Below are positions 1 to 64,000 of a DNA stretch of 64,000 bases, piece by piece. The notes under the pieces were generated by a model that made no database searches, was not told where the DNA came from, and saw only the letters and a list, made by a program, of their open reading frames with translations. The stretch is taken from IMG/VR virus record IMGVR_UViG_3300036770_007174, positions 28,336 through 92,335 of that record, one strand, 5' to 3'. Made by a program: the position numbers and the translations under genes. This stretch comes from a virus. Position 1 is the first letter of the stretch; every line of letters begins with the position of its first letter.

Positions 1-2
1 GT

Positions 3-740
3 GGTAAGTTGATCTCCATGCTTGCTGCGAGCCCGGAAGTCATCGCAGCCTATCGGCATCGCTATGCCAACCAACAGAGCGAGATCGCGTCGTCAATCGC
101 CGGCCGCCCGATCGTGCGTCCATCTCATCTTGTGTTTCTTGGAACGACATCGCTCTACGGCGTCGGCTCGAGTCAGTATAACCGCCTACGGATGCCAGCC
201 GCTCAGCTGGGCGGCAGAGATAGCGAGCAACTGGCCTTCCTCGAACTTGGCCGGTCCGGCTCTTACGGAACGTCTCACTTCGGGTCCGCGACAGTCGAGG
301 CGCTAGTCTCGCTCGTTCAGCAATCCCTCACCGGCCAGCGCGTGAACAGCATTTTTGGCGAGGGGGTAAGCCCGAAACTGCGGAAGATCCGAGATGGTCT
401 GGACCGACTGAAACTGCCGACCGACGCGCTACTGATGCACGGCCGCCACCGCATCGTCTACGGCGTGCCGCTTATCCGGAACCTCCGCGAGTATCTGCTC
501 GGGATGGACAGGGAGCCGGATTACCTCTTCGACTTAAGTGATCCGAAAGCGGGAACGCGCGCTGTCGTGTCCTGGTGGATGGAGAGGTGGCTCGTCGCTC
601 GCCTTCAGAGCGACAACGCACTGCGGAAGGTGGCAAGCCACTCGCTTGTCCGTCCAATTCGACATGGAGCCCGAGTCGTGCTCCCCCCGGAGGACCCAAA
701 CCAGACGTCGCTTTTCGACGATCTATCGCAATTCAACTGA
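3..740 (+). CDS. druA: Druantia DruA-like protein (DUF4338), 5' end missing at window edge
   Basis: This is the C-terminal part of a DUF4338 protein. The reading frame is open from base 3, so the gene starts upstream of the window. Recognisable family blocks are GGKLISMLAAS at the very start, FLGTTSLYGVGSSQYNRLR, SYGTSHF, FGEGVSPKLRKIR and HRIVYGVPLIRNLREYLLG. DUF4338 is the defining domain of DruA, first gene of type I Druantia anti-phage systems; its biochemical activity is not something I can read from the sequence. The DUF1998 helicase three genes downstream supports the assignment. The family call rests on remembered motif order, not on a search. Confidence 0.75.
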   Translation, partial: GKLISMLAASPEVIAAYRHRYANQQSEIASSIAGRPIVRPSHLVFLGTTSLYGVGSSQYNRLRMPAAQLGGRDSEQLAFLELGRSGSYGTSHFGSATVEALVSLVQQSLTGQRVNSIFGEGVSPKLRKIRDGLDRLKLPTDALLMHGRHRIVYGVPLIRNLREYLLGMDREPDYLFDLSDPKAGTRAVVSWWMERWLVARLQSDNALRKVASHSLVRPIRHGARVVLPPEDPNQTSLFDDLSQFN

Positions 741-1053
741 CCCTAAGGGGATCTGTGGGCGGCCTGCACCGCACCGATCGCCTCCCGGCGGTCATGCAGA
801 AGCCGACGTCGAAACGTAGGCTGTCAGCCCATGATCACTGGGCGTCTAACCAGTTCATCTGATCTGCGACACGAAAGGATCGCCGGGCCGCGATAGCACC
901 TCCCTGGAGCAATGGATTTGCTTGCCAACCGAATACAGCGTGTTAAGCTCCTGCACGCCCTTACAGGGGTCCAGAAGGCGCTTAGGTGGGTTTTCGCATA
1001 TTGCTCCAAGGATCAACACCAGACTCCACGATAGCAAGCCATCCCGCTCGACA
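741..1053. other. intergenic gap of 313 bases inside the defence operon
   Basis: No convincing gene is seen. A TTG-initiated extension of the next gene would begin at 922, but the residues it adds (Ser/Arg-rich, low complexity) do not look like a folded N-terminus. The stretch may hold a promoter for the downstream genes, because the other genes of this operon are only 21-30 bases apart or overlap. I see no clear -35/-10 pair and no terminator. Confidence 0.4.
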
Positions 1054-3912
1054 ATGACGGAAGACCTCAAGTACTGGCAGAAAAAACTTGAACGGCATTT
1101 CTCAAGTTTGCACCAAGCCAGAAAAGACAAGGGACTTCCTGTTTTCGCCCTTGAACATGGACTCAACGAGGGTGAAAGGCGAACGATATCCGGGCTTCTG
1201 AGATCGAGTTTACAGAATTACGAAGCGCCCGGACACAGTTGGCTTCTCTGGGTGATCTATGCTGCCGAGCAAGGCTACGATTATGACGGCGATGAGTATT
1301 GGCGAACATATCAGGCGCGAACGCCGCTTTGGACTGAACGTGCAGATCGTGAGGCTCTGCGCCGCTGGTATCAGAAATTTCATACGACATACGGAGGCAT
1401 AAAGCCAACCGGCTCTTGGGCGAGTTGGTTTTCTATTATTGCATGGCCGATCACCCATGCCTTGCTGCCGAGAGATCTTCAGTATCAGCTCGCTCGCGCG
1501 CTTTATCAACTTCGCTTTCCACTTGCGTCTCGGATCGACGAGCTGCCATCGGCCATCGGACATTACATCGCAACGGCGTCCATCGAGTCGAGTTCCCGCT
1601 TCCAGAACTTTCTTCAGCAGGAAGAGCTAGTTGGGCGCATAGCGCTCGCCCTGCTCGGCGGACACACTGGTGGGGAACAACAGTTCATATATCCCCCAAC
1701 GCTCGAGCGCATCGTAGAGGACATGCAGAGGGCGCGGGACGCGCGCGCCTGGTTGCGAGACGCTCGCCAGGCTGTCGAGAAGATCAGAATCAAGGGTGCC
1801 TTGCGCCACCCTCCGTTGAGGCGGGAGCACTCAGCCGGCGATCAACGAGCCAAGCACGAAGCGCAAGCGGCATCCTCTATCCGACCCAGCCTCACGCTCC
1901 GGCGCACATCTAAAACCGAATGGACGGTGGTCCTCGACCTGCCGAGTTTGCAACCGTTAGCCGATCTCAATCCTGAACTCAGGCTCTTTCTTCGTAGGAC
2001 ACGGTGCACTGTGGCTGGGTCGCCCGGCATGCTTCCCGCTGGGTGGCTGTTGTCAGGCAGCCAGCACCGGGTGGTTGTGCACTGGCCGCCGAGCAGCGCA
2101 CCAGTGGTGCGATTTGAAGAGAGAAACGACCTCCTCGAGCATCTCCTCCAAAGCGACGGACGAATTACAGCGGGTCCGTCATGGTTGTTTAAAGTGGGAT
2201 CAGATGGCCTTGCGCGTGAGGTTGTAGGTCGCGTTGTACGACCGGGAGAACGTTACATTGTCGTCTCTACATCACAGGTTACTGAGTCCTCGCTTCTGCG
2301 GCGGGTGAACCTCAAGTGCAGCGGTGCTGCTGCTTGGGAGTTCGATTTACCTCCTCAACTCTCCCCCGAGCACTTGGCATGGCTGCGTGAACTTAGCCTC
2401 TCACTGGCTCAAACGGTACGCATCTGGCCGGCTGGCCTTGCCGCGCGCCGATGGGATGGAGAAGGTTTCGCGGAATGGCTCGAAGGTGAAACACCGTGCA
2501 TTGCTCTTCACGCCGATCACCCGGTTTCTCATTTTGAACTGCAACTCGACGACGGCCAGCCAATCCGAGTCGCTCAGCCTCTGGCTGGGCAGCCGCTCTT
2601 CGTGGCACTTCCGGGCTTAGCGCGCGGCAGGCATCTTCTTGCCGTACGCGCTCAACGCGTCGACGTTACGGATCGAGGCGATCAGGCGCCTGCCGAGGGG
2701 TTTCTGTCGATCATCGTCCGCTTGCCCCGGCCTTGGGCAGCGGGAACCACGTCTCATAGTGGCCTTGTGGTGTCCACCAACCCTGCCGAACCAAGCTTGG
2801 ATCAGTTGTGGAAGGGCGACATCGAATTGCAGATTCTAGGCCCCTCAGGCAAGCGCGTTCGCGTGTTCCTTGAGCTAAACAACAGTTCTGGCGAGACACT
2901 CTCAACCGAACAGATAACGGATCTGTTGCTGCCAGTCGCGCCGGGCTCTTGTGCCCGCGCCATGAGCGAATTCTTGCGCAAAGAGCCGAGTCCTTGGTCA
3001 TACCTTAGCGCCAGCGGTGGCCACCTCCTTGTCGACGGCGAGGAGATGGGAACTCACCGTGTGCCCCTGCATCGAGACGTAAGTCCCTTGCGTTGGGTCT
3101 GGCCTGCAACGCAGCGCGCGACTGTGCTGCGCCTCGTCAACGATTGCGATAGCGCAGAGCCTCTCAGCGCTAGTTTCTATCCGTTCGAGACACCCATTGA
3201 GGGAAAGTCGCTAGCGCCTGCTCTCGTGACAGAGGCATGGACGCCGGAAGGAACGGGTGGCCTCTGCGTCGCTTCCTGCGGCGGTCACCGCCAAACACTT
3301 GTTGTAAGTATGCCTCAGGTAAGGGGCGGACTAGCTGGCCTTTTGATCGAGCCGACTATCCATAGGTTGCCACCTGGCGAAGCTGCCCTAGCGGCCTTGC
3401 TGGACTTGATTTCTGCCTGGTCCGGAGCTCGCGTCGTGGGACCGCTGGCCTCCGACAGGCGCACGAGAGTCGTGAACCGCCTCCGAGAGTATGTCCTTCG
3501 CCACCTATATGGGGCTGAGTGGGTACAAGCTGAAGCAAGTTATGAACGGTCGCAAAGGACAGAGCCGAACCTGCGACGATTGGCTGAGCAAATCGGCGGT
3601 AACCCCGCGTTTGGCTTCGTTCTCGCTCGCGATTTGGGAAGATACCGGAGCATGGACCCTAGCTTGCTGCTGAGCAGTCTGGCCGCCCTGGCCGGCCGCT
3701 ACGGAGTAGCTTCTTACGATGCTTGTAAGGCGGCGATAGAACTCTGTGGGGGCCTTGAGCGAGGGGCGGTCTGGACGCGTCCTGTGCTCGAGCGCCTCCT
3801 GGCCGATGTAAGATCATGTCCGACGATCCTCAGGGGCGTACGGTTTGTCGCTGTCGCCAAGCCGATACCATCGTCCGAGCAGTCGCGCGGCACGGCCCAC
3901 GTGCGCAGATGA
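1054..3912 (+). CDS. large protein of unknown function in the Druantia-like operon
   Basis: This is a 952-residue soluble protein with no membrane segment or recognisable catalytic motif. The N-terminal third is rich in Trp and aromatic residues. The middle (about residues 270-400) contains WTVVLDLPSLQPL, RRTRCTVAG and an RPGERYIVV block, suggestive of beta-rich domains. It occupies the place of DruB and DruC in type I Druantia, which as I recall are two separate proteins of about 550 and 640 residues, so a single large protein here is a departure. ATG 1054 is chosen over an upstream TTG at 922. The stop overlaps the next start as ATGA, so the two are translationally coupled. Function unknown. 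Confidence 0.6.
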   Translation: MTEDLKYWQKKLERHFSSLHQARKDKGLPVFALEHGLNEGERRTISGLLRSSLQNYEAPGHSWLLWVIYAAEQGYDYDGDEYWRTYQARTPLWTERADREALRRWYQKFHTTYGGIKPTGSWASWFSIIAWPITHALLPRDLQYQLARALYQLRFPLASRIDELPSAIGHYIATASIESSSRFQNFLQQEELVGRIALALLGGHTGGEQQFIYPPTLERIVEDMQRARDARAWLRDARQAVEKIRIKGALRHPPLRREHSAGDQRAKHEAQAASSIRPSLTLRRTSKTEWTVVLDLPSLQPLADLNPELRLFLRRTRCTVAGSPGMLPAGWLLSGSQHRVVVHWPPSSAPVVRFEERNDLLEHLLQSDGRITAGPSWLFKVGSDGLAREVVGRVVRPGERYIVVSTSQVTESSLLRRVNLKCSGAAAWEFDLPPQLSPEHLAWLRELSLSLAQTVRIWPAGLAARRWDGEGFAEWLEGETPCIALHADHPVSHFELQLDDGQPIRVAQPLAGQPLFVALPGLARGRHLLAVRAQRVDVTDRGDQAPAEGFLSIIVRLPRPWAAGTTSHSGLVVSTNPAEPSLDQLWKGDIELQILGPSGKRVRVFLELNNSSGETLSTEQITDLLLPVAPGSCARAMSEFLRKEPSPWSYLSASGGHLLVDGEEMGTHRVPLHRDVSPLRWVWPATQRATVLRLVNDCDSAEPLSASFYPFETPIEGKSLAPALVTEAWTPEGTGGLCVASCGGHRQTLVVSMPQVRGGLAGLLIEPTIHRLPPGEAALAALLDLISAWSGARVVGPLASDRRTRVVNRLREYVLRHLYGAEWVQAEASYERSQRTEPNLRRLAEQIGGNPAFGFVLARDLGRYRSMDPSLLLSSLAALAGRYGVASYDACKAAIELCGGLERGAVWTRPVLERLLADVRSCPTILRGVRFVAVAKPIPSSEQSRGTAHVRR

Positions 3913-4973
3913 TTAAGGTTGTTGAGGATCAAGACGTGACCCGACTGGCGCGCGGCGATCTTCGGTTGGCGCAGGCCGGTGGAATCGATGATGGCTACAT
4001 CGCCGGAGCGCTGCGCCGTCTCGCCGGCTTCCTGTGCCCATGCTCGCCAAAGACCTTGCTTCGATCAATGGTGGAAAGCCACCGCGGCCTTGCAGGAGCG
4101 CCCGAAGATTTTGCTGCTCGTGTTGAAGACGTTCTTGAAGCGCTGGTAGCTGTTGGCGACCTGCTTGAGTTGCGCGACGTGACTACTCTCGACGAGACCG
4201 TCAAGGCAACATGGGTGTTTGCCGCGCCTCCTTCCTTCGTGCTGCGGCCATCAGGCAGTGCGTACATTCTTGGGCTCGCAATGGACGAGGCAACGCCGCT
4301 GCCGGGAGACCTGCTGCAGAGGCTGCAGGTGCGCGGCGCGACGCGCACGATCGGTTCCCTGCCGGGCGAGGACCTTGGGAGCCTGCTCCGCAGGCTCAGC
4401 CTGCGCGAGTTGTCGAGTGAGGCCTGGCTGCGGCATCCAAAGCGCGAGGAACCCGGGGCGTTGGTGGCGGCGCTAAATGCGCAACTCGATCGCCAGCGTC
4501 CGGCTGGCGAGTTGGCGGAGTTGCGCGTCTTGGACGGCGCGCGCCGTGCGCGGAGTTATCGGAACCGCTGGTGTGAGCCAGGATCGCTCACCGGCCGCTT
4601 CATCGTTCGTCGCCCGCAGGCCTATGGCGCCGATCTGTGGGCATACGCAGAGCTTGACGAAGGCAGAGCCGTCAAAGCGCTCGATTTTCCGCCCCCAGGA
4701 AGCCGCTGGCGAGGCTGCGACTTGGCCTGGCGCGCCCAGATGGCAATGGATGCTCTCAATGGTGACCATCAGCGCTACCGGCAGACATCGGAAAATGGCA
4801 CTGCGACCTTCGATTTTTTCTCGCCAATTCCGGACTGGGCACGGCGGCGCCTTGCCTGCATTGGGGAGCAAGTCGAGTCAGAAGCCAGCTTGCTCTGTTT
4901 TCGGATTCCCGAAAATGAGGCGCCCGCAGAAGAAGCCTTTCTTCAAGAATTTCTCTTCCTGAGACGCGAATAG
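3909..4973 (+). CDS. hypothetical protein in DruD position
   Basis: This 354-residue protein starts at ATG 3909 inside the upstream stop (ATGA). The N-terminal 120 residues (SPKTLLRSMVESHRGL, then VEDVLEALVAVGDLLEL) read like helical, possibly winged-helix, segments. The C-terminal half ends in an acidic tail with EEAFLQEFLFLRRE. No catalytic motif is visible. Its size and its position just before the DUF1998 helicase match DruD of type I Druantia (about 350 residues as I recall), but sequence homology was not tested. An alternative is an accessory subunit specific to this variant. It is followed after 21 bases by the helicase gene. Confidence 0.6.
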   Translation: MIKVVEDQDVTRLARGDLRLAQAGGIDDGYIAGALRRLAGFLCPCSPKTLLRSMVESHRGLAGAPEDFAARVEDVLEALVAVGDLLELRDVTTLDETVKATWVFAAPPSFVLRPSGSAYILGLAMDEATPLPGDLLQRLQVRGATRTIGSLPGEDLGSLLRRLSLRELSSEAWLRHPKREEPGALVAALNAQLDRQRPAGELAELRVLDGARRARSYRNRWCEPGSLTGRFIVRRPQAYGADLWAYAELDEGRAVKALDFPPPGSRWRGCDLAWRAQMAMDALNGDHQRYRQTSENGTATFDFFSPIPDWARRRLACIGEQVESEASLLCFRIPENEAPAEEAFLQEFLFLRRE

Positions 4974-4994
4974 AGACCACGGAGACGGACGCAG

Positions 4995-7900
4995 ATGACA
5001 CGGACGATCCAAGAGACTATCGACGAACTACACGCGTCCTTGAAGGATTACATTGAGGCGACATATCACATCGGGGACGCTAAGCTGATTGGCCAGAGAC
5101 GCAGGCTACTCAGCCAAGTCGGCGTCACCCGTCAGGTGCCTTACTTAGAGTCGACGCCGCGCTATTGTCTCGGAGAACGGTTCTGCAACATGGCTGGCTT
5201 GCCTCCCGCCGCCCTTGCGGTGTACGAGGCGCTCGCGACGGCCAAGGACGGTAAGCCACGGCTATTGTTCGACCCGCCGTACCGGCACCAAGCTGAAGCC
5301 ATCCGCCACGCTCTGATCGGCGGGAAGAACCTGATGGTCATGACCGGTACCGGCTCGGGGAAAACCGAATCCTTTCTTCTTCCCATCCTTGGCAAGTTTG
5401 CGCATGAGGCTGCCGAACGGCCCAAAGCGTTCAGTCAGCATGCAGTGCGCGCCATCCTGCTCTACCCGATGAATGCGCTCGTCAACGATCAACTCGGTCG
5501 GCTGCGTGCTCTATTCGGCGACCCGCGCCTCGTCCGCATGTTCAGCAAGTGGTCAGGCAGGCCGCCGACCTTCGCGAGGTACACCAGCCGGACACCCTAT
5601 GCAGGGGTACGGACGGCAAAGCGAGACGGCAAGAAACTGGCGTCGTTCGAAGAGTTCTTCGTCGAGATCGAGAGGCAAGCGGCGGACGGCGCGCCCGACG
5701 AGCAGGCTGCAGCGCGCAAGCTTCGTGACCAGCTCAAGGCGCGCGGGAAGTGGCCGGCAAAGCCGGATCTAGCCGAGTGGTTTGGCCCCAAGAACGGTCG
5801 TTGGGTTGATCAAAAGACCAAGGCTTTCTTGCGGGCTGTTACCTTACCCGGTGATTCCGAACTTCTGACGCGCCACGAGGTGCAGGAGGCAGCGCCTGAC
5901 CTCCTGGTCACCAACTATTCCATGTTGGAATACATGCTCATGCGGCCGATCGAGCGGCCGATTTTCGACCAGACCCGTGCGTGGCTCGCTGGAAACCCGC
6001 ACGAGAAGATCACCGTGGTGCTCGACGAGGCCCACCTTTACCGTGGCGCCGGAGGGGCCGAGGTCGCCCTGCTTCTACGCCGGTTGCGAGATCGTCTCGA
6101 CATCACGCCTGATCGGTTCCAGGTCATCTGCGCAACCGCAAGCTTCGGTAGCCGCGAATACGCGAGAGACTTCGGCTCGCAGTTGACCGGCGTGCCAGCG
6201 GAGACCATTGAACCGGTCACAGGCGATCTTGATCTACGAGCGCACGCCGCTCCAGGTACTCAGGACGACGCCGCGGCTTTAGCAAACCTAGATCTCGAGC
6301 GCTTCTACTCAGCCGACGCGAGAGAGCGCGCCGACGCAATCACTCCCCTGCTCGCCTACCGATCTACCGAAGCGACAGGCAACGTCGAACGGGATCTGCA
6401 TGCGGCGCTCGCAGACTTTGAGCCGCTCGGACTCTTGGTAAACCTTACTATGAAGGCCGCGCGTGCAGTGGCGAGTCTCGGTCCGGCTCTTTTCCCGGAC
6501 AGCCCTGGCATCGCCGACCGGGCAGTGACGGCCTTACTGGCCCTCGGTAGCGTCGCTCGGGAGACACCGGACGCTGCCGGCCTTCTCCCATGCCGCATCC
6601 ACAATTTCTACCGCGGGCTGCCAGGCCTGTGGGTGTGCATGGATCCTAATTGCACGGAAATTGCGACCAACGAACGGTCTGGATTATGCGGACGCATGTA
6701 CAGTCAGCCGCGCGAGGCCTGTGGATGCGGCGCGCGAGTATTGCAGTTCTATACATGCAGGAACTGTGGCGCGGCCCATGCGCGAGCATACACCGATGAC
6801 GTCGACCGGCCAAACGCGCTTTGGCCCGAACCGGGTCGTAAATTGAAGATGCAAGGTGGCGAAACCAGCCCATTGCTCGACCTAGACCTCCTACTCGAGG
6901 AGCCACGCCTCGCCGAGTTGGCAGAAATTGCAGACTACGATCTCGAGACAGGACGGCTTAACCCAGCAGTACTTGGAGAACGTCGACGATCAGTTTATAT
7001 TCGCAAGGATCGCATAGCGCCGGCGGCTGGCGACGATGGCGAAGTCGACACTCGGCTGGAAGTAAGAGGCCAATTCATCCCGTGCGCCGTGTGCGGCGAG
7101 AGTGCCGCGTTCGGTAGGTCGTCTGTTCAGGATCACCAAACGAAGGGCGATCAACCGTTCCAGGCACTGGTCGCGCGCCAAATTCAGGTGCAACCGCCCG
7201 GGCCGCAGCCTTCAACGACCTTTGCGCCACTGCGCGGCCGGAAGGTCCTAGTCTTCTCAGACTCGCGTCAGGTCGCTGCGCGACTGGCGCCTAATCTGCA
7301 AATGTACTCCGTGCGTGATGCACTTCGTTCGCTGATCGTGTGGGGGTTCAACCGCCTACGCAAACATCCGCTCGTCACGGGCATGCTTAACCTCGACGAC
7401 CTGTATCTCGCTACGCTGCTTGCGTCGCGCAGCCTGGGAGTTCGCCTTCGACCGGAGCTAAAGGCCGGCGAGAGCTTCGCGGCCGATGCAGTTGTCGAGG
7501 CGGCCGTGAAGGATGGCGCACTCAGCGATGACCAAAAGCTCCAAATGCTTTGGATGGAAATTCGCAGCGACACACCCCCTGAAGCTCTACTCGACGACAT
7601 CGTCAAGACAGTACGGGACCGCTATCTCGGGCTTGAGGCTTTGGCGCTAGCATCCGTGCGCGAAATCGCTAGCAAGACGAAGGATCTACACGCCCTGCCA
7701 CCTATCAGCGGCATCGCAAGTACGAATGACGAGAAGGTGGCACTCGCCCGTGCTTGGTTGCGGTGCTGGCGGTCCGAGGGCTTCTGGTTGAACGCGATGC
7801 CACCGACTTGGCACAAAGTCAAAGTGCGGGCGCGCAAAGGGTCGTTCCAGGCAATGCGCAAGATCTTGCCAGACAAAGGAGCCCACAAGATCTTTGAGAA

Positions 7901-10535
7901 AGCCTGGCATCCTGCGCTAATGTCCATCTTCACTACAGAAATGGAAAGCGGCTACCGGCGTCTGGCTGGGAAGAATCTCTCGCTCGAACTCGACGGGCTT
8001 TGGGTGCGCTGCGCCTCCTGCCGTTCCGTGCACCGGCCCGTACCGAAAATCCCGCACTGCTTGGATTGCGGCGCGGCAGGCGTCGTCCCGCTCGACCCGA
8101 GTTCCGACAAGGTTTTCACAGCACGCAAGGGTTACTACCGGGGCCCAGTGACCGCAGCCATGGGCAATCCGGCGCTTCCGCCCATGGCGCTGGTTGCTGC
8201 CGAGCACACAGCGCAGTTGAACGCACCGCAAAGCGAGGACGTGTTCTCCAAGGCGGAAGAGAATGAGCTGCTGTTCCAAGATGTCGAACTGTCCTGGGGA
8301 AACGGCGGAAAGCGCATAACGGCCATTGACGTGCTCTCGAGCACCACAACGATGGAAGTCGGTATTGATATCGGCGCCCTGTCGGGCGTTGCGCTTCGCA
8401 ACATGCCGCCGGGACGGGCGAACTACCAGCAGCGAGCTGGTAGAGCCGGCCGGCGTGGTAACGCGGTTGCGACCGTCGTCGCTTTCGGCAGCGCCGACAG
8501 TCACGACGAGCACTACTTCAGCAAGCCTGACGCCATGATTGCTGGGCCGGTTGTCGATCCGAAGCTCACGCTGGAAAACCCCGATATAGCTCGCCGCCAC
8601 ATACGAGCCTTCCTCTTACAGAGATACCATCAGGACAGAATTCTCGCTTTCGACCCCGCCGCAAATCCCGACCTCTTCTCAGTTCTCGGTACCGTTTCGG
8701 ACTTTCAGAGCGTGACTGCGCGGCTCAACCGGACGGACTTTGCCAAGTGGCTCGCCCAGCACGCGTCCGTGCTGAGGGAGCGCGTCGCAAGTTGGATTCC
8801 AGACAAACTGAGTGAAGCTGACCGCAAACAACTTCTCGAAAACATGGCGGCAGATTGCCTCGACGCGATCGACGAAGCGCTCGGCGGGACTGCGCCGACT
8901 GGACAGAAGATACTGGAGGATGCGGGAGCGGGGGACACCTCTGAAGAGGAAGGAGAAGCACCTCCAGAGGCAGGCGAGGAGACGTCCGGGCAAAAGACGC
9001 TCAACGGGAAACTGCTCGACCGTCTGCTCTACAAAGGGGTGCTTCCCCGCTATGCATTCCCAACTGACGTCGCGGCCTTCAGTGTCTTCGACGTTGATCG
9101 ATCGACTTCCCACCGGCCGGTCATGAAATTCGCGCCGTCCCAGAGCTTGCCGGTGGCGCTTTCACAATACGCCCCTGGCAAACAAGTTTGGATCTCCGGA
9201 AAGTGCTATACTTCGGGAGCGGTTTATTCGCCTATGGCGGAGGACCGCTATCGTGCTTGGCAGAACCGTAGGCTCTACCGGGAATGCGTAGAGTGCAGTT
9301 TCGCTGAGACGGTACCGGTAGACGCGGGCGTCAAGACGGGCGATTCTCACGACTGCTACGCCTGTGGTGCGCTCGGCTCATTCGGCCCGACGCGATACTG
9401 GCTTCGACCGCCAGGTTTCGCACATCCGGCTTATGCGCCTGAGGTCACGTCGCCGGACGACATGCCCGAGACCGCGTATGCGACACGCGCCAAACTGACC
9501 ATGCCGACCCCGGCGGACAGCGCGAAATGGATTGACGTGAACGGCCGCATACGCGTGATGGCCGACCGCAAGCACCTTCTCGTATCGAACACCGGTCCGC
9601 GACGGGACGGTTACGACTACTGTACCAAGTGCGGCCGAATTGAAGCGTCTGCCGAAGCGTCTGGCGTGTTGGCCGGACCCCACCAGAAGCCGTTCCCGGA
9701 CGAGAAAGAGCAAACCTGCCCGGGCGCTGGTACGACGCGCCACCTGATGTTGGGGACAGACTTCATCACGGATATCGCCTTGCTCTCGCTGCGAGTGGCA
9801 GCACCCTTGAAGTTGAAGCCAGGCTTCTACCCCACCGACGTCGCCCTTCGAACGGTGAGCGAGGCGCTGGCCAAGGCCGCTTGCGAGATGCTTGAGATCG
9901 AAGCGGGCGAACTGCTGGCGGAATACAGACCGGCACTGACGCCAGGCGGCCGGAATGGCTTGGAGGCCGAGATCTTCCTCTACGACACGCTACCTGGCGG
10001 TGCCGGCTTCGCAAGCCAACTGACGAGCAGAGGGGAAGAACTGTTTCAGCGTGCACTTTCGCTGATGAAGTGCTGCCCAGAGGGCTGCGACGCATCGTGT
10101 TACCGATGCCTACGCAGCTTCAAAAACAAGTTCGAGCACACCGTCCTAGACCGACATGTCGGCGCCGAATTGGTCGAGTATCTCATGAATGGAGAAATGC
10201 GGCCCTTTGACGCAAGGCGCATCAGGGCTTCGACTGAACTGCTGCTGAAGGACTTGCAGCGGCAGGCCGATGGCACCCGCTTCGAACTGGAGAAGGAGTT
10301 CGACATACCTGGCGTCGGTAAGGTCACCGTCCCAATCTTGGCGACGCGCTCAACAGGAGACCAGTTTGCGATTGCTCTAACCGGTGCACTGACGAATGAG
10401 CATCCGGCAGATCCAGCCATCGCTCGCATGCGCGAGGAGTGGGACGCACTCCGCGTGGTCACTGTGAATGAGTTGCTTGTTCGTGGGAATCTGCCTGCGG
10501 CAACGCGAGGTGTTTTGAGTCAGTTTGCGCAGTGA
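4995..10535 (+). CDS. druE: DruE-like superfamily 2 helicase with DUF1998 domain
   Basis: This 1846-residue DEAD/DEAH-box protein is the signature of Druantia. It shows Walker A GTGSGKT (about residues 118-124), an LLYPMNALVNDQ block (motif Ia), VTNYSMLEYML, the DEAH box (LDEAHLYRG, about 343-351), ICATASFG (motif III) and QQRAGRAGRRGN (motif VI, about 1144). The C-terminal DUF1998 region has YDTLPGGAGF (about 1664) followed by a Cys-rich zinc-binding motif, CCPEGCDASCYRCLRSF. More Cys clusters lie near residues 550-600 and 1030-1050. The protein is expected to translocate on DNA during phage defence. A GGAG-containing ribosome site precedes ATG 4995. DISARM and Dpd systems also carry DUF1998 helicases, but the flanking DUF4338 gene favours Druantia. 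Confidence 0.85.
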   Translation: MTRTIQETIDELHASLKDYIEATYHIGDAKLIGQRRRLLSQVGVTRQVPYLESTPRYCLGERFCNMAGLPPAALAVYEALATAKDGKPRLLFDPPYRHQAEAIRHALIGGKNLMVMTGTGSGKTESFLLPILGKFAHEAAERPKAFSQHAVRAILLYPMNALVNDQLGRLRALFGDPRLVRMFSKWSGRPPTFARYTSRTPYAGVRTAKRDGKKLASFEEFFVEIERQAADGAPDEQAAARKLRDQLKARGKWPAKPDLAEWFGPKNGRWVDQKTKAFLRAVTLPGDSELLTRHEVQEAAPDLLVTNYSMLEYMLMRPIERPIFDQTRAWLAGNPHEKITVVLDEAHLYRGAGGAEVALLLRRLRDRLDITPDRFQVICATASFGSREYARDFGSQLTGVPAETIEPVTGDLDLRAHAAPGTQDDAAALANLDLERFYSADARERADAITPLLAYRSTEATGNVERDLHAALADFEPLGLLVNLTMKAARAVASLGPALFPDSPGIADRAVTALLALGSVARETPDAAGLLPCRIHNFYRGLPGLWVCMDPNCTEIATNERSGLCGRMYSQPREACGCGARVLQFYTCRNCGAAHARAYTDDVDRPNALWPEPGRKLKMQGGETSPLLDLDLLLEEPRLAELAEIADYDLETGRLNPAVLGERRRSVYIRKDRIAPAAGDDGEVDTRLEVRGQFIPCAVCGESAAFGRSSVQDHQTKGDQPFQALVARQIQVQPPGPQPSTTFAPLRGRKVLVFSDSRQVAARLAPNLQMYSVRDALRSLIVWGFNRLRKHPLVTGMLNLDDLYLATLLASRSLGVRLRPELKAGESFAADAVVEAAVKDGALSDDQKLQMLWMEIRSDTPPEALLDDIVKTVRDRYLGLEALALASVREIASKTKDLHALPPISGIASTNDEKVALARAWLRCWRSEGFWLNAMPPTWHKVKVRARKGSFQAMRKILPDKGAHKIFEKAWHPALMSIFTTEMESGYRRLAGKNLSLELDGLWVRCASCRSVHRPVPKIPHCLDCGAAGVVPLDPSSDKVFTARKGYYRGPVTAAMGNPALPPMALVAAEHTAQLNAPQSEDVFSKAEENELLFQDVELSWGNGGKRITAIDVLSSTTTMEVGIDIGALSGVALRNMPPGRANYQQRAGRAGRRGNAVATVVAFGSADSHDEHYFSKPDAMIAGPVVDPKLTLENPDIARRHIRAFLLQRYHQDRILAFDPAANPDLFSVLGTVSDFQSVTARLNRTDFAKWLAQHASVLRERVASWIPDKLSEADRKQLLENMAADCLDAIDEALGGTAPTGQKILEDAGAGDTSEEEGEAPPEAGEETSGQKTLNGKLLDRLLYKGVLPRYAFPTDVAAFSVFDVDRSTSHRPVMKFAPSQSLPVALSQYAPGKQVWISGKCYTSGAVYSPMAEDRYRAWQNRRLYRECVECSFAETVPVDAGVKTGDSHDCYACGALGSFGPTRYWLRPPGFAHPAYAPEVTSPDDMPETAYATRAKLTMPTPADSAKWIDVNGRIRVMADRKHLLVSNTGPRRDGYDYCTKCGRIEASAEASGVLAGPHQKPFPDEKEQTCPGAGTTRHLMLGTDFITDIALLSLRVAAPLKLKPGFYPTDVALRTVSEALAKAACEMLEIEAGELLAEYRPALTPGGRNGLEAEIFLYDTLPGGAGFASQLTSRGEELFQRALSLMKCCPEGCDASCYRCLRSFKNKFEHTVLDRHVGAELVEYLMNGEMRPFDARRIRASTELLLKDLQRQADGTRFELEKEFDIPGVGKVTVPILATRSTGDQFAIALTGALTNEHPADPAIARMREEWDALRVVTVNELLVRGNLPAATRGVLSQFAQ

Positions 10536-10565
10536 GGTCTAGCCTGGGAGCGCGCGGCAAACCTA

Positions 10566-12557
10566 ATGATCCACATTATCGGTGTCCGTGAAGGGCAGGA
10601 ATATGAGGCCGCCGTCCACCTTCGGAGGCTTCTCTTAAATCTCTGGCCGGATTTGGCGCAAAGCAAAGATGATGTTGTCAAGATATTTGTTGGCTTTAAG
10701 ATGTACGGTTACAAAGTCGAGGATCTCGACCTTGTTGTCATTGGCAGATTTTCTGCTCCCCGACCATTTGACATCGAGTTTCAGTTCTACCCGAGAGATG
10801 GCGATCCGTTTGTGCCAAGGAGCGCCAGCATAGCGAATTTTGCGCTCGTCATTGAGGTTAAGTCGCATGACGCGAGCGGCGTCCGCTTTGAAAACAAAGT
10901 CGCATCAGTGCGCTACATCCGGAATGGACGCGCAGTCTGGGAGTGCGTGACTGAAAAAAATCGCATGCAGATGTTCGAATTTAAGAAGTACCTTGGACGG
11001 CAGGGACTTGGAAAAGTTCATGTTCAGGATTTGGTCCTTTTCACGGGGCTGCGTGAGAGCGACCTCCCGAAGCGTCCGCACAATTGCGTAGCAGGGGACG
11101 CGAGCTTTGAGCGCGTTCTAAACGTGCTCGGGCAAATCTCGCGGCCAATCCGGCATGGTACTCAGGTAAACCTGATTTTCGGGTCCGACGACGCCTTTCA
11201 GGATCTGCTATGCTCGGATTTTCCGTTGTTTGATGAAATCGAGCCAACGTCGCTCGACCGGCGAAGGATGGACATGATCGCCCGCCGAGCGCTGCCAGAT
11301 GAGTGGCTCGACGATCTTGGGGAGCGCCAGATTGTCCTGAGAGGCCGCGGAGGCGTCGGGAAGACCGTCCTCCTCCTGCAGATGGCCTACCGCGCGTTCG
11401 AGTCCAGGCAAATGCGTTCATTGGTTTTGACATTCAACAAGGCTTTGGTCGCGGACCTGAGGCGCACCATGGCATTGCTCGGAGTACCACATAGTGCCGA
11501 GAAGGGCGGAATTGCTGTCGAAACCGCACACGCGTTCTTTGGGCGCTTGATGCGAGGTTTAGGTATCATTGAAAATTACGAGGGCTATCTCGAAGGCTAC
11601 ACCGCGCTCAAAGCGACACTTCTCACGTATCTCCAGACGGAAGCGATTAGCCGCGACGACATAAACAGTCTGCTTTCGGGTCAGTCGCTGGATTTCGACT
11701 GGGATCTGGTTCTTGTTGATGAGGGCCAGGATTGGCCGGCCGACGAGATTGAAATCTTGCGCACCATTTACGGCGAATCAAAGATGGTCGTATCGGATGG
11801 TGTTGATCAGTTTGTCCGCGAATCTGTCGCAGACTGGTCGCGGGGGCTGGCTAAGTCAGCCACGAAATCGCGGCGGCTGACACGCTGCATGCGCATGAAG
11901 GCTAACCTAGCGACCTTTGTTGGCGAGATGGCGGAGGAACTCCAACTTTCAGGTTGGGACCTAGAGCCGAACGCTATGGCAGTTGGCGGCAAAGTGGTTG
12001 TGTTCGAAGGCGACCTGGCATCCAGCCCGATGGTCATTCAGCGGCTCACGGCGGAAGCAGTCGCTTTAGGCAACCACCCCGTCGATATGCTTGCGTGCGT
12101 GCCGCCATCGATGGTCGATCCGACGGCGGATGGTCAGGTCTGCAGGCCCGCCGCCTTGTTTGCGGCCGCTGGCGGTTGCGTTTGGGACGGCACGTCGCGA
12201 GATGTGCGCGAGCATTTTCCGACAGAGCGCCAGCAATTGCGCTTTGTCCAATACGACTCCTGTCGTGGGCTGGAAGGATGGGCGACTATCAACTACGCAC
12301 TTGACGAGCTATGGGAATATAAGCGCGGTCAATGGCTTGCTGGTGACTACCGAACTGACGGGCTCGACAAATCTCCAGACGAATTGGCAGAACTTCATGC
12401 TTCGAGATGGCTGATGATCCCGCTGACTCGCGCCATCGATACATTGGTGGTGAACGTTGGCACGAATGAGAGCGCCGTGAAAACGATGCTTCGGAGAGTT
12501 GCGAAGAGGCGGGGTGACTTCATCGAATGGATTACCAGTGGCGAGCACTTGGCGTGA
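10566..12557 (+). CDS. nuclease-SF1 helicase fusion (NERD-like plus UvrD-like)
   Basis: The 663-residue protein begins with a PD-(D/E)XK-type nuclease fold: DLDLVVIG (about residues 54-61) and FALVIEVKSH (about 93-102) match the acidic residue and the ExK of NERD nucleases. An SF1 helicase follows, with Walker A GRGGVGKTVLL (about 260-270), LTFNKALVADLRR, a DEGQD Walker B (about 384-388) and a late QYDSCRGLEGW block like motif V. It lies 30 bases after the DUF1998 helicase on the same strand. It may be a fifth component of the Druantia-like operon or an independent defence gene. Part of the middle is degenerate relative to canonical UvrD, so unwinding activity is not certain. Confidence 0.7.
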   Translation: MIHIIGVREGQEYEAAVHLRRLLLNLWPDLAQSKDDVVKIFVGFKMYGYKVEDLDLVVIGRFSAPRPFDIEFQFYPRDGDPFVPRSASIANFALVIEVKSHDASGVRFENKVASVRYIRNGRAVWECVTEKNRMQMFEFKKYLGRQGLGKVHVQDLVLFTGLRESDLPKRPHNCVAGDASFERVLNVLGQISRPIRHGTQVNLIFGSDDAFQDLLCSDFPLFDEIEPTSLDRRRMDMIARRALPDEWLDDLGERQIVLRGRGGVGKTVLLLQMAYRAFESRQMRSLVLTFNKALVADLRRTMALLGVPHSAEKGGIAVETAHAFFGRLMRGLGIIENYEGYLEGYTALKATLLTYLQTEAISRDDINSLLSGQSLDFDWDLVLVDEGQDWPADEIEILRTIYGESKMVVSDGVDQFVRESVADWSRGLAKSATKSRRLTRCMRMKANLATFVGEMAEELQLSGWDLEPNAMAVGGKVVVFEGDLASSPMVIQRLTAEAVALGNHPVDMLACVPPSMVDPTADGQVCRPAALFAAAGGCVWDGTSRDVREHFPTERQQLRFVQYDSCRGLEGWATINYALDELWEYKRGQWLAGDYRTDGLDKSPDELAELHASRWLMIPLTRAIDTLVVNVGTNESAVKTMLRRVAKRRGDFIEWITSGEHLA

Positions 12558-13228
12558 AGGGATCAGGCTAGGGTCACCTCAGCTTATCTATGTCGTCTTG
12601 AAGACTGGTTCAGAATGTCTGCGCGAGGGTCGCGGTGGAGCTTCCGTCCTTGCCACGAGAAGGGCTCGGCTGACGCTGGTGACATCAGCTAACGCGACAG
12701 CGATCACGGGGCGAAAGAGAACCGCGGAAACGTCCCGTGCGGTGTTCTCGACGGTCTCTCGGCTGTACGCGGATCGTTGATGGGACCGGGGTGTCAGGAC
12801 CAAAGCAGAGATCGCTTGGTATGCGATCGGAGCGCATAGCGTCCTTCGCGTAAAGCGGCAACCCAGAGAATGTTGGTCCCCGGCTTCGACCGCCGCTCCA
12901 ATGACCACCACCCCACCTTTCTCTCCAGGCGGATGGGCCACGTAGAACCCCAAGAAATTTGGGGGTTTTTCGCGTGGGGTTGGGGGTGGCTTGGGCGCCA
13001 GAACCCCGCTTTCGCTCTCCGGAGGGGCATTTCTCTCCGAAGCTTGGGGGTAGGCGGATTTACACCCAAGGTTTCAACACGCTGAAATCAGGACATTTTT
13101 TTCAAGGAGCACCTTGGGAGTTGCGTGTGTCGACTGGCCGGGTGGATGCGCTGCAAGACGAATGATTCAGTCCCAAGCGGCATAGCCTTCTTCTGGGTCA
13201 CGTCCCCGCTAATCGTGTAGAATATGCC
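12558..13228. other. 671-base gap between the two defence operons
   Basis: No supported gene is seen. The only notable signal is a GC-stem/T-tail hairpin near 12944-12970. Downstream of it the sequence is rich in short G runs (GGGGTTGGGGGTGG, then GCTTGGGGGTAGG). Open frames here on either strand are short and atypical. The last 150 bases probably hold the Argonaute promoter; TAGAAT at 13218 is -10-like but lies only six bases before the ATG, too close for normal initiation. Confidence 0.5.
12944..12970 (+). terminator. likely rho-independent terminator after the Druantia-like operon
   Basis: The stem AACCCCAA pairs with a TTGGGGGTT-type arm around a GAAAT-like loop, and five T residues follow directly (12966-12970). 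It sits about 390 bases past the last stop codon, so it may end a long 3' untranslated region or insulate the Argonaute operon from upstream transcription. Confidence 0.55.
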
Positions 13229-15526
13229 ATGTCGAATCGATTCGCAGCGGCCGCGCGACCCATGCTCGCGCTAAACGCGATCCGCCTCAGTCATCCGGAA
13301 ACGCCGCTTCCTGCGGCGTTGGTTCCGTTCGAGCGGACGCAGTTCCATGCCTATCTGGACCGGCCTGCCCAGGACGTGTTCGCAACTCGGCACGGCGAGA
13401 CGGACATGGCGATAGTACCTCTCAAGGGCGCAGCGGAACTACCGGGCCCATTGAGTAAGTTGCCTGTTGCCGAAAACATAAGGCTATTCGCAACTCTAGC
13501 CCGCGAATCCGTATTCCGGCATCTTCTGACTTTGCCTAGCAGCTACCGTGTAGTCAGCCGCCGACCACCGATTGTTGAGTCCGCAAAGCAGGATAACGTC
13601 ATTCCGCCATCAATTGGGCTGCCTGCCTGGCTCAAGAAGCGCACGGCTTTGGTCTTCGAGACACGGATAGTTAAGCATCCCAGCGAAGCGCCCTATGTCG
13701 TATTGACTTGCAGCAACCGGCTTCGAAACGTGATCGAAGCAGATTGCGGTCAGTTGCACAGCATCGGCGTCCCTCTGGTAGGAAACTACGTCTCTGCCTG
13801 GACCGACGATCCTGATCCGAAAGTGGCCAAACGTCTCCGTCTTGCTGGGCGAGTGATCGCCAACGATGGCGCTGTTCTAAAACTTGCGGATTTTGGTAGT
13901 GGCCCTGAAGAACTGGCCATCAATTCGGCCTTCCTTGAACCGACTCGCGCCAATTTCAATGCGGTCGTGCTAGCATTAATGCAGGGCCGGGCAGAGCGAG
14001 TGCTTAAGGAAGTTCAGGAGGCCGAAGGCGGGCTCCGGGCAGGTAAGGCGAGTCTCGACGCTATTCAGTCCGCGTTACGATATTTTGGCCGGGCCGGCCT
14101 CCATATCGCACATGAGGTGCCACTGCGGTTCGAGAGCTTACTCGACCAGAGCGACCGGGCCGTGTTTCCGCCTATTGAAATGTTCCCGAGGCCGACTTTT
14201 GCATTTGATCCGAGCGGTTCTCGCAACGACAATTGGCCGCAGAGGCAACTCGATGCGACCGGGCCATACGATAGAGCAACCTTCGAGCGGAAGCGACCCA
14301 GGATAGCCGTCATCTGCGAGTCGCGCCGGCGCGGCAATGTATCGGAGACAATCGCTCACTTCCTTGAAGGTCTCCCCGACGTCAAATCGCACAAGGGGCT
14401 CGTTCCTCATGGGACAGGGCTACTTGGTCGTTTCAGACTCCAGAAGCCTCAAGTTGAGTTCTTCGAGGCCAACGACGACACCGCCTCTGCCTATGCTGAA
14501 GCAGCGCGAAACGCTCTGTCGGTGGCAGCCAATCGAAATCAACCTTGGGATCTCGCAATAATACAAGTGCAAAGAGCTTGGAAGGACAGGCTCCCAAACA
14601 ATAGTCCCTACTGGTCAGCGAAGGCCACTTTCCTGCGGCGGGACGTGCCCGTACAAGCTATGTCATCCGAAATGCTTCAATTAAGCGATTTTGAATATGC
14701 ATGCGCGCTGGCAAACGCCAGTTTAGCCACTTACGCGAAACTTGGCGGCACTCCTTGGCTGTTGAAGGCCCGGCCCTCGACGGATCACGAGCTGATATTT
14801 GGCCTTGGGTCTCATACTCGCAAGGAAGGCAGGCGGGGTGCCGGGGAACGGATCGTGGGGATCACCACGGTGTTCTCCAGCCAAGGCACCTATCTACTTG
14901 ACGCTCGAACCGCAGCGGTGCCGTTCGAACGCTACCCAGAGGCCTTGCGCGATACGCTGGTCACGGCGGTCGAGCGTGTGCGCAAAGAAGAGGCGTGGCG
15001 CGCTGGCGATACGGTACGCTTGGTGTTCCACGCATTTACCCAGCTCCGCCAAGAAACCGCCGACGCAGTAGTGGCCGCCGTGGCGAGCATGGGCCTTGCT
15101 GGCGTGAAGTTTGCTTTTCTCCATGTGGTCGAAGACCATCCATTCACGGCTTTCGATCATTCCTCGCCGACCGGGAGAGGTGCCTATGGTCCCGAGCGAG
15201 GTCAGGCAATTGAGCTGAACGAACATGAATGGCTACTCGCCCTCACAGGCCGGGATCAGATCAAGGCAGCATTCCAGGGCATCCCCGATCCCGTGCTGCT
15301 ACGCTTGCACGAAAAATCTACATTCCGTGATATGAGAACCTTGACACGACAGGTATCTGACTTCGCCTGTCATTCTTGGCGGACCTACGATCGTGTCCGA
15401 CTTCCTATCACACTTCTCTACGCCGATGAGATTGCAAAGCAATTGGCCGGCCTTGAGCGAACACCAGGGTGGGATCCAGATGCTGCGGTGGTTGGTCCGG
15501 TGATGCGCAGACCTTGGTTCTTGTGA
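13229..15526 (+). CDS. ago: long-B prokaryotic Argonaute, catalytically inactive, RsAgo-like
   Basis: The 765-residue full-length Argonaute has N, PAZ-like, MID and PIWI regions. It follows Rhodobacter sphaeroides Ago closely in remembered blocks: LATYAKLGGTPWLLK, ERIVGITTVFSSQGTYLL, GDTVRLVFHA, STFRDMRTL and a C-terminal WFL whose carboxylate in this family helps hold the guide 5' end. The PIWI catalytic tetrad is absent: FGLGSH (G527) replaces the first Asp of the active FGIDxS, and FHAFTQ (about residue 598) lacks the third acid. Such long-B proteins use small guides, RNA in RsAgo, to recognise invader DNA and signal a partner toxin. The next gene overlaps its stop and encodes a nuclease. 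Base composition is much lower in GC than the prophage (28 of 60 in 14521-14580). Confidence 0.9.
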   Translation: MSNRFAAAARPMLALNAIRLSHPETPLPAALVPFERTQFHAYLDRPAQDVFATRHGETDMAIVPLKGAAELPGPLSKLPVAENIRLFATLARESVFRHLLTLPSSYRVVSRRPPIVESAKQDNVIPPSIGLPAWLKKRTALVFETRIVKHPSEAPYVVLTCSNRLRNVIEADCGQLHSIGVPLVGNYVSAWTDDPDPKVAKRLRLAGRVIANDGAVLKLADFGSGPEELAINSAFLEPTRANFNAVVLALMQGRAERVLKEVQEAEGGLRAGKASLDAIQSALRYFGRAGLHIAHEVPLRFESLLDQSDRAVFPPIEMFPRPTFAFDPSGSRNDNWPQRQLDATGPYDRATFERKRPRIAVICESRRRGNVSETIAHFLEGLPDVKSHKGLVPHGTGLLGRFRLQKPQVEFFEANDDTASAYAEAARNALSVAANRNQPWDLAIIQVQRAWKDRLPNNSPYWSAKATFLRRDVPVQAMSSEMLQLSDFEYACALANASLATYAKLGGTPWLLKARPSTDHELIFGLGSHTRKEGRRGAGERIVGITTVFSSQGTYLLDARTAAVPFERYPEALRDTLVTAVERVRKEEAWRAGDTVRLVFHAFTQLRQETADAVVAAVASMGLAGVKFAFLHVVEDHPFTAFDHSSPTGRGAYGPERGQAIELNEHEWLLALTGRDQIKAAFQGIPDPVLLRLHEKSTFRDMRTLTRQVSDFACHSWRTYDRVRLPITLLYADEIAKQLAGLERTPGWDPDAAVVGPVMRRPWFL

Positions 15527-16728
15527 CCTGCGGTCCCACCATTCCCCAAATTAGGGCTGGTTTAGTTGCAGCAGCTGAACCGACCTCTTCAACAGCCGTC
15601 CACGTCCAAGCTCTTAGGGCATGGCTCCTAGACGACTATGAGCGATTGGCAAAGCTGTCGGCGGAGGCAGCCACCAATTTTAATGCGGGTGCCGGGCGAT
15701 CTGTCCGGCATGTCGCGACCCTTGGCTATATGGCCGCGACCGGGCGACAATTTGTCCAGCTTCAACCTGTCCTGGCTGAAGGCCTCGCATGGTTGGGAGA
15801 GCGCACATGGTTTCGGCCAAATCAAGCGCATACCTTGGAAGCAGACGGTGTTGCTGCACTCGGTGTGGCACTCGGTATCCGCGACCGCCACTCGAGCTCC
15901 CGAGCAGACTGGCTGCAGAGTCTTGTTGTAAGGAGCGCTAGGTCGCCCGACCTTTCAGTTCTTGACCGAGCACTATTTATCGCTGCGGCGCACGTGATTG
16001 GTGCGGATGGGCGCCAAGACAGCGCTATGATGCTCCCAGAGGCTCGGTTGGCGCTCTCGCGGCTCGATCTCGGTACTATCGATGATACCTGCTACATGGA
16101 GGCTTGGCGCCGGATCCTACACTTCGACGCAGGAGAGCAGATGGTGCCAGAAGCGGTGTTACTGCTTAAGGCATTCGACTCGCTGATGGAGCGGACCTTA
16201 CCGACCCGCTTGGGGCGCCTTGACCCGCGAGACGTACTGCATGTGCTAGAAGGAGTGGGGCGTTCATTTAGACGGTGGAGCTGGGAGACTGTCCCTCGGA
16301 CCCGAAGATCTGCAGCCGCACGTTGGGAGATCGAAAACGAGTACCACGTTCAGAACGTATTGTGGGCGGTGCTGGCACCCCTGTTCCCAGATTTGAACGA
16401 CGAAGAAACGTTAGCTCCAATAGGTCAGAAGAGTCCGCGGGTCGATCTCACTATTCCTAGTCTTGGAACTGTTGTGGAGGTGAAGTTCATGCGAATTACG
16501 ACCTCTTTTCAAGATGTAATTGAGGAGATCGCTGCTGACGCAAGTCTCTACGCGACAGACCCCCGTTGGACGTCGATTATTCCATTCGTGTGGGATGACT
16601 CAAGGCGTATGGAGGAGCACCAGAAGCTAGTTGCGGGGCTCAAGCAGCTTCCGGGCGTCATCGGTGCTGTCGTTGTCTCACGCCCAGGAAAGATGGGCCG
16701 ACCAAATGAAGATTCGTCAAGAGATTGA
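15523..16728 (+). CDS. Argonaute-associated effector nuclease (PD-(D/E)XK)
   Basis: The start is GTG 15523, overlapping the Argonaute stop as GTGA and giving 401 residues; an in-frame GTG at 15469 would add 18. The first 260 residues are helical and unassigned. The C-terminal domain carries a compact nuclease signature: NEYHVQNVLWAVLAPLFPD, then KSPRVDLTIPSLGTVVEVKF, where Asp (about residue 307) and the ExK of EVK (about 320) are the predicted metal-binding residues. This signature is known from abortive-infection nucleases, and catalytically dead long-B Argonautes are described with such partner nucleases (bAgaN type). The inferred role is that guide-target recognition by Argonaute activates indiscriminate DNA cleavage and cell suicide. 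Confidence 0.8.
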   Translation: MTCGPTIPQIRAGLVAAAEPTSSTAVHVQALRAWLLDDYERLAKLSAEAATNFNAGAGRSVRHVATLGYMAATGRQFVQLQPVLAEGLAWLGERTWFRPNQAHTLEADGVAALGVALGIRDRHSSSRADWLQSLVVRSARSPDLSVLDRALFIAAAHVIGADGRQDSAMMLPEARLALSRLDLGTIDDTCYMEAWRRILHFDAGEQMVPEAVLLLKAFDSLMERTLPTRLGRLDPRDVLHVLEGVGRSFRRWSWETVPRTRRSAAARWEIENEYHVQNVLWAVLAPLFPDLNDEETLAPIGQKSPRVDLTIPSLGTVVEVKFMRITTSFQDVIEEIAADASLYATDPRWTSIIPFVWDDSRRMEEHQKLVAGLKQLPGVIGAVVVSRPGKMGRPNEDSSRD

Positions 16729-16987
16729 CGACAACGCCGCTCTTTCATGGCGTCGCTTCCCCGGTGATGGCGTAACCCCTCTGCCAGTGGTCGACATGCC
16801 CGCGCCCTTAGCGGGGCGCCGGAGATGGTTATCGGATCAGTCGTTTACGCCCGGTTTCCAGGACACGCACGGGCTCCGCCGCAATCCGCCTGAACTCACT
16901 GATTTCGACCAAGAATGCGGTTTCCCTGAGCGTTGCTTCGCGGACTCTCCCCGCGTAGTGTGCGAAGCAGGTGACGGAGAGATTCGC

Positions 16988-18856
16988 ATGGCGCGGGCGA
17001 GAAGGATCGCGGAGTCGGGTGGTAACGCCGCCCAACTGACGCGGACCGAGCGAGCCGAGGCGCTGATAGCATCTGTCCGGGCGGATGGTATCGACATGGC
17101 CCGTGCCATCGCGCGAGAAGTGGCCGAGGGGTGGTTTGACACCAAGGCCGAGTCCGTTATCGACATAGTCGCATTCGACTTGACTCTTCCTGTCCTTTCT
17201 ACTGCGACCGCTGAACAGGCGCGCGCCCTAGGGCGTGACCTGGCCGATTTGGCGATTGGTGAGGCCATTAGCGAGATCGGACGCATCTACACGCGCTCAC
17301 TGCCTGCCGACCATCGATCTGCGCATGGTGTCTATTACACTCCGCCCACCCTGGTTCAGCGGCTTCTGGACCGCGCCGAGGGCGCTGGTGTGGATTGGCT
17401 TACCGCCAGGGTAATCTCACCATCATGCGGCGCAGGTGCCTTCCTAGTCGAGGACGCTGCCCGGATGGTTGCGGCGATGGACGGGGCCGAACCGGCGATC
17501 GTCGTCGCGTCTGTCGGGGCACGCCTCCGCGGATGGGATATCGACCCCTTCGCTGTGTGGTTGTCTCAGGTCGCCGTCGAGGCTGTGGTGTTGCCGCAGG
17601 TCGTCGCGTCTGGCAAGCGATTGCCTCCCATCACCGAGCGCCGCGATAGCCTCATGGATGACTGGGGCGGGCATGTCGGTGCCTACGACCTGGTCAACGA
17701 CAACCCCGCCTTCGGTAAGGTCACCAAGACGGACGCGATCACCGAACGTTTCGCCCGAAGTCAGAAGGGCCACATTAACCTGTACGGGTTGTTCATAGAC
17801 GTAGCGGTCCACCTGGCTAAACCTAGAGGCGGCGTCATCGCCTATTTGACGCCGACCTCCTATCTCGGTGGCAACTACTTCGCCCAGCTTCGTTCACTGC
17901 TGGTGTCGGAGGCTCGCCCAGCTAGCATTGACCTCGTCGAGAGTCGCCAGGAAGTGTTCCCGGATGTTCTCCAGGAGGTGGCCCTCTCCGTATTCGTGCG
18001 TGGCCGCCGGTCGCTGACGGCCTCATGCGCTGTGGTGCATGTCGAGCCAACCGGCCTCCGGATCCAAGATGTCGGACCGCTGGTCGTACCAAAGGACTTG
18101 CGGGGCCCTTGGATAATTGCCCGAGACCCTACCAGTGTGCCGTTGGTAGCGGCGATGCAGAAAATGGACGCCCGCCTCCTTGACTGGGGTTGGACAGTAA
18201 AGACTGGGCCATTGGTGCCCCACAAGAACGCAGAGCGCATGCAAGACGCTCCTGGACCGGGACGTGTGCCAGTTATCTGGGCCGAAAGCATCTCGGCGAT
18301 CGGGGGGCGCTTCTCCATCGTCTGCGGTCGTCCGGGCCGAAAAGCATGGTATGCCGCAAGGCAGGGGAAAGACAGCAACGTCAGCACTGGCGCCGCCCTC
18401 TTGCTCCAGCGGACGACGGCGAAGGAGCAGCATCGCAGGCTGATCGGCGCCGTCATGTCGCAGGCGGCGGTCGATGCGGTTGGCGGGCGGGTTGCAGTGG
18501 AGAACCACGTCAATATGCTGTTGCCTACGGGGCCGAAGCCGCAGGTGTCGCTGGCCAGGCTTGCCGCATTTTTTGCTTCGGAAGCAGCCGACCGGGCGTT
18601 CCGATGCATCAGCGGATCCGTCGCCGTCAGCGCAACCGAGTTGGAAGCGTTGCCTCTGCCTAAAGTAGGTGATCTTATAAAGGCGCTCGCCGCCCCAGAG
18701 TCGGAGGCAGCTCTGCTCCGCCTTTACGGGATCCAGCATGGCGAAACTTGCGAAGCCACTGACGAAGAAGGCCACGGTCACACCGAAGAAGGCCCTGCTC
18801 CAGGAAGGGCCGCTGCCGCCGCTTCTGCCGGTCGACGAAATCAGGACGCGGCTTGA
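16988..18856 (+). CDS. type II N6-adenine DNA methyltransferase
   Basis: The 622-residue class I methyltransferase has the SAM-binding motif ISPSCGAGAFL (about residues 143-153) followed by the catalytic motif NDNPAFGKV (about 236-244), the gamma-class N6-adenine order. The tetrapeptide is NPAF rather than the usual NPPF/NPPY. HGVYYTPPTLVQRLL just upstream is the typical pre-motif block. ATG 16988 is chosen because a GGAGA ribosome site lies 8 bases upstream; the frame stays open to 16631, but those residues do not resemble the family. It modifies host sites against the endonuclease encoded next, whose gene overlaps it by 119 bases. By analogy with PstI the target may be CTGCAG-like, which is an inference. 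Confidence 0.85.
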   Translation: MARARRIAESGGNAAQLTRTERAEALIASVRADGIDMARAIAREVAEGWFDTKAESVIDIVAFDLTLPVLSTATAEQARALGRDLADLAIGEAISEIGRIYTRSLPADHRSAHGVYYTPPTLVQRLLDRAEGAGVDWLTARVISPSCGAGAFLVEDAARMVAAMDGAEPAIVVASVGARLRGWDIDPFAVWLSQVAVEAVVLPQVVASGKRLPPITERRDSLMDDWGGHVGAYDLVNDNPAFGKVTKTDAITERFARSQKGHINLYGLFIDVAVHLAKPRGGVIAYLTPTSYLGGNYFAQLRSLLVSEARPASIDLVESRQEVFPDVLQEVALSVFVRGRRSLTASCAVVHVEPTGLRIQDVGPLVVPKDLRGPWIIARDPTSVPLVAAMQKMDARLLDWGWTVKTGPLVPHKNAERMQDAPGPGRVPVIWAESISAIGGRFSIVCGRPGRKAWYAARQGKDSNVSTGAALLLQRTTAKEQHRRLIGAVMSQAAVDAVGGRVAVENHVNMLLPTGPKPQVSLARLAAFFASEAADRAFRCISGSVAVSATELEALPLPKVGDLIKALAAPESEAALLRLYGIQHGETCEATDEEGHGHTEEGPAPGRAAAAASAGRRNQDAA

Positions 18857-19874
18857 GGCGATCTTTCCTCCCGGCATCCAATCGCGCGAGTTTGTAATCA
18901 GGGAGAACGCGGCCAAGACGGTCCTCGCGTCGCTTGTCGTGGGCGCCATCGAGGGGCGTGGCCGGTGGCTCGCGCCTCGCCATATCTATCGGCTTCGTCA
19001 GTCGGTCGTTGAGGCAACTGATCCAGCGGATAGGCTGGCCTACTATCGCCGGGTGCCGAGGGCGTCAGAGGAGGCGGCCTACGCTGACAATAGTCGCGAG
19101 GGGGCCAGGGACGAGGCCATACGTCGAGGCCTGATACCGCTAAATGCGATGGTGCTAAGGACCGATGTCAGCGTGACATCGATGGAGGGACGCTATGCGC
19201 TGACGGAGGACTTCACGCGCCTGTTCGACCCAGCGTTGAAGGACGCAGCCTTCGATGCTGCCGCAAGAGCATGGCAGGGCAAATACCTGTCGGGCGCCGC
19301 GCTCGCCCGGGCAGCGGTCCTCCAGGGAATTGACGCCGGGGGTGTAGAGATCGCTCTGCCACAGGGTGGTGCCGTGGTGCTTCCTGCCGGTGAAAGCCCC
19401 GTCATGACGAAGCACGTGGTGGAGCAGTTCGCGAAACGTTTCTTGGTCAACCCGGTTGTAGTTTGGATCAGCGACAGCCGCGAGAAGGTATACCAGCACG
19501 ACACACTCGTGAAGGCGATGCAGGTGCAAATGGACGCCGCACGGCTGCTACCCGATGTGGTCCTCGTCGACCTTGCTCCCCCGGGCAGACAAGGACGTCT
19601 CCTTGTCGTCTTTGTGGAGGTTGTCTTTTCAGATGGTCCGGTGGACGAAGGAAGGCGCGAGCAGCTCTGGAAACTCCTGGAGGCAAGCCCGAAGGGCTAC
19701 AAGCCCGAAGATGCGGCTTATGTTACAGTCTACACGGACAGGACCAGTTCCCGCCCCGCCGCCAGGGCACCGCGTGAACTGGCCTGGAATTCATTTGCAT
19801 GGTTCGTTACAGAACCGGACTGCATCGTTCAGTACAGGGGTGGGCCGCCGGTCATGCTGGCATCGTTGCTTTGA
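18738..19874 (+). CDS. BsuBI/PstI-family type II restriction endonuclease
   Basis: The 378-residue protein has the C-terminal BsuBI/PstI catalytic block: LPDVVLVDLAPP (about residues 272-283), then RLLVVFVEVVFSDGPVDEG (about 289-307) and RREQLWKLLE. The N-terminal half contains RLEAIFPPGIQSREFVIREN and a Lys/Pro-rich lead. The start at ATG 18738 lies 119 bases inside the methyltransferase gene in another frame; starting later would cut into conserved sequence near RLEAIFPP. It cleaves unmodified DNA and pairs with the upstream methyltransferase. It is the last gene before the prophage border, and its 3' end appears intact. Confidence 0.85.
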   Translation: MAKLAKPLTKKATVTPKKALLQEGPLPPLLPVDEIRTRLEAIFPPGIQSREFVIRENAAKTVLASLVVGAIEGRGRWLAPRHIYRLRQSVVEATDPADRLAYYRRVPRASEEAAYADNSREGARDEAIRRGLIPLNAMVLRTDVSVTSMEGRYALTEDFTRLFDPALKDAAFDAAARAWQGKYLSGAALARAAVLQGIDAGGVEIALPQGGAVVLPAGESPVMTKHVVEQFAKRFLVNPVVVWISDSREKVYQHDTLVKAMQVQMDAARLLPDVVLVDLAPPGRQGRLLVVFVEVVFSDGPVDEGRREQLWKLLEASPKGYKPEDAAYVTVYTDRTSSRPAARAPRELAWNSFAWFVTEPDCIVQYRGGPPVMLASLL

Positions 19875-20042
19875 CACGTTTTCGTCGGAGACCCTTACCC
19901 TGGATGACTGCGAGTGCGATGCTATTGACGGTTGGGTGACGACGAAGATCCGCCTCCGGGCGCCCCAGTGCGATGGCTACGGCGGTCAGCATGACGACGG
20001 CGCTGGCGATGACGATGATGGTCGCTTGCAGTTCCCGCAGAA
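19875..20042. other. left prophage border region
   Basis: These 168 bases separate the endonuclease gene from the last gene of the minus-strand integration operon, so the left attachment site should lie here. No tRNA gene is present. A 10-base word GAAGATCCGC at 19944-19953 recurs at 63158-63167 in the right border region and is a weak core candidate. Confidence 0.4.
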
Positions 20043-20426
20043 CTACTCGCCAGATACTGGTTTGCTCCACTGCACTCCCACCCCCTTCATCAGCGCTGGC
20101 AACGTCACCCCCTCCTCCTGCCGCCCCTCCAGGATCGCCTCCACGATCGCAGGCGCAAGCAGCGTCAGCCGCAACACGTCGCCGACGTATGTCCGGTCCA
20201 GCTTTTCGGCCCGCGCGATATCGGAGACGGAGGCGTAGGTGCCGTCGTCCAGAAGCCGCTTCCACCGGAAGGCCCGCCCCAGCGCCTTCAGCAGCGACGG
20301 ATCGGCGTTGGTCGCAAACTGCCGCGGCGCGGTGGTCAGCACGGACCCTTCCGGCGACACCACCACCTTCCGCCCGCCCCGCTTCCGGATCGCCAGCGGC
20401 ACCCGCACTGTCACCGTGTCGGCCAT
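20043..20426 (-). CDS. HTH protein of the integration operon
   Basis: The 127-residue basic protein contains a helix-turn-helix-like stretch, SVSDIARAEKLDRTYVGDVL (about residues 67-86), resembling the HTH of ParB/KorB proteins. Its ATG overlaps the recombinase stop as TGATG. A gene of this size and type is often found right after DUF2924-linked serine recombinases, and a role as accessory directionality or regulatory factor is an inference. It ends at the left prophage border. Confidence 0.7.
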   Translation of the reverse strand: MADTVTVRVPLAIRKRGGRKVVVSPEGSVLTTAPRQFATNADPSLLKALGRAFRWKRLLDDGTYASVSDIARAEKLDRTYVGDVLRLTLLAPAIVEAILEGRQEEGVTLPALMKGVGVQWSKPVSGE

Positions 20427-21760
20427 CAGGCTGCCTCGCGCATTGCGTCGCTACCCCGCAGGTCCCGCACCAGGCTCGACAGCCCGTCGACCCGCAGCTT
20501 GATGTCCGCGCCGGTCGGGCCAATGGTCACCCGCTCCACCAGCAGCTGCACCAGCCGTGCCTGCTCGGCCGGGAACAGCTCATCCCACATCGGCTCTAGC
20601 TGCTCCAGCGCCTCGCGGACCTCGGCCTCAGTCACGTCTGGCGCCTCCTCGCGGCAGGCTTTCCAGGTGCCAACGATCACCTCCGGCTGCCGCACCAGAG
20701 CCCGGACCTGGGCAAGCACCACCTGCTCGATCTCGGCTGCGGCAATGCGACGTACGATGTCCGGGTTGGTGGTGTTCTGATCCTTCAGCACCGCCTGCGC
20801 CACGTAGTAGCGGTACTGCCTGCCGCCCTTGCGCGTGTGCGTCGGCGACAGGGCACGACCATCCAGCCCGAAGATCAGGCCCTTCAGCAGCGCCGGCGAT
20901 TGCGCCCGGGCCTGGTTGGCCCTGACTCGCGGGCTGACCTGCAGCACGGCGTGCGCCCGATCCCAGAGGTCCCGAGACACAATGGCCTCGTGCTCGCCAG
21001 CGTGAATCCTCCCCTTGTGCGGCGCCTCGCCCAGGTAGGTCCGGTTGGCGAGTAGCCGGTAGAGGTAACCCTTGTCGATCGGCATCCCGGTCTTCGACAG
21101 GACGCCCTGCTGCCGCAGTTCCTGGGCCAGCTTTGTGGCGGACCTAAGCACGACGAACCGCTCGAAGATCGCCCGCACCTGCCGGGCCTCGCTCTCGACC
21201 ACGATAAGCTTGCGGGCCTCGACCCGATAGCCGAGCGGCACCTTCCCGCCCATCCACATGCCGCGGGCGCGGGACGCGGCGAACTTGTCCCTGATTCTCT
21301 CGCCAATCAATTCTCTTTCGAACTGAGCAAAGCTGAGCAGGATGTTCAGCGTCAGTCGGCCCATCGAGGTCGTTGTGTTAAAGGATTGAGTGACGCTCAC
21401 AAACGTGACGTTGTGCGCCTCCATGGTCTCGACGAGCTTCGCGAAATCCGTCAGCGAGCGGCTGAGCCGATCGATCTTGTGAACCACAATGACATCGATC
21501 CGCCCTTGCTCGATATCGGCCAGTAGCCGCTTCAGCGCCGGACGCTCCAGGGTGCCGCCCGAGAAGCCTCCGTCATCGTAGTAGTCCGGCACCTCGATCC
21601 AGCCTTCCTGGCGCTGGCTGGCGATGTACGCAGCGCAGGCATCGCGCTGGGCGTCCAGCGTGTTGAACTCCTTCTCCAGCCCCTCGTCGGTGCTCTTGCG
21701 GGTGTAGATGGCGCAGCGGATCTTGCGGATCTGCGCGGTGGCCGCGGATTTCTTGCTCAT
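20426..21760 (-). CDS. int: large serine recombinase (phage integrase)
   Basis: The 444-residue site-specific recombinase has the resolvase catalytic domain at the N-terminus: RCAIYTRKSTDEG with the nucleophilic Ser of YTRKS near residue 18, DGGFSGGTLERP, VVHKIDRLSRS, and the ERELIGERIRDKF helix. A recombinase domain (GYLYRLLANRTYLGE) and a zinc-ribbon/coiled-coil C-terminus follow. It integrates and, with a partner, excises the prophage between short attP/attB cores. Start ATG 21760 overlaps the DUF2924 stop as ATGA; upstream in-frame sequence is the shadow of DUF2924. About 440 residues is at the short end for large serine integrases. Confidence 0.9.
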   Translation of the reverse strand: MSKKSAATAQIRKIRCAIYTRKSTDEGLEKEFNTLDAQRDACAAYIASQRQEGWIEVPDYYDDGGFSGGTLERPALKRLLADIEQGRIDVIVVHKIDRLSRSLTDFAKLVETMEAHNVTFVSVTQSFNTTTSMGRLTLNILLSFAQFERELIGERIRDKFAASRARGMWMGGKVPLGYRVEARKLIVVESEARQVRAIFERFVVLRSATKLAQELRQQGVLSKTGMPIDKGYLYRLLANRTYLGEAPHKGRIHAGEHEAIVSRDLWDRAHAVLQVSPRVRANQARAQSPALLKGLIFGLDGRALSPTHTRKGGRQYRYYVAQAVLKDQNTTNPDIVRRIAAAEIEQVVLAQVRALVRQPEVIVGTWKACREEAPDVTEAEVREALEQLEPMWDELFPAEQARLVQLLVERVTIGPTGADIKLRVDGLSSLVRDLRGSDAMREAA

Positions 21761-22227
21761 GCCAGCCCCCGTTGGTTCTTGAGGCCGAAGAAGGTGAAGC
21801 CGTTCCACCGGGTGCCGGTGATGGCGCGGGCGACGGCCGACAGGGACTGGTACGGCCGCCCCTCCCATCCATAGCCGTTGGCGAGCACGGTCACTGTTTG
21901 CTCCACCCCTTTCCACTCGCGGATGAGGCGGGTGCCAGCGATCGGCTTATCCTGGTGGCGGATGCGGCGGATGATGGCGTTGCCACCGTCCAGCTGCTCG
22001 CCGATGGCCTCGAGCTTCGCCACCGTCTCGGGCTTGAGGCCGCCGTATGCAAGCTCCTGTATGCGGTAAGATAGCCGGCTCTGGATATACGTCCGGCTGA
22101 AGGGCGGCGGCTCCTTGCCGAACAGCTCACGCCATTGCTGCTTCAGCTGGGCGATGGGCATGGCGTGCAGCGCGGCCAGCCGCGCCAGGACCGTGTCCTT
22201 GGGGATGGAAGTGATCAACGTGGTCAT
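21757..22227 (-). CDS. DUF2924 domain protein
   Basis: The 156-residue protein fits DUF2924 along its length: LAALHAMPIAQLKQQWRELFGKEPP, SRLSYRIQELAYGGL, GTRLIREWKGVEQTVTVL, YEGRPYQSLSAVARAITGTRWNG-like block and FFGLKNQ. This family is nearly always encoded just before a serine recombinase in alphaproteobacterial prophages; a DNA-binding accessory role in integration is plausible but unproven. Both ends overlap neighbouring genes by four bases (ATGA). Confidence 0.85.
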   Translation of the reverse strand: MTTLITSIPKDTVLARLAALHAMPIAQLKQQWRELFGKEPPPFSRTYIQSRLSYRIQELAYGGLKPETVAKLEAIGEQLDGGNAIIRRIRHQDKPIAGTRLIREWKGVEQTVTVLANGYGWEGRPYQSLSAVARAITGTRWNGFTFFGLKNQRGLA

Positions 22228-22463
22228 GCGACTCCCTTTCTCTTGGGGTTCGCATGGACGCGCTGCCGGGCGGTGGAGTGTAGGCGAATGTCTCCACGCT
22301 CCCGAGCCTGGGCGGGGCTGTTTGCACTTTCCGCGGCCATGCGGCTGCGCAGCCGCAGGATGCCCAAGGCGAGGATGGCGCAGACCTCGCGGAGGTCGGG
22401 CGGCAGTAGGGTCGGGAGGGCAATCGAAGGGCGCTGCGGGGTGTGCATCGCGCTACGATACAC
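22224..22463 (-). CDS. small hypothetical protein heading the integration operon
   Basis: The 79-residue protein contains LLPPDLREVCAILALGILRLRSR and ends in a basic tail. Its stop overlaps the DUF2924 start as ATGA. I recall similar small proteins ahead of DUF2924 and recombinase genes, so it is kept as real. Its start lies 29 bases from a 12-base palindrome (22492-22503) that may be a repressor operator. Function unknown. Confidence 0.65.
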   Translation of the reverse strand: MYRSAMHTPQRPSIALPTLLPPDLREVCAILALGILRLRSRMAAESANSPAQARERGDIRLHSTARQRVHANPKRKGVA

Positions 22464-22491
22464 ATTGGCACGCCGTCGGGGAGTGCGTATT

Positions 22492-22503
22492 TGTAGCGCT
22501 ACA
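22492..22503. promoter_or_regulatory. perfect palindrome, likely repressor operator for the integration operon
   Basis: TGTAGCGCTACA is a perfect 12-base dyad located between the repressor stop and the first gene of the leftward integration operon. Related words occur in the repressor/Cro intergenic region, and a weaker one (8 of 12) at 22446-22457. This suggests that the CI-like repressor silences the integration operon. Not tested. Confidence 0.55.
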
Positions 22504-22526
22504 TGATGCGCCGCGGATTCGGCGCG

Positions 22527-23303
22527 TTACGACCCGATCTGCCGTCCCAGCCAGATCACGCGCCCAACCACGGTGAGGTCCTCCGGACGTATCCCGTGCT
22601 GCGCCTCGTATGCCTTGTTGTCCGACAGCACGACCAAATGTTTGCTCGCGAGATCGACCTGCAGTCGCTTCACCTGCAATCCACCATCGGTGCGAATGAC
22701 GTAGATGCCATCCTTCCGCTGGGGCCGCTTCTGCCCGAAGTCGACCAGTACCGTGTCCCCCTGGCGCAGGGTTGGCTCCATCGAATCGCCGTCGACGGCG
22801 ATCACGGCCAAGTCCTCGAGTGGTGCTGCGGTCACCGAGCGCACCCACTCTTCGCGAAAGGCGATGCGGTAGATCACCGTCTCGTTGTCAATTTCGCGGC
22901 CAGGGCCGGCCGAAGCGCGTGTGTCGTAGACTGGCAAGAGCGCCCAGGAGTCCCCTCCCATGCTGACGATCTCAGCGGGGAGGTTGCCAGCAGACGGTGA
23001 TCGTGGTGCCCGCGGCTTGCGGCTTGTCCGCTGATCCAGAAGGGCGGAGGCCTGCTCAGCGGTTGTGACCGCGCCTTGCAGTGCCGGCGCATCCTTGCCG
23101 AACAGCAGCGCCTGCCAGGTGATCCCCAATGCGGCGGCCAACTCGCGTGCTGCCCGCGGCGTCAGGGGGCGCCGCCCGCTTTCATAGGCTCGATAAGTGG
23201 CCTCCGGAACGCCTGACATGCGCGCCAGTTCGGCGCCACTGCCAATGCCATGCTCCTCCCGGAGCCGCTTGAGACGGTCTGCTGTCGATTCCATGCGTTG
23301 CAT
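22527..23303 (-). CDS. CI-like phage repressor with S24 peptidase domain
   Basis: The 258-residue protein has an N-terminal XRE helix-turn-helix (RLREEHGIGSGAELARMSGVPEATYRAYESGRR, residues about 14-45), a linker, and a LexA/CI-type S24 domain. The catalytic Ser174 lies in GDSMEPTL and Lys212 in LQVKRL. It keeps the prophage silent and is expected to self-cleave when RecA is activated; Ala-Gly pairs at 105-106 and 132-133 are possible cleavage points. It is divergent from the Cro-position gene. ATG 23303 is used; ATG 23294 is an alternative start. Operator-like words lie just upstream. Confidence 0.9.
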   Translation of the reverse strand: MQRMESTADRLKRLREEHGIGSGAELARMSGVPEATYRAYESGRRPLTPRAARELAAALGITWQALLFGKDAPALQGAVTTAEQASALLDQRTSRKPRAPRSPSAGNLPAEIVSMGGDSWALLPVYDTRASAGPGREIDNETVIYRIAFREEWVRSVTAAPLEDLAVIAVDGDSMEPTLRQGDTVLVDFGQKRPQRKDGIYVIRTDGGLQVKRLQVDLASKHLVVLSDNKAYEAQHGIRPEDLTVVGRVIWLGRQIGS

Positions 23304-23305
23304 TA

Positions 23306-23339
23306 TGTAGCGCTTTCTGCGCGCTTGTGTAGCCCTAAA
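23306..23339. promoter_or_regulatory. two operator-like half-palindromes in the repressor/Cro switch
   Basis: TGTAGCGCT at 23306-23314 matches nine consecutive bases of TGTAGCGCTACA, and TGTAGCCCTAAA at 23328-23339 matches 10 of 12. They lie between the divergent repressor and Cro-position genes, 22 bases apart (two helical turns), as expected for cooperative repressor binding. Confidence 0.5.
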
Positions 23340-23393
23340 ATTTTCCTACTTCAAGTCTTGTGAATGTGCCGCGACAGTCTGTATCTGTTGCGC

Positions 23394-23717
23394 ATGAGCC
23401 CCAGCGCATCCCTCCGGTCCGCAGCCGCCGTCAGCGACCCCGCCACCACCGGCGATGAGGTGCGACGCCGTGCGGTGGCAGCGCCGGTCATCCCGCCGCG
23501 CAGCTTCGCCGAGGTGATCGCCCTGTGGCCGAGCGCCGCGGAGCTGGCCGAGGTCCTCGATGTCGAGGCGGTCACCGTGCGGGCCTGGCGCAAGCGCGGC
23601 ATCCCCGCCCGCTACTGGACCGCGGTCGCCCGGGTCGCGCGCCTCAGCAACCGCCCGGTGGATGAGCGGCTGCTGGCCGAGATCGCGTCCATCCGCAGGA
23701 GCCGCGTCCATGGGTAA
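23394..23717 (+). CDS. Cro-position HTH regulator
   Basis: The 107-residue protein has a helix-turn-helix region: FAEVIALWPSAAELAEVLDVEAVTVRAWRKRGIPARYW. It diverges from the repressor and opens the early rightward operon, so it probably acts as the Cro-type antirepressor. ATG 23394 is preferred over GTG 23364. It overlaps the next gene by eight bases. Confidence 0.75.
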   Translation: MSPSASLRSAAAVSDPATTGDEVRRRAVAAPVIPPRSFAEVIALWPSAAELAEVLDVEAVTVRAWRKRGIPARYWTAVARVARLSNRPVDERLLAEIASIRRSRVHG

Positions 23718-24132
23718 GGCATCGCGCGACAAGGGGCTGCGCCGCGAGCGGGCCATCGTCGAGATCCACACCAAGTCAGGGTTGCGGGCCGAGCGCGTGC
23801 CGCTCTCCGGAGCCAGCCGCTACCGCGGGAATGGTGCGGATGTTGACCTCTACATACGTGGCACCCAGCCGCTGAAGTCCGAGGTCAAGGCGCGCGGCGA
23901 GGGCACCGGCTTCCGCACGCTGGAGCGCTGGCTCGGGGACAACGACGCTCTGTTTCTCTGGCGCGACCGTGCCGCCCCCTTCGTGGTGCTGCCCCTGCAC
24001 GTCTGGCTCGAGGTCGCCGGGCGCAGCGCCCGCGCGGATGCGGATGGCGATGTCGATCGGCGGGAGCGCCGACGCGGTGTCGAACTCGGTCCGGTCGCGC
24101 CCACCGATCCCATCGCCCGCCAGGTTGCCTGA
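23710..24132 (+). CDS. Holliday junction resolvase-like PD-(D/E)XK nuclease
   Basis: The 140-residue basic protein shows KGLRRERAIVEI, AERVPLSGASR, a GADVDLYI block and SEVKARGEGTGF; the Asp of DVD and the ExK of EVK fit the Hjc-like PD-(D/E)XK nuclease fold. This suggests resolution of branched DNA during phage replication or recombination. Length is normal for Hjc-type enzymes. Direct homology to archaeal Hjc was not tested. Confidence 0.7.
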   Translation: MGKASRDKGLRRERAIVEIHTKSGLRAERVPLSGASRYRGNGADVDLYIRGTQPLKSEVKARGEGTGFRTLERWLGDNDALFLWRDRAAPFVVLPLHVWLEVAGRSARADADGDVDRRERRRGVELGPVAPTDPIARQVA

Positions 24133-24159
24133 CCCCAGCCCCGCCACCCAGGAGTTTCC

Positions 24160-24636
24160 ATGACGAGCAACCGCACCACCCTGGCCGAGCTGCGCACCAT
24201 GGACGTGCAGCAGCTGGCCGCCCTCCCCATCGATCATCTCGCCCTGCTCGCAGACGACGTCGCCACGCTCAAGTCCGATGCCAAGACGCTCGGCGACAAG
24301 CTCGCCACCGCGCTGCACAGCCGCTTCGGCGACCACGCCGCGGTCACCCGGCGCATTGAGGGCAAGGACACCGGCCGCGTGCGGTTCCAGGTCGGCGGCT
24401 TCGAGATCGTCGCTGATCTGCCGAAGCGCACCGAATGGGACCAGAGCCGGCTGCGGGACGCCGTGGCCGTCCTGCGCGGCTGGGGCGAGGACCCCACCGA
24501 CTATGTGGCGGTCGAGATGAGCGTCCCCGAGAGCCGCTACGCCGCCTGGCCACCGCGCATCCGCGCCCTGTTCGAACCGGCCCGCACCGTGGGCACCGGA
24601 CGACCGACCTACACCCTCAGGAGCACCGAGCCATGA
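24160..24636 (+). CDS. hypothetical early phage protein
   Basis: This 158-residue protein has no recognisable domain. It has an N-terminal heptad-like segment (LRTMDVQQLAALPIDHLALLADDVATLKSDAKTLGDKL) and a compact C-terminal half. Its stop overlaps the next start (ATGA), placing it in the early recombination operon. Function unknown. Confidence 0.7.
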   Translation: MTSNRTTLAELRTMDVQQLAALPIDHLALLADDVATLKSDAKTLGDKLATALHSRFGDHAAVTRRIEGKDTGRVRFQVGGFEIVADLPKRTEWDQSRLRDAVAVLRGWGEDPTDYVAVEMSVPESRYAAWPPRIRALFEPARTVGTGRPTYTLRSTEP

Positions 24637-24839
24637 ATTCCTTCGTCCCCCTCGGCCAGCGCGTCCGCGACGCCGGCGACCAAGCCGTGCCGATGCTGGT
24701 CGACATCATCATCAAGGCCGCCGCGCAGGCGGGCATGGCCCTCGATGCCCTGAGCGAAGAGATCACCTCGCGGGACCTCGAGGAGGTCGACCGCCGGCTG
24801 ACCAACGTGCTGCGCATCCTGCTGACGGGAGAGAAGTGA
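24633..24839 (+). CDS. small hypothetical phage protein
   Basis: The 68-residue, mainly helical protein (VDIIIKAAAQAGMALDALSEEI) starts inside the upstream stop (ATGA) and ends in a TGATG overlap with the next gene. It is kept for its tight coupling and consistent GC-rich third positions. Function unknown. Confidence 0.6.
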   Translation: MNSFVPLGQRVRDAGDQAVPMLVDIIIKAAAQAGMALDALSEEITSRDLEEVDRRLTNVLRILLTGEK

Positions 24840-25021
24840 TGCACGAGTTGCGCATCCAGGTCGCCATTCCCCTGGCGGGCGACGCCATGGCCAGGGCCAA
24901 GGACGTCGCGGCCTTTGAGCCGACGCTGGACAGCTTCACCGAGGCCGTCGCGCGCGCCGGCGGGCAGATCGAGGTGGACGTCGTTAAGGCCAAGTCGCGG
25001 CCGAGCCGGGAGGTGGTGTGA
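24839..25021 (+). CDS. small hypothetical phage protein
   Basis: The 60-residue protein has one mixed alpha/beta stretch (LRIQVAIPLAGDAMARAKDVAAFEPTL is split here as LRIQVAIPL and DAMARAKDVAAFEP). It is coupled by TGATG overlaps on both sides to the 68-aa gene and the ATPase gene, so it belongs to the recombination operon. Function unknown. Confidence 0.55.
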   Translation: MHELRIQVAIPLAGDAMARAKDVAAFEPTLDSFTEAVARAGGQIEVDVVKAKSRPSREVV

Positions 25022-25806
25022 TGGCCATTTCCCTTGCATCCCTCCGGCGCGGTGGTGAAGCACAGCCGCCCCGGCTCCTGGTCTATGGCGTCGCCGGTGT
25101 CGGCAAGACCAAGCTCGCGGCGGCCGCACCCAACCCGGTGTTCCTGCAGACCGAGGATGGGCTCGGTGGCATCGACGCCGCGACCTTCGGCGTGCTGCGC
25201 AGCTACGGCGACGTCCAGGACGCGCTGGACGTGTTGTATGGCCAGTCGCACGATTTCCAGACGGTGGTGCTCGACAGCCTCGACTGGCTGGAGCCGATGA
25301 TCTGGCAGCACACCTGCGCGATCCAGCCCACCCCGTGGGCGTCGATCGAGCAGCCGGGCTTCGGCAAGGGCTACACCGCCGCGGTCGATACCTGGCGCGG
25401 CTTCCTCGACGGGCTGAACCTGCTGCGCAATGAGCGTGGCATGGGCGTGATCCTGATCGCCCATGCCGACATCAAGCGCTTCGACAGCCCTGAGACTGAA
25501 CCCTACGACCGGTACCAGCCCAAGCTGCACGCCCGCGCCGCGGCGCTGGTGCAGGAGCACGTCGATGCCGTGCTGTTCGCCAACTACCGGATCAGCACGC
25601 TCAAGTCCGACGCCGGCTTCGGCAAGAAGGTCGTGCGTGGCGTGAGCGGCGGCGACCGGCTGCTCCACACCACCGAGCGACCCGCATACCTCGCCAAGAA
25701 CCGCTTCGGCCTGCCCGACACATTGGCCCTCGACTGGCCGGCGCTCGCCGCGGGCATCCCCTTCTACACCGGAGAGACCGCGGCCGCCGCGGAGGAGGTC
25801 CACTGA
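25021..25806 (+). CDS. phage RecA-core ATPase (Sak4-like/AAA_24)
   Basis: The 261-residue ATP-binding protein has Walker A YGVAGVGKTKLA (about residues 21-32), a beta strand with TVVLDSLDWLE (Walker B, about 80-90) and VILIAHADIKRF. Together with the DUF669 gene immediately downstream, this is the usual layout of phage single-strand annealing or recombination modules. Start ATG 25021 overlaps the upstream stop (TGATG). Sak4-like recombinase versus a more general phage ATPase cannot be settled without a profile search. Confidence 0.75.
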   Translation: MAISLASLRRGGEAQPPRLLVYGVAGVGKTKLAAAAPNPVFLQTEDGLGGIDAATFGVLRSYGDVQDALDVLYGQSHDFQTVVLDSLDWLEPMIWQHTCAIQPTPWASIEQPGFGKGYTAAVDTWRGFLDGLNLLRNERGMGVILIAHADIKRFDSPETEPYDRYQPKLHARAAALVQEHVDAVLFANYRISTLKSDAGFGKKVVRGVSGGDRLLHTTERPAYLAKNRFGLPDTLALDWPALAAGIPFYTGETAAAAEEVH

Positions 25807-25807
25807 C

Positions 25808-26347
25808 ATGGCCCAGCTCAACCAGCATTTCGACGCCAACACAGTTGAGCCAGCCGCGCCCTACGAGCTGCTCCCGCCCGGGCGATACGTCGCGCAGATT
25901 GTGCAGAGCGAGATGCGCCCGACCAAGGCCGGCAACGGCCAGCTGCTCTGGCTCGAGCTCGATGTGCTCGAAGGCGCCCACCAGGGCCGCAAGATCTGGG
26001 ATCAGCTCAACCTGGTGAATCCGAACCAGCAGACGGTGGAGATCGCGCAGCGTGCGCTGTCTGCGATCTGCCATGCGGTGGGGCAGCTCCAGGTCAGCGA
26101 CAGCGAGCAGCTACACCTGCGGCCGCTCCAGGTGACGGTCGCGGTCGAGCCCGACAGCCGGGACAAGCATCTTCAGCCGCACGAGCAGCGCAAGCAGAAC
26201 AAGATCAAGGGCTATGCTCCGCTCGGTCCTGCGGCCGCCGCGCGTCCCCCTGTGCCGCAGTCGAGCGCGCCGCGCACGGCTCCTCCCCCGCCGCGTCCGG
26301 CGCCGGCAGCGGCAGCCACCACCCCGCCCTGGCGCCGTGCGGGCTGA
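25808..26347 (+). CDS. DUF669 family, single-stranded DNA-binding-like protein
   Basis: This 179-residue protein has YELLPPGRYVAQIVQSEMRPTKAG-type and LWLELDVLEGAHQGRKIWDQLNL-type blocks typical of DUF669, found next to phage recombination ATPases. An OB-like single-stranded DNA-binding role is inferred from that pairing. The C-terminal 40 residues are a Pro/Ala-rich disordered tail, as in many SSB proteins. Confidence 0.75.
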   Translation: MAQLNQHFDANTVEPAAPYELLPPGRYVAQIVQSEMRPTKAGNGQLLWLELDVLEGAHQGRKIWDQLNLVNPNQQTVEIAQRALSAICHAVGQLQVSDSEQLHLRPLQVTVAVEPDSRDKHLQPHEQRKQNKIKGYAPLGPAAAARPPVPQSSAPRTAPPPPRPAPAAAATTPPWRRAG

Positions 26348-26349
26348 CC

Positions 26350-27279
26350 ATGGTCGCTCTGCCTCCTCCCCCCGAACTGACCGTCGCGGCGATCTATGCC
26401 GCGTACGAAGCCGACAGCGCCGATGGGTATCGCGCCCATCTCGGCGCGTCGGTGATCGGGGGCACCTGTGACCGGGCCATCTGGTATGGCTTCCGGTGGG
26501 CAGGCCGGGCGCGGCACACCGGCCGGCTGCTGCGGTTGTTCGAGACCGGGAATTTGGCGGAGGCGCGCTTCGTCGCCAATCTCCGCCGCATCGGTGTCAC
26601 CGTGCTCGACCTCGACCCGAGCACCGGACGGCAGTGGACGCTTCGCGACGCCACGGGCCACTTCGGTGGCAGCATGGACGCGGTGGCCATCGGCCTGCCG
26701 GAGGCGCCGAAGACCTGGCACGTCTGCGAGTTCAAGACGCATAGCGAGAAGTCGTTCCTCGCCCTGCAGAAGGACGGCGTCGCCGCCTCGAAGCCAGCAC
26801 ACTGGACGCAGATGCAGGTCTATATGCACCTCGCCGGCCTCGATCGGGCCTTCTATCTCGCGGTCAACAAGAATACCGACGAGCTCTACCAGGAGCGCGT
26901 GCGCGCCGACGGGGAGGCTGGCCTCCGCCTCCTGGCCAAGGCCGAGCGCATCATCCTGGCGGCGCGCCCACCGGCCCGCATCAGCGACGATCCCACCTGG
27001 TGGCAATGCCGGTTCTGCGACCACCATGCGCTCTGCCACGGCGATGCCATGCCGGAGCGCCATTGCCGCTCCTGCCTCCACAGCACACCGGTCGCAGACG
27101 GCCAGTGGCACTGTGCCCGGCACGCGTGCCTGCTGTCGCTGGACGACCAGCGCCGCGGTTGTGCCGCCCACCTGCTGATCCCCGACCTGGTCCCAGGCCT
27201 GCAGACCGATGTCGGTGAGGACTGGGTGAGCTATCGCATGTCGGACGGCGCGGAATGGCGCGACGGGGTGCCAGCATGA
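26350..27279 (+). CDS. RecB/Cas4-like PD-(D/E)XK exonuclease
   Basis: The 309-residue protein has a nuclease core: GNLAEARFVANLRRIG, GSMDAVAIGLPEAP (catalytic Asp), VCEFKTH (ExK) and HWTQMQVYMHLAGL (QxxxY-type motif). C-terminal Cys motifs CRFCDHHALCHG and CRSCLHSTP point to metal or Fe-S binding, like Cas4/AddB nucleases. It probably supplies 5'-3' resection for the annealing module. Its stop overlaps the helicase start (ATGA). Confidence 0.75.
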   Translation: MVALPPPPELTVAAIYAAYEADSADGYRAHLGASVIGGTCDRAIWYGFRWAGRARHTGRLLRLFETGNLAEARFVANLRRIGVTVLDLDPSTGRQWTLRDATGHFGGSMDAVAIGLPEAPKTWHVCEFKTHSEKSFLALQKDGVAASKPAHWTQMQVYMHLAGLDRAFYLAVNKNTDELYQERVRADGEAGLRLLAKAERIILAARPPARISDDPTWWQCRFCDHHALCHGDAMPERHCRSCLHSTPVADGQWHCARHACLLSLDDQRRGCAAHLLIPDLVPGLQTDVGEDWVSYRMSDGAEWRDGVPA

Positions 27280-28859
27280 CCATTTCCCTGCGCCCATATC
27301 AGCGCGCCGCCGTTGACGCGCTATATGCCTACTTCGCCGAGCACACCGGCAACCCGCTGGTCATCATGCCAACCGGGACCGGCAAGTCCGTCGTCATCGC
27401 CGGCTTCATCCGACAGGCCATTGAAAGCTACCGCGACACGCGGGTGCTGGTCCTGACCCACGTCAAGGAGCTGATCCAACAGAATTTCCTGGCGCTGATG
27501 CGCGCCTGGCCCGAGGCGCCTGCCGGCATCTACTCAGCGGGTCTCTCCCGCCGCGACATCCGCGCGCAGATCCTGTTCGCCGGAATCCAGTCGATCCACC
27601 GCCACGCCTACAAGGTGCAGCGGTGCGACCTGGTGTTGATCGACGAGGCGCACCTGCTCGGCCGCAGCGACAGCGGCATGTATCGCTCCTTCCTGACCCA
27701 ACTGAACGAGATCAATGCCGGCATGCTGAAGGTCGTCGGCTTCACCGCTACGCCCTACCGCCTGGACAGCGGGATGCTGCACGAGGGCAAGGATCGGCTA
27801 TTCACCGACATCGCCTACGAGGTGCCGGTGCTGGACATGATCCAGCAGGGATACCTCTCGCCGGTCGTCCCGAAGCAGACCGACACCCAGCTCGATGTCG
27901 CCGGCGTCGGCAGCCGCGGCGGCGAGTTCATCGCCAAAGACCTCGAAGCTGCCGTGGATCGCGACGAGGTCACGCAGGCAGCCGTCTCCGAGATCGTGCA
28001 GCATGGCGAGGGGCGCGGCTCCTGGCTGGTGTTCTGCGCGGGCGTTGCTCATGCCCTCCACGTCCGTGACGCGATCCGCGAGCACGGCATCACCTGCGAG
28101 ACCGTCACCGGCGACACCCCGGGGCCCGAGCGCGATCGTATCCTCGCTGCTTTCAAGGCGGGGCGGCTGCGCTGCGTCACCAACGCCAACGTGCTGACCA
28201 CCGGATTCGACGCCCCCGGCGTGGACCTCATCGCCCTGCTACGCCCCACCAAAAGTGTCGGCCTCTATGTCCAGATGGTTGGCCGCGGCACCCGCCTCGC
28301 CGAGGGCAAGGAAGATTGCCTGGTCCTCGACTTCGCCGGCAACACGGCTCGGCACGGTCCGATCGACATGGTCGACGGCAGGAAGAAGGAACCCGCCGGC
28401 GACGGCGCGGCGCCCATCAAGGTCTGTCCCGACTGCCAGACCATCAACCACGCCAGCACGCGGCAGTGCATCGAATGCGATCACGAGTTCCCGCCGCCGG
28501 TTGTGAATGTGTCGGCAGTCGCCGCAACTAATGCGCTGCTGTCAACGCAAATCCAAGCCACATGGTGCGATGTGACCGGCGTCAGCTACGCCGTCCACGA
28601 GAAGCCCGGCAAGCCGGCCTCACTTCGCGTCACCTATGAAAGTGGGCTGGCGCGGCACAGTGAATGGGTGTGCTTCGAGCATACCGGCTTTCCACGACAG
28701 AAGGCCGTGGCGTGGTGGCGACATCGTGCGCCGCACTTGCCGGCACCCTCCACCGTCCAGGAGGCGATGCGGCACCAAGACGACCTTCGACAGCCCATCG
28801 CCATCCAGACCCGCCCGGCGGGCCAGTACATCGAGATCGTCAGCATGAGGTTCGTGTGA
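27276..28859 (+). CDS. DEAD/DEAH-box helicase (RadD-like)
   Basis: The 527-residue SF2 helicase has motif Q/I RPYQRAAVDAL and MPTGTGKSVV (about residues 32-41), LIDEAHLLG (DEAH), GFTATPYR (motif III) and QMVGRGTRLAEGK (motif VI). A zinc-finger pair, CPDCQTINHASTRQCIECDHEF, follows near residue 385. That arrangement resembles RadD/YejH-type helicases common in alphaproteobacterial phages. It likely acts in replication or recombination. Start ATG 27276 lies in the ATGA overlap. Confidence 0.85.
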   Translation: MTISLRPYQRAAVDALYAYFAEHTGNPLVIMPTGTGKSVVIAGFIRQAIESYRDTRVLVLTHVKELIQQNFLALMRAWPEAPAGIYSAGLSRRDIRAQILFAGIQSIHRHAYKVQRCDLVLIDEAHLLGRSDSGMYRSFLTQLNEINAGMLKVVGFTATPYRLDSGMLHEGKDRLFTDIAYEVPVLDMIQQGYLSPVVPKQTDTQLDVAGVGSRGGEFIAKDLEAAVDRDEVTQAAVSEIVQHGEGRGSWLVFCAGVAHALHVRDAIREHGITCETVTGDTPGPERDRILAAFKAGRLRCVTNANVLTTGFDAPGVDLIALLRPTKSVGLYVQMVGRGTRLAEGKEDCLVLDFAGNTARHGPIDMVDGRKKEPAGDGAAPIKVCPDCQTINHASTRQCIECDHEFPPPVVNVSAVAATNALLSTQIQATWCDVTGVSYAVHEKPGKPASLRVTYESGLARHSEWVCFEHTGFPRQKAVAWWRHRAPHLPAPSTVQEAMRHQDDLRQPIAIQTRPAGQYIEIVSMRFV

Positions 28860-29458
28860 TGTCCGCACCATGGAGAAGGCCAACAGACACGGCGCCTGCG
28901 CCGCCGGTCCCGATGACCGAGGCAGAAAAGGTGGCCGACAAGAAGAGAAGGAATCGGGAAGCGCAGGAGCGATATCGCGAGGCGAATCGCGAGAAGATCC
29001 TGGCGAGGCAAAGGGAATACCGCGCCGCCAACCCAGAGAAGACCCGACTGCAGCGAGAGCAGTCGATGAAGCGCTGGAAGGAACGTAATCCGGAGAAGGC
29101 CATCGCCAAGTACGTTCTGCGGTACGAAGCCGTTGGGGATCGCGAGCGTGCGGCGTCCCGGCTGCGGGCGCAGGAGAGACGCGAGCGGGATCGCGAGGCC
29201 GCGCGGGAATATGACCGGAAGTATCGAGCCGAAAACTTGGAGCGGATGAGAGCTCAGGCACGTGCACGTTACGCGCGCAGAAAGCAGTTGAAGGCGGCCG
29301 GTGGCAATGCGCAGCGAACCGATGGCATGCCGGACGTGTGGGAATCCAGCACGGCACTGGGACTGGTTCCGCCGCGAGCGCGGCCTGCGGGCGCACTGGA
29401 CCGTGCCGACCTGCTCGCGGGTGTGCCTCGAGATCCGGAAGGAGCGGCGGATGGTTGA
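28859..29458 (+). CDS. highly charged repetitive phage protein
   Basis: The 199-residue protein is dominated by Arg, Glu and Lys with repeats of the type REANREKILARQREYRAANP. A long helical or coiled-coil structure is expected for residues 20-150. Start ATG 28859 overlaps the helicase stop (TGATG). The last 50 codons overlap the next gene in another frame. Probably nucleic-acid binding; function unknown. Confidence 0.65.
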   Translation: MSAPWRRPTDTAPAPPVPMTEAEKVADKKRRNREAQERYREANREKILARQREYRAANPEKTRLQREQSMKRWKERNPEKAIAKYVLRYEAVGDRERAASRLRAQERRERDREAAREYDRKYRAENLERMRAQARARYARRKQLKAAGGNAQRTDGMPDVWESSTALGLVPPRARPAGALDRADLLAGVPRDPEGAADG

Positions 29459-29672
29459 TCCAAACGAGTTCGAACTCGCCGCCATGCGCCGCGCTGGCGA
29501 GGCCGCGGGCGAGTTCATCGACGCCCTCGGCCGCACCGACATGGCGCGGTGGACGCCGGCGGAGTGGGTCAGCTTCGTGGAAACGATCTGCGGCGCGTAC
29601 GTCGATGCGCTGATCGACCAACAGGTCGCGGTCAATGCCGCGGCGACCAAGGTGCAAGGGCTGCCGGGATGA
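29307..29672 (+). CDS. DUF6511-like zinc-finger phage protein
   Basis: The 121-residue protein has CRTCGNPARHWDWF and TCSRVCLEIRK, a four-Cys putative zinc finger, then MVDPNEFELAAMRRAGEAAG and a MARWTPAEWVSFVETICGAYVD block as in DUF6511. The start is uncertain: ATG 29307 is used, GTG 29301 and ATG 29322 are alternatives. It overlaps the previous gene by about 150 bases and the primase by four. Function unknown. Confidence 0.6.
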   Translation: MRSEPMACRTCGNPARHWDWFRRERGLRAHWTVPTCSRVCLEIRKERRMVDPNEFELAAMRRAGEAAGEFIDALGRTDMARWTPAEWVSFVETICGAYVDALIDQQVAVNAAATKVQGLPG

Positions 29673-31999
29673 GCGAGCCGAGCTTCATGGCCCGGTTCGG
29701 CGCCCAGTTGGTGGACAACGGCTACGCGGTGATCCCGATTATGCCGGGCAGCAAGGTGCCCGGCCGGTTCACCAGGGGACGCTGGCTCCCCTACACCGGA
29801 TGGACGAAGCACGCCGATCGCGCCACCACGCTCGACGAGATCGAGATCTGGTCGTCCTGGCCGGACTGCGGCGTCGGCATCGCGACCGGCGGCACGGTGG
29901 CACTCGACATCGATGTGCCCGATGCCCCTACCGCGCATGCGCTCACCGACTTGGCCGTCCAGCATCTCGGCGCGACGCCGTGCCTGCGGATCGGCCAGGC
30001 ACCGAAGCGGCTGCTGCTCTACCGGACCGAGAGACCCTTCGCCGGGCGGAAGCGGGCCCCGCTAGAGGTCCTCGCCCACGGCCAGCAGTTCGTCGCCTAC
30101 GCCATCCACCCCGGCACCGGGCAACCCTATTCCTGGCCCGATGAGAACCCGCTCGACGTGCCCTGGGACGCATTGCCGGTGTTCACTGAGGAGCAGGTTC
30201 TGGCATGGCTCGATGCCGCCCATGCGGCGGTGCCATCCGACCTGAGGCCCAAATCCCTCGCCGGCGCGGCCGCCCCCACGGTCTGGCGTGGTCCATCCGA
30301 TCCCCGCGGCACCTATGACGCCGTCGCCGCCGCACTCGCCTGGATCCCAAACGACGATCTCGACGGGCATTCCTGGATCACCATCGGCAACGCCATCAAG
30401 GCGGCTCTGGGGGAGGAGGGGCGGCAGTTGTGGCTCGACTGGTCGAAGTCGAGCGCCAAGTCGGGCGCCTCGGGGCGAGGCGATACGCCGGAGCGCCGCT
30501 GGGCCACCCTGCGGCCGCACAGCGTCGGCGCCGGCAGGATCTATGGCCTGGCCATCGACCGCGGTTGGGTGCCGCCGCCCGAGGTCACGCTGAATGGCGA
30601 CGCTGCCGAGCGGGCAAAGGAGGCACACCCCGCATCCGCGTTTCTGAAGAGGCTGGCACACAGCACGCAGCAACCAGACAAGCCCCTCCCCTACCGCGTC
30701 CCTCCCGAATTGCTGGCGGTGGATGGTGCGCTGAAGCTGTTCGTCGATTACGCCACCGCCACGGCTGTCAGCCCGCAGCCCTTCCTCGCCCTTGGCGCCG
30801 CTCTCTGCCTGGCCGGCACCCTGGCTGGCCGCCGCTACTGCACGCCGACGGATCTGCGCAGCAACCTCTATGCCGTGGGCATTGCCGACAGCGGTGGCGG
30901 CAAGGATCACGCCCGGCGCTGTACAAAGCGCGTGCTGCTGGCCGCCCACCTGGAACGATACCTCGGCGGCGAGGACCTCGCCTCTTCGGCAGGGCTGCTG
31001 TCGTCCTTGCAGCTGCACCCGGCCCGGCTGTTCCAGCTGGACGAATTCGGCCAGTTCCTGAAGCTTGTGCTGGCGCCGCGCGCACCCTTCCACAAAGCCG
31101 CGATCTGGTCCGAACTCACCAAGCTCTACACCTCGGCGGCAGAGCCCTACATCGGCACCGAGTACGCCGACCAGGGCAAGCGTCCGCGCGTGACCATCGA
31201 GCAACCCTGTGCCTGCCTGTGGGGTGTGACCGTCCCTGGCCCGTTCTGGACGGCGCTGGAAGGTGGGGCCCTGGCCGATGGCTCGCTCGCCCGATTCCTG
31301 GTGTTCCTCACGGAGGACGACTACCCGGAGCGCAACGAGACGCCTGCCGCGTTGGACCCTCCTGCGGAACTGATCGCCGCTCTCCAAGCCATCGCCGCCG
31401 GTGCCGTGGATCATGACTACGGCGGGAACCTCGCTTCCATCATGGAGGCGAACGCCGCCATCAGGCCCTACACGGTGCCCCTGACGCCAGGAGCCGTGAC
31501 CGCGATGGCGGCGGTGCGACGAGAGGCGACGGCGAAACTCCGCGCCCATCGCGGCACTCCGGCCACGGCGCTATTCGGGCGCCAGGCTGAGAACACGGCG
31601 AAGCTGGCACTGCTGGCCGCCGTCAGCCGCAACCCGGCGCGGCCCGTCACCGAGGCGCACGACGTCACCTGGGCAGCGCGCCTGGTGGAGCACTGCATCG
31701 CCACCATGCTGCGGGAAGCCGATCGGCGCGTCGCCGACACCCCGGCGGAGAGCCGCGTGAAGAAAGTGCTCGAGGTGATCCGTGCCGCAGGGAGGATCAG
31801 CCGGAGCGACTTCGCGCGAAAGACCCAGTTCCTCACCCGGCACGAGCGCGAGGAGGCAGTGACCCTACTGCTGGAGAGCCGGCAGATCGCCCTCGTCGAA
31901 GTGCCGGGCGCGAAGGGGCCGGCCACAGGGTGGCTGTCGGCAGTGCCGGACCTTGAAGAGTTGGCCGAGATTGAAGGGAGGGCACGTGCAGGTGTCTGA
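29669..31999 (+). CDS. Prim-Pol primase/polymerase fused to a helicase-like ATPase
   Basis: In this 776-residue protein, residues 10-190 form a bifunctional primase/polymerase domain (YAVIPIMPGSKVPG, GVGIATGG, VALDIDVP with catalytic acids, and EVLAHGQQFVAYA). A linker with PriCT-like features (WITIGNAIKAALGEEGRQLW) follows, then a DUF3987-like ATPase with GIADSGGGKDHARR (Walker A) and LFQLDEFGQFL (Walker B). It should start and unwind phage replication. The ATGA overlap couples it to DUF6511. The origin candidate lies directly downstream. Confidence 0.8.
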   Translation: MSEPSFMARFGAQLVDNGYAVIPIMPGSKVPGRFTRGRWLPYTGWTKHADRATTLDEIEIWSSWPDCGVGIATGGTVALDIDVPDAPTAHALTDLAVQHLGATPCLRIGQAPKRLLLYRTERPFAGRKRAPLEVLAHGQQFVAYAIHPGTGQPYSWPDENPLDVPWDALPVFTEEQVLAWLDAAHAAVPSDLRPKSLAGAAAPTVWRGPSDPRGTYDAVAAALAWIPNDDLDGHSWITIGNAIKAALGEEGRQLWLDWSKSSAKSGASGRGDTPERRWATLRPHSVGAGRIYGLAIDRGWVPPPEVTLNGDAAERAKEAHPASAFLKRLAHSTQQPDKPLPYRVPPELLAVDGALKLFVDYATATAVSPQPFLALGAALCLAGTLAGRRYCTPTDLRSNLYAVGIADSGGGKDHARRCTKRVLLAAHLERYLGGEDLASSAGLLSSLQLHPARLFQLDEFGQFLKLVLAPRAPFHKAAIWSELTKLYTSAAEPYIGTEYADQGKRPRVTIEQPCACLWGVTVPGPFWTALEGGALADGSLARFLVFLTEDDYPERNETPAALDPPAELIAALQAIAAGAVDHDYGGNLASIMEANAAIRPYTVPLTPGAVTAMAAVRREATAKLRAHRGTPATALFGRQAENTAKLALLAAVSRNPARPVTEAHDVTWAARLVEHCIATMLREADRRVADTPAESRVKKVLEVIRAAGRISRSDFARKTQFLTRHEREEAVTLLLESRQIALVEVPGAKGPATGWLSAVPDLEELAEIEGRARAGV

Positions 32000-32170
32000 A
32001 AACGCTACCAACCACTACTTTTCAACTCTTCACGCGCGCGCATATCGCGGACGGAAGGGTACGTGCGGGAGAACCCCGTTTGAAGAGTTGAATAGTAGTA
32101 TATATAGAAATTATATAATTATATCAGCTCCCTACGGGACTCCCACCCCCCCACACGTCACTACTCTTCA
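31954..32170. other. candidate phage replication origin
   Basis: In an otherwise GC-rich element, 32091-32127 is almost pure A/T (AATAGTAGTATATATAGAAA and onward). It is flanked by copies of TGAAGAGTTG or its complement at 31954-31963, 32021-32032 and 32081-32092, with a partial copy at 32161-32170. Iteron-like repeats beside an AT-rich unwinding element, right after a primase gene, are what an origin would look like. A regulatory region with an AT-rich promoter is the alternative. Confidence 0.5.
32015..32098. repeat. 18-base inverted repeat beside the AT-rich element
   Basis: Left arm CTACTTTTCAACTCTTCA (32015-32032) and right arm TGAAGAGTTGAATAGTAG (32081-32098) are complementary at 17 of 18 positions with a 48-base spacer. 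The right arm runs straight into the AT-rich stretch. Confidence 0.8.
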
Positions 32171-32194
32171 AGGGCGGCATCCCAGGGGGCGGTC

Positions 32195-32422
32195 GTGAGC
32201 ATCCCTGGCGCACCCCGTCCGCCACGGTCCAGCCTGCATCGCGCCGGCAGCCCCACCAGCACCGCAGACCTCGAAGCCATGCGTGCAGCTGCCTGGCACC
32301 GCCATGGCGTGGCCGCCCTGCCCATCCACGACATTACCGACCCCTGGCTGCGCCAGGCCATCACCAACGAAGCCACCCGCCGCTGGGGGCGTCGCAAGGA
32401 GGGACAGACCGATGGCCGCTAG
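32195..32422 (+). CDS. small hypothetical phage protein
   Basis: The 75-residue protein starts with GTG 32195 and contains DLEAMRAAAWHRHGVAALPIHDI and DPWLRQAITNEATRRWGRRK. It overlaps the next gene by 11 bases. The C-terminal half looks like a small helical DNA-binding protein, but no family is recognised. Confidence 0.6.
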   Translation: MSIPGAPRPPRSSLHRAGSPTSTADLEAMRAAAWHRHGVAALPIHDITDPWLRQAITNEATRRWGRRKEGQTDGR

Positions 32423-32960
32423 GAAGAACCGCCGGAAGAGCCCTGTCATCCTGGAGGACCTGTCCAAGCCATCGCAGTGGCGGTTGCAGCATGGCTCCTT
32501 CTCCGAGCCAGTCCGTGAGCCAGACCCGGAGAGCGGCGTGCCCCGGGCGCATCGCTATGCCATCGACACGCTCGGCACCATGCTCGGTAACGGCACGATC
32601 ACCGCCGAGATGCACGACGCGGGTGCGCTGTTCCGCCGGCACTTCCGTGCCGCCGCACTCGATCCGCTGCGTGGCATGTCGCTGCTCAAGATCCCGGGCG
32701 GCAGCGGCGACTCCCTCACCGAGCAGCAGCACTCCGGCCGGCGACGCGTGGCCGAGGCCATGGAAGCATTGGGCGGCTTCAACAGCGCCGGCGCATCCTG
32801 CGTCTGGCACGTGGTCGGCCTAGAATTCTCGATCACCGAATGGGCGCGCCGCCACGGGTGGGGTGGACGTCCGGTCGGCGCGACACAGGCCCAGGGCATG
32901 CTGGTCGTGGCGCTCGGTGTGTTGGCCGGTCACTATGGATTGACTCGATCCATCCAATAG
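32412..32960 (+). CDS. DUF6456-like phage protein
   Basis: This 182-residue protein has AHRYAIDTLGTMLGNGTITAEMHDAGALF and HFRAAALDPL, a pattern like DUF6456 helix-turn-helix-associated proteins in alphaproteobacteria. The end (FSITEWARRHGWGGRPVGATQAQGMLVVAL) also fits. A regulatory role in phage late expression is possible but unproven. Start ATG 32412 lies within the previous gene's end. Confidence 0.6.
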   Translation: MAARKNRRKSPVILEDLSKPSQWRLQHGSFSEPVREPDPESGVPRAHRYAIDTLGTMLGNGTITAEMHDAGALFRRHFRAAALDPLRGMSLLKIPGGSGDSLTEQQHSGRRRVAEAMEALGGFNSAGASCVWHVVGLEFSITEWARRHGWGGRPVGATQAQGMLVVALGVLAGHYGLTRSIQ

Positions 32961-33007
32961 GACGGAATTGATTCTTAGGTGACATCACGTCGCACTCCGC
33001 ACCTCGA

Positions 33008-34015
33008 ATGAACAATATCATGATGGCTAGCACAGCACAGAATAGACGCCCTCAACGGCTCATCTTAGACACCAATGTGTGGCGATACATCGTAGACGGT
33101 AATGCCATTCCAAACTTACTGAAACACACCCGAAAATATGATGTGGACATCCTAATCACACCTAGTGTTCTGTACGAAGCAATTAGGTCTGTAGATATTA
33201 ATCTCCGCCAAAATCTTGTTTCTTCGATGACTATGCAGAAGTGGTGCCGCCTCATGCCTGAGGCATTTTCTGAAAGCCAAGAATTGTTGGAGGAAATTCG
33301 ACGCGTTAGACCAGATTGGTTAAAAATTCCAAAGCAACCTCAGAAATTCATCCGACTGCGATATGATTGGAGTCGAAGGAGCGGAGGATTTTGGGATCGT
33401 GCACGATTTAATACTGACCAAGAGGCTTCTTATATTTTTATGAGCAACGGCGACCTGGAAATTGCACGCGAAGGGGCGCGCAACCGACGTGATGACTTGA
33501 AAAACTCGTCGTGGAAAGAGTCGCATCCATTGAAAGACGTGTGGGTCGATTTGCCTGTGCGCCCCGCGGGGTGGGCCAATAAGCCTGTTGAGGCCTGGCG
33601 AGCATTGGGTTGGATGGCGACAGGTAATGCCATATCGCGCGGGGATCATCCTTATCGTGAATGGCTATCAGACTTCGTTGATTTAGATAAGATTCAATTC
33701 GATTCGACAGGATGGGTCAAACTATGGCTTTCCGACATCGGTTTGCACAGAATGCCACGCGCTTGGCTTCGATGGGCATTTGAGCATTTACAACAGTTCA
33801 GAAAAGTCACCGATGGCGCGCCATGCGACGTTCAGCTCGCGACATACTTGCTCGATGCCGATTGTGTCGTTTCAGCCGACAAGACCTTCATCCAGTTGGT
33901 AGAGCGTGTCCGAACCGAGGCTCCGTTCACCATCGCTAGGGGCATATGCGTGCCAGGTGGCATTCCAGGGATAAAAGCGCTCTTTGAAGTGATGTCGACG
34001 TGCGGGCAGCGCTAA
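33008..34015 (+). CDS. PIN-domain-like cargo protein
   Basis: The 335-residue protein starts with a PIN-like first strand, LILDTNVWRYIVDG (Asp about residue 21). A second acidic cluster follows late in the chain, CDVQLATYLLDADCVVSADKTFIQLVERV (about 276-304), matching the D...D of PIN RNases. The insert between is longer than in toxin-type PIN proteins (about 130 residues). Base composition is strikingly low in GC: 26 of 60 in 33061-33120 against roughly two thirds or more nearby. The gene stands alone between replication and methylase genes with its own flanks, the mark of a lysogen-expressed cargo gene. A defence or toxin role is an inference. Confidence 0.65.
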   Translation: MNNIMMASTAQNRRPQRLILDTNVWRYIVDGNAIPNLLKHTRKYDVDILITPSVLYEAIRSVDINLRQNLVSSMTMQKWCRLMPEAFSESQELLEEIRRVRPDWLKIPKQPQKFIRLRYDWSRRSGGFWDRARFNTDQEASYIFMSNGDLEIAREGARNRRDDLKNSSWKESHPLKDVWVDLPVRPAGWANKPVEAWRALGWMATGNAISRGDHPYREWLSDFVDLDKIQFDSTGWVKLWLSDIGLHRMPRAWLRWAFEHLQQFRKVTDGAPCDVQLATYLLDADCVVSADKTFIQLVERVRTEAPFTIARGICVPGGIPGIKALFEVMSTCGQR

Positions 34016-34124
34016 ATCTGTCGAGCGCTACATCTTCGCACTCCCCAGCAAAACTGGGATCATGTAGTTTCTCGATAGTCGCTGTTGGTGGGCCACCGGC
34101 CCCGACGGCATTGAGCCTACCCAA

Positions 34125-34169
34125 CCTGCATCGATCCCATGGTTCCTTCCTGGGCCGGATCGATGCGGG
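34125..34169. terminator. strong hairpin after the cargo gene
   Basis: CCTGCATCGATCC (34125-34137) pairs with GGATCGATGCGGG (34157-34169) across a 19-base loop, with a perfect 10-base core. There is no T run, so it may be a factor-dependent terminator, an RNA stabiliser or a protein site isolating the cargo gene. Confidence 0.4.
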
Positions 34170-34314
34170 GGGACTGCGCGCGATAGACCCCTAGCGCCAG
34201 GTCTCAATTTTGGTGCGCGGTGCGCAGACACCACCAATCAGCCCGCGGAATTCCGCCACTTCTGACCGCGCCTTTCCGCGCGCGGTTCGCACTCACTGCA
34301 ACCCGGATGTTCCC

Positions 34315-35784
34315 ATGCCCGTACCCTGGATGGCCGCGAAGATCGTGCTGCGTCCGGTGGGGGAACTGCGCGCGCACGCCGGCAACGCCCGGCTGCATTC
34401 GGCAGAGCAGATCGACCAGATCAAGGCCAGCATGCTCGCCTTCGGCTTCACCAACCCGCTTCTGGTGGATGAGCATGGCGTGCTGATCGCCGGTCACGGC
34501 CGCCTCGAAGCGGCACAGGCGCTCGGCATCGCCAAGGTGCCGGTGGTCGTGCTGAAGCACCTGTCGCCGGCGCAGAAGGACGCCCTGCGGCTCGCCGACA
34601 ACCGCATCGCCGAGAACGCCACCTGGGATCAGGCACTGCTGCGCGATGCGCTGGCCGGGCTGCAGCAGGCGGGCGAGCTCGATCTCGTGGCCATCGGCTT
34701 CTCGCAGGACGAGATCAGCGCGATCCTGGCCGCCGCGGACCAAGCCGTCACCGATGGCGATGCGCGAGACGAGCCGGAGAGCACCGATGTCGATGGGCCG
34801 GGTGCGACGGCGGCGGGCGGCGATGGCGACGACGAAGATCCCGCCGATGCCGCGCCGGAGCCGCCGCGCCAGGCTGTTGCCCGCGTCGGCGATGTCTGGT
34901 GCCTCGGGGATCATCGATTGGCCTGCGGCGACAGCACCGACCCGGCCATCATCGCCCGCCTGATGCGCGGCGAGGGAGCGGCGCTGCTGTTCACCTCCCC
35001 GCCGTATGGCAGCCAGAGGAACTACACCACCGGTGGCATCGGCGACTGGGATACGCTGATGCGCGGCGTGTTCCAGCACGCCGGCGAGGCCCTGCCCGCC
35101 GATGGCCAGATCCTGGTGAACCTCGGGCTCACCCATCGCGACAACGAGTGGCACCCCTATTGGCAGGGCTGGATCGAGTGGATGCGCACGATCGGCTGGC
35201 GTAGGTTCGGCTGGTATGTCTGGGACCAGGGTCCTGGCCTGCCCGGCGACTGGAATGGTCGCCTCGCGCCCAGCTTCGAGTTCCTGTTCCACTTCAACCG
35301 ACAGGCCCGCAAGGCGAACAAGATCATCCCGTGCAAATGGGCCGGCGATCCGCTGCTGATGTCCGGACTGCGCCGGGCAGACGGCACGATGAGCGGCAAC
35401 TCACATGAGGGGCGGCCGATCCAGGAATTCCGCATTCCGGACAACGTGGTGCGCATCACCCGGCACAAGGAGCGGGGCATCGAGGTCGAGCACCCAGCGG
35501 TGTTCCCGGTGAAGCTGCCGGCCTTCGTCATGGAGGCGTTCTCCCAGCCCGGCGACGTGGTGTTCGAGCCCTTCTCCGGGTCCGGGACCACCATCCTGGC
35601 CGGCCAGCGCACCGGACGAGTGATCCGGGCGATCGAACTGGCGCCGGCCTATGTCGATCTCGCCATCACGCGGTGGCGGCAGAACCATCCCGATCTGCCA
35701 GTCACCCTCGACGGCGACGGGCGGGGCTATGACGCCGTGGCCGCGGAACGCACCAAGGTGATGGAGGCCGCCGATGCAGCTTGA
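34315..35784 (+). CDS. ParB-like nuclease/DNA methyltransferase fusion (first copy)
   Basis: In this 489-residue protein, the N-terminal ParB/Srx domain (NARLHSAEQIDQIKASMLAFG, VLIAGHGRLEAAQALG, LRLADNRIAENATWD) is followed by a beta-class DNA methyltransferase with TSPPYG (about residue 228) and FEPFSGSGTT (about 416). Such fusions modify phage DNA to resist host restriction. ATG 34315 is chosen over GTG 34210. It overlaps the second copy by 11 bases. N6-adenine versus N4-cytosine specificity is not certain from SPPY alone. Confidence 0.85.
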   Translation: MPVPWMAAKIVLRPVGELRAHAGNARLHSAEQIDQIKASMLAFGFTNPLLVDEHGVLIAGHGRLEAAQALGIAKVPVVVLKHLSPAQKDALRLADNRIAENATWDQALLRDALAGLQQAGELDLVAIGFSQDEISAILAAADQAVTDGDARDEPESTDVDGPGATAAGGDGDDEDPADAAPEPPRQAVARVGDVWCLGDHRLACGDSTDPAIIARLMRGEGAALLFTSPPYGSQRNYTTGGIGDWDTLMRGVFQHAGEALPADGQILVNLGLTHRDNEWHPYWQGWIEWMRTIGWRRFGWYVWDQGPGLPGDWNGRLAPSFEFLFHFNRQARKANKIIPCKWAGDPLLMSGLRRADGTMSGNSHEGRPIQEFRIPDNVVRITRHKERGIEVEHPAVFPVKLPAFVMEAFSQPGDVVFEPFSGSGTTILAGQRTGRVIRAIELAPAYVDLAITRWRQNHPDLPVTLDGDGRGYDAVAAERTKVMEAADAA

Positions 35785-37033
35785 TCTTGCTGTCATCTCC
35801 ATGCCGGTGGCGTCGTTGGTGCCGTATGCCGCCAACGCCCGCACGCATTCCGATGCGCAAGTTGGCCAGATCGCGGCCTCCATCGCCGAGTTTGGCTTCG
35901 TGAACCCGGTGCTGGTCGATGCGGCGGGCGTGCTGGTCGCGGGCCACGGCCGAGTGCTGGCCGCGAAGCGGCTCGGCCTGGCCTCCGTGCCGGCGATCCG
36001 CCTGGCGCACCTGACGGAGGCGCAAGCCCGTGCCCTTCGGCTTACCGACAACCAGATCGCGCTCAACTCCGGCTGGGACGAGGCGCTGCTGGCGACTGAA
36101 CTCGCGCGCATCCGGGAGGACGGCTTCGATCTTGCGCTGCTCGGCTTCGATCAGGCGGCACTCGACGCGCTGCTGGCCGAAGCTGGGCTGGATGGCGGTG
36201 CCGGCAACGGGACGGACGAGGACGCGCCGGCGCCGGAACCGCCGACTCAGCCGACGACGCGCCCCGGCGATCTGTGGCGGCTCGGGCGGCACCGCCTGCT
36301 CTGCGGCGACGCCACCAATGCTGCCGACGTGCAGCGCCTTCTGGCAGGAGCCAAGCCGCACCTCCTGGTGAGCGACCCGCCGTATGGGGTGGAGTACGAT
36401 CCGACCTGGCGCAACGCGGCCGGCGTGTCCGCCACCGCCCGGGTGGGTCATGTGCCGAACGACCACCGCGCCGACTGGCGCGAAGCCTGGGCGCTGTTCC
36501 CCGGGGACGTGGCCTACATCTGGCATGCCGGGCGCAACTCACGCGTCGTCGCCGAGAGCTTGGAGGCCGCCGGCTTCGGCATCCGCTCCCAGATCATTTG
36601 GGCAAAGTCCCGGCTGGTGCTCGGGCGCGGCGACTATCACTGGCAGCACGAGCCCTGTTTCTACGCCGTCCGCGACGGCAAGACCGGTCACTGGCAGGGG
36701 GCGCGGGATCAGACGACGCTATGGACAGTTGCCACCGCCAGCGGCGACGAAGACGCGGCCACGGTGCATGGCACCCAGAAGCCAGTCGAGGTGATGCGCC
36801 GGCCGATGCTGAACAACAGCGAGCCGGGCCAGGCGGTGTATGAGCCGTTCTGCGGCAGCGGCACCACGGTCATCGCCGCCGAGACAGCGGGGCGGGTGTG
36901 CCTGGCGATGGAGATCAGCCCCGACTACTGCGACGTGGCGGTGCTGCGCTGGCGGGCCTTTGCCGGCGAGCCCGCTATCCTTGAGGGAGAAGACCGGACG
37001 TTCGACGACATTGCCTGCCTCCGGACCGCCTGA
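35774..37033 (+). CDS. ParB-like nuclease/DNA methyltransferase fusion (second copy)
   Basis: The 419-residue protein has the same architecture as its neighbour: ParB-like domain (NARTHSDAQVGQIAASIAEFG, VLVAGHGRVLAAKRLG, LRLTDNQIALNSGWD), then SDPPYGVEY (about residue 200) and YEPFCGSGTT (about 355). The DPPY form usually means N6-adenine methylation. The two proteins share layout but differ clearly in the target-recognition part, so they are old paralogues likely to modify different sites. Confidence 0.85.
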   Translation: MQLDLAVISMPVASLVPYAANARTHSDAQVGQIAASIAEFGFVNPVLVDAAGVLVAGHGRVLAAKRLGLASVPAIRLAHLTEAQARALRLTDNQIALNSGWDEALLATELARIREDGFDLALLGFDQAALDALLAEAGLDGGAGNGTDEDAPAPEPPTQPTTRPGDLWRLGRHRLLCGDATNAADVQRLLAGAKPHLLVSDPPYGVEYDPTWRNAAGVSATARVGHVPNDHRADWREAWALFPGDVAYIWHAGRNSRVVAESLEAAGFGIRSQIIWAKSRLVLGRGDYHWQHEPCFYAVRDGKTGHWQGARDQTTLWTVATASGDEDAATVHGTQKPVEVMRRPMLNNSEPGQAVYEPFCGSGTTVIAAETAGRVCLAMEISPDYCDVAVLRWRAFAGEPAILEGEDRTFDDIACLRTA

Positions 37034-37040
37034 CGTCTGT

Positions 37041-38393
37041 TCAGGCGGTGTCCTTCAGCCGAGATGGCCACCTGGGATGCCGATCGTCGACGATCAGGGC
37101 ATGCCGATGGCGGTAGCGGCCATTACCAAGGAGCACGACATCTCCTGCATCGCGCAGGTGCGGATCGTCTTCCCCTGCTGCGACATGCTCATGCTCGACC
37201 TCTTCGGGATCATCAGCTGGCCAGAGCCATGCCGCACCGGACGTGCCGACTAGGGCAAGGAGTGCCAAGGCGGCGAATGCGACGGGAATGCCGGGACCGG
37301 CCCCCAGCCAACCTGCCAATGGATAGGTCAAGAGCCAGCAGGCGTGGCTGAGCGCGAACTGGGCTGCGAAAAGAGCAGGCCGATCGCCAGGATGCGCCGA
37401 TCGGCGCAGGAGGCGCCCTGAGGGGGTCAGCACCAAGCCGTTGCCGATGCCGAGCACGAACCATAGCGGCAGAAGTATCGCCCAGTGACCGGCAGCCCAT
37501 GGACCAACTGCCATTCCGAGTATCAAGAGGGTCGCGCCCATGAGCATTGCCGCCCGATCCGGGGCGTGCATCAGGAGTCGAGGCAGGATCAGTGCCGCGA
37601 CGATGGAGCCCGCCCCATAGCTCGCGAAGGTGAAGGCGACTTCCCTGTCGGTCAGGCCAAGCCCTCCGCGGACTACCACCACGGTATTGACGATGACCAT
37701 GGCCCCCGCCGCCGCGACGGCAAGATTGAATGCCAGCAACCCGCGCAGCCGAGGCGTCGCCAGGTAGATGCGCGCGCCTCGGGTCACGCGCCGCCATGCC
37801 CCCTCTTCCTCGATTGCCGGCTTCGGCGAGGGGAGGAGGACTGTGATCACCAGCGCCGCCGATGCAATGAAGCCGAGGACCGTTCCTGCAAACAGCCAAT
37901 GAAACCCGATGACGCTCAGCAGCGCGGCCGCCAGGAGCGGGCTGACCAGTGCTTCCGTGTCGTAGGCGAGGCGGGAAAGCGACAGCGCCTTGGTATATTC
38001 CGCCTCGTCAGGTAGCACGTCTGGAATCGTGGCCTGGAATGTTGGCGTGAACGCTGCCGATCCACATTGCAGGATTGCGATCAGCACATACACCTGCCAG
38101 ATCTCTGTCACGAACGGCAACGCGACTGCGACCAGCGCCCGCATAAGGTCAAGCGCGACCAGCAAGGTCCGCCTGGGCACGAGATGGGTGAAGGCTCCCG
38201 CCACGGGCGCGACGGAGACATACGCCACCATCTTGATTGCCAGGGCGGTGCCCAACACCGCACCCGCATCGGCCCCAGCGAGTTCAAAGGCCAATAGCCC
38301 AAGCGCCACTGTGGCGAGCCCTGTTCCGAGCAGAGAGAGGAGTTGGGCAGCATAGAGGTGCCGATATGTCCGATCGGTCAGTGGCGACAGCAT
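37041..38393 (-). CDS. MFS exporter with His-rich C-terminal tail (prophage cargo)
   Basis: The 450-residue major facilitator protein has about 12 hydrophobic segments; the loop after the second pair carries PRRTLLVALDLMRA. After the last membrane helix the tail is rich in His and acidic residues (EEVEHEHVAAGEDDPHL, then YRHRHALIVDDRHPRW), suggesting metal sensing or metal efflux. It is the only long gene reading against the main phage direction between early and late modules, and has no phage function, so it is a lysogenic-conversion cargo gene. The substrate is not known. Confidence 0.75.
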   Translation of the reverse strand: MLSPLTDRTYRHLYAAQLLSLLGTGLATVALGLLAFELAGADAGAVLGTALAIKMVAYVSVAPVAGAFTHLVPRRTLLVALDLMRALVAVALPFVTEIWQVYVLIAILQCGSAAFTPTFQATIPDVLPDEAEYTKALSLSRLAYDTEALVSPLLAAALLSVIGFHWLFAGTVLGFIASAALVITVLLPSPKPAIEEEGAWRRVTRGARIYLATPRLRGLLAFNLAVAAAGAMVIVNTVVVVRGGLGLTDREVAFTFASYGAGSIVAALILPRLLMHAPDRAAMLMGATLLILGMAVGPWAAGHWAILLPLWFVLGIGNGLVLTPSGRLLRRSAHPGDRPALFAAQFALSHACWLLTYPLAGWLGAGPGIPVAFAALALLALVGTSGAAWLWPADDPEEVEHEHVAAGEDDPHLRDAGDVVLLGNGRYRHRHALIVDDRHPRWPSRLKDTA

Positions 38394-38744
38394 GGATGGG
38401 CCTCTCCCTGGTCGCGCCTCTCACAAGGCATGGTGCAAACCAGCCGCTTAAGGACGAACACTGGCACCACGATCTACGGGCGCGCGCCGCTTTCCGACAA
38501 GGCTGAGTACGGTGATGGCGCCAGCGACAGGCAACATCCAGTCTTGTGGCATCGCCAGCAGGACGGCCGCTGACCCGCCACTTCGCCCGTCAGTGTGCCG
38601 ACAACCGCAGGCTGACTGCAACGCACACCGAGGCCCGTCATAGTTGGAGGCTTATTGCGGTGAGGCGTTGCTTTTCGTGAACTTATCGAGGAGGAATGCC
38701 GCCGTCTGCGGTAAGCAAACGGCGGCGTCGGGCGAGGGTCGTTG
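38394..38744. other. 351-base intergenic region between the MFS gene and DUF3489
   Basis: It probably contains the leftward MFS promoter near 38400-38520 and the 3' end of the DUF3489 transcript at the right. No gene is supported. It includes a GCCGCCGT/ACGGCGGC hairpin at 38699-38727. Confidence 0.45.
38699..38727 (-). terminator. hairpin downstream of the DUF3489 gene
   Basis: GCCGCCGT pairs with ACGGCGGC around a 13-base loop, 18 bases past the DUF3489 stop on the minus strand. The following bases (ATTCCTCCT in minus orientation) have only a weak T content. Confidence 0.4.
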
Positions 38745-39560
38745 TCAGTGGGCGATGGCGTAAACGGTGTAGGAGCCCTTCGCCCCCTCCTTGTTGGGCC
38801 CGACCATCCGCACTCGCTCCAGGGTGCTGACCTGAACACCCTTCTTCTTCAACCCGGCCAGGAAGCCGCGGACCGTATGGCTGGCCCAGCCGGTCGCCTC
38901 GGCGATCTGCGCGACCGTGGCGCCTTCCTCTCGGCGCAGCATCTCCAACACCGCCTGCTGCTTTGTGCCCTCGCGCGGCTTGCGCGGGGCGCCGGGGTTG
39001 CTGGCGGGGCGGCCCGACTTGGTGGCCAGGGCGGCGCGAAGGGCATCCATCGGGGCCTCGAGGGCTGCGATGATGTCCGACTCGCGGTTGGCCTCATTCA
39101 TCCAGGCGGCCAGCACCGCCGCGGCGGCGTCGCGCAGGCTGGCGCGCGGGGCGGGCACGGGTGCGCCCTGGGCGGCTTCCAGGGCGTCGGCCACCGCGAG
39201 GGCTTCTGCCAGCACCGAAGCCGCGTCCGGCGCCGTGGGCGCGTCCGTGGCGGGGGTGTCAGTCTCGTCGTCCTCGGCCGGCTCGCTGCCCGGGGGGGCC
39301 ATGTTCAGAGCGCGGAAGCCGTCGTCGGTCATGCGAAGCCCTATGCTGCAGCGCAGGTCGGCGTCGCTCTCGTCCGTCCGCCACGCCAGGGGGTGATTGA
39401 GTGCGACCGCGTCCTCGATCAGCAGCCCCTGCTTGAGCAGGCTGCGCACCACCGCGTTGCGCGCGGCGGCGAGCAGGTGGTTGGGGGGCTCGACCAGCCG
39501 GTCGTCGCGGGTGGCGGCCTTGTTGAGTAGGACCAGGGCGGTGTCGGAAAGCTTGGCCAT
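38745..39560 (-). CDS. DUF3489 domain protein
   Basis: This 271-residue protein has an N-terminal helical part (LSDTALVLLNKAATRDDRLVEPP), a Pro/Ala-rich linker and the C-terminal DUF3489 module: GTKQQAVLEMLRREEGATVAQIAEATGWASHTVRGFLAGLKKKG, a winged-helix DNA-binding fold. Start ATG 39560 follows a GGGAGAACCCC-type leader. DUF3489 proteins are common in alphaproteobacterial phages and plasmids; a transcription-regulator role is likely. Confidence 0.85.
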   Translation of the reverse strand: MAKLSDTALVLLNKAATRDDRLVEPPNHLLAAARNAVVRSLLKQGLLIEDAVALNHPLAWRTDESDADLRCSIGLRMTDDGFRALNMAPPGSEPAEDDETDTPATDAPTAPDAASVLAEALAVADALEAAQGAPVPAPRASLRDAAAAVLAAWMNEANRESDIIAALEAPMDALRAALATKSGRPASNPGAPRKPREGTKQQAVLEMLRREEGATVAQIAEATGWASHTVRGFLAGLKKKGVQVSTLERVRMVGPNKEGAKGSYTVYAIAH

Positions 39561-39658
39561 TGGGGTTCTCCCTCTCGCGCCCCTGACCACCAGGGGCTGC
39601 TACTGCCTGGAGCCCCGCCGGGCGGAACCCGGTCGGGGCGGTGGCGGAGGGAGGCGCG

Positions 39659-40030
39659 TCAGTCGGCGGTGCTGGCCTCGATCTCGGCGTGGATGGCGAA
39701 GCCAGTGAGGTAGGGCAGCCCGCGGGGGATGCCGGTCTCGTGGGCGGTGCGGGCGCTGATGCGCCAAGCCATCCACCGCGCGGTGGCGGCCTCGATCGCG
39801 TCCGCGATCACCTTGCCCGTGGCCAGCTCGTTGGCGACGTCGTCGGCGAACTGGCGGCCATGGCGGCTGTCCAGGAAGGCGGCCACCGTCTCGGCGGGGA
39901 GCTGCGTGGCGTCGCTGATGGTGTTGATGGCGATGGGCCAGGCGATCTCGGGGTCACCCTGGTGGTTGATCGTGCCGTAGAAGCCCCAGTCCTTGTTCTT
40001 GCTCTTGGGGGCGGTGTTGTTGCTGGCCAT
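39659..40030 (-). CDS. conserved hypothetical phage protein
   Basis: The 123-residue protein has DWGFYGTINHQGDPEIAWPIAINTI and FLDSRHGRQFADDVANELA followed by ATARWMAWRIS. I recall it as a frequent neighbour of DUF3489 in alphaproteobacterial elements. It has clear coding composition and a leftward orientation shared with DUF3489. Function unknown. Confidence 0.7.
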   Translation of the reverse strand: MASNNTAPKSKNKDWGFYGTINHQGDPEIAWPIAINTISDATQLPAETVAAFLDSRHGRQFADDVANELATGKVIADAIEAATARWMAWRISARTAHETGIPRGLPYLTGFAIHAEIEASTAD

Positions 40031-40206
40031 CTGTGCTGCTCCTGCCTGGCGGGGCTTGGTCCCCTGCGCGTGATGGACACTTCGCGCTGGGGCGCGGCAG
40101 AGCCAACTCAGAATGTGCGCAGAATGATTGCTATCTGCGGCGCTGGCCGATCACATCGTGACGCAGGCAGCATCATCGCTTGATCGAGCGGCGGGAGGTC
40201 GCCGCC

Positions 40207-40746
40207 ATGCCGGAATTCACCCCGTCCACGCGAGAACTGGCCCGCCGCATCGGCGTCACTGAGACCGCCCTGCGCAAGGCAGAAGCCAAGGGCCGCATCG
40301 AGCGCGAGCCGGATGGCCAGTGGGATGTGGAGAAGACCCGCCGCCGGATGATCGAGACCGCGGACCCGGTGCGGTCGCCCCTGGCCGGTGCGGTGGGGGC
40401 TGGCACGACGCAGGCCGGGTTGTCGGGCGATGCCACGCCCTATGCCCGGCTGCGCGTTGCCCAACTGGCGCTCAAGGTTGAAGCCCAGCGCATGGCGCTG
40501 GATGAAGACAAAGGCCGGCTGCTTGACGCGGCGGCGGCCAATGCCGCCATCGACGAGATTGCCGGCGCCATGCGGGACGCGCTGCTGAACTGGCCCGCCC
40601 GGGTGTCCGGCCTGATCGCCGCCGACCTCGGGGTGGAGCCGCACCTGGTGCAGACCGTGCTGCAGCAGCACGTCGCCGATCTATTGACGGAGGCCGCAGA
40701 TCGCTTCGATCCCCCAGGCCTCGGAAACCGCGGCGCGGACCGCTGA
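40207..40746 (+). CDS. phage terminase small subunit
   Basis: The 179-residue protein starts with a Nu1-like winged helix (TRELARRIGVTETALRKAEAKGRIEREPDG), followed by a helical oligomerisation part (VAQLALKVEAQRMALDEDKGRLL, AAANAAIDEIAGAMRDALL). It sits 25 bases before the GpA-type large subunit and recognises packaging sites. Start ATG 40207 is preferred to the 40180 extension. Confidence 0.8.
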   Translation: MPEFTPSTRELARRIGVTETALRKAEAKGRIEREPDGQWDVEKTRRRMIETADPVRSPLAGAVGAGTTQAGLSGDATPYARLRVAQLALKVEAQRMALDEDKGRLLDAAAANAAIDEIAGAMRDALLNWPARVSGLIAADLGVEPHLVQTVLQQHVADLLTEAADRFDPPGLGNRGADR

Positions 40747-40771
40747 GCATGTCCGGCGTCGCGCAGGCGCC

Positions 40772-42670
40772 ATGCTGCGTCCACCGCCGCAACTCACAGT
40801 CAGCCAATGGGCCGATCAGCACCGGGTGCTGAGCACCCGCGCCTCGTCGGAGCCGGGGCCGTGGCGCACATCGCGGACCCCATATCTCCGGGACATCATG
40901 GATGCGCTCTCCGCGGTGCATCCCGCCCGGCGCGTGGTGTTCATGAAAGGCGCGCAGGTCGGCGCTTCCGAAGGGGGCAATTGCTGGTTGGGCTACATCA
41001 TGCACCACGTCCCGGCGCCGGTGCTGGCGGTGCAGCCAACCGTGGAACTGGCCAAGCGGTTCAGCCGGCAGAGGATCGATCCCCTGTTGGAGGAGACGCC
41101 CGCCCTGCGCGAGCGGGTGGCGCCGGCGCGGGCCAGGGACAGCGGCAACACCATGCTGTCCAAGGAGTTCCCGGGCGGCATTCTGGTGCTGACCGGCGCC
41201 AACTCGGCGGTGGGGCTGCGCTCGATGACGGCGCGGTTCCTGTTCCTCGACGAGGTCGATGCCTATCCCGGCGACGTCGAAGGAGAAGGCGACCCCATCG
41301 CTCTGGCCGAGGCCCGCGCTCGAACCTTCGGCTGGCGGCGCAAGGCGTATCTGGTCTCGACACCGACCATCGCCGGGCGCAGCCGGATCGAGCGGGAGTA
41401 TCAGGCCAGCGACCAGCGGCGGTTCTTCGTGCCGTGCCCGCACTGCCATGCGATGCAGTGGCTTCGGTTCGAGCGGCTGATCTGGGAGAAGGGCAACCCG
41501 GCCTCAGCGGTCTATCACTGCGAGGCCTGCGACACGCCGATCGGCGAGCACCACAAGACGGCGATGCTGGCCGACGGCGAGTGGCGCGCGACGGCGGAGG
41601 CGTCCGACCCGCACACGGTCGGTTACCACATCTCGGCGCTCTACTCGCCGGTAGGCTGGCTTTCGTGGGAGCAGATCGCGCGGGACTGGGAGGCGGCGCA
41701 GGGCAAGGCGGAGGACCTCAAGACCTTCCGCAACACCGTGCTGGGCGAGACCTGGCAGGAGCACGGCGAGGCGCCCGATTGGGAGCGGCTGGTCGAGCGG
41801 CGGGAGGATTTCCCGCTCGCCACCGTCCCACCGGGCGTGCTGGTGCTCACCGCCGGAGTTGACGCGCAGGACGACCGCATCGAGGTCGATGTGTGGGGCT
41901 GGGCCGAGGGATACACGTCCTGGCTCATCGACCATGTGGTGATTGCCGGCAGTCCGCGGGAGCGGGCGCCGTGGGACGAGCTGGCGAAGCTACTGGCGCG
42001 GGACTGGCCACGCGGCGGAGGCGGGATGCGCATCGCCAAGGTCTGCGTCGACACCGGCGGCCGGGACACGGCGTCGGTCTATGGCCACCTGCGCCATCTC
42101 CGGGATCCGCGCATTGCGCCGACCAAGGGCGTGGAGGGCTGGAACCGAGCACAGCCGGTGCAGGGACCGACGCTCGTGGACGCCCTGGTGAACGGCCAGA
42201 AGTTGCGCCGCGGGTTGAAGCTCTGGACGGTATCGGTCTCGACCTGGAAGGCGGACCTGTATCGCCGGCTCTGGCTCGGACGCGGCGACGCGGACGAGTT
42301 CCCCGAGGGTTGGGTGCATCTGCCGCGGGGGATTGAAGTCGAATGGGTGAAGCAGCTGGTCGCCGAGCAACTGCGCTCGACAAAGGACCGGCGAGGCTTC
42401 GCCCGGCAGGAGTGGTCGAAGCTCCGGGAGCGGAACGAGGCGCTGGATTGCGCGGTGCTGGCGCGCGCCGCGCTATGGCTGCTCGGTGCCGATCGCTACG
42501 GCGAGCGGTTCTGGCAGCGGTTGCGGGAGGAACTGGCTGATGCTCCGGTGCTGGTGCACCAGCTTCCCGCCGCTGAGAAGCAAGCAGTGCCGGCCCCGCT
42601 GGCACCCAGCAACGCGCAGCCGATGCGACCGCGCAACTGGCTTGGTGCTCGCTCCGGCTGGCTGCGCTGA
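40772..42670 (+). CDS. phage terminase large subunit, GpA family
   Basis: The 632-residue packaging motor has an N-terminal ATPase with Walker-A-like FMKGAQVGASEG (about residues 57-68), SAVGLRSMTARFLFLDEVDAYPGD with Walker B and catalytic Glu (about 150-160), and coupling motif LVSTPT. A zinc-binding pair CPHCHAMQW and CEACDTPIG follows, then the nuclease domain with VDAQDDRIEVDVWGW and VDTGGRDTASVY. This is the lambda GpA type that cuts at cos-like sites. Confidence 0.95.
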   Translation: MLRPPPQLTVSQWADQHRVLSTRASSEPGPWRTSRTPYLRDIMDALSAVHPARRVVFMKGAQVGASEGGNCWLGYIMHHVPAPVLAVQPTVELAKRFSRQRIDPLLEETPALRERVAPARARDSGNTMLSKEFPGGILVLTGANSAVGLRSMTARFLFLDEVDAYPGDVEGEGDPIALAEARARTFGWRRKAYLVSTPTIAGRSRIEREYQASDQRRFFVPCPHCHAMQWLRFERLIWEKGNPASAVYHCEACDTPIGEHHKTAMLADGEWRATAEASDPHTVGYHISALYSPVGWLSWEQIARDWEAAQGKAEDLKTFRNTVLGETWQEHGEAPDWERLVERREDFPLATVPPGVLVLTAGVDAQDDRIEVDVWGWAEGYTSWLIDHVVIAGSPRERAPWDELAKLLARDWPRGGGGMRIAKVCVDTGGRDTASVYGHLRHLRDPRIAPTKGVEGWNRAQPVQGPTLVDALVNGQKLRRGLKLWTVSVSTWKADLYRRLWLGRGDADEFPEGWVHLPRGIEVEWVKQLVAEQLRSTKDRRGFARQEWSKLRERNEALDCAVLARAALWLLGADRYGERFWQRLREELADAPVLVHQLPAAEKQAVPAPLAPSNAQPMRPRNWLGARSGWLR

Positions 42671-42681
42671 GGAGCACCATC

Positions 42682-42915
42682 ATGAACCCAGATGCACTGG
42701 CGTGGGCCATCGCCCAACCCATCGGCAACCGCTGGCGCGGCCTAGTCGATGCCTACACCGGCGGCACCACCCGCGTCACCTTCGAGGGCCGCACCGTCGA
42801 GTATCGGTCGCTTGCCGAGATCGCCCAGGCGCTGGCCGCCGGCTATGCCGCCGAGAACCAGGCGCAACGCCGTCCCTGCGTGACCCTGGCCCGCTTCACC
42901 CGCGACGGCGGCTGA
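42682..42915 (+). CDS. gpW-like head-tail joining protein
   Basis: The 77-residue protein lies between terminase and portal, where gpW sits in lambda-like phages. It has a helix-strand-helix layout (GTTRVTFEGRTVEYRSLAEIAQAL) with the beta hairpin typical of gpW. It joins the head to the tail tube after packaging. Confidence 0.7.
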   Translation: MNPDALAWAIAQPIGNRWRGLVDAYTGGTTRVTFEGRTVEYRSLAEIAQALAAGYAAENQAQRRPCVTLARFTRDGG

Positions 42916-42933
42916 CTGACTGGAGACCACCGC

Positions 42934-43113
42934 ATGTCGGAGGACGATGTCGCGCAGAAACTCGCCGTGCACGAGGCAATCTGCGCCGAGCGCTGGAAGC
43001 AGGCCGAGGGGCGTCTCAAGCGGATCGAGCTCGTGCTGATCGCCATCGTCTTCCTGCTGCTGCTCGGCGAAGACACGGCGCTCGAGGTCGTGAAGCGACT
43101 CGTGGCGAAGTAG
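42934..43113 (+). CDS. small single-pass membrane protein
   Basis: This 59-codon frame runs from ATG 42934 to TAG 43113 and encodes MSEDDVAQKLAVHEAICAER, then a charged helix, a hydrophobic segment ELVLIAIVFLLLLG (about residues 34-47) and a basic end VVKRLVAK. Position 18 bases after gpW and coding composition support it. It may act in lysis timing or membrane association; function unknown. Confidence 0.6.
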   Translation: MSEDDVAQKLAVHEAICAERWKQAEGRLKRIELVLIAIVFLLLLGEDTALEVVKRLVAK

Positions 43114-43130
43114 GGGACGAGATAGCGGCA

Positions 43131-43247
43131 TCAGCCGCGGAACAAGTACTTCAACAGCGCCGCAATGGCCACGATGATTAGGATGAGGACGAGGATACCC
43201 ACAAGGCCCATTCCCCAACCCGCATGGCCGTCCATCATCTGATACAT
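43131..43247 (-). CDS. 38-aa membrane peptide on the opposite strand
   Basis: MYQMMDGHAGWGMG is followed by a strong membrane helix (GLVGILVLILIIVAIAALLKYLF). A GGAG ribosome site lies 10 bases upstream on the minus strand. Met/His/Trp-rich heads with one helix occur in small copper- or respiration-linked peptides. It lies against the late operon between the 59-aa gene and portal, so it looks like an inserted cargo gene. An upstream in-frame start at 43343 is possible but adds unlike sequence. Confidence 0.5.
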   Translation of the reverse strand: MYQMMDGHAGWGMGLVGILVLILIIVAIAALLKYLFRG

Positions 43248-43382
43248 TTCGATCCATCTCCGGGCGCTGAGTTGAGGTCTGACTGTGAGCAGCACAGGAC
43301 CCGACGGCAAGAATATTTCTGTGCTCTCGATGAACACTTTCACCGGAGGCGAGATGACCCTCTCTTGCGCTGGCGGGCTTCC

Positions 43383-44873
43383 ATGAGATCAGGAATGAGC
43401 GGACGCCTCCGCGAGGCCTGGCGCGCTCTGCGTGGCTACGCTGCAGCCCAGGACGCCCGCGCGTCCACCTGGGCGGCCTCCGGTGGCAGCGCCAACAGCG
43501 AGGTGGCGAGCGCATCGAGCACCATTACCCGCCGCGCCCGCGATGCCGTCCGGAATGACCCCTACGCCGCCCGTATTATCGACCTCTGGACCGGCAACGC
43601 CGTCGGCGCCGGTATCACCACCCGCTGGCCCGACAAGAAGCACGCCGATGCCTGGCGGCGATGGGCCGAGAGCACCGCCTGCGACGCCGAGGGACGACTC
43701 GACCTCTATGGGCTGCAGGCGCTGGTGATGCGCTCCGTGGTCGAGAGCGGTGAATGCCTGGTTCGGCTGCTCACCAGCGAGCCGACATCCGTCAACCCCA
43801 TTGGCCTGCGGTTGCAGGTGCTGGAGAGCGACCATCTCGACGCCAGCCGGACCGGCACGATCGGCGGCGCTATCACTGTGCAGGGCATTAGCCTCGATGC
43901 CACCGGCGCACCGGCAGCGTACTGGCTGTTCCCGCAGCATCCGGGCGCCAGCTGGTATCTGGCTGGCATGAGCCAGAGCAGCGTGCCGATCCCTGCCAGC
44001 GAGGTACTGCACATCTATCGCAAGCGCAGACCCGGTCAGCTACGCGACGTGTCCTGGCTGGCACCGATCTTGCTGCGGCTGCGCGACCTCGGCGACTACG
44101 AGGCCGCCCTGTTGATGAAGGCCAAGATCGAGGCGTGCCTCGCCGCCGTGGTGACGGAGGAGGGTGATGAGGTGCTCACCGGTCCCGCGGCGGGTCTGCT
44201 GAAGGACGCGCAGGGCCGCACGGTAGAAGCCTTCGAGCCGGGGATGATCCTGTATCGCCGCGGCAGCGGCAGCGTCGAAGTGGTCAACCCATCCGGCGGT
44301 GGCAGCCACACCGCCTTCGCGCGGCGGGCGCTGGAAGCGGCCTCGGTCGGCGCCGGACTGACCTACGATCAAGTGTCCGGCGACCTCACGGCCGCCAACT
44401 ACTCCAGCCTGCGGGCGGGCAAGATCGAGTTCCGCCGGCTTTGCGAGCAGGTGCAGTACGGCATGCTGATCCCGATGCTGGTGCGGCCCATCGCCGACCG
44501 TTTTCATCAGCAGGGTGCGCTGCTGGGCCTTTGGGGCGCGGAGATGCCGCCCGATTTCGCGCATGTCCCACCGGCGCACGAGATGATCGATCCGCTGAAG
44601 GACACCACGGCGTTGATCGCCCAGGTGCGCGCCGGCTTCGTGCCGCAGCCCGAGGCTGTGGGCTCCTTCGGCTACGACTTCCGCCAGGCGGTGGAGATGA
44701 TCCGCGAGGCCAATGGACTGCTCGACGACGCCGGTATCTCGCTCGACAGCGATCCCCGCCGCGTCGCCAAGTCGGGATCCGCGCAGGACGCGGCCCAAAT
44801 GGCGGCCATCGAGATCGCCGCGACAGGTGCCGCGATGCCGGCGCAGACGCAGGCCCCGCAACCTCAAGGCTGA
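43383..44873 (+). CDS. phage portal protein, lambda family
   Basis: The 496-residue portal has family blocks RRARDAVRNDPYAARIID, NAVGAGI, LDLYGLQALVMRSVVESGE, LQVLESDHLD, IYRKRRPGQLRDVSWLAP, GLTYDQVSGDLTAANYSSLRAG and a helical C-terminus. It forms the dodecameric ring at the capsid vertex. ATG 43383 is chosen; ATG 43395 is an alternative. Confidence 0.9.
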   Translation: MRSGMSGRLREAWRALRGYAAAQDARASTWAASGGSANSEVASASSTITRRARDAVRNDPYAARIIDLWTGNAVGAGITTRWPDKKHADAWRRWAESTACDAEGRLDLYGLQALVMRSVVESGECLVRLLTSEPTSVNPIGLRLQVLESDHLDASRTGTIGGAITVQGISLDATGAPAAYWLFPQHPGASWYLAGMSQSSVPIPASEVLHIYRKRRPGQLRDVSWLAPILLRLRDLGDYEAALLMKAKIEACLAAVVTEEGDEVLTGPAAGLLKDAQGRTVEAFEPGMILYRRGSGSVEVVNPSGGGSHTAFARRALEAASVGAGLTYDQVSGDLTAANYSSLRAGKIEFRRLCEQVQYGMLIPMLVRPIADRFHQQGALLGLWGAEMPPDFAHVPPAHEMIDPLKDTTALIAQVRAGFVPQPEAVGSFGYDFRQAVEMIREANGLLDDAGISLDSDPRRVAKSGSAQDAAQMAAIEIAATGAAMPAQTQAPQPQG

Positions 44874-44877
44874 CACC

Positions 44878-46989
44878 ATGACCGAACCCATCGAACCGGG
44901 CGGGAGCGATCCCGCACCGGTGACGACGCATGCCAATCGACTTCCCACCGATGGGCAGTCGATCACCGCCGCCCGCGCTCTCTCGGCACCGGCGACCGTC
45001 AACCGCGCCGCGCGCACCGTCGAGGTGGTGTGGTCCACAGGCGCCCGTGCCCGCAACTTCGTCCCACCCCTTGGCCTGATCACCGAGGAACTCGACATGT
45101 CGCCCAACGCGGTGCGCATGCAGGGGCTGCGAGATGGCGGGACCCCGGTGCTCAACACCCACCGCAGTGGTGATGCCCGCGACGTCGTGGGACGCGTGAT
45201 CGCCGCGCGGCTGGAAGCCGGCCGCGGCATTGCCACGCTGCAGTTCTCGTCCGCGGCCGATGTCGAGCCGCTGTGGCAGCGCATCGCCGACGGCACGCTG
45301 CGCAGCGTCAGCGTCGGCTATCGCGTGCACCGCTACGAGCCGATCCCGGATTCGGTCGCCGGCACCGTACATCGCGCCGTCGATTGGGAGCCCTACGAGA
45401 TCTCCGTTGTCCCGCTGCCGGTCGATCCAGCCGCCGCCGTGCGCGGCGCCAGTGACACCCCGCCCATGCCGGCCATCGAGCCGGTCATCCCCGATCCCGC
45501 CCTCACGATCACCCAGGAGACGACCATGCCGGACCCGGCAGACGCCGCGCCGACCACCACTGCCACTGGCCAGGAGGCCAATCCGACCATGCCCCCCAAC
45601 ACTGCGACTGCACCCACGGCGTCGGCGGCCCCGGCCACGACGTCGCCCCCGGCGCCCGACCTCGATGCCATCCGTGCCGAGGCCGATCGCGCTGCCACCG
45701 AGCGCATCGCCAGCTATGACCCCGTGCTCACCGCCGCCCGCGGCCTGCTGCCGGACGAGCAGATCGATGCCCAGCGCCAGGCCGCCATCCGCGAGCGGAT
45801 CTCCACTGACGTGCTGCGGGGCCGGTTGTGGGATGCCTTCGCCCGGCAGGGGCGGAGCACGCCGCCGACGCTGCCGGCCAATCCGGCTGCAGGTCCGGGC
45901 GCCCAGGACCCCGAGAGCGTCCGCGACGCCATGGCCGAGGCGCTGGCCGTGCGCGCCATGCCCGGCTACCAGCCGGCCGGCGGGGCAGCGGGACGCCACA
46001 GCGAGTTCCTCGGCTGGCGCCCCTCCGACATGGTGCGGGAACTGCTGACGCTGCGCGGCGAGCGCCAGGTGCCGCGCGATCCCGTCCGTCTCGCCGAGCG
46101 TGCCTTCCACACCACCAGCGACTTCCCGGCCCTGCTCTCGGCCGCGGCCAACAAGATGCTGCTCGCCGCCTACGCGCCGGCCGCCCCCAGCTACCGCCAG
46201 GTCTTCCTGCGGCGCGACTTCCGCGACTTCAAGCCGCACCGCCACCTGCGGATCGGCGACTTCCCAGTGCTCCAGCCGCTGCTGGAGAACGGCGAGATCC
46301 AGGCCGGTACCATGTCCGAGAGCCAGGAGATCGTGCTGCTGCAGACCTTCGCCCGGCGCATTCGCGTGACCCGGCAGATGCTGGTCAACGACGACCTGGG
46401 TGCGTTCACCGATTTCGCCGCGATGATCGGCCGGCGCGTCGCCGACTTCGAGAATGCCACCGCCTATGGGCTGATGAACCTCGCCAACGGCGACGGTCCG
46501 ACGTTGCTCACCGGCAGCGCACCGGTGTTCGCCACCGCGGCGACGCGGGCCAACAAGGCGGCCTCCGGCACGGCGCTGGACGAGACCAACATCGGCAAGG
46601 GCCGCGAGGCGATCATGAAGCAGCGCTCGCTCGACGGGCTGCCGATCGCGCTCGGCCGCAGCATGCGCGTGCTGGTGGGGCCGGCGCTCGAACTCGCGGC
46701 GCTGAGGCTGACCACCTCGATCACCCCGGCGAACTCCGGCAGCGTGAACCCCTATGTCGGGCTGCTGCAGCCGGTGGTGGAGCCGCTGATCCCGGCCAAC
46801 CGCTGGTATCTCTTCGCCGAGCCCCCGACGACGCCGGTCTATGTCTACGGCTACCTCAATGGCGCCGAGGGGCCGCAGGTCACCACCGGCCCCGTCTCGG
46901 GCGTCGATGGCGTCGAAGTGTCGGTGATCTTCGACTTCGGGGTGGGTGCCATCGACTGGCGCGGCGCCTGGTTCAACCCCGGCACCTGA
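44878..46989 (+). CDS. prohead protease-major capsid protein fusion
   Basis: The 703-residue protein starts four bases after the portal stop. Residues 35-200 match the Mu/HK97-type prohead protease (TVEVVWSTGARARNF, GTPVLNTHRSGDARDVVGRV, RSVSVGYRVHRYE, EISVVPLPVDPAA). A disordered Pro/Thr/Ala linker follows to about 250. The C-terminal part from about 390 is the capsid subunit (YRQVFLRRDFRDFKPHRHLR, IRVTRQMLVNDDLGAFTDF). Capsid assembly and self-processing are thus on one chain, presumably separated by cleavage in the linker. Confidence 0.85.
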   Translation: MTEPIEPGGSDPAPVTTHANRLPTDGQSITAARALSAPATVNRAARTVEVVWSTGARARNFVPPLGLITEELDMSPNAVRMQGLRDGGTPVLNTHRSGDARDVVGRVIAARLEAGRGIATLQFSSAADVEPLWQRIADGTLRSVSVGYRVHRYEPIPDSVAGTVHRAVDWEPYEISVVPLPVDPAAAVRGASDTPPMPAIEPVIPDPALTITQETTMPDPADAAPTTTATGQEANPTMPPNTATAPTASAAPATTSPPAPDLDAIRAEADRAATERIASYDPVLTAARGLLPDEQIDAQRQAAIRERISTDVLRGRLWDAFARQGRSTPPTLPANPAAGPGAQDPESVRDAMAEALAVRAMPGYQPAGGAAGRHSEFLGWRPSDMVRELLTLRGERQVPRDPVRLAERAFHTTSDFPALLSAAANKMLLAAYAPAAPSYRQVFLRRDFRDFKPHRHLRIGDFPVLQPLLENGEIQAGTMSESQEIVLLQTFARRIRVTRQMLVNDDLGAFTDFAAMIGRRVADFENATAYGLMNLANGDGPTLLTGSAPVFATAATRANKAASGTALDETNIGKGREAIMKQRSLDGLPIALGRSMRVLVGPALELAALRLTTSITPANSGSVNPYVGLLQPVVEPLIPANRWYLFAEPPTTPVYVYGYLNGAEGPQVTTGPVSGVDGVEVSVIFDFGVGAIDWRGAWFNPGT

Positions 46990-47042
46990 GCCTGCGCCGG
47001 CAACGCCCGGCTGATCCTCATCTCCATCCTCATCGTCACGCG

Positions 47043-47075
47043 GACGGGCGGCCTTCGGGTCGCCCGTCGCGTTTT
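47043..47075 (+). terminator. UUCG-capped terminator after the capsid gene
   Basis: GACGGGCGGCC and GGGTCGCCCGTC form an 11-base-pair stem (one G-T pair) closed by a C(TTCG)G tetraloop, and TTTT follows at 47072-47075. It lies 54 bases after the capsid stop and can reduce or end transcription into the tail genes. Confidence 0.7.
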
Positions 47076-47089
47076 CGGAGTGTCTCAGC

Positions 47090-47431
47090 ATGAAGAACTT
47101 CGTCCAGCCGGGCCTCTCGGTCTCGCTGCCCATGCCGTACGACCGCACCTCTGGCCAAGGCGTGCTCGTCGGTGCCCTGTTCGGTGTCGTCGCGGTCGAT
47201 GCGCTTTCCGGTGTCACCGCCGATGTCGCGGTGAACGGCGTGTTCGATATCACCAAGGAGGCGCCGCTGGTGATTGCCGTCGGCGCCCGGGTGTTCTGGG
47301 ACAATACCAACCGCCGGGTCACCACCACCGCCACCGGCAACGTCGCCATCGGCCATGCCGTCGCCGCTGCGGCGTCGGCCGACACCACGGTGCGGGTCCG
47401 TCTCTCCGGCTCCACCGCGGCAGGCACCTGA
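47090..47431 (+). CDS. DUF2190 capsid-associated protein
   Basis: The 113-residue protein has the pattern MKNFVQPGLSVSLPMP, VLVGALFGVVAVDAL, ITKEAPLVIAVGARVFWDN and NVAIGHAVAAA. DUF2190 proteins decorate or stabilise capsids. It follows the capsid gene after the terminator-like hairpin. Confidence 0.85.
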   Translation: MKNFVQPGLSVSLPMPYDRTSGQGVLVGALFGVVAVDALSGVTADVAVNGVFDITKEAPLVIAVGARVFWDNTNRRVTTTATGNVAIGHAVAAAASADTTVRVRLSGSTAAGT

Positions 47432-47457
47432 CGCCGCCTCACCTCAGGAACCCCGCC

Positions 47458-47634
47458 ATGACCTATCTGATCGCCCGCTTCCGCGAGGCCAGCACCTATG
47501 GTGCGCTCACCGGCGTCTTCGCCGCGCTCGGCCTGCATTTCGATCCCGGCGTGATGCAGAACATCACCCTCATCGGCACTGGCATCGCCGGCCTGCTCGG
47601 CATCCTGCTCCGCGACCGGGGGGCCGGCGCATGA
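47458..47634 (+). CDS. small holin-like membrane protein
   Basis: The 58-residue protein has helices in TYGALTGVFAALGLHF and ITLIGTGIAGLLGILL and a charged end RDRGAGA. The endolysin start overlaps its end (ATGA at 47631), the usual holin-endolysin order. It would form the pores that release the lysin. Confidence 0.7.
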   Translation: MTYLIARFREASTYGALTGVFAALGLHFDPGVMQNITLIGTGIAGLLGILLRDRGAGA

Positions 47635-48011
47635 TGACGGCCCGCGACAAGGCCCGGCTCGCCGGCGTGCATCCCGACCTGGTGGCCGTCGTCGAGGCGG
47701 CGCGCCAGCTTCTGCCCTTCATCGTGGTGGAGGGGATGCGCACGCGCGAGCGCCAGGCCCAGCTGGTGAAGGCCGGCGCCAGCCGAACGATGGACAGCCG
47801 CCACCTCACCGGTCACGCCGTCGATCTCGCCCCGACGGTGGCAGGCAAGGTCCGCTGGGATTGGCCGTTATTTTTTCCTATGGCCAAGGCGATGAAGGAC
47901 GCGGCCCAGGCCCGCGGCGTTGCCCTGGTCTGGGGTGGCGACTGGCCGAAGTTCCGCGACGGTCCGCACTTCGAACTCAACCGCGATGCCTATCCGGCGG
48001 GGAGGGGCTGA
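47631..48011 (+). CDS. phage endolysin, M15 D-Ala/L-Ala-D-Glu peptidase
   Basis: This 126-residue protein has the VanY/CwlK peptidase core: VEGMRTRERQAQLVKAGAS, SRHLTGHAVDLAP with zinc-binding His and Asp, and DGPHFELNR with the second His. It hydrolyses peptidoglycan cross-links at lysis. Its stop overlaps the next start (TGATG). Confidence 0.9.
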   Translation: MMTARDKARLAGVHPDLVAVVEAARQLLPFIVVEGMRTRERQAQLVKAGASRTMDSRHLTGHAVDLAPTVAGKVRWDWPLFFPMAKAMKDAAQARGVALVWGGDWPKFRDGPHFELNRDAYPAGRG

Positions 48012-49375
48012 TGTCGGCCTTCGCCTCCATGTTGGCCGCTGTGCACGCTGACACCAACATCGGCACGCCGGCCGACTTCCGCCGCCCGCCCGGCCCCTGG
48101 GTGCCGGCCCGCGTCGTTCTGTCCCGGCCGACCGACACCATCGGCGGGCTGGGCGGCATCGCGACCCGGGCCGGCAGCCTGGCCGCCGCTCTCCTGGCCG
48201 GCGACATCGCGCCGCTCGTGCCGCGGCGGGGCGATGAGCTGCTGCTCGACGGCAGGGTGCGCAGCATCGAGACCGCCGAACCCGACCCGCTCGGCCTGTC
48301 CTGGCGCCTGGTCCTGTCCGATCTGCTCTCCGAGGCCGCGCCCGACCCGGTGATCGGCGCCATCCGCTACGATGCCTGGGACGTGCCGTCCTCCGGCCTG
48401 ACCCAGGCGGAACAGGCCGCGCTGTCGCAGACGGGCTTCACGCACCGTGCGCCCTTCTGGGCCGCGGTCGCTGGCAGCAGCGTGACCCTCCCGGCGGCGA
48501 CCCAGGCGCGCATGGACGCCGAGATCGCCCATGCGGCCGCCGCGGGCCTTGCCTTCTGGGCCTTCCTCGGCTGGGACCCGTCCACCCCGGAGATCACCGC
48601 GCTGAACCTCTACCGGTCGAGCAGCCGGCGCGGCGACATCGGCTTCTGCATGATCGAGAACATGCAGGGCCTTTACTATCTCGGGACCTGGCTGCCGAAC
48701 GTCGCCCGCACGATCGCGCTCATGGCCGAGCCCGGCTACCGGAAGGTCTTCGGCACCCGCCCGCTGCTGTTCATCAACTCCATGTCCGATGCCGACATCA
48801 TGGCGCGCTTCGGCAGCATGGACGCCACCGCAACGGTGCTCGACGGCATCCGCGAGCACTGCGTCCTCGCGGGTGTGGGCGACCCCTACATCGTCATGAT
48901 GGACGGGTGGCACACCCGCGCCGCCGCCCTGGCCGGCTATGGTGCCGATGCCGCCTCGTCCTATGCCGCGATCGGGCAGATCGCCGCGCCGACGCCCTAC
49001 ATCTCCCTGATGGCCGCGGCCGAGCAGTGGCGCATCGATGCCGCGGCGCTGGGCGTGGATGTGGTGCCGCCGCTGACCTTCGGCTGGGACTACCGGCCGC
49101 GCATCGGCGGACCGCCCGCCTGGTTTGGCGCCGCGGCGACCGGCGATCCCAACGCCCACTGGCTGCCGCCGACCCCCGACGAGATCGCACGGCATGCGGC
49201 CGATGCCGTCGCATGGCTGCGCGCCAACGAACCTGCCGCTCCGGCGCAGATCGCGATTGCCTATGCCTGGAACGAGTTCAGCGAGGGCGGCTGGCTCTGC
49301 CCGACCTTCCTGGCCGGGGAGCCGGCCGGCGACACCGCGCGCATCGCCGCCCTGGCGACCGTCCTCAAGCGATAG
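48011..49375 (+). CDS. head-tail adaptor fused to a glycosidase-like barrel
   Basis: In this 454-residue protein, the first 110 residues match the head-tail joining protein of GTA-like phages (MSAFASMLAAVHADTNIG, VPARVVLSRPTDTIGG, LVPRRGDELLLDGRVRSIE, WRLVLSD). From about residue 115 to the end it resembles the WbsX/GH99-like glycoside-hydrolase-type barrel: IGAIRYDAWD, AAAGLAFWAFLGWD, YIVMMDGWHTRA and AYAWNEFSEGGWLCPT. The adaptor part closes the head, and the barrel may cut or bind surface polysaccharide. Catalytic residues were not confirmed. Confidence 0.7.
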   Translation: MSAFASMLAAVHADTNIGTPADFRRPPGPWVPARVVLSRPTDTIGGLGGIATRAGSLAAALLAGDIAPLVPRRGDELLLDGRVRSIETAEPDPLGLSWRLVLSDLLSEAAPDPVIGAIRYDAWDVPSSGLTQAEQAALSQTGFTHRAPFWAAVAGSSVTLPAATQARMDAEIAHAAAAGLAFWAFLGWDPSTPEITALNLYRSSSRRGDIGFCMIENMQGLYYLGTWLPNVARTIALMAEPGYRKVFGTRPLLFINSMSDADIMARFGSMDATATVLDGIREHCVLAGVGDPYIVMMDGWHTRAAALAGYGADAASSYAAIGQIAAPTPYISLMAAAEQWRIDAAALGVDVVPPLTFGWDYRPRIGGPPAWFGAAATGDPNAHWLPPTPDEIARHAADAVAWLRANEPAAPAQIAIAYAWNEFSEGGWLCPTFLAGEPAGDTARIAALATVLKR

Positions 49376-49398
49376 CCGCCCCCCGCAAGGAGACCCCC

Positions 49399-49620
49399 AT
49401 GCTGATCCGCTTCACCATGCCCTGCGTCCTGGGCACGACCGAGTACGCCTCCGACGCGGAGGCAGATCTGCCGCCCGAGGTGGCCAACATGGCGCTGATG
49501 CTGGGACGCGGCGTGCGCGCGATGCCGGAGCCACAGTCTGCGCCGCCGCAGTCGGCACCGGAGGAGCCGACCGCCGCCACCCCGGTGCCCGATGAGAGCG
49601 CCGGGGCAGAGCAGACCTGA
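49399..49620 (+). CDS. small hypothetical structural protein
   Basis: The 73-residue protein has a small beta domain (MLIRFTMPCVLGTTEYASDA, LPPEVANMALMLGRGV) and a Pro/Ala/Glu-rich disordered tail. Between adaptor and tail-terminator genes, it is likely a minor structural protein. Function unknown. Confidence 0.6.
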   Translation: MLIRFTMPCVLGTTEYASDAEADLPPEVANMALMLGRGVRAMPEPQSAPPQSAPEEPTAATPVPDESAGAEQT

Positions 49621-49635
49621 CGGACGCCGCATCCC

Positions 49636-50085
49636 ATGGCGACCCCCCTGCGCGAGGCGGCGCTCGCTGCCGTCGCGGCGCGGCTGCGCGCGCAGATGCC
49701 CGACGTGGCGCTCGATCGCGCCCGGCGCAGCGCCATCGATGCCGATCGCGAGCGCCTGCCGCGCCTCATCCTGCGCGGCGAGGACATCGAGGCCGACGAC
49801 ACCCAGGAGCCCGGCCGCACGCACTACCGGATCGGCTTCGCGGTCGTCGCCGTCACGCGCGCCGGCTCGGACCTGGACCTCGAACAGGCGCTGTCATCGC
49901 TGCACGCGCGCATCGTCGCCGCCCTGGCCGGCTGGGTGCCGGACATCTGGGGTCTCGGCGACGTGGCCGAGCAGGGCGCGGAGTTCGTCCTCTACGACGC
50001 CGAGGACAGCGCCAAGCCGGCCGGCGAGTGCGTCGCGCGCTTCTCCATGCGCGCCGAGGCACCGAGCGGCAGTGCCACCCTCTGA
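49636..50085 (+). CDS. tail terminator-like protein
   Basis: The 149-residue protein has the pattern LREAALAAVAARLRAQMP, RTHYRIGFAVVAVTRAGSD, LEQALSSLHARIVAALAGW, like gpU/DUF3168 minor tail proteins that cap the tube. Its position just before the tail tube gene fits. Catalytic motifs are not expected. Confidence 0.7.
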   Translation: MATPLREAALAAVAARLRAQMPDVALDRARRSAIDADRERLPRLILRGEDIEADDTQEPGRTHYRIGFAVVAVTRAGSDLDLEQALSSLHARIVAALAGWVPDIWGLGDVAEQGAEFVLYDAEDSAKPAGECVARFSMRAEAPSGSATL

Positions 50086-50133
50086 CCCCGTCCTCTGTCG
50101 CCTCCCATCCCCTGGCGTTGAAAGGCCCGGCCC

Positions 50134-51300
50134 ATGACCACCTCCACGGTTCGCTCCAAGTTCGCGGCGTTCGCGGTGAAGCTCGAAACCCTGCCGGGCC
50201 AGGACGCCATCGGCGGCACCCCGGCAACCGGCGACTGGGTGCTCGGCGAGATCGAGTGGGACTACGATCCGCAGACGATCGAGAACCCGGAGATCACCGG
50301 CAGCCTCGATCGCGCACCGGGGATCGTCGGCGGGCTGCGCCCGAGGTTGCGCATCCGGGTGCCGCTGCGCGGCTCCGGCGGCTCCATGCCTCCGCCGGAC
50401 TGGGGCAAGCTGATGCAGTGCTGCGCCTACAGCGAGACGTTGACCCCGGCACCGATCGGCGCGCCGACGGCCGCCGTCGCCGGCACCCAGCTTTCCATCA
50501 CGGCGGGCGCGCCCTTCGGCACCACCCCGAACCAGTATCGCGGCATGCCGCTGCTGGCCTCCGGCGACCAGACCTTCACCACGGCGATCATCGGCTACAC
50601 CGGCGCCAAGGTGATCTTCCTCGGGGAAATGCGGGCCGTGGCCCCCACCACCGCCACCCTGATCCAGATCCCGGTGCACAATCTCTACGCGCCGACCTCG
50701 GACGAGGCGGTCTACAAGACCTGCACCATCTATGCCTATGTCGACGGCTACAACTGGCGGTTCGGCGGATGCGTCGGCACCTGGTCGCTGGAACTGACCA
50801 CCGGCGGCATCGGCATGCTGACCTTCGAGATGCGCGGCCAGATGCTCGCCAAGACCGGCGCCGCGCTGCCCACCGGATGGAACACCGTCATCCGCCCGGC
50901 CGCGCCGCGCTTCGTGGCCGGGCGCGCGCAGCTCAACTACGTCCTCGCGCGGTGTCGCAGCCTGACCTTCAACGCCGGCGTCGGCGTCACCCTGCCCGAC
51001 AACCCCGAGGCCATCGAGGGCTACGATCCCGCCGTGCCGATCGAGCGCGCCAGCGGCGGCAGCATCGACCCCCTCAAGGACACCGTGAACGGCACCCAGC
51101 TCTACGACAATTTCCGCTCCGGCGCCGGCATGTCGCTGTTCGCGGTCGTGGGCAGCATGCCGGGCAACCGCTTCATCATCACGGCACCCAATGTGCGCGC
51201 GCAGGGCATGCGCCATGGCCAGCGCGAGGGGTTGATGACCGACGAGATCCCCTTCGCCTGCAGCGGCGTCGACTCTGCGCTGTACCTCGCCGCCTTCTGA
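50134..51300 (+). CDS. major tail tube protein
   Basis: The 388-residue protein begins MTTSTVRSKFAAFAVKLETLPG and contains IENPEITGSLDRAPGIVGGLRPRLRIRVPLRG and GTWSLELTTGGIGMLTFEMRGQ, the beta-sheet pattern of phage tail tube proteins. It is larger than a lambda gpV-type subunit and may carry an extra surface domain. It builds the siphovirus tube. Confidence 0.8.
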   Translation: MTTSTVRSKFAAFAVKLETLPGQDAIGGTPATGDWVLGEIEWDYDPQTIENPEITGSLDRAPGIVGGLRPRLRIRVPLRGSGGSMPPPDWGKLMQCCAYSETLTPAPIGAPTAAVAGTQLSITAGAPFGTTPNQYRGMPLLASGDQTFTTAIIGYTGAKVIFLGEMRAVAPTTATLIQIPVHNLYAPTSDEAVYKTCTIYAYVDGYNWRFGGCVGTWSLELTTGGIGMLTFEMRGQMLAKTGAALPTGWNTVIRPAAPRFVAGRAQLNYVLARCRSLTFNAGVGVTLPDNPEAIEGYDPAVPIERASGGSIDPLKDTVNGTQLYDNFRSGAGMSLFAVVGSMPGNRFIITAPNVRAQGMRHGQREGLMTDEIPFACSGVDSALYLAAF

Positions 51301-51321
51301 TCCCCCACCCCGGAGCCCATC

Positions 51322-51897
51322 ATGGTCCCTGTCTTCACCCGGCGCGAGGCCGAGCGCTTCACGCCGCCCGGCTCGCCGCGCACGTACATCCTGGCCCCGC
51401 TCACCTTTCGCGAGCGGCAGGCCTTCCGCGCCGAGATGGCGCGCGAGGGCGGGCTCTATCCGCCGCGCGCGCAGCTTCTCGACGCGCTGCGCGAGGCGGT
51501 GCGCGAGGCCTCGCCCGGCAACGCCGACGAACTGGTCGCGCATATCGACGCGGCCGAGGCCGATCCCGACGGCGAGGACCGCGCGGTGCAGCAGCGCCTC
51601 GCCACGATCGAGGCGGCCTGCGCCGGCATCCCGGTCTATGCCACGCTGATCGCGGCGCGGCAGCGCTATGCCGGCATGCTGCCCTGGGTTGCCGCCCGCC
51701 ATGCGCTGCGCGGCTGGGAGGGCGACGGGCTGCCGCCCTTCCTGCGCCAGGGCGGCACGGTCCCGGCCGATCTGCTCGACCTGCTGCCGGGCGACGAGAT
51801 CGAGGCGGTGGGAAACCGCGCGGCCGAACTGATGCAGCCGGACCGGAGTGCGGAGGGAAACTCCGCACCGCCCTCGTCCTCGCCCGTGATCCCCTGA
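51322..51897 (+). CDS. tail assembly chaperone (gpG-like)
   Basis: The 191-residue protein with TYILAPLTFRERQAFRAEMAREGG and RQRYAGMLPWVAARHALRGW is a tail chaperone in the gpG position. Its last codons carry a -1 slippery heptamer (51855-51861) for making a longer GT-like product. It guides tail tube assembly around the tape measure. The zero-frame end EGNSAPPSSSPVIP is a disordered tail. Confidence 0.8.
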   Translation: MVPVFTRREAERFTPPGSPRTYILAPLTFRERQAFRAEMAREGGLYPPRAQLLDALREAVREASPGNADELVAHIDAAEADPDGEDRAVQQRLATIEAACAGIPVYATLIAARQRYAGMLPWVAARHALRGWEGDGLPPFLRQGGTVPADLLDLLPGDEIEAVGNRAAELMQPDRSAEGNSAPPSSSPVIP

Positions 51898-51931
51898 TCT
51901 GCCAGGGCGGTCTGCGTCCACCCGAGGGCGG
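51855..51931 (+). promoter_or_regulatory. programmed -1 frameshift signal (slippery site plus stem)
   Basis: Slippery heptamer G GGA AAC lies at 51855-51861 in the zero frame, the same class as lambda GGGAAAG. Six bases later CCGCCCTCG (51868-51876) pairs perfectly with CGAGGGCGG (51923-51931); an overlapping 8-base alternative, ACCGCCCT/AGGGCGGT (51867-51874 with 51904-51911), can also form. Slipping back one base joins the gpG frame to the downstream frame ending at 52169. Confidence 0.8.
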
Positions 51932-52169
51932 CGACTGGATCGTCGCAGGTCAGGTCTGGGCGGAGAATCCACGCATCGTCTTGGACGGCGCCTGGGCGGC
52001 CTTCGTGCGACTGTGGGCGTCCTGCCGCGCCGGCATGGGCGGCATCGCCTGCTGGCCGGATGCGGGCGGCGTGGCCGACCAGGCGGCCTGGGTGGTCGAT
52101 GCTTTCGCCACCCTGGGGGCCATCGACGCGGACCTCGACGAGGACGAGCGGCGGCGCCGCGGAGGCTGA
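51861..52169 (+). CDS. T domain of the frameshifted tail chaperone (gpGT-like)
   Basis: This frame has no good start of its own and continues from the slippery site as LRTALVLARDPLICQGG, then DWIVAGQVWAENPRIVLDGAWAAF, CRAGMGGIACWPDAGGVADQAAWVVDAF and an acidic, Arg-ending tail. The full fused protein would run 51322-52169 with about 282 residues. In lambda the T domain binds the tape measure, and the same role is inferred here. Confidence 0.75.
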   Translation, partial: LRTALVLARDPLICQGGLRPPEGGDWIVAGQVWAENPRIVLDGAWAAFVRLWASCRAGMGGIACWPDAGGVADQAAWVVDAFATLGAIDADLDEDERRRRGG

Positions 52170-52170
52170 C

Positions 52171-52929
52171 ATGGCCATTGCGCCCCCAGGGATCGGCACC
52201 ACCACCCGCGCCGGCATCCGCGCGGCGATGGATGCGGAGATCGTCGCCATCGCCGCCGGACTGCGCCAGGCGGTGGCGCGCACCGGCCGGCAGGTCCAGC
52301 AGGAACTGCGCGCCCAGGCGCGGGCGGGCGGCTTCAAGGATGGCGGCCGGGCGATCGCCAATGCGTGGCGCCTGCGCATCTATCCCGCCGAGGGCACGGC
52401 CCCGCGCACGTGGCGGCCGGCGGCGCTCGTGCATTCTAACGCGCCCGAGATCGCCGACGCCTTCGACAAGGGCGTGCCCATCGTGGCCAAAGGGCAGCGC
52501 TGGCTCGTCTTCCCGACCGCCTGGAATGCGCGGCAAGGCCGTCGCGGGGCCTCGTCGCGCGGCGGGGTGCGGGTGACCCCGGCGCAGATGATGGCGGCCA
52601 AGGGCGACGCCTTCGTGATCCGCTCGAAGTCCAATCCCGCGGTGCGCCTCTGGTGCCTGCGCGTGCGCGAGGCGCGCGGCCTGTCGCGCCGCGCGCGCAA
52701 CCGCATCCGCCTCTGGGCCGGGCCGGCGGAGGTGCTCACCGGCAACCGCAAGGGGCGCCAGCAGGCCGCGCGCGACCTGCTCGACCGGGGGTTCGTGCCG
52801 ATGTTCCTGCTGATGAAGCGCGTTGCCGTGCGCAAGCGGCTCGACATCGAAGCCGTGCGGTCGCGGGCGGGCGGGATGTTCGCCGCCAATGCCATCGCCG
52901 AACTGCGGCGCGGAGGCGGTCCGGGATGA
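52171..52929 (+). CDS. DUF6441 phage protein
   Basis: The 252-residue basic protein has AAGLRQAVARTGRQVQQELRAQARAGGFKDGGRAIANAWR, LVFPTAWNARQGRRGASSRGG and FVPMFLLMKRVAVRKRLDIEAV. This pattern fits DUF6441, a family encoded between tail chaperone and tape measure genes. It is likely a minor tail or assembly protein. Its stop overlaps the tape measure start (ATGA). Confidence 0.75.
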   Translation: MAIAPPGIGTTTRAGIRAAMDAEIVAIAAGLRQAVARTGRQVQQELRAQARAGGFKDGGRAIANAWRLRIYPAEGTAPRTWRPAALVHSNAPEIADAFDKGVPIVAKGQRWLVFPTAWNARQGRRGASSRGGVRVTPAQMMAAKGDAFVIRSKSNPAVRLWCLRVREARGLSRRARNRIRLWAGPAEVLTGNRKGRQQAARDLLDRGFVPMFLLMKRVAVRKRLDIEAVRSRAGGMFAANAIAELRRGGGPG

Positions 52930-55900
52930 GCGGCAGCGCGCGCAACGTCTCGATCCGCGTCTCGGCCGAGGAGGTCGATTCGGCGCGGGCGCGCCTGGAA
53001 GCGCTCGGCGACGTGGGCGACCGCGCGCTGCGCCGGGTGGAGACCGCGGCCCAGGCGGCGGCCAACGCCTTCGCGGGCGTGGCCCGCCCGGCGGATGCCG
53101 AGGCGGTGCGCCGCCGCGGTGAGGACATCGCCGCCTATGGCGTCGAGCTCGACCGGCTGCGCGGCAAGTTTGACCCGCTCTTCGCCGCGCAGCAGCGCCA
53201 CAAGGCCCTGCTTGAGGAGATCGGCCGCGCCGAGCGCGTCGGCGCCATCGATGCCGTCACCGCCGCCGGCGCGCGGGACAAGGCCACACGCGGGTATCTT
53301 GACAGCACCGCAGCCTTGCGCGGCATGGCGCCCGCCGCCCAGGCCGCGGCGAATGCCCAGGTGCAGCTGGCGCGGACGGGCGAGCTGTCCGCCTACCAGC
53401 AGCGCATCCTGAACATGCAGCTGAGCGACGTGTTCCAGACGCTCGCGCTGGGCATGCCGCCCATGATGGTGTTCCTCCAGCAGGGGCCGCAGATCGTCGA
53501 TGTCTATGGCGGCGTCGGCAACACGCTTCGGGCGCTGACCGCCGCTGTCGGGGGACCGTTCGCGCTGGCCTTCGGGGTCGGGGCCGTGGCGGTCGGCGGC
53601 CTGGCCGCCCGCGCCGCGAGCCTGACCGGCGAGGCACGCACGCTGTCGGTCGCCCTGCGCGCCGTCGGCCGCGACGCCGAGATCGCCACCGCCGACCTGC
53701 AATCCTACATCCGGGCGCTGGAACAGCAGGGCGTCGCGCGCAGCGACGCGCGAGCCATCGTCGCCGACCTCGCCCGCACGCCCGGCCTCGCGGCGGGCGA
53801 TATCGGCCGCGCGGCGCGGCTGGCCCCGGACCTCGCCGCGGCGACCGGCACCGATGCGGCGGCAGCGGGCAAGCAGTTGGCCGACCTGTTCGCCTCGCCC
53901 GCCGACGGCATCCGCAAGCTCGACACCGCGCTCAACTTCCTGACCGCATCCCAAGCCGGGGCGATCCGCACCATGCTGGAGCATGGCGAGCGCACCAAGG
54001 CGGTCGACGTCGCCGTCGATGCCCTGACCAGGCGGATCGGCGGGCTGTCGCGGGACGCGCTCTCGCCGATGGGCACGGCGCTGCGCGACCTGTCGAGCAA
54101 CTGGACCACCTTCATGGACTCGGTCGCGCAGTCGCGGCCGATCGTCGCCCTGGTCGAGACGCTGAACCTCGCGGTCCAGGGCATCAGCTGGGCAGTCGGC
54201 TCGGCGCCGGCCGGGGAGCGCACCGATCGCGAGATTGCGCGGCTCGAAGGGTTGCTCGCCGGGACCGACAGTTATGGTGCGCCGAGCGTCGCCGGCGACG
54301 CCCGCCGCGTCATCGAGCAGCAGCTCGCCGACGCCCGCGCCCGCCGGATGATCCAGGGCGGCCCGGTCACCGGCGGTGCCGCGGCGGCACCTGAGCCGGG
54401 CGGCCGGATCGGGGGCAGCCCGATCGGCGAGCCGTCTCCCGGGCAGCTTGCCGCCCAGCAGAAGCAGGTCGATCTCCTCACGCAGTCCTGGCGCGACCAG
54501 CAGCGCGTGCTGGCGGCATCGATCCCGGACCGGGTGCGGGTGCGCGCGGAGATCGCCGCCGCGCGCGAGGCGGCCGAGAAGAACATCACCGGCGCGGCGC
54601 GCGAGGAGCTGATCCGCCGCCGCGTCGCCGAGGCGATCCGCGGCGAGGCCGATGCGCGCGGTCAGGAGATCGCCGCCATCACCCGCGAGGGGCAGGCCGC
54701 GCTGGCGCTGGCTCAGGCGTCCGAGCAGGGCCGCGCGGCGATGCTGCGCAGCAAGGCGGCGGCCGAGGCGCACGCGCAGGCGGCGACGCAGACCGCGGCG
54801 AACGAGCGCGTGCTGACCGAGGCGATCCTGAACCGTGGCGCGGCACAGGAGGCCGCCAGCGGTGCCGAGGCGGCGGTTGCGCTCAAGGAGCAGAATGAGG
54901 CGCTGCGCCGGCTGATCGACGCCGAGCGCCAGGGCGACCGCGCAGCCTTCCAGGCGGCGGTGGCCGAGCGCACGCGCGAGGCGACGCGGGCGATGGAGGC
55001 GCAGCGCGAGGTCGCGACCGACCCGGCGATCCGCGAGGCGTTGACGGCGCAGATCGATCTGGTCCGCCGCCGCACCGAGGAGCAGGCGGCGCTCAACGCC
55101 GAGTTAGCGCAGGCCCGTCGTCTCTCCGCCGGGCGCCGCGAGCTCGAAGACCTGCGCGACCAGATCGACCTGCTTGGCGAAAGCGCTGCCGTGCGCGAGC
55201 GCGAACTGGCGACGCGGCGGGCGACCCGCCAGTTGGTCCAGGAGGGTGCCGATCCGGCGAACCTCACCGCGGCACAACGCGCCCTGGTCGATCAGGCCGC
55301 GGCGCTCGCCGACGCGAACACGCAGCTTCGCCAGCAGCGCGGCCTCTACGATGGCATCGCCGACAGTGCTGTGCAGGCCTTCGGGCGGGTCGGCGACGCA
55401 ATCACCCAGGCCTTCGTCGGGGGGCAGGGCGCCGCGGTGAACTGGGGCAACGTCACCCGCGGCGTGGTGTCCTCGGTGCTGTCCGAGATCGTGAAGCTCT
55501 CCCTCGTCAATCCGCTCCTCAACGCCGTCCTCGGCACCGAGCGCCCGTCCATGTTCTCGGCCGGCGGCGGCCTGGGCCTGTCGGACATCCTGAGCGGCGG
55601 CAGCCTGCTGGCGCGCGGCGCCGAGTTCCTGGGGTTCGACATCGCGGGCTCGCTCGGCCTCGGCGGCGGCAGCCTGTCGGGCAGCATCGGCACCGCGCTC
55701 TTCGGCGCGACCCCGCTCGGCCCGACCCTGAGCGGCGCGCCGCTCGCGGCCACGCCCGGCCTCTTCGGCACCTACGGCACCTCGCTCCTCGGCGGCTCGC
55801 AGCTGACCCTGAGCGGCGCCTTCGCCGGCATCGGCGGCGGCTTCGCGGCCGGCGCGATGCTCAACACCCTGCTCGGCCGCAGCCCCGCGCAGCAGACCAA

Positions 55901-56966
55901 TGGCATGATCGGCAGCGGCCTCGGGGCCTTGGGCGGCTTCCTGGTCGGCGGTCCGATCGGTGGGCTCATCGGCGGGCTTGCCGGCGGCGGGCTGGGCGGC
56001 CTGTTCGGGCCGGGCGAGTCGGTGCAGGGCTGGGGCTACTGGCTCGAAAGCCAGGACGGCCGCCTCAAGCCCATCGACCGCCGCTGGTTCAACGAGTCCG
56101 GCGCCCAGCACTTCGCCCATGCTGACCAGCAGGTCGCGGCCATCAACGCCCTGCTGGAGCAGAGCGGCCTGTCCGTGACCGGAGCCCGCAACGTCGGCGG
56201 CAACAAGAACGGTCCCGACCGTTCCTGGGGCGGCGCCGGCTCTTTCGAGGAGGCATTCGCCGACCTCCGCTTCACCGCCGCCAACGACGATGGCCTGAAC
56301 GCCGTCCTTGCCGGCCGGAGCTTCGCGGGACCGGCCGACCTGCAGACCATGCTGGCGGTCCGGGATACCATCCGCGGCCTGACGGCAACACCGGCCGAGA
56401 AGCTGGCTGACGCCATCGCGGCGGTGAACGCGCAGTTCGACGCCCTGACCGAGCAGGCGCGCAGATACGGTCTGGCCGAGACCGGCCTCGCCGAGGCCCG
56501 CAGCCGCGCCATCGCCGACGCGCAGGCCCAGGCAAACCCCGGCGCGCAGTCGCTGCTCGCCGACCTCGCCTTCGGCGGGCAGTCGGCGCTGGCGCCGGAG
56601 CAGCGCTACTTCGCCGCGCTGTCGCTGCTGAACGATGCGCGCGGGCGCTTGGGCTCGGGCGGGGACGTGGACTCCTTCGCGGCAACCGCGCGCCAGGTGC
56701 TGCCGGTGGCGCGCGACTTCCTCGGCACGTCGGACCGCTACGCCGGCCTAGTCGCCGATGTGGCCGGCGTGCTGTCGCGCGGCGGCGGGGACACGGCCGG
56801 GCTGGGCGCGCTGCTCCAGGCCCAGGCCGACGGCGGCGACGCGCTGCGCGAGACCTTCGCCCGCTACGGCGAGCGGCAGTTGGATGTCGCCACCGCAACC
56901 CTCGCCGAGTTCCGCCGCCTCGCCTCGGCGATCGAGGCCCTGCTCGCGCGGCGCACCGCCGCCTGA
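52926..56966 (+). CDS. tail length tape measure protein
   Basis: The 1346-residue protein begins SIRVSAEEVDSARARLEALGDVGDRALRRVE and is mostly long Ala/Arg/Gln-rich helices. Hydrophobic Gly-rich membrane-like segments appear near residues 190-220 and 940-1030 (GGGFAAGAMLNTLLG, GGFLVGGPIGGLIGG), as in tape measures that insert DNA through the host membrane. QLSDVFQTLALGMPPMMVFLQQGPQ near residue 165 is the phage tape-measure N-terminal block. Length predicts a tail of about 200 nm using the usual 1.5 angstrom per residue. Confidence 0.9.
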   Translation: MSGSARNVSIRVSAEEVDSARARLEALGDVGDRALRRVETAAQAAANAFAGVARPADAEAVRRRGEDIAAYGVELDRLRGKFDPLFAAQQRHKALLEEIGRAERVGAIDAVTAAGARDKATRGYLDSTAALRGMAPAAQAAANAQVQLARTGELSAYQQRILNMQLSDVFQTLALGMPPMMVFLQQGPQIVDVYGGVGNTLRALTAAVGGPFALAFGVGAVAVGGLAARAASLTGEARTLSVALRAVGRDAEIATADLQSYIRALEQQGVARSDARAIVADLARTPGLAAGDIGRAARLAPDLAAATGTDAAAAGKQLADLFASPADGIRKLDTALNFLTASQAGAIRTMLEHGERTKAVDVAVDALTRRIGGLSRDALSPMGTALRDLSSNWTTFMDSVAQSRPIVALVETLNLAVQGISWAVGSAPAGERTDREIARLEGLLAGTDSYGAPSVAGDARRVIEQQLADARARRMIQGGPVTGGAAAAPEPGGRIGGSPIGEPSPGQLAAQQKQVDLLTQSWRDQQRVLAASIPDRVRVRAEIAAAREAAEKNITGAAREELIRRRVAEAIRGEADARGQEIAAITREGQAALALAQASEQGRAAMLRSKAAAEAHAQAATQTAANERVLTEAILNRGAAQEAASGAEAAVALKEQNEALRRLIDAERQGDRAAFQAAVAERTREATRAMEAQREVATDPAIREALTAQIDLVRRRTEEQAALNAELAQARRLSAGRRELEDLRDQIDLLGESAAVRERELATRRATRQLVQEGADPANLTAAQRALVDQAAALADANTQLRQQRGLYDGIADSAVQAFGRVGDAITQAFVGGQGAAVNWGNVTRGVVSSVLSEIVKLSLVNPLLNAVLGTERPSMFSAGGGLGLSDILSGGSLLARGAEFLGFDIAGSLGLGGGSLSGSIGTALFGATPLGPTLSGAPLAATPGLFGTYGTSLLGGSQLTLSGAFAGIGGGFAAGAMLNTLLGRSPAQQTNGMIGSGLGALGGFLVGGPIGGLIGGLAGGGLGGLFGPGESVQGWGYWLESQDGRLKPIDRRWFNESGAQHFAHADQQVAAINALLEQSGLSVTGARNVGGNKNGPDRSWGGAGSFEEAFADLRFTAANDDGLNAVLAGRSFAGPADLQTMLAVRDTIRGLTATPAEKLADAIAAVNAQFDALTEQARRYGLAETGLAEARSRAIADAQAQANPGAQSLLADLAFGGQSALAPEQRYFAALSLLNDARGRLGSGGDVDSFAATARQVLPVARDFLGTSDRYAGLVADVAGVLSRGGGDTAGLGALLQAQADGGDALRETFARYGERQLDVATATLAEFRRLASAIEALLARRTAA

Positions 56967-56990
56967 TCCTGCTGCTCCACGTCCACCCTC

Positions 56991-57033
56991 CCAGGCGCTC
57001 GCGCGACGCCAGTGCGTCGCTGACGCGCCCTGG
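56991..57033. other. nested hairpin in the tape measure/fibre gap
   Basis: GCGACGC (57003-57009) pairs with GCGTCGC (57014-57020) around a CAGT loop, and the outer CCAGGCGC (56991-56998) can pair with GCGCCCTGG (57025-57033) with one bulge. There is no T run. It may attenuate transcription or stabilise mRNA ahead of the fibre gene. Confidence 0.4.
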
Positions 57034-57056
57034 CGAAACCAAGGGGTTTCTCCGAC

Positions 57057-58253
57057 ATGCCGATCCCAGCATGGCGCGCGGCGCAGACCACCAACACGAC
57101 CGGCACCGGCACGCTGGTTCTGAACGCCGCCCCCACCGGCCGACGCGGATTCCAGACCGCCTTCGGCAGCGGCGCCATCCGGGTCTGCTACGTCATCCAG
57201 GGCACGACTTTCTGGGAGATTGGCCTGGGCGACTTCGACGGCGGCTCGCCCGGCAACCTCACCCGCGCGACGGTGCTGGCCTCCTCCAACTCCAACGCGC
57301 TCGTCTCGCTGCCCGCGGGCACCGCCGACGTGTTCGCCTTCCTCGATCCGGCATCGCGTGCGCTGCTGACGGGAACCGGCACGGTCAACCTGACGCTGGC
57401 CGACCTCGGCAACCTCGTCGCGTGGTCGGGCAGCAGCGCGGCCAGCGCCACCTTCCCGGCGATCGCCACCGTGCCGCCCGGCCAGGGGTTCCTCCTCATC
57501 AACGGCGGCACGGCCGCGTTGACGCTCGACCCGAACGCCGCCGAGCAGATCAACGGCGCGGCGACGCTGGTGCTCCAGCCCGGCGAGGCGGCCGACTGCT
57601 ACCGCGCCGGCTCTGCCTGGGTGGCGGTCGTCGCCACACCGCTGTCCGGCTTCTCCCGCAACGCCCGCTTCACCGCCTCCGGCTCATGGACCGTGCCGGC
57701 CGGCGTCACCCGCGCCGGGGTCCGCATCTGGGGCGGCGGCGGCGGCGGCGGGGGCAACGGCACCGCCGGAGCAGCGGGCGGAGGCGGCGGTGGCGGCTAC
57801 GCCGAGGACATCATCACCGGCCTCGTGCCCGGCGCGTCCATCGCCATCACCGTCGGTGCCGCCGGCACCGCGGGTGCCAACACCGGCACGGCCAGTTCGA
57901 ACAACGGCGGCGCCGGGGGCACCAGCAGCTTCGGTGCCTCGCTCTCGGCGACCGGCGGCACCGGCGGCGGCGGTTCGGCAAGCTCGGCCGGCGCCGCGGG
58001 CGTTGGCGGCAGCGGTTCAGGCGGTGGGTCCGGCGCGATCCTGGCCACCGGTGGCTCAGGCTCGGCCGGCACGGGTGCCGGCGCGGGCGCGATCGGCGGA
58101 CGCGGCGGCGAGGGCGCCATGGGCGGCGGCGGCGGCGGCACGTCCACCGGCACGGCGCTGGCCGGAGGCTTTCCTGGGGGTGCGGGAGGTGGCGGTGCCG
58201 GCACCAACATCGGCGCCGTCGGTGCCGCCGGCCTCGTCGTCATCGAGTTCTGA
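57057..58253 (+). CDS. glycine-rich tail fibre or tip protein
   Basis: The 398-residue protein has an N-terminal 220 residues forming beta-rich attachment domains (TTGTGTLVLNAAPTGRRGFQTAF, FWEIGLGDFDGGSPGNLTRA, WTVPAGVTRAGVRIWGGGGGG). A very long Gly/Ala/Ser block (about residues 225-395) follows, resembling polyglycine-II fibre tips that present variable loops to receptors. It is probably a host-recognition protein. DNA repeats here are coding, not intergenic. Confidence 0.75.
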   Translation: MPIPAWRAAQTTNTTGTGTLVLNAAPTGRRGFQTAFGSGAIRVCYVIQGTTFWEIGLGDFDGGSPGNLTRATVLASSNSNALVSLPAGTADVFAFLDPASRALLTGTGTVNLTLADLGNLVAWSGSSAASATFPAIATVPPGQGFLLINGGTAALTLDPNAAEQINGAATLVLQPGEAADCYRAGSAWVAVVATPLSGFSRNARFTASGSWTVPAGVTRAGVRIWGGGGGGGGNGTAGAAGGGGGGGYAEDIITGLVPGASIAITVGAAGTAGANTGTASSNNGGAGGTSSFGASLSATGGTGGGGSASSAGAAGVGGSGSGGGSGAILATGGSGSAGTGAGAGAIGGRGGEGAMGGGGGGTSTGTALAGGFPGGAGGGGAGTNIGAVGAAGLVVIEF

Positions 58254-58264
58254 GGAGCATCGCC

Positions 58265-58675
58265 ATGTTGTGGGCACTTGTCGTGGACGGCACCGTGCGC
58301 GAGATCACCGACACCGATCCGGCCGGCCGCTACCATCCCTCGCTGCACTGGCAACCCTGCGACAGCGCGGTGCGCGAGGGCGATTTGTGGACCGGCGGGG
58401 CCTTCGCGCTGCCGCCGCCGGCCGATATACCGCTGCCGCGCACCGTGGCGGCGCTCGCCTTCCGCCGCCGCTTCACGCCCGAGGAGCGCGCCGCGATCAC
58501 GCTCGCCGCCTCCCGCGCGCTGGAGTCCGGCGATGCCACCTTGCAGATCTGGCTCGACGACCTGAACAGCGCCGCCGAGATCGATCTCGATGGCCCTGAT
58601 GTCGCTGCCGCCCTCGAGATGCTCGTGGCGAACGGCCTCCTGGCACCCGAGCGCAAGGCGGACCTGCTGGCATGA
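58265..58675 (+). CDS. tail fibre-associated hypothetical protein
   Basis: The 136-residue protein has LWALVVDGTVREITDTDPAGRYHPSLHW at the N-terminus, then a helical end (FRRRFTPEERAAITLAASRAL, LEMLVANGLLAPERKADLLA). It is similar in layout to small assembly proteins next to tail fibres. Its stop overlaps the next start (ATGA). Confidence 0.65.
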   Translation: MLWALVVDGTVREITDTDPAGRYHPSLHWQPCDSAVREGDLWTGGAFALPPPADIPLPRTVAALAFRRRFTPEERAAITLAASRALESGDATLQIWLDDLNSAAEIDLDGPDVAAALEMLVANGLLAPERKADLLA

Positions 58676-58833
58676 GCGAGACCGCCTTCGCGCCGCCCGG
58701 CACCGAGCCGCCTTCTGTGCTGCCGGCCGCACTCGCCCTGGCGGCGCTGGCCGCCCGTCCGCAGCGCGACGCCGGCGGCCAGCCGTCCGCAGCGGTGGTC
58801 CTCGTCGAGATCGACACAAGGGCCGCGGCATGA
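58672..58833 (+). CDS. very small tail-region protein
   Basis: A 53-codon frame from ATG 58672 to TGA 58833 encodes MSETAFAPPGTEPPSVLPAA, then ALALAALAARPQRDAGG and a short end. It overlaps both neighbours by ATGA, so it is translated in the tail operon. It is Ala/Pro-rich with no known domain. Confidence 0.55.
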   Translation: MSETAFAPPGTEPPSVLPAALALAALAARPQRDAGGQPSAAVVLVEIDTRAAA

Positions 58834-60398
58834 CCGACACCTTCGCCCCGCCCGGTGTCTGGCCGCCCGCGGTCCTGCCGGCCGAATGGGTCACGGGCCA
58901 GGGCATCACCGTCCTGCGCATGGCGACCGCCGGCTGGATCAGCGGCCTGGACGACGATCCCGGCTCGACCCTCTGGCCCGCCCGCATCAAGGGCGATGTC
59001 GTGCTGTCGCAGACCGCCGCCGACGCGATCGGCATCGGCGGGCGGATCGCACTCGGCATCTCCGACATCGACCTGTGGGACGGCGACAATGCCCTGGCCG
59101 ACCTGATCCGCTACGGCGGCGCCGACGGACGCAACGCCGTCATCCGCGTCGTGCCCGCACGCTCGCCCGGCGCCTCCGACCTGGGCACGAAGCTCTCGGC
59201 CGCCACGATGCCCTTCCGCGGCATGGTCCGGACCATCGCCGCCACCGACGGTCGCGGCGCACGCCTCTCGCTCGCCGACATCGCCGAGCGCCTCGCCGTG
59301 CCGTTGCAGTCCACCCGCTACCTCGGCACCGGCGGGCTGGAAGGTCCGGCGGCACTCGTGGGCCGCCCCAAGCCGGTCTGCCTCGGCCGCATGTTCAACG
59401 CCGAGCCGGTTGCGCTCGGGAACATCGACCTGGGCGACGGCGCGCTGCCGACCTACCAGTCCCACTGGCGCGCGATCGCGTCCCATGATGCGGTGCGCAT
59501 CCGTGGCGTGGCCCAGACGCCGACGTTCACGGCGCCGGGCATCGGGCAGTTCCGTGACTGGCCTGCCCTGGGCGTGTTCCAGATCGGCGCCAGCCCGGAC
59601 GGCCCCGTCACCACCGATGTTCGCGGCGATGCCGTCCCTTTATATGTGTCCTCTACCGCTGGCATCGTCCGCCGCCTCGTGCAGTCGCTCGGTCCCGCCC
59701 TGGGCGACACCGAGATCGCCGCCGATGCCTTCGCCTTCGCCGATGTCGATCTGCCCGGCGAGGTCGGCTGGTTCCGCGGCGCGCAGGAGATCGGCGCGGC
59801 CGACGCCGCCACCGAGATCCTCGCCGGCGCGGGCGCCGTGCTGGCCGGCGGGCGTGGCGGGCAGCTGCGGCTCTTCGATCCGATCGCCGAGGCGCCGCCG
59901 CAGTTCGACATCCCCATGGCGTGGATCGCCGCTCTTCAGCCATTGCCGCTGCCAGCCACCCTGCGCCCGCCGCCGCGCGCCGTCGCCGTAGACTGGCGGC
60001 GCAACTGGTTCCCGCTGTCCGACCTCGCGGGCTCGGTCGCCGAAGCGGACCGCGCGCAGCTTGCCGGCCAGGCGTCCGGCCCGGCGCGCGCCGAGAGCGC
60101 CATCGTCACGTCCCGCGTCGCCCAGCAGCGCGATCTGCGCCTGCCCGGCCTCTACTGGGCCGAGGCCGATGCGCTGGCGCGCGCCGAACGGTGGCGCCGC
60201 TGGATCGAGTCCGGGCCGCGGCTCTTCGAGCTTGCGACCGACCGCTACCTCGGCGCCGTCGAATGCGGCGACATCGGCCGCGTGACCTACCCGGCCCACG
60301 GCCTGGAAGCCGGCGCGCTCTGCGTCGTCGTCGGCTGGCGCGAAGCGCTGGCCGGGCGCCGTCTTACCCTCACCGTCGCCACCCTTCCGGAAGGATAG
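58830..60398 (+). CDS. phage tail tip/hub protein
   Basis: The 522-residue protein has beta-rich hub features (GQGITVLRMATAGWISG, PGSTLWPARIKGDVVLSQTAADA, RLSLADIAERLAVPLQ, GRPKPVCLGRMFNAEPVAL). It lies after the fibre genes in the usual tip cluster and shares no enzyme motif. It probably forms part of the tail tip. ATGA overlaps the upstream small gene. Confidence 0.65.
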   Translation: MTDTFAPPGVWPPAVLPAEWVTGQGITVLRMATAGWISGLDDDPGSTLWPARIKGDVVLSQTAADAIGIGGRIALGISDIDLWDGDNALADLIRYGGADGRNAVIRVVPARSPGASDLGTKLSAATMPFRGMVRTIAATDGRGARLSLADIAERLAVPLQSTRYLGTGGLEGPAALVGRPKPVCLGRMFNAEPVALGNIDLGDGALPTYQSHWRAIASHDAVRIRGVAQTPTFTAPGIGQFRDWPALGVFQIGASPDGPVTTDVRGDAVPLYVSSTAGIVRRLVQSLGPALGDTEIAADAFAFADVDLPGEVGWFRGAQEIGAADAATEILAGAGAVLAGGRGGQLRLFDPIAEAPPQFDIPMAWIAALQPLPLPATLRPPPRAVAVDWRRNWFPLSDLAGSVAEADRAQLAGQASGPARAESAIVTSRVAQQRDLRLPGLYWAEADALARAERWRRWIESGPRLFELATDRYLGAVECGDIGRVTYPAHGLEAGALCVVVGWREALAGRRLTLTVATLPEG

Positions 60399-60420
60399 CC
60401 GAACAAGGAGTTCGTCAGAG

Positions 60421-62487
60421 ATGCCTGGTGCCTTCCTCTGGGACGAGCGCGTGGCCCGCGCCGCCGCGCTGTCGGCGATCGGCGCGCAGCCGGTCGCCTC
60501 GCTGCCGCTCTCCAACCTGCTCGATCCGCAGCCGCGCCACCGCACCCGCTGGCTCGGCTCGGCCGCTTCGGTGCTGGTGGATTTCGGCACGGACACGGCC
60601 ATCGATGCCGTCGCGCTGCTGTCCACCACCCTCGGCGCCGCCGATACCGTGCGCTGGCGCCTCGGCGCGCTGGAAGGGCTGGTCGAGGCGGCGGCGGTCT
60701 TCGACCTGCGGTTCACCTCGCCCGGCACCCTCGTGCTGCCCGCCGGCTGGTCGTTCAACCGCGGCTCCGCCGGCTGGCATTTCGACGCCAGCGGCACGCT
60801 GGTCCAGGCCGCGGCCGGCGCCCTGCGCTTCGAGCACAATCCGGCAACGCTCGCCTGCCGCGGCCTGCTGCTGGAGGAGGCGCGGACGAACCGCATCCGC
60901 AACCCGCGCGCCGAAGGCGCCGTGGCGGGATCGCCGGGCACCGCGCCGACCCACTGGGCGATCGCCGGCGGTGGAGGGGTCGTCCCCTCGGTCGTCGGCA
61001 CCGGGACCGAGACAGGCATCCCCTATATCGACGTGCGCTTCAGCGGCACGGCCAGCAGCACCGCCGACCTGTCCGTGAAGTTCGAGGGCAACACGACGGC
61101 AGCGGCGGCCAGCGGCCAGGTCTGGACCGGCTCGGCCTTCGTACGGCTGGTCGGCGGCAGCTTCGGCACGCCGATCCAGGCGCCGCAATTGATCATCCAG
61201 GAATACGACGGCGGCGGCAGCAGCATGATCCAGAGCGCGGGCGTGTGGAGCCCGCTGCCGACCGGCGGCGGCCTCGCCACCCAGCGGCGCGAGTTCTCCC
61301 GCACCCTCACCCACCCCTCGGCCGCCTTCGTGGGGCTGGTGTTCTACGCGCAGTACTGGGCAGGGCAGGCAGTCGACTTCACGCTGCGCATCGGGGCGCC
61401 GCAGTTGGAGCAGGGTGCCGCGGCGTCCTCGCCGATCCTGCCGCCGGTCGGCACGCCGGCGGCTGCAACCCGCGCGGTCGAGCAGGCGGGCGTCCTCGGC
61501 CTGTCCATCGGCGAAGCAACACTGCTGGTGCAATGCCAGGCGCACGGCGCGACGGCGACCATGGTTCCCGCGGGCTACTCGCCGCCGAGCAGCTTCAGCA
61601 ACGCCTCGTATTTCAGCATCAGCACGGGCGGCGGCTGCAACTGGACCGTCCTGTCCGGCGGGGCGGGCATGTCGGTCGGGATCTCGGGGAGCGTGAATGC
61701 GCCGGTCACGCTCGTCGGCGCCGCCTCGGCCGCGGGTGTGCGTTTCGCCCGCAACGGCGCGGCGACAGGCCATTCGAACCCCTATGCCGTGCCCGCGGGC
61801 ATGAACCGCGTCACGCTCGGCGGCGCGCCCTGGGGCGCGGGCCTGGGGAACACAGTCGGGATCGGCACCTACCAGCGCCTCGCCCTCTACGACTCGCGCC
61901 TGCTCGATGCGCAGGTCGCGGCCCTTGCCGGCACGGGATCGTCCCTGGTCGCGGCAGCGGTCGCGCACGACAGCGGCATCCTGGCCGCCGCGACCGAGCC
62001 GCCCTCGCAGGGCAATGTCGTGCTGCTGCGGTCCTCGGCCGCCACGGGGCGCCATCTGCTGGTCGACGTGGTCGCGCCGGGCGCTACCTGCATCGACATC
62101 GGTCGCCTCGTGGCGGGGCCGCTGTGGCGGGTGTCCCGCGCGGTTGCCTACGGGGTGCAGGAGGGTCGCGAGACGCTCGACCGGCGGGACCGCAATCCGC
62201 TGACCGGTGCCGAGTTCCCGGTGCCGGCCCTCACCAACCCGCGCGTCGCCCGCTTCACCCTGCCGTTGCTGAGCGCGGCCGAAATCCGCACCCAGCACCG
62301 AGCGCTCTTGGTCGCCCTGGGCGGCGCGGGCGAGGCGCTGTGGATACCGGAGACAAGCCTGCCCCTCGCCGAGCTCAACGCCCGATCCATCTGGGGCGCC
62401 GTCGCGGCGCCCGGAGAGGAGGCGCTTGCCATCCGCGACAGTCCGGCCGGCACGTCTCGCAGCTTCAGGATTGTGGAGAGGGTGTAG
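60421..62487 (+). CDS. tail tip protein with lectin-like middle domain
   Basis: The 688-residue protein has an N-terminal module (FLWDERVARAAALSAIGAQP, LLDPQPRHRTRWLG), then a carbohydrate-binding-type block with EARTNRIRNPRAEGAV, APTHWAIAGGG and FSRTLTHPSAAFVGLVFYAQYW. A LamG-like region includes VGIGTYQRLALYDSRLLDAQVAAL. It ends with a hub-like domain. Its likely function is binding of cell-surface glycans. Confidence 0.65.
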   Translation: MPGAFLWDERVARAAALSAIGAQPVASLPLSNLLDPQPRHRTRWLGSAASVLVDFGTDTAIDAVALLSTTLGAADTVRWRLGALEGLVEAAAVFDLRFTSPGTLVLPAGWSFNRGSAGWHFDASGTLVQAAAGALRFEHNPATLACRGLLLEEARTNRIRNPRAEGAVAGSPGTAPTHWAIAGGGGVVPSVVGTGTETGIPYIDVRFSGTASSTADLSVKFEGNTTAAAASGQVWTGSAFVRLVGGSFGTPIQAPQLIIQEYDGGGSSMIQSAGVWSPLPTGGGLATQRREFSRTLTHPSAAFVGLVFYAQYWAGQAVDFTLRIGAPQLEQGAAASSPILPPVGTPAAATRAVEQAGVLGLSIGEATLLVQCQAHGATATMVPAGYSPPSSFSNASYFSISTGGGCNWTVLSGGAGMSVGISGSVNAPVTLVGAASAAGVRFARNGAATGHSNPYAVPAGMNRVTLGGAPWGAGLGNTVGIGTYQRLALYDSRLLDAQVAALAGTGSSLVAAAVAHDSGILAAATEPPSQGNVVLLRSSAATGRHLLVDVVAPGATCIDIGRLVAGPLWRVSRAVAYGVQEGRETLDRRDRNPLTGAEFPVPALTNPRVARFTLPLLSAAEIRTQHRALLVALGGAGEALWIPETSLPLAELNARSIWGAVAAPGEEALAIRDSPAGTSRSFRIVERV

Positions 62488-62507
62488 AGCGCGTGGCTCT
62501 TGTCGGG

Positions 62508-62978
62508 ATGGCCGGAACAAGCGGTAGGGGTTGTATTCGACATCCTGGGGCCGATCGTCCCCCAGCACAGATCGGTGAAGGCGGCGTGCCGATCGCCGGC
62601 GAGGTCATTGACCCGCGCCACCACGTCAATCTCGCCTGGCACGGCGGCGGGCCTCAGCCGATCTTTCAGGCGTCGCTGGTGATCCCGGAGATGCCCGCGC
62701 GGGAATGGGACGTCCCGGCGGCTCCGGCATTGCACCCACCCGTGCCGGCAGTAATTGCCGCCTGGAAGGGCAAGGCGGCGGGGCGGGAGGCGGGGTTACT
62801 GGACGCCGTTGAGGACGCCGTCGCCGAGGCTGCGCCGCGAGTCCGAGATGCCTGGATGGGGGCCGCCGAATGGCAGCGTGGCAGCGACTTCCTCTCCGAC
62901 TTGGCCAATACACTGGGCCTTCTGGGCCTGAACGTCGGCCAAGTCGATCAACTGTTCCGGGTGGCAGATGCAATATGA
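62508..62978 (+). CDS. hypothetical protein at the right end of the prophage
   Basis: The 156-residue protein has GGVPIAGEVIDPRHHVNLAWHGGGPQPIFQASLVI and a helical end with EWQRGSDFLSDLANTLGLLGLNVGQVDQLF. It is the last phage-type gene before the border. Start ATG 62508 is used, with GTG 62493 as an alternative. Function unknown. Confidence 0.6.
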   Translation: MAGTSGRGCIRHPGADRPPAQIGEGGVPIAGEVIDPRHHVNLAWHGGGPQPIFQASLVIPEMPAREWDVPAAPALHPPVPAVIAAWKGKAAGREAGLLDAVEDAVAEAAPRVRDAWMGAAEWQRGSDFLSDLANTLGLLGLNVGQVDQLFRVADAI

Positions 62979-63333
62979 AGTTGATAGTCCTTCATCAGAA
63001 TGATGACCCGACCGCTTGATCGCCTGCTAGAAGGGAGGTGTGCTTCCGCATGCACTGTTCTGGCAGACCCTCGCGGCGATCGCCTCGCTGCGTCAATCAC
63101 CGCCGCCGGCCCGATGCTGTGCGTGGCCACCAGTTTTGGTCGCGCACGTCAGCGACGGAAGATCCGCGTCACGTCCGCCACGGTGTTAGAAAATCCCGGG
63201 TCAGCTGCGGTGCTATTGGATCACGCAGCGGCGGTGACGATCTGCGGTGTGGGCGTATCGAGCAGCGACAGCAGCATGTTGCTCAGCAGGACCACCACGG
63301 CTCAAAGGGCCGCGAATTCCATTCAACTACTCA
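62979..63333. other. right prophage border region, 355 bases
   Basis: No supported gene is seen. It should contain the right attachment site and host DNA up to the NnrS remnant. Short open frames on both strands look non-coding. The word GAAGATCCGC at 63158-63167 recurs in the left border. Confidence 0.4.
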
Positions 63334-63945
63334 TTATCCTGGCTTCCCATCCGCGCGTGGACTAAGCAACAAAGGCGCGTGAACAACGAGGAACAATGCG
63401 AAGGCCGATACCCAGCACAGCGCAGCCACAATAAGCACGGGCAGTGCACCACCGCCCGCTCCGCTTCCAAAGGCGCGCAACAGCGCTGCGGCTAGCAGAA
63501 GCACGTAGGCAGCAACTGTCGCAGGCGCAGCTACAAGCGCGTGTCCAGTATGGCCGAGTGTCGCGCGTGTCATTACTGCGACAATCATCAGCGTCACCGC
63601 GCCCGCTAGTTGCAGGTGCAGCCATGCAGATGCCCAGGACGCGTCGGACAGCAGCGAAATGGCCTTGACCACGAGCGCGATCGGAATCAACGCATAGGCT
63701 AGGTGCAACACCCACAAAATCGGCCAACTTAGCGTGCGCAGCCCGTGCCAGCGTGACAGGCGCAGCGCCACCAGCCCTGCCGCGATGGCCGCGACCATTC
63801 CGGCTAATATGCCGCCCGGCGCGAAAACATCCACCACCGCAACAGCGGTCACAGCGAGGAGCGCACCGCGGTCTTGTACCGCCCGCGGTTTGTGAGACAC
63901 CGTGTTGAAGCCTATGCGGCCAGCGCGGGTGGATGAAACTGCTCA
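63334..63945 (-). pseudogene. nnrS: 5'-truncated nnrS (heme-copper membrane protein)
   Basis: About 190 residues match the C-terminal half of NnrS: RLSRWHGLRTLSWPILWVLHLAYA, VAVMTRATLGHTGHALVAAPAT and a FALFLVVHAPLLLSPRADGKPG end. The complete family has about 400 residues and twelve membrane segments; here only about six remain, and the frame meets a stop just upstream (TGA near 63945). The sequence upstream of that point is unlike NnrS. This is a host gene broken outside the prophage. Confidence 0.65.
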
Positions 63946-64000
63946 TTCCTGATGGCGGCTGGTGGCCGGAAGCCGTGTCGCTCGATGAGCCACGTGGTGT

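Follow-up and report, generated by a model that had tools for sequence, protein, structure and literature searches.

The window analysed here comprises 64,000 nucleotides, bases 28336-92335 of the 92,335-base virus record IMGVR_UViG_3300036770_007174, and includes a phage structural cluster in the gene order terminase gpA, lambda-type portal, capsid, cement protein, M15 peptidase, fusion gene, 73-aa ORF, terminator, tail tube, DUF6441 and tape measure (Table 1). The fusion gene occupies 48011-49375 on the plus strand, where the preliminary description had placed it; the ORF listing gives one intact frame, and a single uninterrupted run of 454 residues spans exactly these bases. Its start overlaps the stop of the M15 peptidase-like gene by one base. 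The latter is a lysis-type enzyme within the head cluster, just 5' of the stopper gene, and locus L023 has a GH108 muramidase (about 500-1093) near the corresponding place upstream of its stopper gene. Short ORFs between barrel and terminator differ per fused lineage: other short ORFs replace the 73-aa ORF in L009, where the ORF has a hydrophobic stretch, and in L003, and lineages with a stand-alone stopper are without it. This gap (window 49399-49620; L009, L003) is a small cargo spot. The homologue of the tail terminator gene in L057 matches the tail terminator family phrog_4204 (E 1e-6). Elsewhere in the window, a DNA methylase gene with a weak ParB-N match (35774-37033) is likely a phage methyltransferase. 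A Piwi-domain (prokaryotic Argonaute-like) protein is encoded at 13229-15526 on the plus strand (26.6 bits, just below the cut-off of 28.9), close to a helicase of MrfA type (1846 aa) and a weak match to a STAND NTPase (4995-10535 and 10566-12557), a region that looks like a defence island.

Table 1. Features of the head-to-tail region around the fusion gene, in window coordinates
Feature	Position	Strand	Basis
Head module: terminase large subunit (TerL), portal, capsid and cement genes	40772..47431	+	PF05876, PF20454, PF05136, PF25209, PF09956
M15 D-Ala-D-Ala carboxypeptidase-like gene, directly upstream of fusion	47631..48011	+	PF13539 E 4.7e-11; translation
gpFII-type head-tail joining (stopper) domain, residues 1-105	48011..48325	+	PF05354, NF049848, Foldseek, stand-alone homologues
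Linker/junction, residues 106-113	48326..48349	+	Stop codon of stand-alone homologues, with the terminator gene next
GH99-like (beta/alpha)8 barrel, residues 114-454	48350..49372	+	AF2, Foldseek, sequence profile
Candidate catalytic dyad E422-F-S-E425 (ExxE), after strand beta8	49274..49285	+	Conservation; GH99/GH71 spacing
Small ORF, 73 aa, between barrel and terminator	49399..49620	+	ORF also present in L008
Tail terminator gene	49636..50085	+	PF23840, 25.5 bits, just below cut-off 27
Tail module: tail tube, DUF6441 and tape measure genes	50134..56966	+	PF18906, PF20039, PF06791

Residues 1-101 of the fusion protein match PF05354 (Phage_attach; E 3.1e-9, 37.7 bits against a cut-off of 26), and the N-terminal part also exceeds the cut-off of 25 for the NCBIfam model NF049848 (tail_join_FII; 26.1 bits). 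Fold matches in the PDB obtained with Foldseek include the stopper of phage R4C (8gtf_M) and lambda neck structures (8k37_M, 8xow_f). The stopper fold and a gene position ahead of the tail terminator are as in the gpFII family. An adaptor module of about 110 residues had been proposed from the sequence; the module is there, but it ends at about residue 104 and is better named a gpFII-type stopper.

An AF2 model built on a 37-row alignment of the window protein and related loci has a mean pLDDT of 88.7 and a pTM of 0.79 (an earlier alignment of four close sequences gave a pLDDT of 35), with values of about 96 for the barrel and 35-83 per ten-residue block for the stopper part. In this model, eight strands alternate with helices (residues 114-119, 182-186, 211-217, 250-256, 293-297, 314-316, 354-356 and 414-418). 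Foldseek matches 1 to 37 against the PDB are all GH99 or GH99-like (best E 2.5e-8; target TM 0.52-0.65 for the top GH99 matches with the full-length query), followed by GH71, and the 37-row sequence profile independently matched OpGH99A (5ngw, E 1.9e-4). The single window protein had no phmmer match in the PDB, and a 27-row profile produced chance-level PDB matches only. The approximately 342 residues beyond the stopper have no Pfam family above cut-off: WbsX (PF14307) scores 11.3 bits on the window protein against a cut-off of 25.1, with six of the 37 aligned members matching at E <= 0.01 (best 6.6e-7), and PF16317 (GH99) matches neither the window protein nor any aligned barrel member. PF16317 was also silent in the virus record itself and across a phylum-level set of 399 genomes, as were the controls. 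The barrel is GH99-like, but is not a GH99 member by sequence. Its top PDB matches are of this kind, and it shares the (beta/alpha)8 fold and, as far as spacing and place after strand 8 go, the [D/E]xxE motif with the GH99 endo-alpha-mannosidases and mannanases (BtGH99, BxGH99, OpGH99A) and with GH71; it differs from them in having only 9-16% identity in structural alignments, in lacking PF16317 and in being fused to a phage neck protein. With WbsX or 'GH99-like domain' proteins (PF14307) it shares the weak matches of family members, an AWNExxEG motif and relatives in polysaccharide clusters, whereas the window protein itself falls below the Pfam cut-off. The motif YAWNEFSEGGWLC is present in the window protein.

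GH99 and GH71 enzymes have in common a [D/E]xxE catalytic pair, EW[H/G]E in GH99 and DYGE in GH71 (PMC11025385, PMC12394665). The E422-x-x-E425 spacing and its site just after strand 8 fit this motif. Among 27 relatives not chosen by motif, 23 of which came from a whole-protein search, all have E425 (27/27), and position 422 is E in 23 and D in two; R119, D121, E171, R281, D313 and G358-W359-D360 are likewise invariant. For the viral set, one search pattern contained the motif, which biases the E425 count. We treat E422/E425 as a candidate catalytic dyad. In the fused protein of L057, E425 is replaced by R and W359 by Q (GQD instead of GWD), and this member is thus possibly inactive. E422 is also replaced in some class B and C members (see below), and together these substitutions imply that some family members may bind only. 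The preliminary description had suggested an adaptor followed by about 340 residues like WbsX/GH99-type barrels, and had named a single unrelated fold, or absence of the catalytic acids and binding pocket, as grounds for rejecting this; the structure prediction it called for gave two unrelated folds, a GH99/WbsX-type barrel being the second, and the acidic pair is present, so the description survives its own test.

The joining of the two modules described at the outset is borne out by five distinct fused sequences (the window, L003, L008, L009 and L057, with L007 a near-copy of L008), the other four being 52-77% identical to the window protein, and by a barrel dN/dS of 0.061 between the window and L008, indicative of purifying selection. 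No start codon at the junction is conserved among the five fusions, and L008 and L057 have none nearby. This start-codon comparison and the dN/dS value led us to reject internal-start and pseudogene readings. The fusion is optional: a stand-alone 105-residue stopper, 76% identical to that of the window, is encoded by the record's second prophage (G000:8699), and further stand-alone stoppers were found in L004, L005, L006, L020, L024 and L025. At the stand-alone loci checked, the tail terminator gene starts a few bases past the stopper stop codon. The record's two prophages share 86% DNA identity as far as window base 48315, which is stopper codon 102, and the alignment picks up again only within the terminator (window 49789, at 74%). 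This single 92-kb record carries two related prophage head modules, window 39110-48315 and L103 86-9003, 86% identical over about 9 kb. The window stopper is 76-86% identical to stand-alone stoppers of its own lineage and 43% to that of the distant L023, as against 49-58% to the other fused stoppers, and in a small stopper tree it groups with stand-alone ones with weak support. Its barrel, by comparison, shares 84% identity with the L008 barrel. Given these affinities and the DNA break at codon 102, the window phage is, on sequence comparison, a mosaic joined at or near the domain boundary.

We searched for the barrel in 397 genomes of the order and in viral contigs and found four settings, comprising a stopper carrier (class A), a phrog_13532-type carrier (class B), a tail-terminator-like carrier (class C) and secreted-looking proteins or barrels alone (class D/S). 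The window fusion, previously seen as a single case, is one of three carrier architectures, and every neck-region carrier holds the barrel at its C-terminus. Class A comprises the five distinct sequences above. In class B (L066, L059; contractile-tailed phages) the barrel ends a phrog_13532 protein of ~270 residues encoded directly 5' of the tail sheath gene, and in class C (L048/L107) it ends a tail-terminator-like protein encoded between head closure Hc1 and the tail sheath; the L048 carrier matches phrog_6774 (E 9e-20) and terminator PHROGs (E 1e-4). Class D/S members have N-termini resembling signal peptides, as judged by eye, or consist of the barrel alone. On L091, an unrelated phage contig, a stand-alone barrel has an SGNH-type esterase and virion genes nearby (L091:3018-4592 and 6992-8029). 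Of the 397 genomes, 164 encode the class B carrier, usually in a frame with no room for a barrel; 14 genome loci do have the barrel. Long class B frames that lacked a barrel match were inspected for other C-terminal domains and owed their length to an open upstream side, the 11 clear cases ending 5-25 residues beyond the carrier. This carrier is at most a candidate tail terminator, with a terminator PHROG scoring 13.6 bits only and the PDB returning only weak sheath-protein matches.

A phylogenetic reconstruction of 51 barrels recovered class A as one clade (100/96), joined L059, which has carrier B, to class A (100/99), nested class C (L048) within class B (98/93) and set D/S apart (96/89). 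The placements of L059 and class C indicate that the barrel changed carrier at least twice. Such switches also fit plain modular recombination lacking any shared function.

Outside phages, the one host locus examined (L110) has an exopolysaccharide cluster context, in which the gene of a secreted-looking barrel protein is preceded by genes for a polysaccharide pyruvyl transferase, a sulfotransferase-like protein and a glycosyltransferase, the last a 1187-aa protein with a WbsX-like start. Remote relatives (30-32% identity) belong to polysaccharide clusters of Bradyrhizobium plasmids. A phylum-wide sample contained the barrel in two of 399 genomes, one a fused MAG and the other already found in the order search, and the family is nearly confined to one bacterial order. 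We take the host to be acetic-acid-bacteria-like (acetobacterial). From the secreted-looking relatives, the exopolysaccharide and polysaccharide clusters and the order restriction, we infer with good reason that the barrel would target capsule or host sugars, as had been suggested for it.

Lambda gpFII is a hexamer in the neck and its C-terminal loop contacts the terminator ring (PMC10721106). By extension, six copies of the window stopper would form a ring between head and tail terminator, and would thus place six barrels around the outside of the neck; a C-terminal addition to either stopper or terminator should give about six barrels at one neck level. Outward display at the neck surface is inferred by this analogy. 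The E422/E425 pair may then cut host exopolysaccharide, or the barrel may at least bind it, helping the particle to pass through or cling to the host slime layer, or freeing progeny. The barrel is probably hydrolytic and possibly binding only. On balance we consider it probable that the protein is a gpFII-type stopper whose C-terminal GH99-like domain rings the neck and engages acetobacterial exopolysaccharide by cutting or binding. The presence of the same domain on two further neck-region proteins suggests that necks may carry tools against host sugar coats. A bolder proposition is that phages of acetic-acid-bacteria-like hosts have repeatedly used neck-region proteins (stopper, terminator and phrog_13532) to display a catalytically active GH99-like enzyme that cuts exopolysaccharide, as a cassette moving between carriers; this would set a virion enzyme site at the neck instead of at the tail tip or fibres, and is tenable if somewhat doubtful.

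The barrel may instead be a non-catalytic neck decoration which retains the glycosidase fold and only binds host polysaccharide, like the lactococcal neck passage structures. Loss of E425 in the fused L057 is consistent with this, and both carbohydrate-binding domains and an exchange of domains are known from neck passage proteins (PMC10684548), but the near-constancy of both acidic residues in relatives not selected by motif and the strong purifying selection across the whole barrel make it unlikely, if worth keeping in mind. A structural or assembly role, in which barrels strengthen the joint between stopper and terminator or protect the neck with no sugar involved, would accord with two carriers being ring proteins of the same junction and with the neck decoration proteins of phage 812, which are thought to reinforce it (PMC12886913). 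Most close relatives are without the domain and presumably still assemble, the acidic pair is conserved and the top structural matches are glycosidases, and we regard such a role as improbable.

Action outside the virion, with the barrel either cleaved off or freeing progeny from exopolysaccharide in late infection or lysis, finds some support in phage contigs such as L091, which encode the barrel alone, and in the gene's neighbourhood, with an M15 peptidase next to it and, in L023, a GH108 muramidase near that site. Fusion to a virion ring protein has nonetheless been kept in five lineages, and two further neck-region carriers hold the barrel, always C-terminally, leaving little probability for this reading as well. 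All stopper-fused cases come from metagenome contigs or MAGs, a point in favour of a chance or artefactual joining of two genes; such an origin is vanishingly unlikely in view of five divergent fused sequences, the purifying selection and the occurrence of other carriers in whole genomes too, and the independent fused contigs already refute it.

The search for phage enzymes that attack host sugar coats normally concentrates on tail fibres and spikes. If such enzymes also sit on neck proteins, a class of virion enzymes has been missed by annotation and structural work, and the interest of the present case lies in the repeated capture of the barrel by neck-region proteins. Natural controls are at hand, with stand-alone and fused stoppers in one record and one domain on three carriers, and the system may point to enzymes for acetobacterial exopolysaccharides. 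A stopper-glycosidase fusion appears in none of the titles listed by literature searches, a BFVD search gave no viral model combining stopper and barrel, and neither the window protein nor the L091 stand-alone barrel has a match among INPHARED phages. To our knowledge, none of the lactococcal neck passage or phage 812 decoration proteins is GH99-like. With lambda gpFII and PF05354 the window protein shares profile matches above cut-offs, the neck fold and the gene order before the terminator, but lambda gpFII is a whole protein of 117 residues and the window protein adds a 340-residue enzyme-fold domain. The lactococcal neck passage and phage 812 neck decoration proteins resemble it in providing extra neck domains, some of them carbohydrate-binding, and in domain exchange, but they are separate proteins, whereas the window barrel is fused to the stopper ring itself.
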